DNA from: a virus
IMG/VR virus record: IMGVR_UViG_3300032322_002893
Location: 1 to 45,659 of that record
Reading direction: 5' to 3' (one strand)
Length of the DNA: 45,659 nt
Shown here in pieces: positions 1 to 45,659 of this stretch. The notes beneath the pieces are model-generated. The model was not told where the DNA came from, searched no databases, and was given only the letters and a program-made list of their open reading frames with translations. The position numbers and the translations under genes were made by a program. The first letter of the stretch is position 1. Each line of letters opens with the position of its first letter.

Positions 1-188
1 AATACTGTGTGTTTTAGTTCTCTACTTAAATTACCAACAACTCTATTCCAATTTTCTAAGTCTTGTTTGGGTGATACCCATGATTGTATGTTAATGTAAA
101 GTGATTTCAAGTTTTTGGAGTCTACCGTACCATATGAAGATTTGAACGAGTTTGATAAATTCATCTTCACATTTTTACCTTTTTTCAT
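1..188 (-). CDS. Hypothetical protein, N-terminal part (runs off window)
   Basis: An open frame runs from an ATG at 186-188 leftward to the window edge without a stop, giving about 62 residues that begin MKKGKNVKMNLSNSFKSSYG. The reading is basic at the N-terminus and then mixed. It resembles no family I can name. It points away from the bS21 gene, leaving a 94-bp divergent intergenic region. Composition and codon use look like the neighbouring genes, so I think it is real, but the C-terminus is missing. Confidence 0.6.
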   Translation of the reverse strand, partial: MKKGKNVKMNLSNSFKSSYGTVDSKNLKSLYINIQSWVSPKQDLENWNRVVGNLSRELKHTV

Positions 189-268
189 CTATGAACCATA
201 TTTCCAAAGTTTATTTTTAAAAAGATAACACATAACTTTATCTATGTCAAAATTTTAAGAATAAACTA

Positions 269-276
269 TATATTTG
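269..276 (+). promoter_or_regulatory. TAnnTTTG promoter -7 box (TATATTTG)
   Basis: This matches the Bacteroidota -7 consensus TAnnTTTG. It ends only 6 nt before the ATG of the bS21 gene, so the transcript would be nearly leaderless. Confidence 0.5.
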
Positions 277-282
277 TAATAT

Positions 283-468
283 ATGTTGATAATAGAAATT
301 AAAAATAATGGAGGGATAGAAAAAGCCCTGAAAACTTTGAAGTCTAAAGTAATTAAGACGAAGCAACAAAAATTACTTACGGAGAGGAAGGAGTATACTA
401 AAAAGTCAGTCAAAGAAAGAAGTGAAAGACTTAAAGCAGTATATGTTCAGAAAAAAAGGAACAACTAA
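283..468 (+). CDS. rpsU: Ribosomal protein bS21 homologue
   Basis: The 61-residue, very basic protein has the bS21 layout: a short beta-like start (MLIIEIKNNGG), a helix with IEKALKTLKSKV, then a long Lys/Arg/Glu helix with YTKKSVKERSERLKAVYVQ. The last segment resembles the ending of Bacteroidota bS21 (YTKPS..RR....A.YVQ). bS21 is a small 30S protein near the 3' tail of 16S rRNA. In Flavobacterium it helps sequester the anti-Shine-Dalgarno sequence. Phage bS21 copies are known from large phages and are thought to replace or compete with the host protein on the 30S subunit. The gene stands alone on the plus strand between minus-strand genes and has its own promoter-like box. Family assignment is by eye. 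Confidence 0.82.
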   Translation: MLIIEIKNNGGIEKALKTLKSKVIKTKQQKLLTERKEYTKKSVKERSERLKAVYVQKKRNN

Positions 469-1169
469 ATTGATTCTTCAAGTTTTTTCAATCTCAAAAA
501 ATTAATTTGATTGAACTTGTCATTTTGAATTTTGTCTATTGTTTCTTGAATCTTTTGTTTTGTCTCTACGTCGGTTTCGTTTTCTAAAACAGGAGAAAGT
601 TTTTGTAAAGTTTTTTCTTTTAGTGAATTAAATCTACTTTCTAAAGATTCACTATCTTCTTTAATGAGTTCTAAGAATTCTTTTTTTGTATTTTCATCTA
701 AAGATTCAATATAATTTTGAACGGTTTGATTGGCAACTCTAACCATTGTACTCAAAGGAATATTAATTGGTTCCTGATTTTTAATTTCAGATTCACTCAG
801 ATTTTTATAAAGCTTTTTCTTGAGCTTTACTCTTTCAGTCAAATCAATTTTCTTATTCAAATAAACCAAGTCATCAATATCCTGATACCTATTTTGAACT
901 TTGGTTTCAGTCATTAACTTGGGTAGTTTGATGTGTTGCAGAAGTGATTGTATCATTTGTATACCTTCGTTCACAAATTCTTTAGCATCTTGTTCATTCA
1001 AACCTTTTGGATTCGACAACTCGTCATATAAAGAATATACTTTGGACAAATCTTTATTATTAAGAATATTCTGTTTGAATTCCATCAAACTTTTCTTGAA
1101 AGATTTTTCATCTTTATAAGATTCTATCAAACTATTTTCTATTACCGATTTAATGAGCCCAAAAGTCAT
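465..1169 (-). CDS. Hypothetical protein, probable virion or assembly protein
   Basis: A 234-residue, strongly charged and mostly helical protein rich in Lys, Glu and Leu, with long heptad-like stretches (about residues 100-230) that suggest coiled coil. I do not recognise a family. It is the last gene of the minus-strand block downstream of portal and terminase, where T4-like phages carry head assembly genes. A TATTTAT box lies 17 nt upstream of its ATG. The gene overlaps the last codon of the bS21 gene by 4 bp, convergently. A role in the head or prohead core is inferred from position only. Confidence 0.7.
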   Translation of the reverse strand: MTFGLIKSVIENSLIESYKDEKSFKKSLMEFKQNILNNKDLSKVYSLYDELSNPKGLNEQDAKEFVNEGIQMIQSLLQHIKLPKLMTETKVQNRYQDIDDLVYLNKKIDLTERVKLKKKLYKNLSESEIKNQEPINIPLSTMVRVANQTVQNYIESLDENTKKEFLELIKEDSESLESRFNSLKEKTLQKLSPVLENETDVETKQKIQETIDKIQNDKFNQINFLRLKKLEESI

Positions 1170-1186
1170 ATATTTGTGATTTGAAT

Positions 1187-1193
1187 ATAAATA
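1187..1193 (-). promoter_or_regulatory. TATTTAT motif, candidate late promoter
   Basis: Reads TATTTAT on the coding strand, 17 nt before the ATG of the gene ending at 465. Confidence 0.45.
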
Positions 1194-3014
1194 TTACGAA
1201 TTTAATAACTTATCCAATTCTTTTTCGATTTCACCTAAAGAATCTTGTCCTTGGTTAAGTTCAAGGTAAGTATCACCTTTGAAAATGTTATTTTCTACTA
1301 AAATATTCATTCTATCATCTTGTCCCTCAGGTGTCACTCCAGCAGGTGCAGTAATCTCGCCTTCAGGTTGAGGTTCAGGTGCTGGTGGTATAGTTGGTTC
1401 TTCCGTTCCCGCGAATGCACCACCTAACTCAGGTGCCGCAGCTGCGGTTGGAGTAGCTCCGCTCGATTGAGAATACAACTTATCGATAGTATCAAATAGT
1501 CCGGTTTTACTTATAACTGTTGGTGTTTGTTTGAGTTCTTCACCGATTGCCCTTTCCAACCTTTGTTGCATCAAATCTACTCTGATTTCTTCATCAGACC
1601 AGCCAAATATATGTTTTTTTGCCCATGTGCTTGATGTTGGCTGAATTCCATTTCCTGGGTCTAAAACCAAGTCTTTATACAAAAGAACTTTCTCTTTCCA
1701 AACATCTATCTTTAATAAATCTGCTTGTGTTGAAGGATTAGTTAGTCCAAGTGTAAAATTAGAAATCTCATCTTCAAACCCCAAAAGAAACAAATGAACA
1801 ATTGCTATCTTGTTCAATTCCTGAATCATACTTTTTTGGATTCTATTGATAGTTCTTGCAAAACGAATGTCTTGGAGTGATAGATTTTTACCGTCACCAA
1901 CTACTTGCTCAAATCCTAAGAACGCCTTCGGAACACGAAGTGCTGTCAGAAGTTTTTTCTGAATATATTCAATATCGGCAATTTCTGATAGGTTTTGTGC
2001 ACCTGCCAAAGTTTCAATTGGACTTGGAGCTGCAGGGTCTCTCACGGGAACAAAATAATCTTGGTCCACTGCCATTTGATTGAACCTTAAATCTACGTTA
2101 CCCGTTTTGGAGTCAACTACTTGTTGTCTTTTAAATTTATCTGCAACACGATTTACATACGCTTCGACATCATTGTCGTCCATATTTCCTACAAAAATCT
2201 TAAAAATTCTTCTTTCAGGTGCTCTTGATGTTCTATAAATCATCATCGCATCCTCCGATAGAAGTAATTGTTTCCAAATTCTTCTAGCCTTTTCTAACAT
2301 GGATGTTCCGTAAGGGAGTTTCCTATCATCACCAAGTAATCTGAAGTGACCTACTTCCCACGTTTGAAATGTCATATTTTTAGATTTCCATTCAAAAGTT
2401 AAAGCTTTCTTTGCTTCAGCCTTTCCTAAATTAACCGCATTTTTATCAGTAACCCCAATTTCATGTCTTTCAATTTCAATATTTGGTAGTTGTTGACATC
2501 CTACAATACCTTTTTCTGGGTCTAATTTAAGATAAATAAAATTATCACCGAACTTACAAGTATTTCTTGTCCACATCGGTAAGTTTGTGTTGATATCTAA
2601 CGTGTTATTAAACAAATCCGCTAAAACCGCCTTTATTCTTTTTGATTCAGAATAAATTTGTAACATAAATCCATCTTCATTAACCGTAGTAGATTCCTCG
2701 GCATATATGTCTAAAGCTGCAGATATTTCTGGAGTATACTCCATAGACTCATAGTCATACGTGGCTGAAAGTCTTGAAGGTTCGTAAAATATTGCTTGAG
2801 TATAAAGATTGTTTTCAACTTTAGCCCATTGATTTGCAATATAATAAGTTTGTTGAGCCTGTAATTTTTCTCTTTCGTATTCTCCTCTATCTTGTGTTCT
2901 TAATAATTCTTTTTTGTCGAATTTAAAAGTTGGGTAATCTTGACCCAAAAGAGAATTTGGACCAAAAGCCTTACCTAATCTTTGCCAAATCGTCAGATTG
3001 TTATTTTCCGCCAT
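1194..3014 (-). CDS. Portal protein, T4 gp20-like
   Basis: This 606-residue protein forms the dodecameric ring at the head vertex through which DNA is packaged and ejected. The recognisable part is the T4-type portal core at about residues 55-480, including YEPSRLSATYDYESMEYTPE followed by ISAALDIYAEEST, the segment PYGTSMLEKARRIWKQLLLSEDAMMIYR, and the LRVPKAFLGFE region. The last 100 residues form a Pro/Ala/Glu/Gly-rich tail (about 515-565) not found in T4 gp20 (524 aa), which explains the extra length. It lies 40 bp downstream of the terminase gene on the same strand; in T4, genes 18 and 19 sit between 17 and 20. A TATTTAT box lies 30 nt upstream. The ATG start fits the usual N-terminus of the family. 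Confidence 0.93.
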   Translation of the reverse strand: MAENNNLTIWQRLGKAFGPNSLLGQDYPTFKFDKKELLRTQDRGEYEREKLQAQQTYYIANQWAKVENNLYTQAIFYEPSRLSATYDYESMEYTPEISAALDIYAEESTTVNEDGFMLQIYSESKRIKAVLADLFNNTLDINTNLPMWTRNTCKFGDNFIYLKLDPEKGIVGCQQLPNIEIERHEIGVTDKNAVNLGKAEAKKALTFEWKSKNMTFQTWEVGHFRLLGDDRKLPYGTSMLEKARRIWKQLLLSEDAMMIYRTSRAPERRIFKIFVGNMDDNDVEAYVNRVADKFKRQQVVDSKTGNVDLRFNQMAVDQDYFVPVRDPAAPSPIETLAGAQNLSEIADIEYIQKKLLTALRVPKAFLGFEQVVGDGKNLSLQDIRFARTINRIQKSMIQELNKIAIVHLFLLGFEDEISNFTLGLTNPSTQADLLKIDVWKEKVLLYKDLVLDPGNGIQPTSSTWAKKHIFGWSDEEIRVDLMQQRLERAIGEELKQTPTVISKTGLFDTIDKLYSQSSGATPTAAAAPELGGAFAGTEEPTIPPAPEPQPEGEITAPAGVTPEGQDDRMNILVENNIFKGDTYLELNQGQDSLGEIEKELDKLLNS

Positions 3015-3044
3015 TTTACAATTTTAGTTTTACCTATTGATAAT

Positions 3045-3051
3045 ATAAATA
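3045..3051 (-). promoter_or_regulatory. TATTTAT motif, candidate late promoter
   Basis: Lies 30 nt before the portal ATG, in the 40-bp gap after the terminase stop codon, so the portal could be transcribed separately. Confidence 0.4.
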
Positions 3052-3054
3052 GTT

Positions 3055-4812
3055 CTAATTACTAAACAACCATCTATATTTCTCGTAGTCATCTCTCGAT
3101 GGTCCTTGGTTTGGAAAATGTTGTCTTTTTTGGTCTGTTTGAGGCATCATAGGATTAAAAAATTGTGATGAGTTTTTATTCTCATTTATCGAAGTTGCCC
3201 AAGAATCAATCATTGCTTTTGTGTGATTCAGATTTTTTGTAAGCTTTTGAAAAGATTTTTCTGCTACGTATGTTGCCATAGATATACCCATAATACAATC
3301 ATCATGATGTCCTTTTTGATGGTCAGGTCTTCCATTGATATAAACGAATGTATTCATTTCATTATATAACCTATGAGACCTTACTTTAAACCCATGTCGA
3401 ACATTTTCTTCAAATGATGCAATGATTTGAACTCTTTTACTATTGAAATTTATACCAGGAATTTTTTCGTTAATTTTGGGGTCCCATTTCCATTTGTTTG
3501 CAGTATCTACTGTATCTACATATAATCCTTTGTAGTTAAGTTCCTGTAGTTTTCTTGCAGTTGCCACACCCATTCCACCTGTTAAATCAATGACACAAAA
3601 AGCGTCGTACATTGTCCCCCACTTATAAGCAATTTCAGCAACAACATCTGGTGGTACTTTAGCAACATACTCCAAAACTTGCTCGTTTTCATCAAAATCA
3701 ATAATCTCGATACAAGAAAAATCTTCTGAATCTCCTCTTGATACATCTACACCCATAATATATTTGTGTCCGACTATAGGTTCTTTCCATATCCATAGAG
3801 CCCCACCCATGAGTTTAGCACCTGGTTCTTGAAGTGTGTTTTGTGCAATATTTTGAAGTATTTCGGATTCAAAGACGTTGTCGCCTGAACCCAAAAAGTT
3901 ACACTCTAATTCCTGAGCAACTTTTCTTCTATCATACTTTAATTTTTTTACCATTCCCTCAAACCACGAAGAACAAGGTTTATATCCTTGTTTAATGTAT
4001 TCTGTGACGACAGAATGGTCACGTTCATAAGGATTTGCAACAGAAAGACTGATTACCGCATCCGTTGAATATTCTTCTTTGTTCAATAAAAAATGAACCA
4101 AATCATTTGTTTTGACCATGTACAAATCTTTTGTATACCTTGGGTCACGATACCAAAACATCTCAGATATTTTGAAATCGTTCATACTTCTCAAAGCTTG
4201 GTCGTATATCTCATAGTAAATCGGGTCATACCCATTCGGTGTAGAAACAACAATAACTTTACCACCCGTAGAAAGTGATGCCATACATGCTGACCAAAAA
4301 TCACCATCAGCATCTATGAACGCAGCTTCATCAAAAATAAGAATTGTTGGGGTATAACCCCTCAAAGCATCTTTAGACGTTGCCACAGCTTTAACTTCAC
4401 AATCATTTGTAAGTTTGAAATGTCTTTGAGAATTTTTTTCTTGTGAAAAACCAACACCAACCCAATTAGGCCACTGTTCTGTAAACGACCTAATCTTGTT
4501 AGCCATTTCCATCGAAGTGTCCAACTTGTTTGCAATTATAAGAACCTTTTCAGGTTTTTGTTTTTTTGCAAAAACTAGTTTTTTTGACGCCCAAGCAGCA
4601 GTAACTGTAGAAACACCTGCCTGTCTATATTTGAGGGCGATGTTTTCGTTAAAATTTTCGTAGTCTTCTATTAATGAAACTTGGTCAGGAAACAAATCTA
4701 AAGGAACATACTTAGAAACCGTGTTATCGTAGGTTTGTAAGTATGTCCTTAATGCGTATGGTGTATTTCTAATACATTTAGTAACCTCGATAATTAATTG
4801 TTCTTTGGTCAC
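3055..4812 (-). CDS. Terminase large subunit, T4 gp17-like
   Basis: The 585-residue packaging motor has an N-terminal ATPase and a C-terminal RNase H-fold nuclease. The Walker A region is the deviant type found in many phage terminases, K-Y-R-Q-A-G-V-S-T (residues 61-69), with the lysine at the front. Walker B is ILIFDEAAF with D161 and E162, followed by a coupling motif VVSTPNG near 196-202. The nuclease domain shows GVDVSRGDSEDFS (about 350) with the first metal-binding Asp, DLTGGMG (about 405) and HHDDCIMGIS near 510. The start is GTG at 4810-4812, because no nearby in-frame ATG exists. It lies 9 bp after the preceding gene in the morphogenesis operon and works with the portal to fill the prohead. 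Confidence 0.95.
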   Translation of the reverse strand: MTKEQLIIEVTKCIRNTPYALRTYLQTYDNTVSKYVPLDLFPDQVSLIEDYENFNENIALKYRQAGVSTVTAAWASKKLVFAKKQKPEKVLIIANKLDTSMEMANKIRSFTEQWPNWVGVGFSQEKNSQRHFKLTNDCEVKAVATSKDALRGYTPTILIFDEAAFIDADGDFWSACMASLSTGGKVIVVSTPNGYDPIYYEIYDQALRSMNDFKISEMFWYRDPRYTKDLYMVKTNDLVHFLLNKEEYSTDAVISLSVANPYERDHSVVTEYIKQGYKPCSSWFEGMVKKLKYDRRKVAQELECNFLGSGDNVFESEILQNIAQNTLQEPGAKLMGGALWIWKEPIVGHKYIMGVDVSRGDSEDFSCIEIIDFDENEQVLEYVAKVPPDVVAEIAYKWGTMYDAFCVIDLTGGMGVATARKLQELNYKGLYVDTVDTANKWKWDPKINEKIPGINFNSKRVQIIASFEENVRHGFKVRSHRLYNEMNTFVYINGRPDHQKGHHDDCIMGISMATYVAEKSFQKLTKNLNHTKAMIDSWATSINENKNSSQFFNPMMPQTDQKRQHFPNQGPSRDDYEKYRWLFSN

Positions 4813-4821
4813 AAATTTTTT

Positions 4822-6123
4822 TTAAGTTAGGGATATTCCCAATCCACCCAAGAAATCTTTAAGGTCGTCATCGTCAACGTCATCAGAGTCAGGTTCTTCA
4901 CCCTTACTTTCTTTATAAGAATCGTACTCTTCTTTCATTTTCATAGCCTTTTTCATCAACTCTTCAAATCTCCTTGTAGCTTTTTTATTTTTTGATTCAT
5001 CAGTAGAAATTACATCACCAATTATATTTAAGAATTCCTTAGCATCTAATTTGTATAATTCTACTTTGAACCAATTTATTAATCCTTTATTCGAATCATT
5101 GAACATTTCATCAGGTAAAACCATTCTAAGTTTTTCAACTATTTCTGGACCTATTCTGAGTTGCATTGGTTCATTTGATAATAAATCTGTTTGACCCATT
5201 ACTTTTTGAGCCAACTCGGTATCTTGAGGTAATCCATGTCTTCCTGCAGACTCTTCAACACCTTTAATAATCTCATGACAAAGTATTGGGAAAATTAAAC
5301 CATCTGCAACGATTTTTGTATCAGGTTTTTCCTCACCTTCTTCACCACCATCTTCATCATCTGAATCATTGTCTTGTAGTTCAACTTTACCAGCAACACC
5401 ATTTCCAGTTTGACTCATCATTTCAATCATTTGTTCCATAGTGAAGTAGAGAAAATCATTTATTGCCATTATACCCAAATAAGCAGGATACAATCTTGTG
5501 TCAATTCTATCTAATTCTGCCTTTATTTCAGGTTTTTGAAATATATAATGACCTTTTTTAGCTGCACCTTGGATGATAGCATTTATGATATTTCTTTTGT
5601 GTTTTTCTAATTCAAGTATTTCCTCATCTGTCAAGTCCTCGACCTCGAATGACGGAATTTCTAATTTATTTTCTTCATCGTCATCTTCGTCTTCCTTTTC
5701 TTCTTCAGGTTGGTATCTGAAGTTAGAAACATCTATTGGTTGTCTGTTCAACCTTGCAACTATTTCATACCAATCACTTGGTACTTCAGTTTCTTCCAAA
5801 CACGCCTCTATCGCCAAGTTTTCCAACTCTTCCCTATGTCTACCCTCGATTTGAATTATAGTTGGGACTTTAGACATCATTTCTCTATAAATCATTGCTT
5901 GGACCTGTTGTGAACTAATATTTTGATTTCCCGTAACTTCTTTCAACTTATCGGCAACTTTACCAAATCTTGAACTCACTAATCTTTGTACATCGTCAGA
6001 ACCTTTTTTGAATGAAGGATTATCAGAATAAATATTTTCACCTGACCTTAACTTTCTTTCTAGATTAGGGTCCATTCTTTCAGGTCTATTTCCATAATCT
6101 ATTTGTTCTTTAATTTTAGCCAT
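4822..6123 (-). CDS. Hypothetical protein in the packaging operon
   Basis: A 433-residue protein with several long acidic low-complexity stretches (Glu/Asp runs at about 145-160, 255-270 and 410-425) separated by ordered helical parts. I recognise no family. It sits directly upstream of the terminase (9-bp gap) and overlaps the preceding gene by 8 bp, so it is translated within the head-gene operon. The position would suit a small-terminase, head-completion or neck protein, but nothing in the sequence shows this. The acidic stretches could mimic DNA or act as linkers. Confidence 0.72.
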   Translation of the reverse strand: MAKIKEQIDYGNRPERMDPNLERKLRSGENIYSDNPSFKKGSDDVQRLVSSRFGKVADKLKEVTGNQNISSQQVQAMIYREMMSKVPTIIQIEGRHREELENLAIEACLEETEVPSDWYEIVARLNRQPIDVSNFRYQPEEEKEDEDDDEENKLEIPSFEVEDLTDEEILELEKHKRNIINAIIQGAAKKGHYIFQKPEIKAELDRIDTRLYPAYLGIMAINDFLYFTMEQMIEMMSQTGNGVAGKVELQDNDSDDEDGGEEGEEKPDTKIVADGLIFPILCHEIIKGVEESAGRHGLPQDTELAQKVMGQTDLLSNEPMQLRIGPEIVEKLRMVLPDEMFNDSNKGLINWFKVELYKLDAKEFLNIIGDVISTDESKNKKATRRFEELMKKAMKMKEEYDSYKESKGEEPDSDDVDDDDLKDFLGGLGISLT

Positions 6124-6943
6124 TTTTCAAAATTTTTATTATAGTATCTATTACCGCAGATTTAGCTTCCTCAGGATTTTTTGCCTTCGGAGCAGGATTA
6201 ACTTTCGGATTAGGATTTCTACCTGGATGACCAGGTTTTATTTTTGGTGGATTTTTGGTGCCGGGTTTAGGTTCTTTTACACCTGGTTTGGGTGCAACTT
6301 TGGGTTCTGCCTCAACCAAATAATTCATCAAATCTTTCTTTGTAATTTTAGGTGGTAAATGAGATTCTACAAGTTTCATAATTTTTTCCTCCAAGAACAA
6401 AGTTACGGGATTTTTTCCTTCACCCAATTGTTTTTTTACTTCTTTTACACATCTTTCCCATTTTCTTGATTTTTTTGGTCCTACCTGAGAATGACAAATA
6501 GCCCAAGCATTATTTTCCTTTTTTTCTTCTGTCATACCGACTGAACTTAAATTTTTGTTTTTCGGATTTGTATCGTCGTCCATACCATCGTCTGCTTGGT
6601 CTGATTGGTCCTCTGGTGGTAATTGACCGTTGACTTTTTGTGTTAAGTCTTGTTGTACTAAATCATCATCGTCATCTTCATTTACCTCTTCGGTTGGGGT
6701 TGCTTTAATTCCTGTCGCGGTTTTTCGTATTGATAACTTTTTTCCTGCTTCAGTAGGTGGTAGTGTTACTCCTTTTTCGGCATCTGCTGTCGGAATATTA
6801 TAGGAAGTTGTTGTTGTTTGTGTGATTGCTTCTCCCAATAATTTTTTGTGTAAAATAGAAATTTGAGCTTCATCAAGTTTTGATACTGTTTTTGAGGACA
6901 AACCCTTTTCAATTAGTTCTAAGGCCTTTTTATTAACTTTCAT
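6116..6943 (-). CDS. Hypothetical Pro/Lys-rich protein, possible prohead-core component
   Basis: I chose the ATG at 6941-6943 (MKVNKKALELIEKG; 275 aa) over an upstream TTG. The ATG overlaps the previous stop codon by 11 bp, a typical coupled arrangement here. The protein has a helical N-terminus, a Thr/Pro-rich middle, an acidic stretch (about residues 90-130), a compact module with AWAICHSQVGPKKSRKWERC (two Cys, Trp and many Lys; about 148-180), and a long Pro/Lys/Gly-rich tail (about 215-260). I recognise no family. The two-cysteine module recurs in phage hypothetical proteins as far as I recall. Location among head genes suggests a virion or scaffold part. Confidence 0.7.
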   Translation of the reverse strand: MKVNKKALELIEKGLSSKTVSKLDEAQISILHKKLLGEAITQTTTTSYNIPTADAEKGVTLPPTEAGKKLSIRKTATGIKATPTEEVNEDDDDDLVQQDLTQKVNGQLPPEDQSDQADDGMDDDTNPKNKNLSSVGMTEEKKENNAWAICHSQVGPKKSRKWERCVKEVKKQLGEGKNPVTLFLEEKIMKLVESHLPPKITKKDLMNYLVEAEPKVAPKPGVKEPKPGTKNPPKIKPGHPGRNPNPKVNPAPKAKNPEEAKSAVIDTIIKILKNG

Positions 6944-7328
6944 ATACAACCTTTTTTTCAAATTCGAGAATTAAATCATTCTCATATAATTTATCTTTGA
7001 TGTCTTTTTCAGTTTCTCCAAAACGAAAAACCAATCTTTTTTTTGGTGTTTCATTTTCTTTTTCCCAAGCCAAAGCAACGACATCATCCATTGCATCAAC
7101 CATCGAAAAATAATCGGAGTTCTGAATTAACTCCAATTTTAACTCGGTGTTTTTCAGAACTCCTACTCTTTTAATATATTTCAACTCTGGTGGATGCGGA
7201 TATGAATTTGATGGTTTACTTTCCCAAGATTCTCCCCAAACATCCGTAGTATCAGAAAAAATGAATTCGTACAAATTATCTCCTTTATAATCAGGACCAA
7301 GTCCATTTATAAAAATTAAATAACTCAT
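6933..7328 (-). CDS. Hypothetical protein
   Basis: A 131-residue mixed alpha/beta protein starting MSYLIFINGLGPDYKGDN, rich in aromatic residues, with no family I can name. Its ATG overlaps the stop codon of the upstream gene (ATGA, 7325-7328) and its stop overlaps the next start, so three genes are translationally coupled. A structural role in the neck or baseplate is possible from the context only. Confidence 0.7.
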   Translation of the reverse strand: MSYLIFINGLGPDYKGDNLYEFIFSDTTDVWGESWESKPSNSYPHPPELKYIKRVGVLKNTELKLELIQNSDYFSMVDAMDDVVALAWEKENETPKKRLVFRFGETEKDIKDKLYENDLILEFEKKVVYES

Positions 7329-8548
7329 ATAACAAATCCCTCAGGAGAAATTTTCACTTGTCCTGATTTATTTTCAAATACTAAGTTTTTCTTATTGGTT
7401 TTACCTAAGAAAATATATGATTTATTTTCTTGTAAAAATTTTTTAGAAGAAAGTTCTTGTTCTATTGTTTCACTCAAGGTTTCAATTGATTTAACTTTCT
7501 TGGCAAACTCAGATTTTCTTTTAATTTCTTCATTTACCATCTTTTCTTTTTTATATTTCTTTTCAGAATCAGACATTTCAAAATATTTTGAAATAACCTT
7601 GTCAATTTTTGATTCACTAAAGATACTATCTAAGATTGTATCATGAATAGATGATTCACCCATTTCTTGGTCAACCGCCACGTCCATGTCAGCTTGTACA
7701 TCTTCTACTTCAGAATCACTTGTAATGTCTTCTGAACCCATATCTTCCATATCCATTTCATCATTTTCCTCATCACTTTCGAATTTAGAAAGAACGTCTT
7801 CTTTATCTTCATCACTAAGTTGATTTAAATCAACTGCAGAAATTACCATGTTCAAAACATATTTGATATTTTCTGAGGTCAAACCTTTTTCTTGTTCATA
7901 CTCTCTGATTTTCTGCGTTAACTTTCCTGTCAGTTTTTGAATTGACTTGAAAGTAACAATATCAGCGTTTTTATCCCCTTGACCCATGTCATCTACCGGC
8001 ATTTCTTCTGCACCCATGTCATCTACCGGCATTTCTTCTGCAGACATTTCTGAATCATCTGCAGGAGGTAAAGCTTCCGGTGAATCTGGAAGTTGTGGTT
8101 CAGGAACTGCAGGTGGTTCTGCTGGTGGTGCTGATGGCGCGTCTATCATAAGTTCATCTGTTGCCGGTTGTGGTGTTTTTAAAACAAACTTTTTTTGTTC
8201 ACCAAATAAACTAATTTCTTCGTCTTGTCCGTTTAATCTGTTTGATTCTTTGATGATTAAGTTCAACCTCTTCAATGCTTGAGAGTATGAGTTATAATAT
8301 TTTCTATTTTTCATAGGTTCGATATAATCCACCTCCGATTCTGAAATATTTTTCTTAATCACATATCCCATTTTTTCTTTGACAATTTGATACTCGCTAC
8401 CATCAGATACATTTATCGAATATTCTGTGGTACTAAGAGTATTTGTTTCTGATTTAGGAGTTTCATTATATCTGGCAATCTCCATGATTCTGTTCAACTT
8501 CTCTTGACCAGTTAATTTTTCACTTCCTAACGGTTTTAATTTTCCCAT
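7325..8548 (-). CDS. Acidic/Pro-rich protein, possible scaffold or prohead-core protein
   Basis: A 407-residue protein with three parts: an N-terminal charged region (1-120), a Pro/Ala/Asp/Glu/Met-rich middle (about 130-300) containing the duplicated unit MPVDDMGAEE, and a C-terminal helical Lys/Glu region ending in a small beta-like segment (FLGKTNKKNLVFE). The composition is like prohead scaffolding proteins of T4-like phages, but there is no motif that proves it. A 30-bp exact tandem duplication encodes the repeated decapeptide. It is near the head of the operon; the next gene upstream is a short ORF. Confidence 0.68.
   Translation of the reverse strand: MGKLKPLGSEKLTGQEKLNRIMEIARYNETPKSETNTLSTTEYSINVSDGSEYQIVKEKMGYVIKKNISESEVDYIEPMKNRKYYNSYSQALKRLNLIIKESNRLNGQDEEISLFGEQKKFVLKTPQPATDELMIDAPSAPPAEPPAVPEPQLPDSPEALPPADDSEMSAEEMPVDDMGAEEMPVDDMGQGDKNADIVTFKSIQKLTGKLTQKIREYEQEKGLTSENIKYVLNMVISAVDLNQLSDEDKEDVLSKFESDEENDEMDMEDMGSEDITSDSEVEDVQADMDVAVDQEMGESSIHDTILDSIFSESKIDKVISKYFEMSDSEKKYKKEKMVNEEIKRKSEFAKKVKSIETLSETIEQELSSKKFLQENKSYIFLGKTNKKNLVFENKSGQVKISPEGFVI
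7982..8041. repeat. 30-bp tandem duplication (2 copies)
   Basis: Two adjacent identical 30-bp units (7982-8011 and 8012-8041) inside the acidic protein gene. Being in frame, they add or remove ten residues, so length variation between related phages is likely. Confidence 0.9.
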
Positions 8549-8574
8549 TTTATAGTGTTATTTTTTTTTATTTT

Positions 8575-8778
8575 TTAGTTATTTAATCCGTTCACTCCAC
8601 CTAATTTTATTGCATTTAATTGTAATACAGTATTTCCAGTGTAACTTAAATCGGGGTTTGGACTCCAATCTTCGGGGTGTGGGGCATTTCCCAAGGAAGC
8701 TTCCCATGTACCTCCACTAAAGCTTCCTAATATCTCATCAGAATACTCGTATTGAGTATTAGCACTTAATGTTGCCAT
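8575..8778 (-). CDS. Small hypothetical protein
   Basis: A 67-residue protein starting MATLSANTQYEYSDEILGSF, rich in Ser, Gly, Asn, Trp and Pro, a composition typical of small beta-rich virion decoration or tail proteins. I recognise no family. It has its own TATTTAT box 13 nt upstream and lies 26 bp before the acidic protein gene. Confidence 0.6.
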   Translation of the reverse strand: MATLSANTQYEYSDEILGSFSGGTWEASLGNAPHPEDWSPNPDLSYTGNTVLQLNAIKLGGVNGLNN

Positions 8779-8791
8779 TTAATTTTTCTTT

Positions 8792-8798
8792 ATAAATA
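8792..8798 (-). promoter_or_regulatory. TATTTAT motif, candidate late promoter
   Basis: Lies 13 nt before the ATG of the 67-aa gene and could drive the whole morphogenesis operon down to the terminase. Confidence 0.5.
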
Positions 8799-8828
8799 TA
8801 CGACACCATTGAATAATTAGAAAAAAAA

Positions 8829-10454
8829 TTATGCAAGATTGGATGAACCTAACTTAGATTTGGATAATACCATATCACTTATGTTGGATACGGATGAAAC
8901 AATACTCCTTAATTTGGGTTCATATTCACCCGATGCATATCTATATCCGTTAACATTTACAAAGTTTCTAAGTAAATCACCTGCTCTTTTTCCACCTGTC
9001 AAATATCTTCTAACCATCAAATCATAATACGCACAAACACCTTCCTGAACTGTTGAAAAATATTTGTTTTTTCCTGAGTCAGTATTACCAACATTGAATG
9101 GATTTTTAGTCCTTCTTGGTCTAACCGTTTGATTTTTTGACAGTCCTCCCTCTAATGCTAATTGTGCTAATGCCAATTCAGGTGGTACATATCCTTGTGA
9201 AAAGTATCTTTTGGAACATTCGGCCATCATTTGTCCGTCGACGCCGGCATTAGGATTTCGTTTATCAATAAAGTTCTGACAAATTTCGGCATAAAGTTTG
9301 AAAGATTCAGGGTCGTTCATGTCTAAATAAGTAAAATTACCATCCTTACCAAATTCACCAGTGAATTTATTTAACTTCGAATCTGAAAATTTGTTTAAAA
9401 CTAACAAAGCTAGAAGGTGTTTTAAATCTTCAGTTTTCATTACACCATCTTTTGAAAGTCCCGAAGACTCTTGAAATTTTTCAATTGCCACCTTTGTTTC
9501 GGAGCCAAGTTTACCATCAATCCCCCATTTAGGTAATTTGAAATTCAGAAATTCAAGTCCGTCTTGAATCATTCTCACGTCATCATCAAATGGAATTTTC
9601 ATTCCTGGTGTGTATTCAAAAGTTTTTTTAGTGTCAGCTAATTCTTTCAATTTTTTCAAAAACGATGAATTCTCAACGGAGTCAATTATTTCTTTGGTTT
9701 CCTTTTTGGTATCTTGTTCATTCAAATGTTGTTCGACAGATAATTCTTTATCTTTGAGTTGATTGATTTTATCGAAAAGATTTTCGATGTGTTTTGACCT
9801 CCTTAAAAACTTGAATACCAAGTTTTCGTAAGACAACTCACCACCTTTTTCTAATCCACACTTTCTATATTCTTTGAGTTTATCTTTGATGGTTTCTAAT
9901 TTTTCAACACCATCAGTTTCAGAATCTTTAATTGCCGTTTCTATTTTTTCAACCCAATTATCTATTTTATTTACCAAAACACTCTTATCAATTTTTTTGA
10001 AATCCTTTTTTGGTATATTAATCCACTCGTTGTTCGCAACAGAATAAACTGCACTACTTACATGTGATTCTTCCATATCTTGTGCATATAATTCAACATC
10101 ATATCCTAATATTTTTATATCATGTGAATCGTTGAATATTCTTTTTTTCAAATCATAAAGTTCTTTATATGTTTCTGATTCTTTCTCGTATTGTTGTAAG
10201 TCTATTATGACGTGTAAATCAAAGTCCGAGAAATTAGACCAATTGTAGTTTGCCAATGACCCTGTTAAGACAACATCTTCGACCATAACATCATCACCCA
10301 AATAATCAATAAATTCTTCGGCAATTCGTTCTAAAGCCTTTCTCACCTTAGGTTTCATTTTTGCATCCTTGGGTTCATCGTAGTTATCCCATATCTTTGG
10401 ATTCAATGTTTCTTGGAGAGAGAAACTTTTCAATATTTCTGTAAATTTTCCCAT
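8829..10454 (-). CDS. Nucleotidyltransferase / peptidoglycan-binding / glucosaminidase-like fusion
   Basis: A 541-residue multidomain protein. Residues 40-165 show a minimal nucleotidyltransferase core: LTGSLANYNWSNFSDFDLHV, with the Gly-Ser pair (65-66) and D77/D79. A coiled region (170-265) follows. Residues about 275-345 resemble a PG_binding_1 domain (DDVRMIQDGLEFL...GIDGKLGSETKVAIEKFQ). Residues about 390-540 look like a lysozyme-fold glucosaminidase (PPELALAQLALEGG, NPFNVGNT, TVQEGVCAYYDLMVRRYL). The cell-wall half suggests a tail-borne or internal hydrolase for entry. What the nucleotidyltransferase does on the same chain is unknown. A TATTTAT box sits 5 nt before the ATG. Residues 13-15 (L-Q-E) would fit a T4-type prohead protease site. 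Confidence 0.8.
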   Translation of the reverse strand: MGKFTEILKSFSLQETLNPKIWDNYDEPKDAKMKPKVRKALERIAEEFIDYLGDDVMVEDVVLTGSLANYNWSNFSDFDLHVIIDLQQYEKESETYKELYDLKKRIFNDSHDIKILGYDVELYAQDMEESHVSSAVYSVANNEWINIPKKDFKKIDKSVLVNKIDNWVEKIETAIKDSETDGVEKLETIKDKLKEYRKCGLEKGGELSYENLVFKFLRRSKHIENLFDKINQLKDKELSVEQHLNEQDTKKETKEIIDSVENSSFLKKLKELADTKKTFEYTPGMKIPFDDDVRMIQDGLEFLNFKLPKWGIDGKLGSETKVAIEKFQESSGLSKDGVMKTEDLKHLLALLVLNKFSDSKLNKFTGEFGKDGNFTYLDMNDPESFKLYAEICQNFIDKRNPNAGVDGQMMAECSKRYFSQGYVPPELALAQLALEGGLSKNQTVRPRRTKNPFNVGNTDSGKNKYFSTVQEGVCAYYDLMVRRYLTGGKRAGDLLRNFVNVNGYRYASGEYEPKLRSIVSSVSNISDMVLSKSKLGSSNLA

Positions 10455-10459
10455 ACCAA

Positions 10460-10466
10460 ATAAATA
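10460..10466 (-). promoter_or_regulatory. TATTTAT motif, candidate late promoter
   Basis: Only 5 nt before the ATG of the nucleotidyltransferase/hydrolase fusion. Confidence 0.5.
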
Positions 10467-10475
10467 GGCGAATTA

Positions 10476-10718
10476 TTATAGTTTTTTATATTTGTGGTTC
10501 TTTGCAATTTCTGAAACAAAAAACTTACCCTGTGATTCTGCCATTCTGAATTGTGTGTATAATTTATGTGGTACTTCATCATACTCATACTTAAGACCAT
10601 TATTAAACTCCACAATCAGTTTTTTTGTTTCAGTGTCGTATTCTGTTTTTTTGATGTTGGATGATTTGATTTCATTTATAATTTTTGTTCCAACGATTTC
10701 TTCTTTAATAACTCCCAT
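10476..10718 (-). CDS. KTSC-domain protein
   Basis: The 80-residue protein fits the KTSC family: SSNIKKTEYDTETKKLIVEF, then NGLKYEYDEVPHKLY and a final AKNHKYKKL segment, which correspond to the conserved S-x-I/Y, F-x-x-G-x-x-Y-x-Y-x-x-V-P and Y-x-Y features. KTSC proteins are small beta-rich modules common in phages and linked by some authors to nucleic-acid or RNA-modifying enzymes; the function here is unknown. It is divergent from the kinase-like gene, with 57 bp of AT-rich DNA between them. Confidence 0.75.
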   Translation of the reverse strand: MGVIKEEIVGTKIINEIKSSNIKKTEYDTETKKLIVEFNNGLKYEYDEVPHKLYTQFRMAESQGKFFVSEIAKNHKYKKL

Positions 10719-10775
10719 AATATTTTTTTTAAATCTATTAATTAATCATATTAAGTATATCTAATAATTATTAAC

Positions 10776-11324
10776 ATGGAACTAGAAGAAATTGGTAGGG
10801 AAAAACAACCATTTGGTCAAGGTATCGAGCACCAAATATTCTCATCACCTAACAAACCTGATGTGATTTTTAAGGTTGGAGAGTGGGATGTAATCAATGA
10901 ATGGTATGATGTATTCAAATCTGACCCTAATATCTTTCCAACAGTTCATAGACTCGGTAGATTACCAAATAAACAATATTATTACGTTGAGTTAGAAAAA
11001 TTGGATACTGAAAAGTTCGAAGATAATTGGGACGATTTGGAACTTGATTTGGAAGAATTGGGTATATTAGATGTCGATAGAGGAGAAAGTTTCACTGATT
11101 TATACACTTATGAAGGCTCTTCTGCATCAGTTTTTACTGAGATTGGTAAAAAACTATCGAAACATAACCCTGAATTATACAAATTTTATATTGAGTTGTT
11201 AACTGTAATAAAAAAAGCGGAAAAGGCTCAGAATAAAATTCTCAGAAAAGATACTTTAGTAGATGCTCACAAATATAATTTTGGTTATTCCAAAGACGGA
11301 AAAATTAAATGTTTGGATATATAA
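10776..11324 (+). CDS. Protein-kinase-like fold protein
   Basis: A 182-residue protein with features of a small, divergent protein kinase. It has a glycine-containing loop (QPFGQGIEHQIFSSP, about 12-26) and a lysine in VIFKVG (about 30-35). A catalytic-loop-like ending, VDAHKYNFGYSKDGKIKCLDI, has the spacing D-x-H-x-x-N then D at the very end, like the HxxxxN and DFG residues. The C-terminal lobe is very short, so it may be a pseudokinase or a substrate-specific kinase. The gene ends at a strong bidirectional terminator shared with the Hsp20 gene. Confidence 0.6.
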   Translation: MELEEIGREKQPFGQGIEHQIFSSPNKPDVIFKVGEWDVINEWYDVFKSDPNIFPTVHRLGRLPNKQYYYVELEKLDTEKFEDNWDDLELDLEELGILDVDRGESFTDLYTYEGSSASVFTEIGKKLSKHNPELYKFYIELLTVIKKAEKAQNKILRKDTLVDAHKYNFGYSKDGKIKCLDI

Positions 11325-11349
11325 AAAACCCTCCGATTTGGAGGGTTTT
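11325..11349. terminator. Bidirectional intrinsic terminator
   Basis: Perfect 10-bp stem (AAAACCCTCC / GGAGGGTTTT) with a 5-nt loop and U-runs on both strands, between the convergent kinase-like and Hsp20 genes. Confidence 0.9.
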
Positions 11350-11352
11350 AAT

Positions 11353-11772
11353 TTAGATGATGTTAATCTTATTTTTTCTTTTTTCAGTTTCTTTATTGTA
11401 TTTTGGAATATAAACAGTCAAAATACCATCAGCAATCGTCGCTTCAATTGTTGAAGAATTATATGAGTTGTTGAGTTTGACCCTTTTGCTTATAGTCTTT
11501 TGTTTTTCAACTCCATTAACTTTATATGTTCTTACACCTTCCAATACTAATTCAGAACCTTCAACAGTAATTTCTAAATTTTCTTTGTTAAACCCTGGTA
11601 CTTCAAAATGAAGATACGCTCCATCTTTTACGTGATTTATTTCATAATCCTCATCTTTTACATACTCTGTCTGCTCGTCAACTGGAACTAAACGATAGGT
11701 ACTTGAGTAATAAGTTGATGGAGAGTTGAAGAACTTGTCAAACATTTTGTTAAAATCATTTCCGTAAATCAT
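11353..11772 (-). CDS. Small heat-shock protein, Hsp20/alpha-crystallin family
   Basis: I chose the ATG at 11770-11772 (MIYGNDFNKMFDKFF; 139 aa), because the longer frame starts at a TTG far upstream and adds unlikely sequence. The alpha-crystallin domain spans about residues 40-130: GAYLHFEVPGFNKENLEI, VEGSELVLEG, and the conserved end ATIADGILTVYIPK (A-x-x-x-x-G-x-L-x-V-x-I-P). A C-terminal I-x-I/V-like ending (INII) may mediate oligomer contacts. Hsp20 proteins hold unfolded proteins without ATP. Cyanophages and other T4-like phages encode them. Its neighbour across the intergenic region is the ClpC-like unfoldase, so the two probably share a proteostasis role. Confidence 0.92.
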   Translation of the reverse strand: MIYGNDFNKMFDKFFNSPSTYYSSTYRLVPVDEQTEYVKDEDYEINHVKDGAYLHFEVPGFNKENLEITVEGSELVLEGVRTYKVNGVEKQKTISKRVKLNNSYNSSTIEATIADGILTVYIPKYNKETEKRKNKINII

Positions 11773-11980
11773 AGTTTTTATTTTTTTAAATTTATTTATT
11801 TTAACTAATATATTCAAACAACATACCAGCTCAGTCAATATGACATAATGTCTTATTAATTTTTTATTTGATGACAAGTTGTCTGTTTCATATTTTTCAT
11901 CCTGTTTATTTGTCAATAAATTTGTTTGTGTCCGATAATTGATGGATATTTGTAAAAACTAAACATAAAATCTAAAAATT

Positions 11981-13987
11981 ATGAATGAATTAATGGATGA
12001 TGATGATAAGCAAACGAGTAAGAAAAAGAATACAGATAGTTCTACTCCCGTTTTAGATAATTTCAGTCGAGACTTAATTAAACTCGCTGAAATGGGTAAA
12101 CTCGACCCAGTTATTGGTCGAGAAAAAGAAATTTTAAGGATTGCTCAAATTCTTTCGAGGAGAAAGAAAAATAATCCTGTAATAATCGGAGAACCCGGTT
12201 GTGGTAAAACCGCGATTGTCGAAGGTTTGGCTATCAAAATTTATAATGGTGAGTGTCCAAGAAATTTGGTTGATAAAAGGATTGTTGCTTTGGATTTAAC
12301 TTCAGTGGTTGCTGGTACAAAGTATCGTGGACAATTTGAAGAAAGGATGAAAGTCATCATGGAAGAATTACAGCAAAACCCTAACATTATTGTATTCATT
12401 GATGAAATACATACATTGGTTGGTTCAGGAAATGCTGCAGGGTCAATGGACGGTTCAAATATATTCAAACCTGCATTAGCTCGTGGTGAACTCCAATGTA
12501 TCGGAGCAACAACTTCTGATGAATTCCGTAAATCATTTGAGAAAGATGGTGCTTTGGAAAGAAGATTTCAAAAAGTTGTGGTTGACTCTGCAACAGTCGC
12601 TGAAACAATAGAAATATTGAAAAACGTTCGTGATAAGTATGAAACTTTCCATAAAGTAACCTACACCGACGAGATAATCGAAACTTGTGTAAAGCTGGCC
12701 GACAAGTATATCACAGATAGGGAGTTTCCTGACAAAGCTTTTGATATTTTAGATGAAGTTGGTGCTAGAATGCAAACTGAACTCAAGGTTCCTGAAGTTA
12801 TTGATGATTTGAAGAAGAAAGCTGCGGAACTCAGACAAATGAAGATGGACGTTGTAAAAAAACAAAACTACGAACAAGCGGCAGAACTGAGGGATAAAGA
12901 AAAGAAACTTATAACAAAACTTGAAAGTGAAAAGAAGAAGTTTGAAGAACAACTCCAAAAGGAAAAACAACCAATCACTTTAGAAGATGTCTATGATGTT
13001 GTTTCCACAATAACCAAAATTCCTGTTTCTAAAATGTCTGTGGACGATGTTAAAACCCTTATAAATCTGGATAAAGAACTTGTGGGTAAAGTTATTGGTC
13101 AAGACGATGCTGTTCTTAAGATTGTTAAATCAATCAAAAGAAACAGACTTGGAATCAAAGACCCGAATAGACCTATTGGAACATTTGTATTCTTGGGCTC
13201 TACCGGTGTTGGTAAGACCTATTTGGCAAAACAACTTGCTAAAGAAATGTTTGGTAGTGAAGAATCTTTGATTAGGGTTGATATGAGTGAATATCAAGAA
13301 AAACATACAATTTCGAAGTTGGTAGGTGCTCCTCCAGGCTATGTTGGATATGATGAGGGTGGACAACTCACTGAGAAGGTGAAAAATAAACCTTACTCAG
13401 TAATACTTTTTGATGAGGTAGAAAAGGCTCATAAAGACATTTTCTCAATCCTACTTCAAATCATGGATGATGGTTATGTTACCGATAGTTTGGGACGTAA
13501 GATTAATTTCAAAAATACTCTTATTATTCTTACTTCAAATTTAGGTGTAAAGAAATTCCAAGAGTTTGGTGCAGGTATCGGATTTGGAACCAACTCATAT
13601 TCAAACGAGGAAGCGAAGAAACAAATCTTGATGAAAGAAATGAAGAATTTCTTCTCACCAGAGTTTCTCAACAGAATAGATGATACGATTATGTTCAACA
13701 CACTATCTCAGGAAGATATTAAGAAGATAACCCGCATAGAGTTAGACAAATTGGTCAATAGATTGTTGGAAATGAAATACAAAATCAAATATAACGATTC
13801 AGTGGTCGAGTATATTGCAAAAATTGGTTACGATAGTACCTATGGCGCTCGTCCAATGAAAAGGGCAATTCAGGATAAAATAGAAGACTTTTTATCTGAA
13901 GAAGTTCTTCTCGGTAAACTTAAAGAGGACACACAATATGTTCTCAAAGTAGAAGAAGAAACAGTTAAGATTACTAAGGGTAAGTAG
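11981..13987 (+). CDS. ClpC/ClpA-like AAA+ unfoldase without N-domain
   Basis: A 668-residue double-AAA+ protein. AAA1 has Walker A GEPGCGKT (70-77) and Walker [15 protein letters not shown] middle region with [20 protein letters not shown] is a UVR-type motif as in ClpC. AAA2 has Walker A GSTGVGKT (about 406-413) and Walker [12 protein letters not shown]. The tripeptide IGF (about 533-535, in AGIGFGTNS) sits where ClpA/ClpC carry the ClpP-docking loop, so it should be able to dock on ClpP. The usual Clp_N adaptor domain (about 140 aa) is missing; only an acidic/Lys leader precedes AAA1. A phage ClpP is encoded at 36685, and a tmRNA at 16990. Upstream there is only an imperfect TAnnTTTG-like box. 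Confidence 0.95.
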
Positions 13988-13988
13988 A

Positions 13989-14017
13989 AAAAGGAGGATT
14001 TAATCCTCCTTTTTTTA
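13989..14017 (+). terminator. Intrinsic terminator after the ClpC-like gene
   Basis: 10-bp stem AAAGGAGGAT / ATCCTCCTTT with a 3-nt loop followed by T7. The T-run merges into the TATTTAT box of the next gene. Confidence 0.9.
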
Positions 14018-14024
14018 TATTTAT
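14018..14024 (+). promoter_or_regulatory. TATTTAT motif, candidate late promoter
   Basis: Lies 6 nt before the ATG of the HExxH protein and directly after the preceding terminator, so this gene needs its own promoter. Confidence 0.55.
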
Positions 14025-14030
14025 CATAGA

Positions 14031-14681
14031 ATGAAAACAAACCTCAGAAAAATTATAAGAGAAGAACTTACGGTTTTGTCAAACTTTGATAAACTCATGA
14101 ATTCTTTCAGAAAAGATTTTCCTCAAGAACTCCAATCTAAAGTTGATAGCATATCGTCATATGTTAAAGAATATGTCAGAGAGAATGAATTCAATATAAA
14201 ATTCCTGAATAGCTGCAGGACGGGATTTAAAGGTGTCAGGACTAATCAGTTTATAATAATTTGTTCTCCAATGCAAATTGAAAAAATTGGTGATTTTCTT
14301 TATACCATTTTTCATGAAATAAGACACGAAGAACAAATAAGTAAACTAAAAATTAATAACCCTTTAATAGGACAGTTGGAAGATTTCGAAAAATTATTCG
14401 AGGATTATTGGAAATTAGAGTTGGATGCAGATGAATTTGCTAAGAAAAAAATATCAGAACTTGTTTTAAAATTTGGTATACCAATCGGCACTGCTAAGCA
14501 AAATTTCAGTCTTTCCCCATATGTTGAAAACTACCCTAGTACTTCCAAAATGGTGAAAAACTATATGAAAACGATTGTTGATGATATTAAGAATATGAGA
14601 AAATCAGGAATGGAATACAATGATATTGCCGACCACCCTGTTGTCAAAAATCACTTGGAAAAATTAGAAGATTTCTTTTAA
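14031..14681 (+). CDS. Putative zinc metallopeptidase (HExxH)
   Basis: A 216-residue protein with the zincin motif H-E-I-R-H (H95, E96, H99) in a hydrophobic helix (FLYTIFHEIRHEEQ). A later helix ELDADEFAKKK (about 133-143) could give the third ligand, Glu or Asp, as in ImmA/IrrE-like and other gluzincin-type peptidases. The N-terminus MKTNLRKIIREELTV is a short basic amphipathic peptide of a kind seen on several genes in this window. Its I-x-E step (residues 9-11) fits a T4-type prohead protease site. Expression from a TATTTAT box, insulated by a terminator, suggests a late, possibly packaged protease. The substrate is unknown. It overlaps the convergent peptidase gene by 4 bp. Confidence 0.72.
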   Translation: MKTNLRKIIREELTVLSNFDKLMNSFRKDFPQELQSKVDSISSYVKEYVRENEFNIKFLNSCRTGFKGVRTNQFIIICSPMQIEKIGDFLYTIFHEIRHEEQISKLKINNPLIGQLEDFEKLFEDYWKLELDADEFAKKKISELVLKFGIPIGTAKQNFSLSPYVENYPSTSKMVKNYMKTIVDDIKNMRKSGMEYNDIADHPVVKNHLEKLEDFF

Positions 14682-15520
14682 TCCCAAAGAGTGTAATTTC
14701 TCGAAGTATCTTTTCTCTTTTTGTAATGTAATTTGTAGCCCAAAGATTCTATCATTTTTTTACCAATTTTGATTCCATTGTATACGTCTTCTATTACAAC
14801 GTATTCTTTTTTTGTATGATAGTTGTAATATCCTATTGAAAAATTTATACAAGAAAAATCGAAAGATTTTCTTAGAGCATAAACGTCAGTATATGGATGA
14901 ACCATATATTGTATAAAGTTAGGATTCATAGATTCTGTCAGAACCTTATCACAAGCCTTAAAGAAATCAGAATGCCTGTCAAATAGAACTTGTCCAAAAC
15001 ATTTTTCTGTGACCATCCAATTTTCAGGTGCATCAAACTGAATTGCATAACCTACGTTAGCAAAAAAACCTGTGTTAGCTTTTAATGAACCATGACATCC
15101 TGTTTCTTCAGAGACGAAAAATGCCGCTTTCAGATTCGGTAATTCTTTCAATAGAGTGAGACAAGCAAATACACCACACTTATCGTCTCCACCAATTCCT
15201 GTTGGTTTACCATTACCATCTAAAGCAAATAGAGCACTTTTCAATTCATCTTGTGCATTTGGAAGTTTTTCTTCTTGAATAAAAATATCATTTATTTCAT
15301 GAACTGTGTCAGTGTGAGAAACTACACATGGGTAGAAAAAATTTTCATCCTTAACAATATTATCTGTTTTTGTTGCATATACATTTTTATAAGCATCGAC
15401 AAAAAATTCTATATTGTTTTCAGTCAACCAAGTCGTTAAGTATTCGACCATTCTATCTTCTTTATAAGTTTTGGTGGGAACACTCAAAACTTCTTTAAGA
15501 AGTTGTAAATTATAATCCAT
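14678..15520 (-). CDS. M20/M28-type zinc peptidase (PepT-like)
   Basis: I chose the ATG at 15518-15520 (MDYNLQLLKEVLSVPTKTYK; 280 aa) over a GTG five codons upstream, because the TAnnTTTG box overlaps that region. Metal-binding motifs of di-zinc aminopeptidases are present: SHTDTVHE (His and Asp of site 1), GIGGDDKCG (bridging Asp), FVSEETGCHGS (catalytic Glu pair), FDAP (Asp), and a late His in YNYHTKKEYV. The family removes N-terminal residues from short peptides; PepT acts on tripeptides. In a phage it could recycle peptides made by Clp proteolysis, an idea based on context only. The length is below the usual 400 aa, so the dimerisation domain is reduced. Confidence 0.85.
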   Translation of the reverse strand: MDYNLQLLKEVLSVPTKTYKEDRMVEYLTTWLTENNIEFFVDAYKNVYATKTDNIVKDENFFYPCVVSHTDTVHEINDIFIQEEKLPNAQDELKSALFALDGNGKPTGIGGDDKCGVFACLTLLKELPNLKAAFFVSEETGCHGSLKANTGFFANVGYAIQFDAPENWMVTEKCFGQVLFDRHSDFFKACDKVLTESMNPNFIQYMVHPYTDVYALRKSFDFSCINFSIGYYNYHTKKEYVVIEDVYNGIKIGKKMIESLGYKLHYKKRKDTSRNYTLWD

Positions 15521-15534
15521 ATCTAATATTTTCA

Positions 15535-15542
15535 CAAAGATA
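15535..15542 (-). promoter_or_regulatory. TAnnTTTG promoter -7 box (TATCTTTG)
   Basis: Lies 14 nt before the peptidase ATG. Confidence 0.5.
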
Positions 15543-15554
15543 TGAAAAAAATTT

Positions 15555-16919
15555 TTATTTTTCGTCTAAAATGTTGAAAAGTTCTGGTTGATTTAAAAAT
15601 AAATTGAAATGTTGTTCGTCGAACTCATGTATCTTGTTACGGTCGTATTTGCCGTCTTTGTCCTTTGTGAGAATTTGAACTTGTATCTTACCTGTATTGT
15701 TATCAATTCCAAGAACCTGAAAAAATAAATTGGGGTCTTTAGGTGTTTTATGGACTTTACGAAAATCGTACTTGTTTTTGATTTTCCAATATAACTCATA
15801 AATTCTTTTATATTCTTCTCCTTCTTCCTCCATTTTTTCGATAATTGTATCCAAAGTATTTCCCCATTTTCTATTCAATTGTTCCATATCTAACAACCTA
15901 CTGTTTTCGTAATCATATTGGTTATCATACCAACCACCCAAATTACCTTTTTTATTTTCAAAATAATCTTCGAGTAATTGTTTTAAAGTTGCTCGACTAT
16001 CACCCACTTCAGAATACATTTTCAAAATTTCTGAAATTGGTAATTTCACTATTTCGCGTACTAAATCTACATCCAATCCAACACTTTTGAAATACTCAAT
16101 AAGTTCTTCATTTACCTGTTCGTAAGCCGTATCATTCATTTGCTCATTTAGCGCATCTGTCCACTCAGATATAATGTCATCCATGTATCTAGCAAACTCA
16201 TCATATAATATTCTGAAAATTTGTCGAAAGTAATCTTCTGACTTCTCATATTTAATATTGGGCATCAAGAAAGAAGAAATGTATTCTAATTTTTTTTCAT
16301 TTTCTTCATCAAAATGCCAGAAAGGACCATAACCTTCTTTCATATCATCGTAGTCTGAATCATAACTTCTAAATTCCCACCTACGACTAGACACCCAATT
16401 GTAAAAAGAAACGTCATCGTCATTCAACCCGATTTTTTCTAAAAATTCATCGAAGTCATTGAAGTCCAAAGAAATTTTTGGTTCTTCATCCTCATTATTA
16501 ACCACACGAAGTATCAAGGGGTCGGCATTTTCTAATGTCCTTGCATTAATTTCATTTCTCATGAAACTTCTAAGTTGATTAAAAAAGTTTGACCCTAAAA
16601 GTTTTTTGGTCATTTGTTCATCTACTCCGAAATAGTCTTTCAAATTTTTCTGAACATCATCTAATGAAACTTCATTCTCGTTAGAATCTAAAATATCGTT
16701 GTTATTTAGTCTTCTAAATGACTCTACTCTACCATTGATTTTATCTATGAAAATATAGGTAACAGAACCTTTTGTATTAAAGTTAGAGTATGCTTTATAA
16801 TAGTTACCACAGAAATAATGGTTTTTATCATAATGACAAAGAGCATCTAATGTTAAAGGTTTAATTATAGTTAAATCATCCTCGTCTAATATCACTTTAA
16901 TTTGGTCTTCCATACTCAT
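15555..16919 (-). CDS. Hypothetical protein related to the 23478 gene product
   Basis: A 454-residue acidic protein. Its N-terminal 110 residues (DLTIIKPLTLDALCHYDKNH, YFCGNYYKAYSNF, VTYIFIDKINGRVESFR) align by eye with the segment around KYGSNTKWCTAA in the 23478-24986 protein: same order of a basic/aromatic Cys motif, a Tyr-rich strand and an I-I-D/N-K turn. That module is widespread in phage proteins, and I know of no proven function. The rest is helical and very rich in Glu, Asp, Tyr and Asn. The TATTTAT box 6 nt upstream implies late expression. The start MSMED is the first of two close ATG codons. Confidence 0.7.
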   Translation of the reverse strand: MSMEDQIKVILDEDDLTIIKPLTLDALCHYDKNHYFCGNYYKAYSNFNTKGSVTYIFIDKINGRVESFRRLNNNDILDSNENEVSLDDVQKNLKDYFGVDEQMTKKLLGSNFFNQLRSFMRNEINARTLENADPLILRVVNNEDEEPKISLDFNDFDEFLEKIGLNDDDVSFYNWVSSRRWEFRSYDSDYDDMKEGYGPFWHFDEENEKKLEYISSFLMPNIKYEKSEDYFRQIFRILYDEFARYMDDIISEWTDALNEQMNDTAYEQVNEELIEYFKSVGLDVDLVREIVKLPISEILKMYSEVGDSRATLKQLLEDYFENKKGNLGGWYDNQYDYENSRLLDMEQLNRKWGNTLDTIIEKMEEEGEEYKRIYELYWKIKNKYDFRKVHKTPKDPNLFFQVLGIDNNTGKIQVQILTKDKDGKYDRNKIHEFDEQHFNLFLNQPELFNILDEK

Positions 16920-16925
16920 AATGAT

Positions 16926-16932
16926 ATAAATA
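16926..16932 (-). promoter_or_regulatory. TATTTAT motif, candidate late promoter
   Basis: Lies 6 nt before the ATG of the 454-aa gene; divergent from the tmRNA promoter region. Confidence 0.5.
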
Positions 16933-16962
16933 TTTTTGTTTGGTAAATAATATATTTATTCT

Positions 16963-16970
16963 TACCTTTG
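16963..16970 (+). promoter_or_regulatory. TAnnTTTG promoter -7 box of the tmRNA (TACCTTTG)
   Basis: Ends 19 nt before the mature tmRNA 5' end, leaving a short leader for RNase P to remove. A TATTTAT sequence at 16953-16959 lies just upstream, so both promoter types may act. Confidence 0.5.
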
Positions 16971-16989
16971 TAAGGTTCTTTGAAAATAT

Positions 16990-17379
16990 GGGGGTGAAAG
17001 GTATCGATTTCAGGTATCAGGGATAAGTCGCAAGTAGTCGGATGTCACATACGACTTTAATCATCGGTGGTAAAGATAACAGGCAATACTTTTGCAAAAA
17101 TGGCTGCTCTTGGTTTGACCAGAGAAGCTGTTGTTGTTGCTGCTTAATTGTAGAGAACAACTACGAGTCGGTTAGGACATATACTCAGGAACAGGAGTCC
17201 GTTATGGGGGTCACAGGTCAGAGCTCCCTTAAATAATTCTGAGACCAAGTTATTTGTAGATTTGTTTCTCACTTACATCAAATCTAATATTTCGGAACAT
17301 TTAGAACAAATGTTGAACTAAACTTGTAGTGATTTATTGTTGAACAGGAAAGACCAGCGTTCGAGTCGCTGCACCTCCA
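16990..17379 (+). ncRNA. ssrA: Transfer-messenger RNA (tmRNA)
   Basis: The ends form the tRNA-like domain: GGGGGTG (16990-16996) pairs with CACCTCC (17372-17378) as a 7-bp acceptor with one G-U. A T-arm CAGCG-TTCGAGT-CGCTG precedes the 3' strand. CCA is not encoded. An internal frame ending AKMAALGLTREAVVVAA then TAA (stop 17145-17147) is the best candidate for the tag peptide, because it finishes in a hydrophobic run plus Ala-Ala, as degradation tags do. The frame is open from 17061; the resume codon is not identifiable by eye. tmRNA with SmpB frees stalled ribosomes and tags the product for ClpXP/ClpAP. No smpB gene lies in this window, so host SmpB would be needed. A terminator follows at once. 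Confidence 0.9.
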
Positions 17380-17387
17380 CTTGACTT

Positions 17388-17416
17388 AAAACCCCCACTT
17401 CGCTGGGGTTTTTTTA
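17388..17416 (+). terminator. Intrinsic terminator of the tmRNA
   Basis: CCCCA / TGGGG stem with a CTTCGC loop, flanked by A-rich and T7 tracts, starting 9 nt after the tmRNA 3' end. Confidence 0.85.
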
Positions 17417-17454
17417 TTTAATAATTTCTTAAAGTAAGTGTCTTAAAGGCATTC

Positions 17455-17461
17455 TATTTAT
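17455..17461 (+). promoter_or_regulatory. TATTTAT motif, candidate late promoter
   Basis: Lies 4 nt before the ATG of the glycosyltransferase gene. Confidence 0.5.
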
Positions 17462-17465
17462 TGTC

Positions 17466-18167
17466 ATGAAAATTAAAGATTTATTGACAATAATAATCCC
17501 ATCTAAAAATGAAGAAGAACTTATTTTATTAACTCTTGGATTATTAAATAAACAAAAGAACATTCACGGAACAAGAATTATTATTTCAGATAGTTCAGAC
17601 GACAACACAAGAAATTTAATCGAAGTTAATAAATTTGATAATTTAATAATTGAGATTATTGAAGGGGGATTTCCATCAAAAGCAAGAAACAATGGTGCTT
17701 TGATTTCTGAAACACCTTATATTCTGTTTTTGGATGCAGATATGTTTCTGACAGATACTAATACAATAGAAAAATCTCTCAAGTTTATTTCAGAAAACTC
17801 TCTTTCATTGGTAACAACCAAATTCAGAACTCAGGGAAACTATTTTTATGTGTTTCCTATTTTTGAATTTTTTAGAAATTGGTTTTCACATCATTCAGTT
17901 TGTGCTGTAGGAGGATTCATGCTTTTCAACAGACAGACCTTCTTAGAATTAGGGGGATTTGACCCAACTTATTTATTTGCTGAAGATTATGCCTTAAGTA
18001 ATAAAATAAACCATAAAGATTTTGGTGTTGTAGATACAAAAATATATACAACAGACAGGAGATTCAAAAAGAAAGGACTTTTTTATATGCTAAAAATGAT
18101 GGTATTGTCCGTTTTGAACTCCGATAATCCAAAATTTTTTCAACATCATCACAACTATTGGAAATGA
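17466..18167 (+). CDS. Family 2 (GT-A) glycosyltransferase
   Basis: A 233-residue GT2 enzyme. The N-terminal strand LTIIIPSKNEEE is the nucleotide-binding start. LFLDADMFL (about 88-96) holds the D-x-D-like metal site, and GGFDPTYLFAEDYALS (about 160-175) has the E-D acceptor-site motif. It is shorter than typical GT2 proteins and has no membrane segment, so it probably transfers one sugar in the cytoplasm. The acceptor could be a surface glycan precursor, DNA or protein. It overlaps the phosphoesterase gene by 4 bp (ATGA), so the two are coupled. Confidence 0.88.
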   Translation: MKIKDLLTIIIPSKNEEELILLTLGLLNKQKNIHGTRIIISDSSDDNTRNLIEVNKFDNLIIEIIEGGFPSKARNNGALISETPYILFLDADMFLTDTNTIEKSLKFISENSLSLVTTKFRTQGNYFYVFPIFEFFRNWFSHHSVCAVGGFMLFNRQTFLELGGFDPTYLFAEDYALSNKINHKDFGVVDTKIYTTDRRFKKKGLFYMLKMMVLSVLNSDNPKFFQHHHNYWK

Positions 18168-18955
18168 AAAAATATCAATATGTAATAGTTTCAGATTTAC
18201 ATTTGGGGACCAAAAATAGTAAATGCAATGAGTTTTTAGATTTTTTGGAAAATCATCCTTGTCATACTTTGATATTGAACGGAGACATTGTTGATGGGTG
18301 GGCTTTGAACCGAGGTTCAAAGTGGAAAAAGAAACATACCAAAGTAATATCCAAGTTATTAACTATGTCTAATGATACTAACATAATTTGGATAAGGGGT
18401 AATCACGATGAATTTCTGACTGAGTTTATAGGAGGTTCTTTTGGTAATATTCAATTCAAAGAAAATTATATTCTAAAAACTCAGGAATGGAAAACGAATG
18501 ATTTATTTATCGATAGATATTTTTATGTCTTCCACGGAGATGTCATCGATATTTTTATTACAAAATATAAGTGGTTATCCAAAATAGGCGCAATAGGTTA
18601 TGATTTTGCTCTTTGGTTAAATAGAGTATACAACAAATACAGAACATGGAGAGGTCTGTCCTACCAATCTATTTCACAAAAGATAAAGGAGGGTGTGAAA
18701 ACAGCAACCCTTTATGTTAATGATTTTGAAAACACTGCCATCCTGATGGCAGAGAAAGCTGGTTGTGAAGGTGTTATTTGCGGTCACATTCATCAGCCTT
18801 CGGATAGAGTAATTAATAATAAAAGATATTTAAATTCAGGAGATTGGGTTGAGAACATGACCGCTCTTGTTGTTGACAATAATGGACAAATAGAACTTAA
18901 AAAATATGAAAATAATAGAACTACTATTAAATTGGAACACGGGGAAGAAATTTAA
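18164..18955 (+). CDS. Metallophosphoesterase, LpxH-like
   Basis: I chose the ATG at 18164-18166, which overlaps the upstream TGA (263 aa); a TTG two codons earlier is less likely. The calcineurin-type motifs are in order: SDLHLGTKN (D-x-H), LNGDIVDGW (G-D-x-x-D), RGNHDEFL (G-N-H-D), FHGDVID (H-G-D) and GHIHQP (G-H-x-H). The layout resembles UDP-2,3-diacylglucosamine pyrophosphatase LpxH and related Bacteroidota enzymes. Coupled translation with a glycosyltransferase suggests a small pathway acting on a sugar nucleotide or lipid-linked sugar, possibly altering the host surface. The substrate cannot be read from the sequence. Confidence 0.85.
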   Translation: MKKYQYVIVSDLHLGTKNSKCNEFLDFLENHPCHTLILNGDIVDGWALNRGSKWKKKHTKVISKLLTMSNDTNIIWIRGNHDEFLTEFIGGSFGNIQFKENYILKTQEWKTNDLFIDRYFYVFHGDVIDIFITKYKWLSKIGAIGYDFALWLNRVYNKYRTWRGLSYQSISQKIKEGVKTATLYVNDFENTAILMAEKAGCEGVICGHIHQPSDRVINNKRYLNSGDWVENMTALVVDNNGQIELKKYENNRTTIKLEHGEEI

Positions 18956-19025
18956 TTTTGAAAGAGATATAATTTGGTCAGTAATAATTTCATCGTTATT
19001 ATTACTAATTTGTAATATAAGATTG

Positions 19026-19033
19026 TAAGTTTG
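19026..19033 (+). promoter_or_regulatory. TAnnTTTG promoter -7 box (TAAGTTTG)
   Basis: Lies 14 nt before the ATG of the 140-aa gene. Confidence 0.45.
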
Positions 19034-19047
19034 TAATAATTATTGTT

Positions 19048-19470
19048 ATGAAAATTATAATATCAGAACAACAAAGAAAAAAAATTGTTGATTCATTGAT
19101 AGGTGAAAAAGTTATGGTCTATTATAACCTACACAAACACACCTTTTCAATTACAATACGTGGAATTGTTATGGCACACGTAGATTATGTTAAATTGAAA
19201 AATGTGGAATTTAGGGTTAGGACTGGAGGAAAGGAAATGGTTAGAACAAAAAAACAAAAAAATGTTCACGCTTTTGTGATTGGAACTTTGTTGGATTATT
19301 GTGAATATCCTTGTGAAAACTTACCTGAAGAACCTTTCGGTGAGGTGGTTACATATAATCCTTACAAACATGATAGTTTTGTCATCAAATCAACAGACCA
19401 ACCTGTTTTCAATGCAAACTTGGTGGAAATGATAAATTCAAAAAATAAAATTTTCATTTTAGAAAATTGA
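19048..19470 (+). CDS. Hypothetical protein with MKIIISE N-terminus
   Basis: A 140-residue basic, beta-rich protein (long alternating strands such as FSITIRGIVMAHVDYVKLKNVEFRV) without a family I can name. The N-terminus MKIIISEQQRKKI closely matches that of the next gene (MKIIITESQLKRL), yet the remaining sequences differ, so the two share only this short leader. It may be a targeting or leader peptide. The two genes lie 24 bp apart and end at one terminator. Confidence 0.68.
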   Translation: MKIIISEQQRKKIVDSLIGEKVMVYYNLHKHTFSITIRGIVMAHVDYVKLKNVEFRVRTGGKEMVRTKKQKNVHAFVIGTLLDYCEYPCENLPEEPFGEVVTYNPYKHDSFVIKSTDQPVFNANLVEMINSKNKIFILEN

Positions 19471-19494
19471 TGAAAAAAAATCTATTGGAAGGAT

Positions 19495-19815
19495 ATGAAA
19501 ATCATTATAACTGAATCACAACTTAAAAGATTAAACTTAGAAGAATTCGCAAAGAAAAGATTCACAGGTGCTGAAAAGATTGCTAATACGGCAAAAGAAA
19601 AGGGAGGTCCTTCGATATTAACGTACCAACATTTTGTGGTAAAATTACCATATTATAAGAAAGCCGGTGAAGGTAAGTTCAATGAAAAGGAATCGATTGA
19701 AGAATTCAAGAAGACATTAAAATCAATCTCTCTCGAAATGACACAAAAAGAGTTTCAAACTGAAGTAGGTAGATTGGAGGTTTTAGGTGAATTAATTATA
19801 AAAAACAAAAAGTAA
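19495..19815 (+). CDS. Small hypothetical protein with MKIIITE N-terminus
   Basis: A 106-residue Lys/Glu-rich protein; after the shared leader it has FAKKRFTGAEKIANTAKEKGG and a C-terminal helical half (ESIEEFKKTLKSISLEMTQKEF). I recognise no family. It is the second gene of a two-gene unit that starts at a TAnnTTTG box and ends at the terminator at 19836. Confidence 0.66.
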   Translation: MKIIITESQLKRLNLEEFAKKRFTGAEKIANTAKEKGGPSILTYQHFVVKLPYYKKAGEGKFNEKESIEEFKKTLKSISLEMTQKEFQTEVGRLEVLGELIIKNKK

Positions 19816-19835
19816 AAAAAGTCATATATTATCGA

Positions 19836-19861
19836 ACCCTCACTTCGGTGGGGGTTTTTTA
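19836..19861 (+). terminator. Intrinsic terminator
   Basis: 8-bp stem ACCCTCAC / GTGGGGGT with a TTCG tetraloop and T-run. Nearly the same hairpin recurs at 21588. Confidence 0.9.
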
Positions 19862-19886
19862 TTATATCTACAAAATCAGTTAAGGG

Positions 19887-19893
19887 TATTTAT
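19887..19893 (+). promoter_or_regulatory. TATTTAT motif, candidate late promoter
   Basis: Lies 4 nt before the ATG of the DUF5122 repeat gene, after a terminator. Confidence 0.55.
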
Positions 19894-19897
19894 TTGT

Positions 19898-21310
19898 ATG
19901 AGTTCAATCATAAGTATCAAACCAGGAACAACCTTAATTCCAGGAGCAACAGTTAAAGGCGATTTTAGTTATTTTTCTGCATCAACTTTAAATTTAGGTC
20001 CGACAAGTACAACAGGATTTTATTCCGGAATTGATGCACCTGATGGTGGGTATACGGTTTATCAAATCGGTGGTCCTAATGGTTTGAATGCAAGGGTCGC
20101 TTCTAATACCGACGAACTAAATCTAATTTTAATTGGTGCCGGTGCAACTGGTTCAACATTAAACGATAGAATTACTTGGGCAACAAATACAAACTCAATT
20201 TTTATTAATAGTGGTGATACTTTAACTTCTTATTTTTTTGGTGGTGCTTTCACAACATTTACAGGTTCGTCACAAAATTATTTAATAAGACTTAATTCCG
20301 ACGGTTCAAAAGATACATCATTTGATATTGGAAGTGGATTTAATAATTCTGTTCGTTCAATTGAAATTCAATCTGATGGAAAAATATTAGCTGGTGGACA
20401 ATTTACAACATTCACAGGTGCAACACAAAATAGATTAATAAGGCTTAACTCCGACGGTTCAAAAGATACATCATTTAATATTGGAACGGGATTTAATAGT
20501 AGTATTACAAACACAGCAACTCAGTCTGACGGAAAAATAATAGTTGGCGGGTCTTTTACAACATTTACAGGTTCAACACAAAATAGATTAATAAGACTTA
20601 ATTCAAATGGTTCAAACGATACAACTTTTAATATCGGAATTGGATTCGACAGAAATGGATTATTAGGTACTGAGGTTCAATCAATTGCAATTCAATCCGA
20701 TGGTAAAATATTAGTTGGAGGTATTTACTCAAGATATTCTGCTTCTACTCAAAATAATCTAATAAGACTTAACTCGGACGGTTCAAAAGATTCGACATTT
20801 AATATTGGAAGTGGATTTAATAATACTGTTCTCCCAACGAAAATTCAATCTGATGGAAAAATATTGGTTGGTGGGTCTTTTACAACATTTACAGGTTCGT
20901 CACAAAATTATTTGATAAGACTTAATTCCGACGGTTCAAAAGATACATCATTTGATATTGGAAGTGGATTTAATGGGACTGTTCGTTCAATTGATATTCA
21001 ATCTGACGGAAAAATAATCGTTGGGGGTGATTTCACAACATTTACAGGTTCGTCACAAAATTATTTAATAAGACTTAATTCCAACGGTTCAAAAGATACA
21101 TCATTTAATATTGGAAGTGGATTTAATAATTCTGTTCGTTCAATTGAAATTCAATCTGATGGAAAAATATTGGTTGGTGGGTCTTTTACAACATTTACAG
21201 ATTCGTCGCAAATTAGATTAATAAGGCTTAACTCCGACGGTTCAAAAGATACATCATTTGATGTTGGAAGCGGATTCAATTCAAATGTTGATACAATAGC
21301 AATTCAATAA
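19898..21310 (+). CDS. DUF5122 (delta-60 repeat) beta-propeller, probable tail or receptor-binding protein
   Basis: A 470-residue protein. Residues 1-105 form a non-repeated Gly/Thr/Ser/Asn-rich N-terminal part typical of virion fibre proteins (IKPGTTLIPGATVKGDFSYF). Residues about 108-470 hold seven copies of a 51-57 residue repeat of the form GGxFTTFTG..QN.LIRLNSDGS followed by KDTSFxIGSGF and IQSDGKI, which match DUF5122/delta-60 repeats. Seven copies would make a seven-bladed propeller. Late-type promoter, terminators on both sides and a small co-transcribed partner support a virion surface role. The repeats are nearly identical at the DNA level in places, which marks recent duplication or gene conversion. 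Confidence 0.85.
   Translation: MSSIISIKPGTTLIPGATVKGDFSYFSASTLNLGPTSTTGFYSGIDAPDGGYTVYQIGGPNGLNARVASNTDELNLILIGAGATGSTLNDRITWATNTNSIFINSGDTLTSYFFGGAFTTFTGSSQNYLIRLNSDGSKDTSFDIGSGFNNSVRSIEIQSDGKILAGGQFTTFTGATQNRLIRLNSDGSKDTSFNIGTGFNSSITNTATQSDGKIIVGGSFTTFTGSTQNRLIRLNSNGSNDTTFNIGIGFDRNGLLGTEVQSIAIQSDGKILVGGIYSRYSASTQNNLIRLNSDGSKDSTFNIGSGFNNTVLPTKIQSDGKILVGGSFTTFTGSSQNYLIRLNSDGSKDTSFDIGSGFNGTVRSIDIQSDGKIIVGGDFTTFTGSSQNYLIRLNSNGSKDTSFNIGSGFNNSVRSIEIQSDGKILVGGSFTTFTDSSQIRLIRLNSDGSKDTSFDVGSGFNSNVDTIAIQ
20220..21310 (+). repeat. Seven tandem ~150-170-bp coding repeats
   Basis: Long identical or near-identical blocks recur, for example around 20260-20345, 20890-20975 and 21050-21125, and around 20325-20395 and 21110-21175. 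Copies 3 and 4 have diverged most. The pattern is a mosaic, not a simple gradient. Confidence 0.9.
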
Positions 21311-21328
21311 TAAATAAAAAATAATAAT

Positions 21329-21559
21329 ATGACAATAAAAGAATTCTTACAAGACAACACATTAACGGCAGTTGAAACCGTTGATACCTTAATCATCAAT
21401 TTAGTTTGCGGAGAATCCCTTTATGGAATTGATGTTGATACATCAAACATACCCTCAGGAACTTTAACAACAAGAACAACTAATTTTACATTAACTGATA
21501 ATACCTTATCTGCAAATGGTATATCGGTTAATACAGAAACAACAAATATGTTAGGATAA
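21329..21559 (+). CDS. Small hypothetical protein downstream of the propeller gene
   Basis: A 76-residue Thr/Asn/Ser-rich protein starting MTIKEFLQDNTLTAVETVDT, with a beta-like C-terminal half (SGTLTTRTTNFTLTDNTLSA). I recognise no family. It lies 18 bp after the propeller gene and shares its terminator, so a chaperone or accessory fibre role is possible, inferred from context only. Confidence 0.65.
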   Translation: MTIKEFLQDNTLTAVETVDTLIINLVCGESLYGIDVDTSNIPSGTLTTRTTNFTLTDNTLSANGISVNTETTNMLG

Positions 21560-21586
21560 TAATAAAACGTATAATCAGTATTTGAA

Positions 21587-21612
21587 ATCCCTCACTTCGG
21601 TGGGGGTTTTTT
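21587..21612 (+). terminator. Intrinsic terminator
   Basis: Stem CCCTCAC / GTGGGGG with a TTCG loop and T-run; nearly a copy of the hairpin at 19836, so the propeller unit is bracketed by twin terminators. Confidence 0.9.
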
Positions 21613-21660
21613 ATTTGACATTATCAAACATTATAATTAAATTATATAAAATTTTTTAAT

Positions 21661-22002
21661 ATGACAGTTCTATGTATTATCGGTTGGGTTGTTTCAGTTG
21701 CAACCTCTTTATTCTTAGCGAAGAATGCTTTTGATAAAATTAGAGGTACTGAAGAATCCAAAGGGAATTTCAAATTCATGAACTTAGAAAACTATAGAAT
21801 GGAGACAGGTGTTGGAGAAATGTTGGGAGCAGCTTTGCTTTTGGTTCCTGGTTTTTCAGTAATTGGTCTTGTTCTAATTTCTACTTTTATGGGTGGGGCA
21901 GTCGTTGCTCACTTATCTCTTATGGGGGGTAATAAAAAAGAGTTTCCGATTATGGTATGGGTTGGAGCACTTGTCGGATATTTGCTCAGAGTCTATTGCT
22001 AA
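21661..22002 (+). CDS. DoxX-like small membrane protein
   Basis: A 113-residue protein with about four hydrophobic segments (residues 1-20, 50-70, 72-95 and 100-113). The stretch ETGVGEMLGAALLLVPGFSV followed by GGAVVAHL matches DoxX-like proteins, where a Gly/Ala-rich helix pair is followed by a His. DoxX-like proteins are inner-membrane proteins of uncertain function. A phage copy could modify the host membrane. It has its own short transcription unit ending at the terminator at 22023. Confidence 0.7.
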   Translation: MTVLCIIGWVVSVATSLFLAKNAFDKIRGTEESKGNFKFMNLENYRMETGVGEMLGAALLLVPGFSVIGLVLISTFMGGAVVAHLSLMGGNKKEFPIMVWVGALVGYLLRVYC

Positions 22003-22022
22003 GAAAAAAAATTTCCACTAAA

Positions 22023-22051
22023 ACCCCTTCACTTGTGAGGGGGTTTTTTTT
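22023..22051 (+). terminator. Intrinsic terminator
   Basis: Stem CCCCTTCA / TGAGGGGG with a CTTG loop followed by T8. Confidence 0.9.
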
Positions 22052-22064
22052 ATTTGCAAAAAGA

Positions 22065-22071
22065 TATTTAT
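22065..22071 (+). promoter_or_regulatory. TATTTAT motif, candidate late promoter
   Basis: Lies 7 nt before the ATG of the 290-aa gene and 14 nt after the preceding terminator. Confidence 0.55.
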
Positions 22072-22078
22072 CTTTACA

Positions 22079-22951
22079 ATGAAATTACTCACATTAAAAG
22101 AATCTGAATTTTTTTCTATGTTAAAAACAATAGTTGAACAAGTTGAGACAGACTTGAACCAATACGATGATAACGATTTTTTTGATGCTTTCGTTTATGT
22201 ATTTAGAAAATGGGCAGCAAATAGGTTAGGGGAAGAATATGGAAAATATCCCTTTTCATATTTGTTGAAAACATACGGACAGGAGTTTTTAAACCAAATT
22301 TTTGGTGATAAGTATGACCAATATTTTGGTACTGATGAAGTTTCCCTTTACCGACAAATGATACCAAGAATTGGGAAATACTTAGTCCAATCGGGAATTC
22401 ATTCATTACCATCACTAAGAAACCAATCTAAGTTTACCAAAAAATATGCGAAACATATTTCTGCTTTGTTCGAAATATATTTAAGTGAATTTGATTTTGT
22501 TAGAACTGAAATCAAAGAAGACAAACCGTACGATGTTGATGTTTATTTTTATGTTGATTATCCTTCGTATTTGAAGTCCAAGTCTCGTACTTTAAATTCG
22601 TATAATATTGAAAGAGAATTACGAGACCTATTTACACAACATTTAGGGGTTGAGTTTGGTAACCCAGTCCACGGAAAGGTGAATCTCAGAATACACATAA
22701 TAAAAGAAAACGAAGAATCGTGGATTAAAAATGTTTTGAATAAGGAAATAAAGAAACATATAAGAGAAATGGAAGGAGGTAGGTATGTACACTCAATCCG
22801 ATTCGAACCCAAAGATAATGGAGCCACTATTAAAATAATCTACAAAGATTCCGGCTATAATGGCCTTTTTAAAACATTTGAATTCAGAAATAAAGTTAGG
22901 CAGTATCTCCAAGATTTAGGATATGACAAAATTTTCGTCGAAAACATTTAA
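22079..22951 (+). CDS. Hypothetical protein, probable late protein
   Basis: A 290-residue protein with no family I can name. The N-terminus MKLLTLKESEFFSMLKTIVE is amphipathic and holds an L-x-E step at residues 6-8. A helical, aromatic-rich first half follows, then an alpha/beta second half (DVDVYFYVDYPSYL, GKVNLRIHIIKENEE, ATIKIIYKDSGYNG). The late-type promoter and the leader peptide suggest a virion or internal head protein, as an inference. Confidence 0.66.
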   Translation: MKLLTLKESEFFSMLKTIVEQVETDLNQYDDNDFFDAFVYVFRKWAANRLGEEYGKYPFSYLLKTYGQEFLNQIFGDKYDQYFGTDEVSLYRQMIPRIGKYLVQSGIHSLPSLRNQSKFTKKYAKHISALFEIYLSEFDFVRTEIKEDKPYDVDVYFYVDYPSYLKSKSRTLNSYNIERELRDLFTQHLGVEFGNPVHGKVNLRIHIIKENEESWIKNVLNKEIKKHIREMEGGRYVHSIRFEPKDNGATIKIIYKDSGYNGLFKTFEFRNKVRQYLQDLGYDKIFVENI

Positions 22952-22978
22952 TAATTTTTAAAATTCAAATTTTTCCAT

Positions 22979-22986
22979 TATCTTTG
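22979..22986 (+). promoter_or_regulatory. TAnnTTTG promoter -7 box (TATCTTTG)
   Basis: Ends 6 nt before the ATG of the 115-aa membrane protein gene. Confidence 0.5.
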
Positions 22987-22992
22987 TGAAAA

Positions 22993-23340
22993 ATGGATTT
23001 CACAAAATTATTCATAGGAATATTATTAGGTTTTATAGGTCAAATTGGTTCCTTCATGCAACTACAAGGAGCAATAAAATATAATTGGTATGAGAAATAT
23101 CTTTGGCTAATTTTAATTTCTAGTATACCTATAAGTTGGCTTTACATAAAATCCGTAACGTATTTAGTCGAGGGTTTTGGGGGTGAAATTTGGCCGAGTA
23201 GGTTGATAGGATTTGCTGTCGGCATTATGGTTTTTAGTATGTTATCAATCATCCTATTCAAGGAAACTCTAACATTGAAAACAATTATTTGTCTACTTCT
23301 AAGTTTTTGTATAGTTTTAGTTCAGTTAGTTATGAAATGA
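22993..23340 (+). CDS. Small four-helix membrane protein, DMT-like
   Basis: A 115-residue, four-segment membrane protein (about residues 5-25, 36-52, 68-88, 93-113). The pattern of Trp/Arg before helix 3 (IWPSRLIGFAVGIMVF), F-K-E-T after it and a final helix ending VQLV resembles half-size members of the drug/metabolite transporter superfamily. The function is unknown; SMR-like proteins work as dimers. It lies just before a tRNA-Arg gene. Confidence 0.62.
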   Translation: MDFTKLFIGILLGFIGQIGSFMQLQGAIKYNWYEKYLWLILISSIPISWLYIKSVTYLVEGFGGEIWPSRLIGFAVGIMVFSMLSIILFKETLTLKTIICLLLSFCIVLVQLVMK

Positions 23341-23341
23341 T

Positions 23342-23415
23342 GGTCTCGTAGTTCAGTTGGATAGAACGTCAGATTTCTAATCTGAATGTCACAGGTTCGA
23401 GTCCTGTCGAGACTA
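23342..23415 (+). tRNA. tRNA-Arg(UCU)
   Basis: Complete cloverleaf: acceptor GGTCTCG/CGAGACT, D-arm GTTC/GAAC, anticodon arm TCAGA-TTTCTAA-TCTGA (anticodon TCT), T-arm ACAGG-TTCGAGT-CCTGT. No CCA is encoded. It reads AGA, a likely favoured arginine codon in AT-rich phage genes. Confidence 0.96.
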
Positions 23416-23433
23416 CAGGAGCTTCGGAAACTC

Positions 23434-23464
23434 AAAAGGGGAGGATTTATATTCTCCCTTTTGT
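23434..23464 (+). terminator. Probable intrinsic terminator after tRNA-Arg
   Basis: AAAAGGGGAG pairs with CTCCCTTTT around a 10-nt loop; its T-run merges into the next TATTTAT box. Confidence 0.65.
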
Positions 23465-23465
23465 A

Positions 23466-23472
23466 TATTTAT
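23466..23472 (+). promoter_or_regulatory. TATTTAT motif, candidate late promoter
   Basis: Lies 5 nt before the ATG of the 502-aa gene. Confidence 0.55.
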
Positions 23473-23477
23473 TAAGT

Positions 23478-24986
23478 ATGAAATTTATGTCAATTTTACT
23501 TAGGGAAGGTAGAAAGGAAGATTTGAAGAAAAAATATTCTGATAAATTCGATGAAGATATAATAGATTGGATTTTGAATATTTCTGACCTCGTCGATTTC
23601 AATCACAAATACACTGATTTTGTTTTTAGAGTTCTTGAAAATGAAAATATGGATATTGAATGGTGGGTAGAAACAATAATTGAAGAACTCAAATTATTCG
23701 ACAAATATCAAAATCAACTCGAAAAAAAGGATATTAATCAATATCGAACTTTTACCGAATTACAAAATGCAGTTACTCCACTCCAACAAAAAGAAAAAGA
23801 AAAAGAATTAGAGGGTCAGGTTACAAAAATTTATGAAGATGACACTTTTGTAGTAGTTGCCCCAAAAACACGAGAGGCATCATGTAAATATGGTTCTAAT
23901 ACAAAATGGTGTACCGCAGCAAAACAAGATAACAGATTTGATACCTATACTACAGGAAAACAAAAACTATACTACATAATCAACAAGAAAAAAAGTACAG
24001 GTTCAAATTATTCTAAAGTTGCAATTCATTTCAATAATTCAGGCAATAAAACTTATTGGGATTCCTCAGACTATAATATGAATCCGAGAGAGGTTGATGT
24101 TTTGAATTACGCATTCCCTGAAATGATGCAAGCCATCGATGAAGACTACTCAACTTATATGAGTAAGTTCAATATGGAATCAATACTTCGAGATGCATTT
24201 AATACAAATCAAAAAACTATTTCTTCATTACCTAACTACTTGGGGTCAGATAAAGACATTTTTATAGTTGTTGAAGGATTTGATTCAATACCTGATATGA
24301 AAAGTCATTATGAGGGAACTGTTCAGATAGAATGGTCAGATGGTTATGATAATTTTTTAGTTGATAAATACAATCTATTTATAACGGTACAATATAAACC
24401 AAGTGATGGTAATATCTATCGTGCAGTTGTGGAATTTAACGGGGTGGACTTCGACCCCCCACCTGAATATTTTAGAGATTTAGGTTTAGAAACTGAGCAA
24501 TTTCATAATACCTATCCGATAAAAGAAGACGCTCGTGAAACCATTCTTTTTTTCGCCAGAAGTATTGCCGACAAAATAAGAACACTAGTCGGAGAAAATC
24601 CTGTTTTACAAAAATTAGTTGCTGGTGACAAAAAATTTTGGAGACCTGATAGATTTCATTATGGATACACATTTAAGAGGGCTGACAAAGGATATATTAA
24701 AAAATTGACCGATTGGTTAGATGCAGGTAAAGTCGGGACCAAACTTGACTTTTTAACTGACATAGGACAACTCGATAAAAAAGTCGAAAACGGAAAAACA
24801 TATTATTCGTTCAAGGGTAAAAACAATTTTTTACCATCTGTAAATTGGAGAGGACAGTTTTCATCATTCTTTGCTTCTGCTAGACTTGCCAATATTTTGG
24901 GTTACAGAAAAGTTGGTAATCAATTCTTACTTGTAAAAGGACCAAATTTTGACGCATTTAAGGAAGGAAACCTTAAAGCTCTTTAG
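23478..24986 (+). CDS. Hypothetical protein with KYGSxTKWCTA module
   Basis: A 502-residue protein. Its N-terminus MKFMSILLREGRKEDLKKKY carries an L-x-E step (8-10). Residues about 112-200 contain the module EASCKYGSNTKWCTAAKQD, LYYIINKKKS and SKVAIHFN, a widespread phage module of unknown function as far as I know. The protein encoded at 15555 has a degenerate copy. The rest is alpha/beta without recognised motifs. The TATTTAT box and leader suggest a late, perhaps packaged protein. The 3' end overlaps a small convergent membrane-protein gene by 14 bp. Confidence 0.75.
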   Translation: MKFMSILLREGRKEDLKKKYSDKFDEDIIDWILNISDLVDFNHKYTDFVFRVLENENMDIEWWVETIIEELKLFDKYQNQLEKKDINQYRTFTELQNAVTPLQQKEKEKELEGQVTKIYEDDTFVVVAPKTREASCKYGSNTKWCTAAKQDNRFDTYTTGKQKLYYIINKKKSTGSNYSKVAIHFNNSGNKTYWDSSDYNMNPREVDVLNYAFPEMMQAIDEDYSTYMSKFNMESILRDAFNTNQKTISSLPNYLGSDKDIFIVVEGFDSIPDMKSHYEGTVQIEWSDGYDNFLVDKYNLFITVQYKPSDGNIYRAVVEFNGVDFDPPPEYFRDLGLETEQFHNTYPIKEDARETILFFARSIADKIRTLVGENPVLQKLVAGDKKFWRPDRFHYGYTFKRADKGYIKKLTDWLDAGKVGTKLDFLTDIGQLDKKVENGKTYYSFKGKNNFLPSVNWRGQFSSFFASARLANILGYRKVGNQFLLVKGPNFDAFKEGNLKAL

Positions 24987-25194
24987 ATTTTCTTCGAAAG
25001 TAAAAGTAAAATCCAAAAAATAACGCCGCAATACAATACAAAACGAAGTTCGCTTTCCATAAACTTCCTGTCCACAATATTAGTGAATACTGAACGGCAT
25101 CGAACCCAAACGGATTGAAGAAAAGTGCCAACATAAGACATACCTGAGATATGTTTTCGAGAAATATGCTTCTCCAAGTTCTGTTTCTCTCCAT
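24973..25194 (-). CDS. Small two-helix membrane protein
   Basis: A 73-residue protein with two hydrophobic segments (about 13-26 and 46-67), a basic C-terminal tail (YFRRKSKEL) and a Pro/Gly turn (FFNPFGFDAVQYS). A second frame over the same DNA (24983-25201) is less membrane-like and more Cys/Arg-rich, so I prefer this one. Function unknown. It is convergent with the 23478 gene. Confidence 0.58.
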   Translation of the reverse strand: MERNRTWRSIFLENISQVCLMLALFFNPFGFDAVQYSLILWTGSLWKANFVLYCIAALFFGFYFYFRRKSKEL

Positions 25195-25259
25195 CTTCCA
25201 TAGATTGATATTAAAAGTTTATTCAAAGAAAACTTTGACCAATTGAATATAAATATGTA

Positions 25260-25266
25260 TATTTAT
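25260..25266 (+). promoter_or_regulatory. TATTTAT motif, candidate late promoter
   Basis: Lies 21 nt before the ATG of the epimerase-like gene. Confidence 0.4.
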
Positions 25267-25287
25267 GTTCCAATCAAACAATTGATT

Positions 25288-25749
25288 ATGAAACTTTTAA
25301 AATCACCTACGTTCAAAGATAATAGGGGTTCGTATACACCCATCCTGCTCGATGTAATGGACATCAAATGGGTACAATCCTCTATTAGTTATAATCAGAA
25401 TAAGTTTACTTTCAGAGGAATGCATTATCAGGAAAACCCTCCTCAAACCAAGTATGTGAAAGTTATCAAAGGCTCGATAATAGACTTTATATATGACTTG
25501 AAAACTAAGGAAGTAGAATATATAAAAGTTGATGAGAACTCAGCTGTGTTGATTGACAATACCAAAGCTCACGGATTTATTACATTAGAACCTGAAACTA
25601 TAGTCACTTACCTTGTAGATGGTGAATACAATCCCAACTCTGAACGTAGTATTGTTTGGGATACTATTCCTGAAATTAAATCTGAGATTTATAAAATAAT
25701 TGGTGATAGTGAACTTGTAATTTCTGAAAAAGACACTCAAGGAAAATGA
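25288..25749 (+). CDS. RmlC-like cupin, dTDP-4-dehydrorhamnose 3,5-epimerase family
   Basis: I chose the ATG at 25288 (MKLLKSPTFKDNRGSYTPIL; 153 aa). The cupin signature of RmlC is visible: F-x-D-N-R-G near the start, RGMHYQENPPQTKYVKVIKG (R, H and Q-x-K of the substrate pocket), IIDFIYDL with the strand-pair Asp, and the AHGFITLEP segment with the second His. True RmlC proteins are about 180 aa, so this one has lost some C-terminal sequence and may act on another dTDP- or UDP-sugar. It fits the other sugar-modifying genes in the window. It overlaps the following gene by 4 bp. Confidence 0.82.
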   Translation: MKLLKSPTFKDNRGSYTPILLDVMDIKWVQSSISYNQNKFTFRGMHYQENPPQTKYVKVIKGSIIDFIYDLKTKEVEYIKVDENSAVLIDNTKAHGFITLEPETIVTYLVDGEYNPNSERSIVWDTIPEIKSEIYKIIGDSELVISEKDTQGK

Positions 25750-25928
25750 TAGATATAAAAAAAATATTAGATGAAGTTGGACAAACAAAAAAATTCGAAG
25801 GTGTTGCCCCCGAAGGATTTGTTTTAGTTCATGAAAAAACTCTCGAGGATTTAAAAGATTTCGATGTTTGGAAAGACTGGAAAAATGGTTTTAAAACTAT
25901 CGAGGAGATGAATAAATTTAACTTCTGA
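25746..25928 (+). CDS. Small hypothetical protein
   Basis: A 60-residue charged protein, MIDIKKILDEVGQTKKFEGV to the end NKFNF, coupled to the epimerase gene by an ATGA overlap. It has a Trp-rich C-terminal helix (DVWKDWKNGF). I recognise no family. It ends 16 bp before tRNA-Thr. Confidence 0.6.
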   Translation: MIDIKKILDEVGQTKKFEGVAPEGFVLVHEKTLEDLKDFDVWKDWKNGFKTIEEMNKFNF

Positions 25929-25944
25929 AATACTTAATAGAAAC

Positions 25945-26017
25945 GCCCCCTTAGCTCAGTAGGTAGAGCAGTAGTTTTGTAAACTACTGGTCGCTGGTTC
26001 GAGTCCGGCAGGTGGCT
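25945..26017 (+). tRNA. tRNA-Thr(UGU)
   Basis: D-arm GCTC/GAGC, anticodon arm GTAGT-TTTGTAA-ACTAC (anticodon TGT), T-arm GCTGG-TTCGAGT-CCGGC. The acceptor GCCCCCT/AGGTGGC has a C-U mismatch at the fourth pair. CCA is not encoded. Confidence 0.93.
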
Positions 26018-26036
26018 CAGCAAACCGTTAGACAAT

Positions 26037-26129
26037 ATGTTTTATGTTTTTGATTACAAGGTAGAACTTGACCCAAATCCAGAGGAAACTCATGAAGAGT
26101 GGGAATCTGGTGACATAATCTATTTTTAA
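26037..26129 (+). CDS. Possible 30-aa peptide
   Basis: An ATG-TAA frame for 30 residues, MFYVFDYKVELDPNPEETHE then EWESGDIIYF, starting 20 bp after tRNA-Thr. The acidic, aromatic composition is protein-like and similar to other small phage proteins here, but there is no clear ribosome-binding or promoter signal. It ends 5 nt before a candidate structured RNA. Confidence 0.4.
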   Translation: MFYVFDYKVELDPNPEETHEEWESGDIIYF

Positions 26130-26134
26130 CGTGT

Positions 26135-26217
26135 AGTGGTCATACAAGTGTAACTGTCTGCAGCAGTGAAAGGAAGTCGACTCCTAGGTTTTTACCACTT
26201 GTCCCTGACCACTTTTT
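26135..26217 (+). ncRNA. Candidate structured small RNA with terminator-like tail
   Basis: Nested pairings are visible. AGTGGTC (26135-26141) pairs with GACCACT (26207-26213), 7 bp. CAAGTG (26145-26150) pairs with CACTTG (26196-26201), 6 bp. Inside lie two small hairpins, ACTG/CAGT (26153-26167) and AGGA/TCCT (26171-26185), each with a 7-nt loop. A T-run follows the outer stem, as in an intrinsic terminator. The shape is a closed multibranch RNA of about 80 nt between tRNA-Thr and the next gene. It does not fit the tRNA, tmRNA or hammerhead consensus. It could be a small RNA, or simply a large terminator. Confidence 0.55.
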
Positions 26218-26244
26218 TATTTACCTTTATAAAAAAAAAATAAC

Positions 26245-26772
26245 ATGCCAAAATTCACCATCGACATTCATGGAAGAGGTTCAGAAATTAATGCACACAA
26301 CATTTCTTCAGAACAAAAGGAAAAATTGAATCACCTCAACCTCGATGAGTGTATTTTAGAAGATGTTGCAGATATTTTAGAATTTGACGACACATTTAAT
26401 CTCATAGAAAGTGATGAAATCTATATTGGAGCCCATCCTGAAAATTCAAGGCTGACAGTCACACAACAAGATAATGAGACAGAGGTTTTTTCTGATGAGA
26501 TAAATTCATTAATTTTTTCAGAAACTATTTCCAATCAAACCTCTACTACCGAAATTTACCAAAAGAATAAACTTTACGTTAACGATAACATCAAGGGAAC
26601 CTTTTTCACTTTGGAGTTTGAAGGTGAAAAGTTTGAACCTAAGTTTTTGGAAATACACTTCACAGAAATAGAAGGAATAGAATTAGTTTCATCATTCAAA
26701 TACAAAGAAAAAGAATGTACATTCGGAGATTATTGGAGTAAAGGAATCGTTTATTTTTTATCGAATGAGTAG
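26245..26772 (+). CDS. Hypothetical protein
   Basis: A 175-residue acidic, beta-rich protein, MPKFTIDIHGRGSEINAHNI at the start. Strands such as GTFFTLEFEGEKFEPKFLEIHF alternate with acidic loops. I recognise no family. It overlaps the DUF2061 gene by 8 bp, suggesting coupled translation. Confidence 0.68.
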   Translation: MPKFTIDIHGRGSEINAHNISSEQKEKLNHLNLDECILEDVADILEFDDTFNLIESDEIYIGAHPENSRLTVTQQDNETEVFSDEINSLIFSETISNQTSTTEIYQKNKLYVNDNIKGTFFTLEFEGEKFEPKFLEIHFTEIEGIELVSSFKYKEKECTFGDYWSKGIVYFLSNE

Positions 26773-26992
26773 AAAAAATATCAACATACAAATCTATAAA
26801 ACTATAAGTTACAGAATCGTTGGTTCTTTAACCACAGTTGTCCTTTCATTAATATTAGGCCTTGAAATTAATTGGGCGGTAATTTTAGGATTAGGTGAAT
26901 TAATACTCAAACCAATTTTGTATTTTCTTCATGAAAGTATTTGGGATAAATACAAACAGAAAATCGACTATACCTCTGATAGGATTTTCTAA
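26765..26992 (+). CDS. DUF2061 membrane protein
   Basis: A 75-residue protein matching DUF2061: basic start, YKTISYRIVGSLTTVVLSL (helix 1 with the conserved K-T-I-x-Y/W-R), ILGLEINWAVILGLGEL (helix 2) and the signature KPILYFLHESIWDK (K-x-x-x-Y-x-x-H-E-x-x-W). The family is a predicted inner-membrane protein common in Bacteroidota and phages, function unknown. Confidence 0.85.
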   Translation: MSRKNINIQIYKTISYRIVGSLTTVVLSLILGLEINWAVILGLGELILKPILYFLHESIWDKYKQKIDYTSDRIF

Positions 26993-27001
26993 TTTTTTTG
27001 G

Positions 27002-27008
27002 TATTTAT
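27002..27008 (+). promoter_or_regulatory. TATTTAT motif, candidate late promoter
   Basis: Lies 5 nt before the ATG of the M23-repeat gene. Confidence 0.55.
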
Positions 27009-27013
27009 TGTCA

Positions 27014-28900
27014 ATGGACAATATATTATTAAACATCAGTGAAATTTATTCTGAGATTTTAAAAACAAAATCTCTTCTAAAGGAACAAGAAAAAAAAGTT
27101 CATATTTTCGGAGGTGCAAGTTGCAAATGGGGCGGAGGTCCTGATGGACACGCATCATACAATCCAAAAACATGGCAGGTAAATAGAGCTTGGGACATTA
27201 TGGGTTCTGATGGAACAAGTGTCTACGCAATAGACAATGGAGTAATTACAAGAGTAGAACAGAAAAAACACAATCCTGAAACCAAAGAATACGGGTATTC
27301 TATCGAGATGAATACTGAAGGGGATAAAATATATTACACTCATTTGTCTTCAATAGGTCCGAAAGTAAAACAAGGGCAAAAAATATCCCAAGGAGATTTG
27401 CTAGGTAAAATTGGAAAACCCGCTGAAGACCCCAATTGGCCTGTTCACGTTCATCTTGCATTGGAGACTGGAGATATCAAAAAACTAGTTGACGCTTATT
27501 GTAATGTTATTTTAAAGAAAGGTTCAGGAACAATGACAGGTGGAACAGGAAGTAGCTCAGCATCCACTGATAGTGAAGTATATTACGGAAATAAATCATT
27601 CGCCGATTTAGTTTTAGGTGACAAATATAAATTAGAATCAACTGAAGAAATGAAATCAATAAATGAAGTTACAATGATGGCTCCTGTACCTATTCAACCA
27701 GGATTCAAAGGGAATTTTTCACAGGTGAGAAAAGGTGGATACATTCATCCAGGTACAGATATACCCATACCTTCAGGGACCCCTGTAAAATCCCCATTAT
27801 CAGGTAAAGTAGTTGGTGTTCATTCCAATAGACATCCATGTGGTGGTACAATAGATATTGAGTATAGTGATGGATTTTGGTCAAGATTCTGTCATATGAA
27901 ACAGATAAATGTGAAAGTAGGTGATTTAGTTAATAGAGGTGATGTTGTTGGATTGAGTGGTGGGGGAGCTGGTGATTATGGCAAAGGTAGGTCATCAGGA
28001 CCACATTTACATTTCACATTGAAAAAAAATGGTCAAAAAGTTGACCCGGCTCATTATATGGAAAAGTTCAATGCTTCTGATATCACATATGACAGTTCAA
28101 TAAATTCGGACTCAAACTTAAATACAGACCAAGACTCAATTGAGGGTGAAGTTGATTATTCTTCGGGTATAAATGCATTAAATTCTACCGGTACTCAAAA
28201 ATCAAGTTCAAAAATATTCTATGGAAACAAAGAATTGGCAGATTTACTATCAAGCTCTGTGAATATTAAATTTGAAAACGAAATTAAAGAAGAAAAAGTC
28301 TACGGGGATTTTGGCAAATCACAACAATCAAGATATGGTTCAATAACTTTACCAAAGGAAAAAAACGAAAAAATTAAAAGTCCGATTGATGGGATAGTTA
28401 CAAGAGGAAAATATAATCCTTCATGTGTAAATCAAATATCTATATCTCATGAAATGGATGGAGATATCTTTATCCTTGAATATTGTGGAATCAGTAAACC
28501 GAGTGTCAGAAACGGTAATAAAATATCAAAAGGAGATATATTAGGAAAAACAGATACTGATGTTACGATTTCTCTGTTTGATGAATCTGGTTCGAGAGTT
28601 TATATTGACAATTATATAAAAAAGGAAATCACTAAAAGTGAGAAACTGGCTTCTAAAGGAATTAAATCAGAACCAAAACTTTATTATAATAATGCTTGGG
28701 GTAGGATATTGGGTAATATACTTACAACTCCTGTAAGTTGGTTTGAAGACCAATACGATGAAAAAACTGGTAACTTAAAACAAAAAAGATGGTCATCTCC
28801 TACTGAAAAAACACAACCAGACGATTGGATGGCTCAAGGGTCTCCTACATATTCGAAAAAATTAAAAGAACAAATAGAAAGGATTAAAAGAATATTATAA
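27014..28900 (+). CDS. Triple M23-like peptidoglycan hydrolase
   Basis: I chose the ATG at 27014 over a TTG two codons earlier (628 aa). Three LytM/M23-like units are present. Unit 1 (about 35-175) keeps YYTHLS and VHVHLAL but has RAWD where the first zinc His should be. Unit 2 (about 220-360) is intact: HPGTDI, FCHM and GPHLHF, so it is the likely catalytic unit, a zinc endopeptidase cutting cell-wall peptide bridges. Unit 3 (about 425-540) keeps the fold (SPIDGIVTRG, NGNKISKGDILGKT) but has lost the metal residues. Short spacers YYGNKSFADLVL and FYGNKELADLL recur between units. It could be the endolysin or a virion-borne hydrolase. I-x-E or L-x-E steps occur at residues 8-10 and 22-24. Confidence 0.86.
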   Translation: MDNILLNISEIYSEILKTKSLLKEQEKKVHIFGGASCKWGGGPDGHASYNPKTWQVNRAWDIMGSDGTSVYAIDNGVITRVEQKKHNPETKEYGYSIEMNTEGDKIYYTHLSSIGPKVKQGQKISQGDLLGKIGKPAEDPNWPVHVHLALETGDIKKLVDAYCNVILKKGSGTMTGGTGSSSASTDSEVYYGNKSFADLVLGDKYKLESTEEMKSINEVTMMAPVPIQPGFKGNFSQVRKGGYIHPGTDIPIPSGTPVKSPLSGKVVGVHSNRHPCGGTIDIEYSDGFWSRFCHMKQINVKVGDLVNRGDVVGLSGGGAGDYGKGRSSGPHLHFTLKKNGQKVDPAHYMEKFNASDITYDSSINSDSNLNTDQDSIEGEVDYSSGINALNSTGTQKSSSKIFYGNKELADLLSSSVNIKFENEIKEEKVYGDFGKSQQSRYGSITLPKEKNEKIKSPIDGIVTRGKYNPSCVNQISISHEMDGDIFILEYCGISKPSVRNGNKISKGDILGKTDTDVTISLFDESGSRVYIDNYIKKEITKSEKLASKGIKSEPKLYYNNAWGRILGNILTTPVSWFEDQYDEKTGNLKQKRWSSPTEKTQPDDWMAQGSPTYSKKLKEQIERIKRIL

Positions 28901-28902
28901 TA

Positions 28903-28930
28903 AAAAAACCCATCGAAAGATGGGTTTTTT
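28903..28930. terminator. Bidirectional intrinsic terminator
   Basis: 12-bp stem AAAAAACCCATC / GATGGGTTTTTT with a GAAA tetraloop between the convergent M23 and lipoprotein genes. Confidence 0.93.
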
Positions 28931-28939
28931 GTTGTATCA

Positions 28940-29140
28940 TTATTTGATGATACTACCGTCTTGGCTACCGCCACCAGATGAAACAGGGTCAACCACAGTC
29001 GCTGTAGTATCAACAACAGAAGTTGTATCTACAACAACAGAATCAACTACAGTAGAGTCAACAACAGATTCAGAAGATGTAGATGAACCACCGCAAGATG
29101 CAAGAGCGAAAACAGAAAGAATTAAGACTAGCTTTTTCAT
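28940..29140 (-). CDS. Small lipoprotein
   Basis: A 66-residue protein with a lipoprotein signal: MKKLVLILSVFALASC, lipobox A-L-A-S-C with acylated Cys at about 16. The mature part is a low-complexity Val/Asp/Ser/Thr sequence with VVDST/VVDTT-like units, ending in a Gly-rich tail. It lies between the M23 hydrolase and the holin-like gene, so an outer-membrane spanin (Rz1-like) is a reasonable guess, although mature Rz1 proteins are usually Pro-rich. It would be exported and anchored in a membrane. Confidence 0.72.
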   Translation of the reverse strand: MKKLVLILSVFALASCGGSSTSSESVVDSTVVDSVVVDTTSVVDTTATVVDPVSSGGGSQDGSIIK

Positions 29141-29312
29141 AAATTGTTTTTTTTTTGTTTATTTTCTAATGTTAAATGTAACTAATATTTTTTTTATCGT
29201 CAAGTTGGGTTTATAAAATATTTTATATTTTCATCAATAAAGACATTTCTTTGAACTCACCATCATCAATTTTAAGATTGGATATTGTGCTCGCATCTTT
29301 GAATAGTTTAGA

Positions 29313-29319
29313 TATTTAT
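29313..29319 (+). promoter_or_regulatory. TATTTAT motif, candidate late promoter
   Basis: Lies 31 nt before the ATG of the 54-aa holin-like gene, further away than in other genes. Confidence 0.4.
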
Positions 29320-29350
29320 AATTAGGCATAAACTTTTAAATAAAACAAAA

Positions 29351-29515
29351 ATGACTAAAGAACAAGTATTAGGTATTGTTAGACACGTAATTACTTTTGC
29401 GGGTGGTATTCTAGTTGTAAAAGGATTGGTTGATGATGCCATGGTTCAAGAAGTACTCGGTGGAGTTTTAGGACTTGTAGGTACTGTATGGTCAATTGTT
29501 GAAAAAAAGAAGTAA
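29351..29515 (+). CDS. Pam3-gp28-like putative holin
   Basis: A 54-residue protein, ATG to TAA, with the sequence pattern MTKEQVLGIVRHVITFAGGI, a hydrophobic segment ending LVVKGL, an acidic break (VDDAMVQE), then VLGGVLGLVGTVWSIV and a basic tail EKKK. The arrangement of two hydrophobic helices, an R-H pair and a W-S near the end resembles the small Pam3-gp28 putative holin family. A holin forms inner-membrane holes that time lysis. A TATTTAT box upstream and a strong terminator downstream make it a single-gene transcription unit. Confidence 0.72.
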   Translation: MTKEQVLGIVRHVITFAGGILVVKGLVDDAMVQEVLGGVLGLVGTVWSIVEKKK

Positions 29516-29533
29516 TCTTTTTGGAACAAATTG

Positions 29534-29565
29534 AAAAAACTCAGACAATGTCTGAGTTTTTTTTT
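29534..29565. terminator. Bidirectional intrinsic terminator
   Basis: 10-bp stem AAAACTCAGA / TCTGAGTTTT with a 5-nt loop and T-runs on both strands, between the holin-like and the convergent coiled-coil gene. Confidence 0.93.
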
Positions 29566-29863
29566 ATTCGTTGATAAGTTTACCTTGTTTTTTTAAACTT
29601 ACAACAGCTTTGTCTACTCTAGAGTCAATTTTTTTTGATAATTCTGTAAACTTCTGACTCATTTCTGATTTGTAGTCGGAATAATCTTTTTTTAAACTTT
29701 CCATATCTGACAAAAGTTTATCCTTTCTTTTAGTACCTCGATTTACCTCAATCCACATGAAGATGATGGTAATTGCAAAGATACCTAAAAAGAACATCGA
29801 GATTGGGTGTGGAAGTGAACTAACTGTCACTTCGTCTGACATTTTAACAACTTGTAATAACAT
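29564..29863 (-). CDS. Membrane-anchored coiled-coil protein, possible i-spanin
   Basis: A 99-residue protein with one N-terminal membrane helix (ISMFFLGIFAITIIFMWI, about 21-38) followed by a Lys/Glu/Ser-rich heptad region (about 45-90, KLLSDMESLKKDYSDYKSEM). That is the architecture of inner-membrane spanins (Rz-like): a signal anchor plus a periplasmic coiled coil. Its partner would be the lipoprotein at 28940, and the holin-like gene lies between the two, so the three may form a lysis cassette. There is no sequence proof. An internal ATG at codon 8 is an alternative start. Confidence 0.7.
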   Translation of the reverse strand: MLLQVVKMSDEVTVSSLPHPISMFFLGIFAITIIFMWIEVNRGTKRKDKLLSDMESLKKDYSDYKSEMSQKFTELSKKIDSRVDKAVVSLKKQGKLINE

Positions 29864-29902
29864 AATATTTGGTTTTAATTATAAAATTATTTCTAATACG
29901 GT

Positions 29903-29981
29903 TACTCCGACTCGTGATTCTGAGCTGTCACCATCAAGACAACAACTCTAGCGAGAGTCTACCCCCCCCATGGGAGGAGTA
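29903..29981 (-). other. Structured intergenic or leader region, no gene seen
   Basis: The 197-bp gap between the coiled-coil gene and tRNA-Arg(CCG) holds no credible ORF but clear self-complementarity. TACTCC (29903-29908) pairs with GGAGTA (29976-29981), enclosing a GTGA/TCAC hairpin, a strong ACTCT-AGCG-AGAGT hairpin (29945-29958) and a run of eight C residues (29962-29969). On the minus strand this would be the 5' leader of the coiled-coil gene. It could be a regulatory leader or a degenerate RNA gene. Confidence 0.35.
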
Positions 29982-30060
29982 TACGTCCTGTTACAAATAT
30001 AATTAAATTTATAACACGAAGTATCAGAAACGTTTTTATTTCAATGAACAATAAGTTCTG

Positions 30061-30131
30061 TGGATGGTGTAAGAGTCGAACCTACCTTAACTGAGTCGGA
30101 GTCAATTGTCTTACCGCTAAACGAACCACCC
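30061..30131 (-). tRNA. tRNA-Arg(CCG)
   Basis: Acceptor GGGTGGT/ACCATCC, D-arm GTTT/AGAC, anticodon arm ATTGA-CTCCGAC-TCAGT (anticodon CCG after U33), T-arm GTAGG-TTCGACT-CTTAC. It reads CGG, expected to be a rare codon in such AT-rich DNA. Confidence 0.9.
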
Positions 30132-30179
30132 TGCTAACATCTATAATTATAATTTGAAAAAAAATGTGAGTCAAATATT

Positions 30180-30863
30180 TTATCGATTATCTATATAAAT
30201 TAAAACCTGTTTGTAATAGTTTGTGAATTTATCTGACCATAAATCCCATTTAATATCAACACCGTCTATAGAAAGAACCTGAAAGTTATTGAACACTCTC
30301 AAATAAACATCTCTAAACACCTTGAATCGACTTGTGAGGTCAACCCCGTTGAATTGTCCCAAATGAAATTCACCTGCAACTTTTCTAACGTTTTCTTTAA
30401 TCCATATAAGATTTTCAACGTTAAAAATATCGTATTCACCTCCTTCACAGTCTGTTTTTATAAAATCTATCTTTTGGACATTATAGTTTTCTAAAAACTT
30501 CTTAAATGTAATTGTATAGTGTTGTAATTCTTTATCATTATATGCCTCAATTTTATCACTTACCCCAACGTTACTTGAAATTGCTTTATTAATACATGTA
30601 ACATTTCCTGTTATAGTGTTTTTGTTCAGAGTAGGGAATTGGTCAAAACTTGGTTCGACACAAAAGACATGTTTGGGATTATTATTCAAAATAGAATATG
30701 TAAAAATTCCTGTGCTGGCACCAACGTCCATAACAATATCCCCTTCATCTACTGTGAAAAATTTTTCGTAAATTCTTTGATTAAAAATTTCATCTCCAAT
30801 AAATGACTTGTACCATTCTGAAGAATTTCCCCAATCAAAATTTTCTAAGTTAAGATTATCCAT
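30180..30863 (-). CDS. FkbM-family SAM methyltransferase
   Basis: A 227-residue class I methyltransferase. VMDVGASTGIFT (about 43-54) is the SAM-binding motif I, VFCVEPS holds the acidic residue of motif II, and KIDFIKTDCEGGEYDIF is the FkbM signature (D-x-x-K-x-D-x-E-G-x-E). FkbM enzymes usually O-methylate sugars on surface glycans or natural products. It belongs to the scattered set of glycan-type enzymes in this window. It lies between two arginine tRNA genes. Confidence 0.9.
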   Translation of the reverse strand: MDNLNLENFDWGNSSEWYKSFIGDEIFNQRIYEKFFTVDEGDIVMDVGASTGIFTYSILNNNPKHVFCVEPSFDQFPTLNKNTITGNVTCINKAISSNVGVSDKIEAYNDKELQHYTITFKKFLENYNVQKIDFIKTDCEGGEYDIFNVENLIWIKENVRKVAGEFHLGQFNGVDLTSRFKVFRDVYLRVFNNFQVLSIDGVDIKWDLWSDKFTNYYKQVLIYIDNR

Positions 30864-30879
30864 TTCTATTTTTTTAGAG

Positions 30880-30951
30880 TGACCCCATTAGGATTCGAAC
30901 CTAAACCAGCTCATTCGAAGTGAGACATACTATCCGTTATACTATAAGGTC
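30880..30951 (-). tRNA. tRNA-Arg(UCG)
   Basis: Acceptor GACCTTA/TGGGGTC (two G-U), weak D-arm GTAT/GTAT, anticodon arm TCTCA-CTTCGAA-TGAGC with a U-C mismatch at pair 27-43 (anticodon TCG), T-arm TTAGG-TTCGAAT-CCTAA. It reads CGA and perhaps other CGN codons. Confidence 0.88.
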
Positions 30952-30985
30952 ATATTTTGAACTTATTTGTATCTCCGGATTTTTA

Positions 30986-31204
30986 TCATTTATGATGATT
31001 TTTACAACTATCTTTATGTATTAATCTGTAAACACTTCCTTCACCGATACCATATTCGATTTGATAGTATTCACATCCACTAAAAGTAACTTCCCTGAAT
31101 AGATTACTTGAACCTATAACTTTGGGATTTGATACATTACAAGATAACAAATTATAAACCGAACAAAATAGTAATAATTTGAATAATGGTCGTTTTTTTC
31201 TCAT
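30986..31204 (-). CDS. Small putative lipoprotein
   Basis: A 72-residue protein with a basic start (MRKKRPLFK), a hydrophobic stretch and a lipobox N-L-L-S-C at about 22. The mature part has three further Cys (GCEYY, DSCK) and many Ser and Tyr residues. Export as a lipoprotein is likely. Its function is unknown; superinfection exclusion or spanin-like roles are possible but unsupported. Starts 6 bp after the small gene at 31211. Confidence 0.58.
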   Translation of the reverse strand: MRKKRPLFKLLLFCSVYNLLSCNVSNPKVIGSSNLFREVTFSGCEYYQIEYGIGEGSVYRLIHKDSCKNHHK

Positions 31205-31210
31205 AAAATT

Positions 31211-31327
31211 TCAGAATTTTCCCCATGTTGCTCTTTCCATTAGTTCGAGTCTTTTCTTTTCGACAAACTTAAGAAAGTTGTAAAATTCTACAAATTTATT
31301 TTTGATTTTTGTAAATAAAATTTTCAT
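31211..31327 (-). CDS. Possible 38-aa basic peptide
   Basis: An ATG-TGA frame giving MKILFTKIKNKFVEFYNFLK and then FVEKKRLELMERATWGKF. The first 20 residues form an amphipathic basic helix. It directly precedes the lipoprotein gene on the same strand, in a gap that would otherwise be empty. I recognise no family. Confidence 0.45.
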   Translation of the reverse strand: MKILFTKIKNKFVEFYNFLKFVEKKRLELMERATWGKF

Positions 31328-31344
31328 AATATTTTAATTTTTTG

Positions 31345-31416
31345 CGTCCCCTCAAGGTTTCGAACCTTGGGCCCTCTCGTTAACAGCGAGATGCTCTACC
31401 ACTGAGCTAAGGAGAC
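31345..31416 (-). tRNA. tRNA-Asn(GUU)
   Basis: Acceptor GTCTCCT/AGGGGAC, D-arm GCTC/GAGC, anticodon arm TCTCG-CTGTTAA-CGAGA, T-arm CAAGG-TTCGAAA-CCTTG. Confidence 0.95.
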
Positions 31417-31551
31417 GTTAAGGAAAGGAGAAGATGGTCGCGTGGACAACTCCTTTTACGATTGGCATTACTATGATAATTTCAACTCCGATGATATTAA
31501 CTTCCAGCCATTAACAGGTATATCATATCATCATTCCCCAATCAACCTATG

Positions 31552-31624
31552 CACGCACGTCAGGACTTGAACCTGAAACTCCTGTTTTTGGAGAACAGTA
31601 CTCTACCAATTGAGCTACGCACGT
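31552..31624 (-). tRNA. tRNA-Trp(CCA)
   Basis: Acceptor ACGTGCG/CGTGCGT (two wobbles), D-arm GCTC/GAGT, anticodon arm CTGTT-CTCCAAA-AACAG, T-arm TCAGG-TTCAAGT-CCTGA. The 135-bp gap to tRNA-Asn holds no clear gene. Confidence 0.94.
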
Positions 31625-31631
31625 ATTACTG

Positions 31632-31702
31632 AGGTCGGACCCAGGTTCGAACTGGGGTAGGAAGTTTTGCAGACTTCAGCCTAACCACTCGGCCACCCGA
31701 CC
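31632..31702 (-). tRNA. tRNA-Cys(GCA)
   Basis: Acceptor GGTCGGG/TCCGACC, anticodon arm GAAGT-CTGCAAA-ACTTC, T-arm CCCAG-TTCGAAC-CTGGG. Only 7 bp separate it from tRNA-Trp. Confidence 0.94.
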
Positions 31703-31714
31703 ATTCATATTAAC

Positions 31715-31948
31715 CTATGAGACCATATCTAAACTAATATTTTCATTTCTCATCAGTTCATGTAACATTTCCCTAACTTCCTCATATGCATCATACTTGT
31801 CTTGTGGTAAGCTGTCAGGGGCATACTTAGTTTTTGACCTTAGGTCTTGGTCCAACTCATACAACACAGACCAAAATTTCATTGCGTTTGAGGCAAGTTG
31901 GAAGTCTTGGTTGTCTTCAGGTAAATTAAATTCTAATATTGCTTTCAT
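31715..31948 (-). CDS. Small conserved phage protein
   Basis: A 77-residue protein starting MKAILEFNLPEDNQDFQLAS, with a helical body (LYELDQDLRSKTKYA) and acidic C-terminus (REMLHELMRNENISLDMV). This pattern, M-K-A-I-L-E-F-x-L-P-E-D at the start, recurs in many phage genomes. No function is known to me. It lies between a tRNA cluster and a terminator. Confidence 0.72.
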   Translation of the reverse strand: MKAILEFNLPEDNQDFQLASNAMKFWSVLYELDQDLRSKTKYAPDSLPQDKYDAYEEVREMLHELMRNENISLDMVS

Positions 31949-31983
31949 GTTACAAATTTACGAACTATATCTCAAAGAACCAA

Positions 31984-32022
31984 AAATAAAAAAACCCCGA
32001 ATACATTTCTGTAGTTCGGGGT
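31984..32022 (-). terminator. Intrinsic terminator (minus strand)
   Basis: Long hairpin CCCCGAA...TTCGGGG with an inner TACA/TGTA stem. On the minus strand it is followed by a T7 run. It ends the transcription unit of the 31-aa gene at 32046 and any read-through from tRNA-Leu. Confidence 0.85.
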
Positions 32023-32045
32023 CGTGTATATAAGTCTTCAGGAAC

Positions 32046-32141
32046 TTAACTAATTTGATTTGAACTACACTTGAGCATATGTTGACACCAACAAGTATTT
32101 TGTTGTTCTACATTAATATTATGTCTCAAATTGTTGTTCAT
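32046..32141 (-). CDS. Possible 31-aa Cys-rich peptide
   Basis: An ATG-TAA frame encodes 31 residues ending NVEQQNTCWCQHMLKCSSNQ then IS. The C-W-C-x-H-x-x-x-C arrangement could bind a metal. Support comes from signals: a TATTTAT box 6 nt upstream and a strong terminator 24 nt downstream, so it forms a compact single-gene unit. No family is recognised. Confidence 0.45.
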   Translation of the reverse strand: MNNNLRHNINVEQQNTCWCQHMLKCSSNQIS

Positions 32142-32147
32142 AATATA

Positions 32148-32154
32148 ATAAATA
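32148..32154 (-). promoter_or_regulatory. TATTTAT motif, candidate late promoter
   Basis: Lies 6 nt before the ATG of the 31-aa Cys-rich frame. Confidence 0.4.
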
Positions 32155-32179
32155 GTAAAAAAATATAAAAAATCAATTG

Positions 32180-32292
32180 TACCTCAGGCGGGAATCGAAC
32201 CCGCACGAACTTTTTCGGTTCACAGGATTTTACGGTGCGACGAGTTGAAGCTCCCGTAAGTCCAGCGTGTCTACCTATTCCACCACCAAGGT
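32180..32292 (-). tRNA. tRNA-Leu(UAA) with a 26-nt anticodon-loop insertion
   Basis: Class II tRNA: acceptor ACCTTGG/CTGAGGT, D-arm GTG/CAC with GGTAGA, long variable arm GAAC-CGAAAAA-GTTC, T-arm GCGGG-TTCGATT-CCCGC. The anticodon stem CTGGA/TCCTG encloses 33 nt instead of 7. Removing 26 nt (plus-strand 32231-32256) leaves CTTAAAA, a normal UAA loop. The insert with its flanks folds as TTACGG/CCGTAA plus a small GAG-CTTCAA-CTC hairpin. It is far too short for a group I intron. The stem also has a U-U mismatch (28-42). The molecule is either interrupted, non-functional or a modified decoy. Confidence 0.85.
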
Positions 32293-32324
32293 ATTTAATT
32301 GATTACAAAGATAAGAAAAGTATT

Positions 32325-33035
32325 TTATTTTGCAAAACTTTCTTCAAAAATAGTGTCACTAACATTGAACTCTTCGTTCATGGTATGGTACAAATGAATT
32401 AAACCATTTTTTAGGTCAAACTCAAAATATCCTGAAGACCCTTCATTTATTTCCCAACCGCCATGATTGTTTTCTAATTGTTGGTAACACCAATCTTCAA
32501 CTGATGCAGGAACATCCAATTGATTTTCAAAATTGTCCTCAATATATCCACTATCACCACCACCATTATATCTTAACACTAATAAACTCGAATCCTCACT
32601 TTCTTCTGAAAGCATTTCAAGTAATTTTTTAACCTCTTCATCTTCTTGTGAATCCCATGTGGTTCCATCTTCACTACCAGAATCAGTATATCCACAGTAT
32701 TTGGTCGCGGATACCATCTTCATATCAACATCAATATCTATCGATAGCGTAACATAGTTCAAATAGTCGACATAAACATTTTTGAATGTCATTTTATCGT
32801 TACAATACATTAAAATTTTATCAATTATAGGGTAGATAGGTTCAGGAACCTCTATGTTATGATGATTACTAAAATTCTTTTCATGTTGCCCAAAAGGAAT
32901 TTCTTTATCTAAGTCAACATCGTCTGACCCATCATAGAAATTAAATTCTACTAACCCCGATGAAATTCCGAGAGACTCTAAATATCGTGACGTAATTCTT
33001 AGGGTTTTTTTATCTTCCGGTGTGAATAGTTCCAT
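32325..33035 (-). CDS. Hypothetical acidic protein, possibly DUF6878-like
   Basis: A 236-residue acidic protein. The C-terminal third has LRYNGGGDSGYIEDNF followed by WCYQQLENNHGGWEINEGSS and a F-x-F-D end, a pattern I associate with DUF6878-type proteins of phages and bacteria. The function is unknown. The N-terminal part is not recognisable. It has a TATTTAT box 11 nt upstream. Confidence 0.68.
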   Translation of the reverse strand: MELFTPEDKKTLRITSRYLESLGISSGLVEFNFYDGSDDVDLDKEIPFGQHEKNFSNHHNIEVPEPIYPIIDKILMYCNDKMTFKNVYVDYLNYVTLSIDIDVDMKMVSATKYCGYTDSGSEDGTTWDSQEDEEVKKLLEMLSEESEDSSLLVLRYNGGGDSGYIEDNFENQLDVPASVEDWCYQQLENNHGGWEINEGSSGYFEFDLKNGLIHLYHTMNEEFNVSDTIFEESFAK

Positions 33036-33046
33036 AACTTTTAATT

Positions 33047-33053
33047 ATAAATA
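33047..33053 (-). promoter_or_regulatory. TATTTAT motif, candidate late promoter
   Basis: Lies 11 nt before the ATG of the acidic 236-aa gene. Confidence 0.45.
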
Positions 33054-33407
33054 TCAATCTTCAAATTCTAATTTCTTTGTTCGTATCATCCACTGTGGTC
33101 TATTACCTTCTTTCATGTTCAATACCCACTCCTTTGCACTTGGTATATATCCATAACAATCTTCTGAAACATGTTGTTCGCCTACGTATCTTGTGTAAAC
33201 TGTTTTTCCATCTGAATTTTTAAACTCAGTTCCAAACTTTTGTTCCATTTCAAAAATACCCTCACTATGATGTCTAAACATTCTATGTAAAGAATCACCA
33301 TACCAAGATTTTGTCTCATCTAACCATTCGTGTAAATGAATATAATCTTCAGGTTTTCCTCCAAATTTTTTTGCCGAAGACTTTGCATGTAAGTTAGGGT
33401 GTGCCAT
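33054..33407 (-). CDS. DUF6915-like protein
   Basis: I chose the ATG at 33405-33407 (MAHPNLHAKSSAKKFGGKPE; 117 aa); the longer frame begins far inside the upstream gene. The whole protein fits the family pattern: A-H-P-x-x-H-A-x-S-S-A-x-x-F-G-G near the start, HRMFRHHSEGIFEMEQKFG in the middle and RYVGEQHVSEDCYGYIPSA near the end. Conserved His and Glu residues hint at metal binding. No activity is known to me. It overlaps the sulfotransferase-like gene by 14 bp. Confidence 0.82.
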   Translation of the reverse strand: MAHPNLHAKSSAKKFGGKPEDYIHLHEWLDETKSWYGDSLHRMFRHHSEGIFEMEQKFGTEFKNSDGKTVYTRYVGEQHVSEDCYGYIPSAKEWVLNMKEGNRPQWMIRTKKLEFED

Positions 33408-33987
33408 CTTTCCAATAGTTTTTATTATAACCGAACATTTCAAATTGTGGTTTACAGATTTCGTAAACAAAATCTGCCGTTTTTTGATTATATTCAGTAT
33501 ACCAAGGCAATCTTACCTTATCAGTTTTATCTTTGAACTCATTGATATATTGATTTTCGATAACTTGTTCATGATAGTCATTACCCAAAGAAATAAAAAA
33601 TTCTTTCAATGGTTTTATATTCATTAGGTCTTCATTATAGAATTCAGTCCTAACAAAGTAATCGGGTTTTTTGGGTAATACTTCCAAATATAATGGAAGA
33701 TGAAGTTGATAATCCTCTTCCCAATACTCATGTTCATATAACCATTCTTCAAAGTTTCTGTAGAAATCTCGATTGTGCAAACACGATAACCAATAAATTG
33801 AAACAATTCTTGGTAGAGGGTTTCTTATGTTGAATACTAAGGTGTAGTCTAATTTATCTTCAGGGATTGAAAGGTCATGTCCTCTGTTCACAAAACTATC
33901 ACAATGTTTCAAAAGAGAAACACTAGACCTTGTACAAGCCCTTTGTGGCATGAGCCAAACTACCTTGTATTTTTCTATGTAAGACAT
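33394..33987 (-). CDS. Sulfotransferase-like protein
   Basis: A 197-residue protein with an early strand-loop KVVWLMPQRACTRSSVSLL, a position and composition like the PAPS 5'-phosphosulfate loop (P-x-R-x-x-T/S-x-S/T), and FNIRNPLPRIVSIYW, matching the 3'-phosphate-binding R-x-P-x-x-R-x-x-S-x-Y motif. These two are the main hallmarks of sulfotransferases. The rest is Tyr- and acid-rich. It may sulfate a sugar, lipid or protein acceptor. It is translationally linked with the DUF6915 gene. Confidence 0.78.
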   Translation of the reverse strand: MSYIEKYKVVWLMPQRACTRSSVSLLKHCDSFVNRGHDLSIPEDKLDYTLVFNIRNPLPRIVSIYWLSCLHNRDFYRNFEEWLYEHEYWEEDYQLHLPLYLEVLPKKPDYFVRTEFYNEDLMNIKPLKEFFISLGNDYHEQVIENQYINEFKDKTDKVRLPWYTEYNQKTADFVYEICKPQFEMFGYNKNYWKDGTP

Positions 33988-34001
33988 ATTTTTATTTTTT
34001 G

Positions 34002-34075
34002 TGGACCTGGTCGGAATCGAACCAACGACCTTGAAATTATGAGTTTCCTGCTCTAACCGGCTGAGCTACAGGTCC
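34002..34075 (-). tRNA. tRNA with CAU anticodon (Met elongator or Ile2)
   Basis: Acceptor GGACCTG/CAGGTCC is fully paired, so it is not an initiator. D-arm GCTC/GAGC, anticodon loop CTCATAA with a mismatch at the first stem pair, T-arm GTTGG-TTCGATT-CCGAC. The loop and variable region resemble tRNA-Ile2, in which C34 becomes lysidine and AUA is read, a codon frequent in AT-rich phage genes. Elongator Met is the alternative. Confidence 0.92.
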
Positions 34076-34186
34076 AATATTACAAATATATAATATAAAT
34101 CATTCTCGTCAAAAAACCCGAGTATTTATTTTATAAGTCTTTTTTCAAATGAATTATTTTAATATGTTTAAAAACAAAAGATTCTA

Positions 34187-34675
34187 ATGGAGGAAGTATT
34201 GGTATTAAATTATGATTACAGCCCTTTGAATGTTACTTCCATAAAAAGAGGTTTTAATCTTGTATATAAAGGTAAGGCAGAAATTATAAAATCTGATGTA
34301 AAAGATATTATCTGTGGAGTAAAAAACTTTGCAAGGCCTCTAATAATCAGACTTCTGAGCTTCATAGGATTTCACAAAAGAACATACAGAGCAAATAGAA
34401 CTAGAATATATAAAAGGGACAACTATGAATGTGTTTATTGTGGTTCAAAAAAAACATTGACTATAGACCATGTGATACCTAAGTCCAAGGGGGGTTCGAA
34501 CTCTTGGGAAAATTTGGTAACATCTTGTTTTAAATGTAATTTGAAAAAAGCAAACAGAACTCCCGAAGAAGCTAAAATGAAAATGAGGCATACTCCTTAT
34601 GTCCCAACAATCATGAATGATAATTATGCTCTATTAAATGTTTGGAATGATTTTCAAAAAACTTTATTTTCTTAA
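34187..34675 (+). CDS. HNH endonuclease
   Basis: A 162-residue HNH protein. [20 protein letters not shown] holds the first C-x-x-C pair and the D-H of the catalytic site; [20 protein letters not shown] gives N and the second C-x-x-C pair. The N-terminal 60 residues ([20 protein letters not shown]) are typical of stand-alone HNH proteins common in Bacteroidota and their phages. It may act as a homing nuclease, in packaging or in host DNA breakdown; no intron is seen next to it. Confidence 0.92.
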
Positions 34676-34685
34676 CGATTAAAAC

Positions 34686-34693
34686 TATTTTTG
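34686..34693 (+). promoter_or_regulatory. TAnnTTTG promoter -7 box (TATTTTTG)
   Basis: Lies 16 nt before the ATG at 34710 and probably drives that gene and the carbamoyltransferase. Confidence 0.5.
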
Positions 34694-34709
34694 TAACAAA
34701 AAATAGTCC

Positions 34710-34943
34710 ATGAGTTTAGATTTGAATTTAGAAAACGCGCAAAAGGTCTTTGATATTTCCATAGTATTATCAAAAGTGCTAGAATTAATTTTTGAAGATA
34801 ATAACGGTATTGTTTTGGATATACCCAATAACACCACAACATTCAAGGATTGGAATAAGATTGTTGTTTATAAAAAAGATGGTACTATTCAAATAACCGG
34901 AACACAGGACGATATAAACGAAGGAACTTTAGTTAAAATTTAA
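34710..34943 (+). CDS. Small hypothetical protein
   Basis: A 77-residue acidic protein, MSLDLNLENAQKVFDISIVL to GTQDDINEGTLVKI, with an N-terminal helix and beta-like end. I recognise no family. It lies 2 bp before the carbamoyltransferase gene, so they probably form one unit. Confidence 0.65.
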   Translation: MSLDLNLENAQKVFDISIVLSKVLELIFEDNNGIVLDIPNNTTTFKDWNKIVVYKKDGTIQITGTQDDINEGTLVKI

Positions 34944-34945
34944 TT

Positions 34946-36619
34946 ATGAAAATAATTGGGTTCAGCGTAGGTCACGACAGAGGTGCTGTTCTGATTGTTG
35001 ACGGAGAAGTTATAATAGGTATAACTCAAGAAAGACTTAGTCGAATTAAACACGATGGTGGATACATGGGAGGGCAAATACCTATTGAATCCATACAATA
35101 TTGTTTGAATCATTCGGGACTAAAATTCTCAGACATAAATTTATGGGCATATAGTACAACAGAAGAGGTTGATGACGTTGATGAAAAAATGACCTCAATT
35201 TTAGGATATAATTTGGATGATAAACTACTTTTTGTTCCACACCATTTAGCACATGCGTATTCTAGCTTCTACAGTTCAAACTTTGACGAGGCTGCGGTAA
35301 TTGTTGCAGACGCTTCTGGAAGTATATACAACTCTAAAACAAAACTGTCTCAGTTTTATGATTTAGATATATCCGAATTACCTGAAGGAAGACATATAAC
35401 CGAGGGTATTTCAATTTATCATTTCAAAAGAGATTCTTACTCAGAAGTTTTTAAAAAATGGATAAAAATACCACATCTTTGGGATACTGAAGAAGAGGAA
35501 TGTACGTCTTTGGGTGCCAGATATTCTGAAGGTTCTTTGCAATTAGTTTACGAACAAACAACTAATAGTTGGAGTGCAGGAAAACTTATGGGTATGGCTT
35601 CATACGCTAATCAAAAAAAATTAGATGAGATTCCAAACCTTGTACAAGAATTGGAAAATGACATTCATATACCAAATATAAGAATTCTTCCAAACGTGAT
35701 ATGGAATTCAGATTTCCAATCTAAATCCGATGTTGCAGGACTTTATCAAAGAGAACAGGAGCAAGCATCTGTCATATTGTCAAGAATTGCAAAGAATTTA
35801 ACATCATCAAAAAATGTATGTACTGCTGGTGGGTCTTTTCTCAACTGTAATTCTAACAGACTCATCTTAGATTCAGGGTTATTTGATGAATGTTATTTTG
35901 TACCACCTTCCGATGACAGTGGTATTCCGTTAGGTTGTGCTTGGTTTGCATATCAAAAAATAGCATTTGTAAGACAATACACTTTTTTAAACCCCTACTT
36001 GGGTAAAAAATATGATAGAAATGAAATTATTTCAGCAATAAATGAAGTTCCTAATTTAAATGTTCAAGAGTTTGAAAGTTTTTCAACTTTATGTTTTGAA
36101 GTTTCAGAATTATTATCAGAAAATAAAGTAATAGGTTGGTTTCAAGATGGTTCTGAAATAGGTCCGAGAGCATTAGGAAACCGTTCTATAATTGCAAATC
36201 CAACTTCTAAATGGGTAAGTAATTACCTAAACTCTGAAGTGAAATTGAGAGAGTGGTATCGACCCTTTGCACCTGCAGTAATTTATGAACATCAGAATAA
36301 GATTTTTGATACAAACTTTTTCTCACCCTATATGCTTGTGACTGCTAAGGTTTTTGATGATTGGAAAGAAAAAATACCTTCAGTTGTTCACATTGATGGG
36401 ACATCTAGATTTCAAAGTGTTAGTGAAAATAGTAACTTCAAATTTTATAGTTTACTTACATCATTTTATATGACAACCGGAATTCCCGTTTTGTTGAATA
36501 CGAGTTTCAATGGTCCTGATGAACCAATAGTTGAAACACCGTCCAACGCAATCAATACTTTCTTGAAAAGGAATTTAGACTGTTTGGTTTTGGATAACTT
36601 TTTGGTTTCAAAACAATAA
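34946..36619 (+). CDS. Carbamoyltransferase, NodU/CmcH family
   Basis: A 557-residue enzyme with the two-domain build of O-carbamoyltransferases. The Kae1-like N-terminal domain starts IGFSVGHDRGAVLIVDGEV, has the metal-binding HHLAHAYSSF (H-x-x-x-H), and VADASGS. The C-terminal nucleotide-binding part shows GWFQDGSEIGPRALGNRSII, REWYRPFAPAV and GIPVLLNTSFNGPDEPIVET, all signatures of the family. It uses carbamoyl phosphate and ATP to carbamoylate a hydroxyl group. In bacteria the acceptors are Nod factors, antibiotics or sugars. Phage members have also been linked to carbamoylation of hydroxymethylated bases, so a DNA-modification role is open. No cytosine hydroxymethylase or TET-like gene is in this window. 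Confidence 0.93.
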   Translation: MKIIGFSVGHDRGAVLIVDGEVIIGITQERLSRIKHDGGYMGGQIPIESIQYCLNHSGLKFSDINLWAYSTTEEVDDVDEKMTSILGYNLDDKLLFVPHHLAHAYSSFYSSNFDEAAVIVADASGSIYNSKTKLSQFYDLDISELPEGRHITEGISIYHFKRDSYSEVFKKWIKIPHLWDTEEEECTSLGARYSEGSLQLVYEQTTNSWSAGKLMGMASYANQKKLDEIPNLVQELENDIHIPNIRILPNVIWNSDFQSKSDVAGLYQREQEQASVILSRIAKNLTSSKNVCTAGGSFLNCNSNRLILDSGLFDECYFVPPSDDSGIPLGCAWFAYQKIAFVRQYTFLNPYLGKKYDRNEIISAINEVPNLNVQEFESFSTLCFEVSELLSENKVIGWFQDGSEIGPRALGNRSIIANPTSKWVSNYLNSEVKLREWYRPFAPAVIYEHQNKIFDTNFFSPYMLVTAKVFDDWKEKIPSVVHIDGTSRFQSVSENSNFKFYSLLTSFYMTTGIPVLLNTSFNGPDEPIVETPSNAINTFLKRNLDCLVLDNFLVSKQ

Positions 36620-36660
36620 AAGATTATTGACGATATTTTGGTTTTGTTGGTAATATTTTA

Positions 36661-36668
36661 TATTTTTG
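36661..36668 (+). promoter_or_regulatory. TAnnTTTG promoter -7 box (TATTTTTG)
   Basis: Lies 16 nt before the clpP ATG. Confidence 0.55.
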
Positions 36669-36684
36669 TATCAAATAAATTAAT

Positions 36685-37362
36685 ATGGATATTGGAAAAG
36701 AATTTTCATCTTACTACACAAAACATTTAGGAAAAGGTTCTTTAGACCTACATTATTTTGGACAGCAAATTCAATCGTCTATGACTCCTTACATCTTGGA
36801 AGAAAGAGAAATGAGAGCAACTCAAATTGACATCTTCTCAAGATTGATGAGAGATAGAATTATCTGGGTTGCCGGGGGTGTTGATTATAGAATGTCAACA
36901 ATTGTACAAGCTCAATTAATGTTCTTAGATAACACAGAAAAAACTGATATAACGATGCATATCGATTCTCCTGGAGGTTCAGTTAAATCTGGATTATCTA
37001 TGGTTGACGTTATGAATTATGTGTCTTGTGATATTATTACGGTCAACACAGGGATGGCTGCGTCTATGGGTTCAATTCTATTAGGTGCAGGTACTAAAGG
37101 AAAAAGAAGTTCACTCAGATTTTCAAGAACGATGTTACATCAGTCTTCAGGTGGTTTTGGTGGTAACATTCAGGATGCTGAAATCAGTATGAAAGAATGG
37201 CACAAGTTAAACGATATTCTTTTCACACTTTTGGGTGAGTATTGTGGTAAAGATGCTGAACAAGTCAAACAAGACGCAACTAGAGATTTGTGGTTAGATT
37301 CACAACAAGCTTTAGAATATGGAATTATCGATGAAATTGTTAAAACAAAAAAGAAGGGTTAA
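36685..37362 (+). CDS. clpP: ClpP-like serine protease
   Basis: A 225-residue ClpP protein with the catalytic triad visible: S127 in GMAASMGS, H152 in MLHQSSGG, D201 in ATRDLWLDS. The glycine-rich loop after the His (SGGFGGNIQDAEIS) and the handle end (QALEYGIIDEIV) are typical. The N-terminal 50 residues are unusual compared with host ClpP, so axial loops or docking may differ. ClpP forms a 14-mer that degrades proteins fed by a Clp ATPase. The phage ClpC-like unfoldase is the obvious partner. Own TAnnTTTG box and own terminator; translation ends inside the terminator stem. Confidence 0.95.
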   Translation: MDIGKEFSSYYTKHLGKGSLDLHYFGQQIQSSMTPYILEEREMRATQIDIFSRLMRDRIIWVAGGVDYRMSTIVQAQLMFLDNTEKTDITMHIDSPGGSVKSGLSMVDVMNYVSCDIITVNTGMAASMGSILLGAGTKGKRSSLRFSRTMLHQSSGGFGGNIQDAEISMKEWHKLNDILFTLLGEYCGKDAEQVKQDATRDLWLDSQQALEYGIIDEIVKTKKKG

Positions 37363-37376
37363 CCCCTTCTTTTTAG
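37348..37376 (+). terminator. Intrinsic terminator overlapping the clpP stop codon
   Basis: AAAAAGAAGGG pairs with CCCTTCTTTTT around a short loop that contains the stop codon. Confidence 0.8.
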
Positions 37377-37406
37377 ATTTTAGAACACCCCCTTTTTTTT
37401 TGTTTT

Positions 37407-38072
37407 CTATTTAGTTGCTTGGGAAAGTGCTGGTTTTAATTTATCCAACACCTCTTTAGCATTTCCACTATATTTTTCAAAAACTTGACAAACAGAACTT
37501 GATAATGTTTTTTCTAAATTTTGAATAAAATCTAAATTTTGAATTTCGTTTTGAAGGGCATTTCTAATAATATCCATACCAGTTCCACCCATACCTTTAG
37601 TTTGTTGGAGATTCATAATTAAAGTCTCCCCAATTGCCCTCACAATATGTTTTGTTAAGATTTTACAATCTTTAAATGATTTTAATAGTTCTGACGGATT
37701 GGTTGCAAAAAATGAAACTAAGAATTTCCTAATTGAGTTGTCAGGAAATCCTAAAGAACCTAACAAAGAATTCAGCGCTTTTTCGGTGAATGCTTCAGGT
37801 ACAGACCAAAACGCCGCACCAAAAATATTTTTCAAAGTATCAATAAAATTTTCAGTCAGTAAACCTTCTTCATTCAATGAAGATATCTCCATCAAAAATA
37901 AAACACAAAGTCTACCTTGTTCTTTTTCGGATAAAGTTTTGAACCTATCTTCACCAAAATTTTCAACAATCATTTTCAATCTTGAATGTACAATTTTTTG
38001 TTCGATTAAGATAGTTTCTTTCTGAACTTTAGTTTCTTTCAAACTTTTTTTTATTACTTTTTTCAAACCCAT
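37407..38072 (-). CDS. Hypothetical protein, possible virion-associated
   Basis: I chose the ATG at 38070-38072 (MGLKKVIKKSLKETKVQKET; 221 aa), which lies right after the preceding stop. The N-terminus is strongly basic and helical with an L-x-E step (11-13). The centre has hydrophobic helices (IFGAAFWSVPEAFTEKALNS, KFLVSFFATNPSELL) and a Gly/Met patch (QTKGMGGTGMDII). No family is recognised. It is the last gene of a minus-strand set that starts at a TATTTAT box at 40236. Confidence 0.68.
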   Translation of the reverse strand: MGLKKVIKKSLKETKVQKETILIEQKIVHSRLKMIVENFGEDRFKTLSEKEQGRLCVLFLMEISSLNEEGLLTENFIDTLKNIFGAAFWSVPEAFTEKALNSLLGSLGFPDNSIRKFLVSFFATNPSELLKSFKDCKILTKHIVRAIGETLIMNLQQTKGMGGTGMDIIRNALQNEIQNLDFIQNLEKTLSSSVCQVFEKYSGNAKEVLDKLKPALSQATK

Positions 38073-38074
38073 TT

Positions 38075-39073
38075 TTATATATTTTTCAATAACCATTGAT
38101 GTCTAGTAGACCCTTCGACAGGGAATGATGGTGGGAGAGTAACACCTTGGAATTCACTTATTTCTCTCGACATTAAATCAAGTATTTTATTTAGTTTTCT
38201 TGCATTAGCTCTCAAACCCCATCTATTATGATAAACATTTTTACAATATTGAACTTGAGGTTTAAAGTTCTTGAAATAACTTGGTCTTTGGGGTACATCA
38301 GCTCTGTAATCTTCAAAATATTTCAAAATATTTTCCGCACATGTTTTTTCATCTATAGAGTAGTTTTCACTTGCCGTTTTGTAATCTTTAGTGTCCAACT
38401 TCATATTTTGCAATGGGTCACGATATAATTTTACATTAGCACCGAATAATCTATCTGCAGCAACTGGAATTTCTTCCCAGTTTTGTTGTTCAGCACCTGT
38501 CATTTCATGCCATTCTTTAGCTGAGTATTGTTGTTTCAAATCTTTAATTGCATCTTTTTGTTGCTGTGAAACTCCTGTAACAACATTTGCACTTGACATC
38601 GGAATGTATAAATCAACACCTTGGATAGTTACCTTTTTCAAATTAGTCAAATCCCATCCTGAGTTTATAGCTTCTTTAGCGGTCTTGGCACCATACTTGG
38701 TCTTATATGACTCAACTTCAGCGTTTTTAAAATCTTTATCAATAATTTTGTTTTTTGGTTCATCAGGAACCCAAATACCAGGACCATATACAAATTTTCC
38801 ATCAGCACCAAATGAGCCGAATTTTCCATCCAAAAAGAAATAAATCATTTTACCCTTCGTCTTAGTACTTTCTTTTTTTATCGCAAATCTTCTGTTAGGA
38901 TTTGATGTCTCCAATTCTGCAATTCCAATTGCCCCTGGAGTTTGTTCATTATCAATCATCGCCTGAAGTTTTGATTTCAAATCTCCGGCTTGTTCTCTGA
39001 GCTTCATTTTTTGAGTTTTGTAATTCTTATGTAAATTAAGAACTAACTCTCTTTCAATATCAAGTTTTATCAT
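38075..39073 (-). CDS. Hypothetical protein, possible virion-associated
   Basis: I chose the ATG at 39071-39073 (MIKLDIERELVLNLHKNYKT; 332 aa), because the longer frame overlaps the upstream gene. An N-terminal helical leader with KMKLREQ (L-x-E) precedes an alpha/beta body with aromatic- and Gly-rich parts (FLDGKFGSFGADGKFVYGPG). I recognise no family. Two short gaps (2 and 13 bp) link it to its neighbours in one operon. Confidence 0.68.
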   Translation of the reverse strand: MIKLDIERELVLNLHKNYKTQKMKLREQAGDLKSKLQAMIDNEQTPGAIGIAELETSNPNRRFAIKKESTKTKGKMIYFFLDGKFGSFGADGKFVYGPGIWVPDEPKNKIIDKDFKNAEVESYKTKYGAKTAKEAINSGWDLTNLKKVTIQGVDLYIPMSSANVVTGVSQQQKDAIKDLKQQYSAKEWHEMTGAEQQNWEEIPVAADRLFGANVKLYRDPLQNMKLDTKDYKTASENYSIDEKTCAENILKYFEDYRADVPQRPSYFKNFKPQVQYCKNVYHNRWGLRANARKLNKILDLMSREISEFQGVTLPPSFPVEGSTRHQWLLKNI

Positions 39074-39086
39074 TACTTCAAATAAT

Positions 39087-39959
39087 TTAAAAATCACTCC
39101 ATTTAGTTTGAGAAACCTCTCCGCTAATTTCAGGTTTATCTTGTACAGGTTTTTTCTCACATATTTTTGAAATATCTGCGTCTGTAAATGATGAACCAAA
39201 TCCTTTTTCTTTGAGTTTTGAAGCTGTTACAGGACCAAAGGCATTATCAACCTTTAAACCACCTAAACAAGCTTGAACCTCTCCAATTTTTGGAGATTTA
39301 CAATATAAACTATATGTGCCGCTACAAGACTTATATTTACTTTCACCTCTCGGTGTTACAACTTTACATTTTTCTTGATTAGGGTTCTTTTTACAATCTT
39401 CAGTTTCTTTTTTTGTTTCTTCTAAATCTTTTTCTGCATCATCAACGATTGGAGCAATTGCAGACCAAACATACTTTCTAAAATCCTCTCCGTCAATATC
39501 ACCATCCAAATCGTCATACAAATCTCCATAAGTTTTGTTGTAATATTTATACATTGCGCAAAGGTCTGAAACGCTGTCCATTGAAGATAATGCTCCTTTA
39601 ATTGCGTTTTCATCTGTCCCAATTCCTTCAATTGCATTATAAATTGCGTCCGCAGCTTGTCTGTGGTCCGTTTTACTCTGTAAGGGTTTCAGATTTTTAT
39701 CCAAGGAAGAACATCCTTCAAAGAATGCTTTAGTTTTTGCAAACGCATCACCTCCACCTTGAACATTATAAATCCATGTTCCAATAGTAGCTAAAGGAGC
39801 TGCGGCTAGTACCCCTCCAATAACATAAAGCCAAGGAGCAACTTCATTCATTAGTCCGACAGACTCTTTATTTTCAGTTAAAGTTTTTGAAGTATCGTAC
39901 TTCATCATGAGTTTCACCCTATCCAAGGCTTCTTGGGGTGAGTATTTTGGTTGTGACAT
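39087..39959 (-). CDS. Annexin-like repeat plus peptidoglycan-binding-like protein
   Basis: A 290-residue protein. Residues 1-42 form a leader ending in L-T-E and L-M-N-E steps. Residues about 44-66 are hydrophobic (WLYVIGGVLAAAPLATIGTW), a likely membrane segment. Residues about 98-165 match an annexin repeat: AADAIYNAIEGIGTDENAIK (G-x-G-T-D-E), then YKYYNKTYGDLYDDLDGDIDG (Y-x-x-x-Y-G-x-x-L-x-x-D-L). The C-terminal part, about 220-270 (IGEVQACLGGLKVDNAFGPVTASKLK), resembles a PG_binding_1 fold, with several Cys. Annexin repeats bind membranes with calcium. A virion protein acting at the host envelope is a plausible role. A TATTTAT box lies 11 nt upstream. Confidence 0.72.
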   Translation of the reverse strand: MSQPKYSPQEALDRVKLMMKYDTSKTLTENKESVGLMNEVAPWLYVIGGVLAAAPLATIGTWIYNVQGGGDAFAKTKAFFEGCSSLDKNLKPLQSKTDHRQAADAIYNAIEGIGTDENAIKGALSSMDSVSDLCAMYKYYNKTYGDLYDDLDGDIDGEDFRKYVWSAIAPIVDDAEKDLEETKKETEDCKKNPNQEKCKVVTPRGESKYKSCSGTYSLYCKSPKIGEVQACLGGLKVDNAFGPVTASKLKEKGFGSSFTDADISKICEKKPVQDKPEISGEVSQTKWSDF

Positions 39960-39970
39960 AACTTTTTTTT

Positions 39971-39977
39971 ATAAATA
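39971..39977 (-). promoter_or_regulatory. TATTTAT motif, candidate late promoter
   Basis: Lies 11 nt before the ATG of the annexin-like gene. Confidence 0.5.
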
Positions 39978-39985
39978 TATTATTT

Positions 39986-40231
39986 TTACCAAATTTGATT
40001 AGAAACACCTCTTTTGGCACCAGTATTCCATACCGTAACATCCAATTGATTTGCCTTCCCTCTTTGTGGACCTCCCACAATATCTTTCCACATAGGAACT
40101 GTTGTAGCACCTGCAGATGCCGAATCTCCACCTGATGTTTTTCCACCACCTGCATCTTGTTCACCGAATTCCTTTTTAGAAGTGGTGTGTTTTTTAAAAA
40201 TTGATATTAAGTTTTCTAAGTCGAAGTTCAT
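39986..40231 (-). CDS. Small Gly/Ser-rich hypothetical protein
   Basis: An 81-residue protein: N-terminal helix (MNFDLENLISIFKKHTTSKK), then a Gly/Ala/Ser linker (GGGKTSGGDSASAGATT) and a Trp-containing C-terminal part (MWKDIVGGPQRG, SNQIW). A second frame over this DNA (39919-40164) lacks these features and is a shadow. Its TATTTAT box 4 nt before the ATG marks the start of the four-gene virion-type operon. Function unknown. Confidence 0.66.
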   Translation of the reverse strand: MNFDLENLISIFKKHTTSKKEFGEQDAGGGKTSGGDSASAGATTVPMWKDIVGGPQRGKANQLDVTVWNTGAKRGVSNQIW

Positions 40232-40235
40232 AAAA

Positions 40236-40242
40236 ATAAATA
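40236..40242 (-). promoter_or_regulatory. TATTTAT motif, candidate late promoter
   Basis: Lies 4 nt before the ATG of the 81-aa gene. Confidence 0.5.
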
Positions 40243-40253
40243 TCTTCTTAAAA

Positions 40254-40562
40254 TTAATAGGGCTGAGATGAAGGTAAACTGTTTGGATTAACCGTATAGT
40301 ATTCGTTCAGAAAGTTCAATAACTCAGTTTCATCAAGTTCTAAATCTAAGTCTTCTTCGTTTATAAACTCATCATCTTCATCTTGAGCACCAAAAAAGTC
40401 AAATGATTCACTTTCTAATTCGTATCCATATTCCTCAACAAAAGAATAATCTATGTTATCTACCCTAACTAATTCTTCGCTATCTTCAATAGTTCTAAAA
40501 CTTACTTCCAAAAGATTATTATCTTTATTAAGATAATAATTGAGCACCTCCTTGATTTCCAT
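40254..40562 (-). CDS. Small acidic hypothetical protein
   Basis: A 102-residue very acidic protein (runs such as FGAQDEDDEFINEEDLDLEL) with Tyr-rich ends. The net negative charge could mimic DNA or RNA. I recognise no family. It is divergent from the oxygenase-like gene. Confidence 0.65.
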   Translation of the reverse strand: MEIKEVLNYYLNKDNNLLEVSFRTIEDSEELVRVDNIDYSFVEEYGYELESESFDFFGAQDEDDEFINEEDLDLELDETELLNFLNEYYTVNPNSLPSSQPY

Positions 40563-40632
40563 ATCTTTCTATTTTATAAAACAAATATCACAAAACTCAG
40601 TAAAATCTATTTTTTTCTTAAGATATTTTTTG

Positions 40633-40640
40633 TATTTTTG
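40633..40640 (+). promoter_or_regulatory. TAnnTTTG promoter -7 box (TATTTTTG)
   Basis: Lies 12 nt before the ATG at 40653. Confidence 0.5.
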
Positions 40641-40652
40641 TAAAAAAAGGAA

Positions 40653-41231
40653 ATGAGATTTAATTCACTTGTAATAGATGACTTCTACTCCAATCCAATG
40701 GAAGTCAGAGAATTTGCACTTAGACAAGAATTTAAAGTAAGAGGTAATTACCCTGGAATGAGAACAGAATCGTTCTTAAATGAACCTTTGAAAAAAACAC
40801 TCCAAAATATTGTTTATCCTTTCGCAGGTAACGTAACTTATTGGGGTGGAGAATATACTGGTTCGTTTCAATATACATTGTCTTCTGATAGGTCTTGGAT
40901 ACATGCCGATTCAACAACCGATTGGGCTGCAGTTTTATATCTAACACCTAACGCACCTATTTCTGCTGGAACAGGAATTTTCAAACATAAGGAGACAGGT
41001 TGGATGACCTTTGATTATAAAAACCAAGACCCACAATATCTTAACCAAGCGCCTCCTGGTCACGACTCCCAAGATTATACTAAATGGGATATGGTTGATA
41101 GATTTGGAAACCTATTCAATAGACTTATTATGTATAAAGCAGACAATTATCATGTCTCTTTGGATTACTTTGGGAGCACTCCAGAGAATGGAAGACTCTT
41201 CCAAGTATTTTTCTTCAATACTGAAAGGTAA
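40653..41231 (+). CDS. DUF6445-like, 2OG-Fe(II)-oxygenase-type protein
   Basis: A 192-residue protein. It starts NSLVIDDFYSNPMEVREFAL, a common opening of 2OG-oxygenase-fold proteins. WIHADSTTDWAAVLYLTPNA contains the H-x-D metal pair, and LIMYKADNYHVSLDYFG contains the distal His. The order and spacing suit a DUF6445/prolyl-hydroxylase-like double-stranded beta-helix. The substrate is unknown; protein, nucleotide or small-molecule hydroxylation are possible. It is convergent with a second oxygenase. Confidence 0.78.
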   Translation: MRFNSLVIDDFYSNPMEVREFALRQEFKVRGNYPGMRTESFLNEPLKKTLQNIVYPFAGNVTYWGGEYTGSFQYTLSSDRSWIHADSTTDWAAVLYLTPNAPISAGTGIFKHKETGWMTFDYKNQDPQYLNQAPPGHDSQDYTKWDMVDRFGNLFNRLIMYKADNYHVSLDYFGSTPENGRLFQVFFFNTER

Positions 41232-41252
41232 CAACTTATTTAAAGTTGTTAC
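41227..41252. repeat. 11-bp palindrome between convergent genes
   Basis: GGTAACAACTT and AAGTTGTTACC flank ATTTA and overlap both stop codons. There is no T-run, so it may be a weak, Rho-type or mRNA-stabilising hairpin. Confidence 0.7.
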
Positions 41253-41826
41253 CTCCTAACCATGTAACTAATGAAATTCTTGTACCCGATGTTGTTGGGG
41301 TTACTCTATGTAATAAGAATGAAGGGAAAAAGCAAATCAGACCTTTTTCTTTTGGAACTGTCAAAATACTTCCTCCAACGTTAATTTCTAAATCTCCTCC
41401 TGTATATTCATCAGGGCCTGCGAGTTGCATTACCATTGAAAGTTTTCTATTCGAAATGTTTGGACCCAAGTCTAAATGCCAGTCGTAATGACCACCGTTT
41501 CCATGATAGATAGTATATTGTAAGTTATCAGGAAATCCCCAAATATCGAAGTTCCACATTTCTTTGTTTGCCTCGTGGGCCAACTTTGCAATTTTATCAT
41601 ATATCCAACCTGAGTCTTCGGTTTCATCAATCCAAGACACTTCACTTTTTCTATAATTTGAAACAGTATTTTCTCCTGTTACGGCTTCTTGTCTAACAAG
41701 TGTGGATGCTAAATACTTTATTTCGTTGATTTCATTATTCGTAAATTGATTAACAAAATAATAGTAATTACAGTGGTTTGTTTGGTTTCTATGAAGCGAG
41801 TTCATGAAAAATTGAGAAGAGTGCAT
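41236..41826 (-). CDS. 2OG-Fe(II) oxygenase, prolyl-4-hydroxylase-like
   Basis: A 196-residue enzyme with the facial triad visible: GGHYDWHLDLGP (H-x-D), and LLHRVTPTTSGTRISLVTWL with the distal His and the Arg that binds 2-oxoglutarate. The middle part (LSMVMQLAGPDEYTGGDLEI) is typical of PKHD/P4Hc enzymes. The N-terminal 40 residues are Asn/Tyr-rich. It hydroxylates an unknown substrate. PKHD enzymes occur in many marine and freshwater T4-like phages. Confidence 0.9.
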   Translation of the reverse strand: MHSSQFFMNSLHRNQTNHCNYYYFVNQFTNNEINEIKYLASTLVRQEAVTGENTVSNYRKSEVSWIDETEDSGWIYDKIAKLAHEANKEMWNFDIWGFPDNLQYTIYHGNGGHYDWHLDLGPNISNRKLSMVMQLAGPDEYTGGDLEINVGGSILTVPKEKGLICFFPSFLLHRVTPTTSGTRISLVTWLGGNNFK

Positions 41827-41884
41827 AATTAAAATTTGTTTGAATTATAAACACTTATTTTTTCAGTATCAATAATATGAAATA

Positions 41885-41911
41885 AAAATCCCCTCGTTGA
41901 GAGGGGATTAT
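41885..41911 (-). terminator. Intrinsic terminator (minus strand)
   Basis: 9-bp stem AATCCCCTC / GAGGGGATT, followed on the minus strand by a T-rich tract; it ends the acidic zinc-ribbon gene. Confidence 0.88.
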
Positions 41912-41912
41912 T

Positions 41913-42863
41913 TTAAAACTTTTTCATCCTATTCATCATTTCAACAATTCTATTTTTTTGTTGGACGACTGATTTTTTTAAATCTTCGTCTAAATAAGAA
42001 AACTCATCATCGCCAGTCAGTGTAGTTATATCTTCCCACGAGGAGGTATTAGGTTCAAATTCTTCGTAGTCTGACATGTCAAGTTCGCTATCATCAAATT
42101 CTTCACCTTCGGCATCCGCCTTATTTTTTCTTCTCATTTTATTCCAAACATGTATAGGTGGATATTGTTCGTCAGTTTCTTGATAGTCTTCTTCGATTTT
42201 TTCATCTTTCTCTTCGTAGTCTGAAAATGCCGACTCCATTGTTTCATATACTGGTTCTGCGCCATCAGATTCAAAATCAAATGCAGGTTTAACTTCCTCA
42301 TCATCCAAGTCCATGTCGTAAGCCTTTTCAGAGTATGCATCACCACCATCTTTGGGTCCTTTACTTTTGAAAGTATATGCACTCTCTAATTCATCATAAG
42401 GGTCTCCTTGTTCTGTTTCTTCAACTTCTCCTTCAACGTAATCAAACTTATCAGAAAGATTTAAATCTTCAACATTTTTCAAATCCTTTACCTGTTGCAT
42501 TTCTTCTTCCATTTCATAGTTTGAACCACATTCCATGCATTCACCTTCTTCCATGTTTCCACCATAACCACACTCCATACATTCTCCTTCTTGCATCATC
42601 CCACCACATTCTGAACATAATTCTTTTTCTTCTTCAATTGGTTGAACTTGCTCGTTGATACCAACGTTTTTATACGTTGTTATTACATTCTTGTTACTCA
42701 AAGTCACACCACCTTTATCGTTTGCAAAATCTTGAACATATAATGGTTGTTCACTTTTTATTTTAGGTTGCATTGTTCTATAACCGTCGTATAGAGACCT
42801 GTGCTTATCTAAAATGTTACTTTTTTCTTCATTAGACATAAGTCCTATTGCCCATTGTTTCAT
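41913..42863 (-). CDS. Acidic zinc-ribbon-like protein
   Basis: I chose the ATG at 42861-42863 (MKQWAIGLMSNEEKSNILDK; 316 aa); the longer frame starts at a TTG upstream of the TATTTAT box. Residues about 25-75 contain LYVQDFANDKGGVTLSNKNV, a segment I have seen in uncultured-phage proteins. Residues about 87-125 hold three C-x-x-C pairs (CSECGG, CMECGYGG, CMECGS) that can bind zinc. The rest is extremely acidic and probably disordered, ending in a basic helix (NRIVEMMNRMKKF). It has its own late-type promoter and terminator. A virion or DNA-mimic role is possible. Confidence 0.72.
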   Translation of the reverse strand: MKQWAIGLMSNEEKSNILDKHRSLYDGYRTMQPKIKSEQPLYVQDFANDKGGVTLSNKNVITTYKNVGINEQVQPIEEEKELCSECGGMMQEGECMECGYGGNMEEGECMECGSNYEMEEEMQQVKDLKNVEDLNLSDKFDYVEGEVEETEQGDPYDELESAYTFKSKGPKDGGDAYSEKAYDMDLDDEEVKPAFDFESDGAEPVYETMESAFSDYEEKDEKIEEDYQETDEQYPPIHVWNKMRRKNKADAEGEEFDDSELDMSDYEEFEPNTSSWEDITTLTGDDEFSYLDEDLKKSVVQQKNRIVEMMNRMKKF

Positions 42864-42877
42864 AATAATCTTTTTTA

Positions 42878-42884
42878 ATAAATA
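42878..42884 (-). promoter_or_regulatory. TATTTAT motif, candidate late promoter
   Basis: Lies 14 nt before the ATG of the zinc-ribbon gene. Confidence 0.5.
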
Positions 42885-42919
42885 TTGACGTAAAGAAATA
42901 AAACATCTAATATTGATAT

Positions 42920-42989
42920 AACAAGTGAAACTCAAAACTTTTAGATAGTATCTTGGTAATTTACTTCTTTTATTTTGTTTTCACTTGTT
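42920..42989. promoter_or_regulatory. 11-bp inverted repeat, possible operator or attenuator
   Basis: AACAAGTGAAA (42920-42930) and TTTCACTTGTT (42979-42989) are perfect inverted repeats 48 nt apart in the divergent intergenic region. The second arm is followed by a T-run and then the ATG at 42997. Confidence 0.45.
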
Positions 42990-42996
42990 TTTTTTT

Positions 42997-43254
42997 ATGA
43001 TAATTAATGACTACGACATATTTGAATACTGCGAAGGTGCAGTCGTTTTGGACGGCCTTGATGATGCCATAGTTGGTATTTGTGAGGAATTTGGTTCAGG
43101 TCCAAGAATAATGTATTCCAAGACAAAAATTTTAGAAATTCTCCAAAAAAGAGACTCAATGACTGAAGAGGAATCAGAAGAATTCTATGATTTCAATATT
43201 TTAGGTCTTCATGCTGGAGAACAAAATCCAATTTTTGCAATCACAGTTAAATAA
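42997..43254 (+). CDS. Small conserved phage protein
   Basis: I chose the ATG at 42997 (MIINDYDIFEYCEGAVVLDG; 85 aa). The pattern VVLDGLDDAIVGICEEFGSG, then RIMYSKTKILEIL and a final F-D-F-N-I-x-G-x-x-x-G-E-x-x-P-I-F, recurs in many phage genomes. I know no function. An inverted repeat precedes it. Confidence 0.74.
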   Translation: MIINDYDIFEYCEGAVVLDGLDDAIVGICEEFGSGPRIMYSKTKILEILQKRDSMTEEESEEFYDFNILGLHAGEQNPIFAITVK

Positions 43255-43256
43255 CC

Positions 43257-43264
43257 TATCTTTG
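43257..43264 (+). promoter_or_regulatory. TAnnTTTG promoter -7 box (TATCTTTG)
   Basis: Ends 4 nt before the ATG of the phosphoesterase gene. Confidence 0.5.
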
Positions 43265-43268
43265 TACC

Positions 43269-43919
43269 ATGATAAAAATACCTTACGAAACCAAAGTTTG
43301 GGTGACATCCGACACCCATTACGGACACAAAAACATATGTCGTGGAGTAACAGAATGGAGAACCGATTCAGGTGAAGTTCCTGTATCACAAACCCGTGAC
43401 TTTTCTACAATAGAAAAAATGAACAGTGCAATAGTTGACAACATAAATGAAAATGTTGGTCAAGAAGATGTTTTAATACACCTTGGTGATTGGTCATTTG
43501 GTGGGTTCGATAGAATACGTGAATTTTGGAATAGGATAGTTTGCAAGAACATATACATTGTTATTGGAAACCACGACCATCACATAGAAAATAATAGAGA
43601 GGGATGTCAGGAACTATTCAAGGGGGTTTCTCACTACGATACACTCGATTACGGACAGTTTAAGTTCAGATTGATGCATTACCCCATATCTTCTTGGGAT
43701 GGTCTTAATAAGGGTGTAATGCACTTACACGGACACTGTCATTTACCAACTCACATGAGGTTTGGGAAAGGTCAAAGAATGGATATTGGTATGGATGGTC
43801 ACCCTGAGTTCAGACCTTATGATTTACAGAGAGAAGTTATACCTTTGTTGAGACACAGAGAAAAACTTTCCGAGATGCCTAACGACCATCATGTTGAAAG
43901 ATTATTAAATTCAAAATAA
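43269..43919 (+). CDS. Metallophosphoesterase
   Basis: A 216-residue calcineurin-like enzyme: VTSDTHYGHKNI (D-x-H), LIHLGDWSFGG (G-D), VIGNHDHH (G-N-H-D), MHYPISSW and HLHGHCHLP (G-H-x-H). The length and motifs resemble phage phosphoesterases near RNA or nucleotide-processing genes. Because a P-loop kinase and RNA ligase follow within 2 kb on the same strand, it may remove 2',3'-cyclic or 3' phosphates from broken RNA ends. That role is inferred. Confidence 0.88.
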   Translation: MIKIPYETKVWVTSDTHYGHKNICRGVTEWRTDSGEVPVSQTRDFSTIEKMNSAIVDNINENVGQEDVLIHLGDWSFGGFDRIREFWNRIVCKNIYIVIGNHDHHIENNREGCQELFKGVSHYDTLDYGQFKFRLMHYPISSWDGLNKGVMHLHGHCHLPTHMRFGKGQRMDIGMDGHPEFRPYDLQREVIPLLRHREKLSEMPNDHHVERLLNSK

Positions 43920-43924
43920 CAAAT

Positions 43925-44119
43925 ATGAAATTCGAATTGTCTGAAACACAACTAAAAAAACTCGAGGATTGGAAACATGCCATATATAAAATCTATGGAC
44001 ATCATGGAACTTTTACATATAAGTTCACCCCAAATGGTATTGGTGAAATTGTCAAGGTGGAATCCGATTTGATTGGTCCTGAATATGAATTAGATTTAAC
44101 TGAAATTGAAAATTGGTAA
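43925..44119 (+). CDS. Small hypothetical protein
   Basis: A 64-residue protein. The first 16 residues, MKFELSETQLKKLEDW, resemble the MKIIITESQLKRL leader of the 19495 gene, but the rest is a small beta-like domain (YKFTPNGIGEIVKVE). It lies 5 bp after the phosphoesterase and 1 bp before the kinase gene. Function unknown. Confidence 0.65.
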   Translation: MKFELSETQLKKLEDWKHAIYKIYGHHGTFTYKFTPNGIGEIVKVESDLIGPEYELDLTEIENW

Positions 44120-44120
44120 T

Positions 44121-44534
44121 ATGAGTGGAACATTATTTTTAGTAAGAGGATTACCTGGTTCAGGTAAGAGCACATTTGCAACCCATATTTGGAACGAATA
44201 CTCTGTTTGTGAGGCGGATAAATTCTTCTATGATAAAGAAGGGAATTACAATTTTGAGCCTTCCAAAATAAAGGATGCACATGCTTGGTGTAAAAACGAG
44301 GTTGAGACAAGAATGAAAGACCACCAACTGAACCCACAGTACTACCCTGAGATTGCCGTTTCCAACACATTCACTCAAGAATGGGAAATGAAAGATTATT
44401 ATGAATTGGCAGAAAAATATGGATATAAAGTTGTATCTTTGATTATCGAAAATCGTCACGGTGGTAAAAATGTTCATGGTGTTCCTGATGACAAATTAGA
44501 AATTATGAAAAACAGATTCGAAATAAAACTCTAG
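44121..44534 (+). CDS. P-loop kinase, polynucleotide-kinase-like
   Basis: I chose the ATG at 44121 (MSGTLFLVRGLPGSGKST; 137 aa). Walker A GLPGSGKST (10-18) follows a beta strand. VCEADKFFYD holds the Asp after strand 2 found in T4-Pnk-like and AAA_33 kinases. SNTFTQEWEMKDYYELAEKY gives the substrate/lid helix. The length fits only the kinase half, without the phosphatase half of T4 Pnkp. It may phosphorylate 5'-OH RNA ends before ligation; a nucleotide kinase is the alternative. Confidence 0.86.
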   Translation: MSGTLFLVRGLPGSGKSTFATHIWNEYSVCEADKFFYDKEGNYNFEPSKIKDAHAWCKNEVETRMKDHQLNPQYYPEIAVSNTFTQEWEMKDYYELAEKYGYKVVSLIIENRHGGKNVHGVPDDKLEIMKNRFEIKL

Positions 44535-44535
44535 T

Positions 44536-44772
44536 ATGAAATTTAGAAAAATTTTTTGTATTATTGGATTACACTCTTGGAAATACAAAAGAGAAAAACA
44601 CAAAGTGACTGGTCATCCTGATGGTCGTGAATTTGTTAGAGTTGTGGTTAGAGAATGTGAAGTCTGTTCTCATAGAGAACACCACTTACTACCAAAACAT
44701 GTGGGTTACACAAGATGGAGAAGCTTTGACCATGTCGCAGGTGATGCAACAATTAGATATGAAGAAATTTAA
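44536..44772 (+). CDS. Small Cys/His-rich hypothetical protein
   Basis: A 78-residue protein, MKFRKIFCIIGLHSWKYKRE at the start, with C-x-x-C (CEVCSHREHH) and several His and Arg residues; zinc binding is plausible. The I-G-L-H-x-W start is shared by several small phage and bacterial proteins. Function unknown. Located 1 bp after the kinase gene. Confidence 0.65.
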   Translation: MKFRKIFCIIGLHSWKYKREKHKVTGHPDGREFVRVVVRECEVCSHREHHLLPKHVGYTRWRSFDHVAGDATIRYEEI

Positions 44773-44783
44773 AACAAACAAAT

Positions 44784-44987
44784 ATGATGGTATTGATTTT
44801 TAACACGACAACAAAAACCGCAGAGGTGACTTATGAAAATGGAGTAAGTAAAACTTACGATGATGTACCAACCGTAGCAATTATGGAAGGTTTCTATGAA
44901 ATCCGTCAAACTGATATGATGGAAGATAAAAGGTATCCAGTACTCAGGCTCCCAATCGCAAACACAATTATGGAAATCAAACGATGA
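44784..44987 (+). CDS. Small hypothetical protein
   Basis: A 67-residue protein (MMVLIFNTTTKTAEVTYENG, then VSKTYDDVPTVAIMEGFYEI) with strand-rich character slightly reminiscent of KTSC domains (G-x-x-K-x-Y-D-D-V-P), though the C-terminal K-Y-x-Y is absent. Coupled to the RNA ligase gene by an ATGA overlap. Confidence 0.6.
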   Translation: MMVLIFNTTTKTAEVTYENGVSKTYDDVPTVAIMEGFYEIRQTDMMEDKRYPVLRLPIANTIMEIKR

Positions 44988-45659
44988 ACTTAAGTCTTGA
45001 AATATTAAACCAATATGTCGAAGAGGGTTGGGTGGTCAAAAATGACCATCCTTCACTTCCATTATCTATCTACAATTACTCTCGTAAAACACAATACGAA
45101 GGAAAGTGGGATGATGTTACTTTGCAATGTAGGGGAGTTATCACCGAAAATGCAACAGGTAAAGTATTGGTTAGACCTTTCAAGAAATTTTTCAATTATG
45201 AGGAATTGGTGGGGAACAAGTGGAAAGAATCCAAACTTCCTCCTATGTGTGATTATGTTTACATACAAGAAAAACTTGATGGTTCTCTCGGCATACTCTT
45301 CAATTATGAAGGTGAGTGGATAATGTCAACTCGTGGTTCGTTTGTTTCCGAACAAGCAATCAAAGGTCTCGAAATCTTGAAGTCGAAATACAATTTGGAC
45401 TCTTGGTTGAAACATTATGGTTACCTCGTCGAAATAATCTATCCTGAGAATAGAATCGTGGTCGACTATGGTAAAAAAGAGAGGGTGGTATTTCTTTCAG
45501 TTGTAATGAACGAAAGTTATGAATGGGGACCGTTCGATGATAGTGAACAACATTGGACTATATCAAGGTCTATATTCAAGATGAATGGCATAAAAAAAGA
45601 AGATTTGGTTCGAACCGAACAACATTTTAATTTTTCTGAGGACTTATACAAATCTTTGA
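44984..45659 (+). CDS. RNA ligase, T4 Rnl1-like (3' end outside window)
   Basis: The frame from the ATG at 44984 stays open to the window end (225 codons so far). YIQEKLDGSLGILFNY contains the adenylated lysine motif K-x-D-G-S. Ahead of it lie CRGVITENATGKVLVRPFKK and FFNYEE, the R-G and K-F-F-N features typical of T4 RNA ligase 1-type enzymes. Further nucleotidyltransferase motifs include STRGSFVSEQA and YLVEIIYPENRIVVDY (E-x-I/V-x-P-x-N). Such ligases reseal broken tRNAs with a 5' kinase and 3' phosphatase. It overlaps the previous gene by 4 bp. The C-terminal domain is beyond the edge. Confidence 0.9.
   Translation, partial: MNLSLEILNQYVEEGWVVKNDHPSLPLSIYNYSRKTQYEGKWDDVTLQCRGVITENATGKVLVRPFKKFFNYEELVGNKWKESKLPPMCDYVYIQEKLDGSLGILFNYEGEWIMSTRGSFVSEQAIKGLEILKSKYNLDSWLKHYGYLVEIIYPENRIVVDYGKKERVVFLSVVMNESYEWGPFDDSEQHWTISRSIFKMNGIKKEDLVRTEQHFNFSEDLYKSL

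Follow-up and report, generated by a model that had tools for sequence, protein, structure and literature searches.

A tmRNA gene with a long tag is linked to ClpC-like unfoldase and M20-type peptidase genes in a clade of jumbo phages

We analyzed a stretch of viral DNA of 45,659 nucleotides, itself a fragment (IMG/VR record IMGVR_UViG_3300032322_002893; hereafter the window). A first-pass annotation had described an Hsp20, a ClpC-like unfoldase, an HExxH peptidase, an M20 peptidase and a tmRNA within 6 kb, with clpP at 36685, and had read them as a complete, phage-run path from stalled peptide to free amino acids. Every one of these parts is real in the window, clpP included, and the interpretation as a whole was partly supported. 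The features are given below; the portal and terminase genes and the gene between M20 and tmRNA had gone unmentioned in that annotation.

1194-4812: phage portal and terminase genes
11353-11772, minus strand: small heat-shock protein Hsp20, optional member (Pfam HSP20, 1.2e-12)
11981-13987, plus strand: ClpC-like double-ring AAA+ unfoldase with a UVR-type middle domain and an IGF loop (phrog_4871, 3.9e-239)
13984-14018, plus strand: intrinsic terminator directly after clpC (16-pair stem)
14031-14681, plus strand: HExxH zincin-like protein, optional member (HExxH and ELDAD kept in relatives)
14678-15535, minus strand: short M20-type metallopeptidase, possible start ATG 15520 (phrog_4191, 1.4e-35)
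15555-16919, minus strand: conserved gene between M20 and tmRNA, family unassigned
16939-16970, plus strand: Bacteroidota-type promoter (TTTG-N20-TAnnTTTG) of the tmRNA, by pattern match
16990-17382, plus strand: tmRNA gene (Rfam RF00023, full length, 73.3 bits; ARAGORN 16990-17380)
17393-17408, plus strand: intrinsic terminator after the tmRNA (stem-loop, then T run)
36637-36668, plus strand: Bacteroidota-type promoter of clpP, by pattern match
36685-37362, plus strand: ClpP serine peptidase, housekeeping type (Pfam 2.5e-56), 22.7 kb from clpC

The conserved block is set in jumbo-phage genomes, with relatives of up to 321 kb, and the hosts of this very large virus group are probably Bacteroidota. 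Among 80 IMG/VR loci selected by their ClpC-like unfoldase (67-86% identical), the M20-type peptidase followed clpC in 76 and the tmRNA in 65, and the exceptions reached a contig edge first. ARAGORN alone found the tmRNA in 13 loci and Infernal found it over the cut-off in 40 of 50 records; the count of 65 was obtained using nhmmer with a clade-specific model and includes partial tmRNAs at L048 and L073. In 14 of the 15 tmRNA-less loci, the contig ended before the M20 match or fell short of reaching 1,107 nt past it, the shortest M20-to-tmRNA distance seen, and in the remaining one, L072, it ended 102 nt beyond the orf454 match.

The association also held when loci were selected by the tmRNA tag (171 stretches, three of which had no tmRNA by nhmmer and were left out). 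Where enough upstream sequence was present, 81 of 82 loci had clpC and all 113 of 113 had M20; once loci sharing an identical tmRNA core with the ClpC-selected set were removed, the counts were 57/58 and 80/80. One locus, L419, carries the tmRNA and M20, but the 8.5 kb upstream contain no ClpC match. Of 80 loci from a sister ClpC clade, 1 had a nearby tmRNA and 1 an M20 match; 63 of these 80 extend 4.5 kb or more beyond clpC on the downstream side. This two-way co-occurrence and the contrast with the sister clade rule out a chance cluster. That annotation would have given up its reading had the set not been conserved in relatives; ClpC, M20 and tmRNA occur together in the clade, and ClpP is often present. 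Adjacency conserved inside one virus clade can also be explained by plain vertical inheritance.

Joint inheritance is likewise the basis of a reading in which there is no single pathway: ClpC and ClpP would remove host or virion proteins, M20 would act on other peptides, and the tmRNA would be an independent translation helper. Consistent with this reading, the genes lie on mixed strands (clpC, the HExxH gene, tmRNA and clpP on the plus strand; Hsp20, the M20-type gene and the 15555-16919 gene on the minus strand), clpC and tmRNA each end with their own terminator in the window, ClpP is 22.7 kb away, and many other phages also encode M20 relatives. ClpP and Clp ATPases of other jumbo phages have been proposed, in passages of PMC7824862, to serve host targeting or assembly. 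Against it, the neighbors turn over (tblastn matches to Hsp20 in 25, to the HExxH protein in 30 and to g10776 in 7 of the 80 loci), whereas ClpC, M20 and tmRNA part in only 1 of 82 testable tag loci, and one promoter class is common to tmRNA, M20 and clpP. We regard separate functions as rather unlikely.

The promoter pattern TTTG-N20-TAnnTTTG, which we take to be of the Bacteroidota type, matched 10 times in the window against 3.2 expected. Its TAnnTTTG part was found in the 80 nt before 34 of 41 tmRNAs (4.9 expected) and in the 100 nt before 18 of 23 clpP genes (2.4 expected). The same class was seen at few clpC genes, 17 of 71 against 7.2 expected.

The window tmRNA matched RF00023 over model positions 1-374, scoring 73.3 against a gathering threshold of 47 bits. 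In the best register, 40 of 41 clade tmRNAs have a 7-bp acceptor stem, and 40 of 41, the window's among them, carry G3.U70, the alanine identity pair; L067 is the exception. The tag frame is kept in all 65 readable tmRNAs, 63 by pattern together with L021 and L028, where Asp comes first. Variation within the tag falls mostly at codon position 3, and the synonymous fraction over all tag pairs is 0.32 in frame versus 0.20 and 0.07 in the other frames; the tag thus varies like coding sequence. Charging, SmpB binding and tagging by the phage tmRNA are predicted. That the RNA does no tagging and acts as a decoy for host SmpB or as a sensor of ribosome stalling appears very unlikely given a tag frame in every readable tmRNA and the near-constant G3.U70; a precedent for it is the RNA of Mycobacterium phage DS6A, which has little beyond the tRNA-like domain and resembles known tmRNA inhibitors according to passages of PMC4131195.

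The tag of the window tmRNA is GNTFAKMAALGLTREAVVVAA, 21 aa long. Tags of the phage clade have 21-22 aa, whereas all 43 Bacteroidota tmRNAs that were read encode tags of 9-10 aa; these host tags came from 13 of 15 genomes and from 30 of 40 genomes with a match, and a second, overlapping ARAGORN candidate with a 14-aa tag at host locus L292 was left out of the count. When phage and host tags are aligned, the phage extension sits where the host has its stop, and the phage tag resembles a host tag with 12 codons added. A host-like MAA is internal in the phage tag, and the new end varies (VVAA, VVGA, VVTI, VTVA, LVEVA), whereas the hosts read have a constant end, -AA after L, M, F or Y.

One explanation of the extension is that its 12 residues hide the host degron from ClpXP; the tmRNA would then only free ribosomes, and ClpC, ClpP and M20 would serve other ends. 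The internal MAA and the variable new end agree with such shielding, as does the swapping of tags between near-identical ClpCs, different tag types being found at L010 versus L012 and L017. Shielding leaves unexplained the two-way link of the tmRNA to ClpC and M20, which is missing in the sister ClpC clade, and the conservation of the tag speaks against it: among 44 distinct 21-codon tags, the last residue is Ala in 41, K6 is present in 42, and G11 and L12 are present in all 44. We consider it unlikely. Alternatively, the extended tag may serve as a private degron for the phage ClpC. Tag and ClpC distances are correlated (Mantel r 0.46, reached by 0 of 2000 permutations; partial r given M20, 0.24), with clear mismatches, and the two do not change strictly in step; since the genes are linked, the correlation is no proof of recognition.

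The ClpC-like protein has two AAA+ modules with Walker A and B motifs and pore loops, and a short UVR-type middle domain. Its nearest relative with a solved structure is B. subtilis ClpC (5e-219); the NCBIfam search returned no ClpC model and ranked ClpB first, below its cut-off. A [I/V]GF loop, of the [I/L/V]G[F/L] form that we take to be the ClpP-docking loop, has GF in 83 of 83 ClpC-like sequences, with I as the first residue in 61 and V in 22. The N-terminal domain (Clp_N) of ClpC binds adaptors; Pfam matched no such domain in the window protein, and in loci whose 5' end is complete, the open frame ahead of the match never exceeds 42 codons. Because this domain is missing, we call the protein ClpC-like and not a full ClpC. 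All of 50 records encode exactly one protein with a Clp-type D2-small domain.

Of the 25 records that extend more than 25 kb beyond clpC, 22 have clpP 12-30 kb downstream on the same strand. ClpP was found in 10 of 16 contigs of at least 150 kb and was not found in the other 6. Its Ser-His-Asp motifs occur in the window protein and in the variants listed for 28 aligned sequences. A role in head maturation, unrelated to the rest of the block, would fit the PHROG search, whose best matches are head-maturation proteases (phrog_94, 126.8 bits). The NCBIfam ClpP models score up to 228 bits versus 65-75 for head-maturation models, all below the curated cut-offs, and the best PDB matches are true ClpPs. 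On these scores, a head-maturation protease is extremely unlikely, though PHROGs ranks such families first.

The Pfam Peptidase_M20 score of the window protein is just under gathering (23.7 versus 24.6 bits), so we filed it as M20-type only; profile matches were PepT-like. H74, D76, D117/D118, E143/E144, D168 and H240 are invariant in 28 chosen sequences, and these H, D, E, D and H positions are presumably the metal ligands and catalytic residues. Between the aligned catalytic halves there are 56 profile positions, compared with 164 residues in PepT (3gb0), which suggests that the lid/dimerization domain may have been lost. The M20 type is not unique to the block: 357 phage records, mainly Klebsiella and other small phages, contain a relative below 60% identity. 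The gene at 15555-16919 was found in 58 of 80 loci at 23-32% identity. Its product gave no convincing family or fold (predicted model pLDDT 89.9, no convincing PDB match); four viral models matched at E ≤0.001, none with a named function, and weaker matches touch PcfJ-like proteins. An adaptor role for this product is only a guess.

The remaining two members are optional. The Hsp20 was correctly identified (HSP20 alpha-crystallin domain, 48.3 versus a cut-off of 20.8 bits; 16 of 50 records), but translation probably begins later than annotated: read from an in-frame ATG at 11772, the protein has 139 aa, near the 128-137 aa of 14 of 26 aligned rows. The HExxH protein keeps its motifs in relatives (HExxH and ELDAD), but its likeness to zincins is weak and it need not digest peptides. 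It had no Pfam or PHROG match at 0.001, none over a Pfam cut-off at 0.1, no match in 50,697 phage records and no metallopeptidase in a PDB sequence search. Several best fold matches of the predicted model (pLDDT 83.6) are zincins, with weak resemblance to IrrE, ArdC and SprT types, but Foldseek gave no match at E 0.001; the best match by Z score had Z 5.5 and rmsd 6.5 with 122 aligned.

The path is not complete, and its first description as phage-run is not supported. SmpB is needed for trans-translation; it is absent from the window, and a search of 48 IMG/VR relatives, mostly fragments, recovered it in only 4, and Hsp20 (16/50) and the HExxH protein (30/80) come and go. The SmpB of relative L009 has its nearest matches in Chitinophagaceae, the first four rows showing 55-60% identity. 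The host presumably supplies alanine charging, EF-Tu and ribosomes. The megaphages LR756502 and LR745206 (635-642 kb) carry ClpC, ClpP and SmpB, with no tmRNA over the cut-off by RF00023 or by RF01849 (two-piece).

Taken together, we put the chances of a phage-encoded route of trans-translation and degradation in jumbo phages of Bacteroidota at about even. Ribosomes would stall on broken mRNA during infection; host alanyl-tRNA synthetase would charge the phage tmRNA through G3.U70, and SmpB, mostly the host's and in some relatives the phage's, would deliver it, so that a tag of 21-22 aa is added. This tag looks like a host-type tag running 12 codons past its stop, which takes the host's -YAMAA/-YALAA degron away from the C-terminus. 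The phage ClpC, with its pore loops and [I/V]GF loop and without the adaptor-binding N-domain, may recognize and take the tagged chains and feed them to phage ClpP, or to host ClpP where the phage has none. The M20 peptidase, which keeps its active-site residues, may then trim the released peptides towards amino acids. Points for the route are the two-way linkage with its contrast to the sister clade, the colinear clpP, the single Clp-type ATPase per record, the GF of the docking loop, the length, alignment and coding-like variation of the tag, and the promoter class common to tmRNA, M20 and clpP. Points against it are the lack of SmpB in the window and its recovery in only 4 of 48 relatives, the 6 of 16 big contigs in which ClpP was not found, the promoter mismatch of clpC, the separate terminators of clpC and tmRNA in the window, the tag/ClpC mismatches, L419, the occurrence of the M20 type outside the block and the possibility of plain vertical inheritance.

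In the more specific form of this route, which we hold only tentatively, a Bacteroidota tmRNA would have been taken up, with the stop codon of its tag lost and 12 codons gained, and tagged products would leave host ClpXP for a phage ClpC that loss of the N-domain has released from host adaptors, followed by ClpP and the peptidase. The Bacteroidota housekeeping system is similar in that tags start GNT.. in some Chitinophagaceae, promoters are of the host type and the L009 SmpB is near Chitinophagaceae; it differs in its tag of 9-10 aa versus 21-22 aa, and the Bacteroidota host ClpC has an N-domain, unlike the phage ClpC.

Phage tmRNAs themselves are known, occurring in 402 phages (2.3% of 18,146) and having already been suggested to recycle amino acids from tagged host proteins (PMC9004378), in mycobacteriophages and phage G (PMC4131195), and as the most expressed lytic gene of Wildcat (PMC7474061). 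In the passages of these three papers, no dedicated unfoldase/peptidase locus was seen with the tmRNA. Reasons proposed for phage tmRNAs are translation upkeep, host-state sensing and amino-acid recycling. Huge phages likewise carry tmRNA and SmpB, to which Al-Shayeb 2020 (PMC7162821) attributes ribosome rescue and the triggering of degradation; the main text of that paper has 0 occurrences of 'clp' and 'protease', whereas in our clade the tmRNA has a long tag and is linked to ClpC, M20 and often ClpP. The jumbo phage Sinorhizobium AP-J-162 also has a tmRNA, a Clp ATPase and Hsp20, together with DnaJ, but its ATPase is ClpX, not ClpC, and in the passages of PMC11242549, ClpP is named only for phage lambda and no linked block is described. 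Proteins of the types seen here, namely jumbo-phage ClpP, ClpA/ClpX, Hsp20, SprT and ArdC, are discussed in Iyer 2021 (PMC7824862), where roles in targeting the host or assembling the virion are proposed; the main text of that paper has 0 occurrences of 'tmRNA'. Among the matches listed in the open-access literature, no description of a tmRNA linked to ClpC, M20 and ClpP was found.

A tmRNA beside a fixed degradation gene set across a large virus clade makes the recycling idea directly testable, with four parts. If the private degron is true, a genome of at least 300 kb would be served by an orthogonal tag-and-protease channel, with amino acids recovered from broken proteins of host and phage alike. 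Should the phage ClpC alone read the long tag, this tag would be a naturally occurring orthogonal degron that could be put to use in controlled protein degradation, and it would exemplify how a virus can rewire a core quality-control code. The locus suggests that these viruses may run the freeing of stalled ribosomes and the recycling of broken proteins for themselves.

The window, a virus record of 45,659 bases, contains all five elements named in the first-pass annotation as well as clpP, together with a sixth gene without an assigned family:

1194-4812, phage portal and large terminase genes
11353-11772 (-), Hsp20
11981-13987 (+), clpC
14031-14681 (+), HExxH protein
14678-15535 (-), M20-type peptidase
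15555-16919 (-), sixth gene, 454 aa, between M20 and tmRNA
16990-17382 (+), tmRNA
36685-37362 (+), clpP

Hsp20 (139 aa) probably begins at an ATG at 11772, which corrects the start assigned earlier. The M20-type protein falls 0.9 bits under the Pfam gathering score; it is matched by the phage peptidase family phrog_4191, and a profile built from 28 chosen relatives retrieved PepT-type enzymes. Directly 3' of the tmRNA, a glycosyltransferase 2 gene overlaps a calcineurin-like phosphoesterase gene (17466-18955, +), a pair with a match in only two of the ClpC loci described below (L002 and L032), and a carbamoyltransferase gene (Pfam Carbam_trans; PHROG Nol-like) lies just 5' of clpP at 34946-36619 (+). 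An Rfam tRNA match of 113 nt (39.7 bits; 32180-32292, -), absent from the ARAGORN list, looks like a tRNA-Leu(UAA) whose anticodon loop is about 26 bases longer than usual, perhaps through an intron-like insert.

We examined the best 80 of a larger number of IMG/VR loci matched in a scan with the ClpC-like protein; these 80 are 67-86% identical and contain 77 distinct ClpC proteins. M20 adjoined clpC in 76 loci, and the remaining four stop within 119 nt past clpC; its strand was opposite to that of clpC in 75 of the 76, with L081 alone having both on the same strand. A tmRNA was present in 65 loci, always on the clpC strand and 2.0-5.7 kb downstream of clpC, and in each of the other 15 the contig edge comes before its place. 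A tblastn search with the proteins of the window detected the 454-aa gene in 58, HExxH in 30 and Hsp20 in 25 of the 80 loci. In the reverse direction, two degenerate patterns derived from the tags found, ignoring ClpC, drew at least 171 stretches, and nhmmer identified a tmRNA in 168 of the 171 listed. Among the listed tag-selected loci, 82 extend 4.5 kb or more upstream and 81 of these have clpC (the exception being L419), while M20 was found in all 113 that extend 2.6 kb or more upstream; dropping 49 listed loci whose tmRNA core was identical to one already seen left 57/58 and 80/80. As a check on its phage-run proteostasis path, the first-pass annotation had proposed a search of relatives for co-occurrence of tmRNA, ClpC-like and clpP; tmRNA and ClpC, with M20, co-occur whether loci are chosen by ClpC or by the tag.

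As a contrast, the ClpC of LR756502, a 642-kb phage, was used to collect 80 loci of a sister ClpC clade, 63 of which extend at least 4.5 kb beyond clpC. Only one (L528) had a tmRNA within the stretch, and a different one (L484) had an M20 match. The L528 tmRNA (6978-7368, -) encodes a 25-aa tag, GNNSTHIFNQYPLVGNTQTQYAVAA, whose end is host-like and whose extension is at the front. Less than 5 kb from it are a ClpP match (8875-9447) and the start of the ClpC match (from 10001), so linkage of tmRNA, ClpP and ClpC may have more than one origin. The megaphages LR745206 and LR756502 (635-642 kb) both have ClpC and SmpB, and two and three matches to ClpP, with no tmRNA above the cut-off.

ClpP was found in 24 of 50 chosen records, in 10 of the 16 contigs of at least 150 kb among the matches listed (L006 and L305 being near duplicates), and in 22 of the 25 IMG/VR records, among 48, that continue for over 25 kb beyond clpC; in these 22 it always lies on the clpC strand, 11.7-29.6 kb downstream. 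By these counts, ClpP is common, yet its presence is less constant than that of ClpC, M20 and tmRNA. Exactly one protein with a Clp-type D2-small domain is encoded in each of the 50 records, so where a phage ClpP occurs, ClpC is the sole partner of this kind found on the phage. Across 83 ClpC sequences (the window, the 80 loci and the two megaphages), the Walker A and B, pore-loop and arginine-finger motifs were kept in nearly all, and the ClpP-docking loop read IGF in 61 and VGF in 22. The N-terminal domain is lacking: Pfam gave no match, and wherever the 5' end of the locus is complete, the upstream space is too short for one. Since the docking loop is kept even where phage ClpP was not found (e.g., L079, L054 and L070), docking of the phage ClpC to host ClpP is possible.

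The window encodes a full-length tmRNA, and 40 of 41 sequences have G3.U70 when read in the best register. All 65 readable tmRNAs (the window and 64 loci; L073, cut off, was left out) had an open tag of 21 or 22 codons, 63 of them read by a pattern requiring Gly first, while those of L021 and L028 begin with Asp. In the 44 distinct tags of 21 codons, G11 and L12 were invariant under a pattern permitting G/A and L/I/V/M at these positions, K6 occurred in 42 and a final Ala in 41. Variation was greatest at third codon positions (1.22 bits vs 0.80 and 0.61), and synonymous codon differences over all tag pairs, which are not independent, reached 32% in frame vs 20% and 7% out of frame, so the tag appears to be conserved as a peptide. 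ClpC and tag distances correlated only moderately (r = 0.46) and near-identical ClpCs occurred with different tag types, arguing against a tight tag-ClpC pair. The ClpC of L010 differs by 4-5% from those of L012 and L017, yet its tag type differs, which suggests that tmRNA genes are exchanged between phages.

Whereas the phage tags have 21-22 codons, the 43 Bacteroidota host tmRNAs read (13 + 30) have tags of 9-10 aa, all ending in AA; four of them carry GNTQYAMAA and one GNTQLAMAA. When four phage genes were aligned with four from hosts, the window tag and such host tags had GGCAATACT and ATGGCTGC in common, and at the host TAA the phage frame continued for 12 codons. We therefore read the phage tag as a putative ancestral host tag with a C-terminal extension; GNTFAKMAA, the type of the window tag, is closely similar, and the GNVLNKM type less so. 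TAnnTTTG, the Bacteroidota -7 element, occurred in the 80 nt preceding 34 of 41 tmRNAs (4.9 expected; 38 of the 41 tmRNAs are distinct). Within 100 nt, it preceded 55/66 M20 (8.5 expected), 18/23 clpP (2.4), 6/26 HExxH (1.5) and only 17/71 clpC genes (7.2), and was at chance level for the 454-aa gene (3/52; 2.5) and Hsp20 (3/23; 2.1). The four best matches of the SmpB encoded by the relative L009 were all from Chitinophagaceae.

SmpB was not found in the window; it occurred in 4 of 48 IMG/VR relatives and both megaphages, in 2 of 16 large contigs, and next to the tmRNA in 3 of 108 listed tag-selected loci with 1.5 kb downstream. Most clade members must depend on host SmpB or have their own outside the fragment. 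Hsp20 and the HExxH protein are optional members, HSP20 being present in 16 of 50 records. The fair predicted model of the HExxH protein (pLDDT 83.6) weakly matched zincins including ArdC, IrrE/PprI, BlaR1 and SprT-type proteases; because regulators and anti-restriction proteins are among these zincins, it is doubtful that the HExxH protein belongs to a peptide-trimming path. The 454-aa gene evolves fast, its product ranging from 334 to 616 aa in 56 relatives, with a fixed position between M20 and tmRNA; its confident model (pLDDT 89.9) had no convincing relative among solved structures, and the protein is a candidate adaptor.

Using the window proteins as queries against 50,697 phage records (E 1e-5), we obtained matches in 166 records for ClpC, 616 for ClpP, 357 for M20 and none for HExxH; among the ClpC matches, contigs assigned to phages of Listeria and others may be host DNA. 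ClpP-like and M20-type proteins alone are therefore common in phages; the special feature is the linked set. In the available text of earlier reports, tmRNA with SmpB is described in huge phages (PMC7162821), tmRNA in 2.3% of phages together with a proposed recycling role (PMC9004378), and ClpP, ClpA/ClpX and Hsp20 in jumbo phages (PMC7824862; PMC11242549); the literature matches listed, as far as their text was available, contained no description of the linked set or the extended tag. Relative to these sources, the component types are already known in phages, and the linkage of the set and the extended tag appear to be new.

The gene set, its linkage, the intact motifs, the long tag with coding-like variation and the promoter class are directly established. 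During infection, the phage tmRNA would add a long tag that would evade host ClpXP, the phage ClpC would read this tag, and M20 would finish the resulting peptides.
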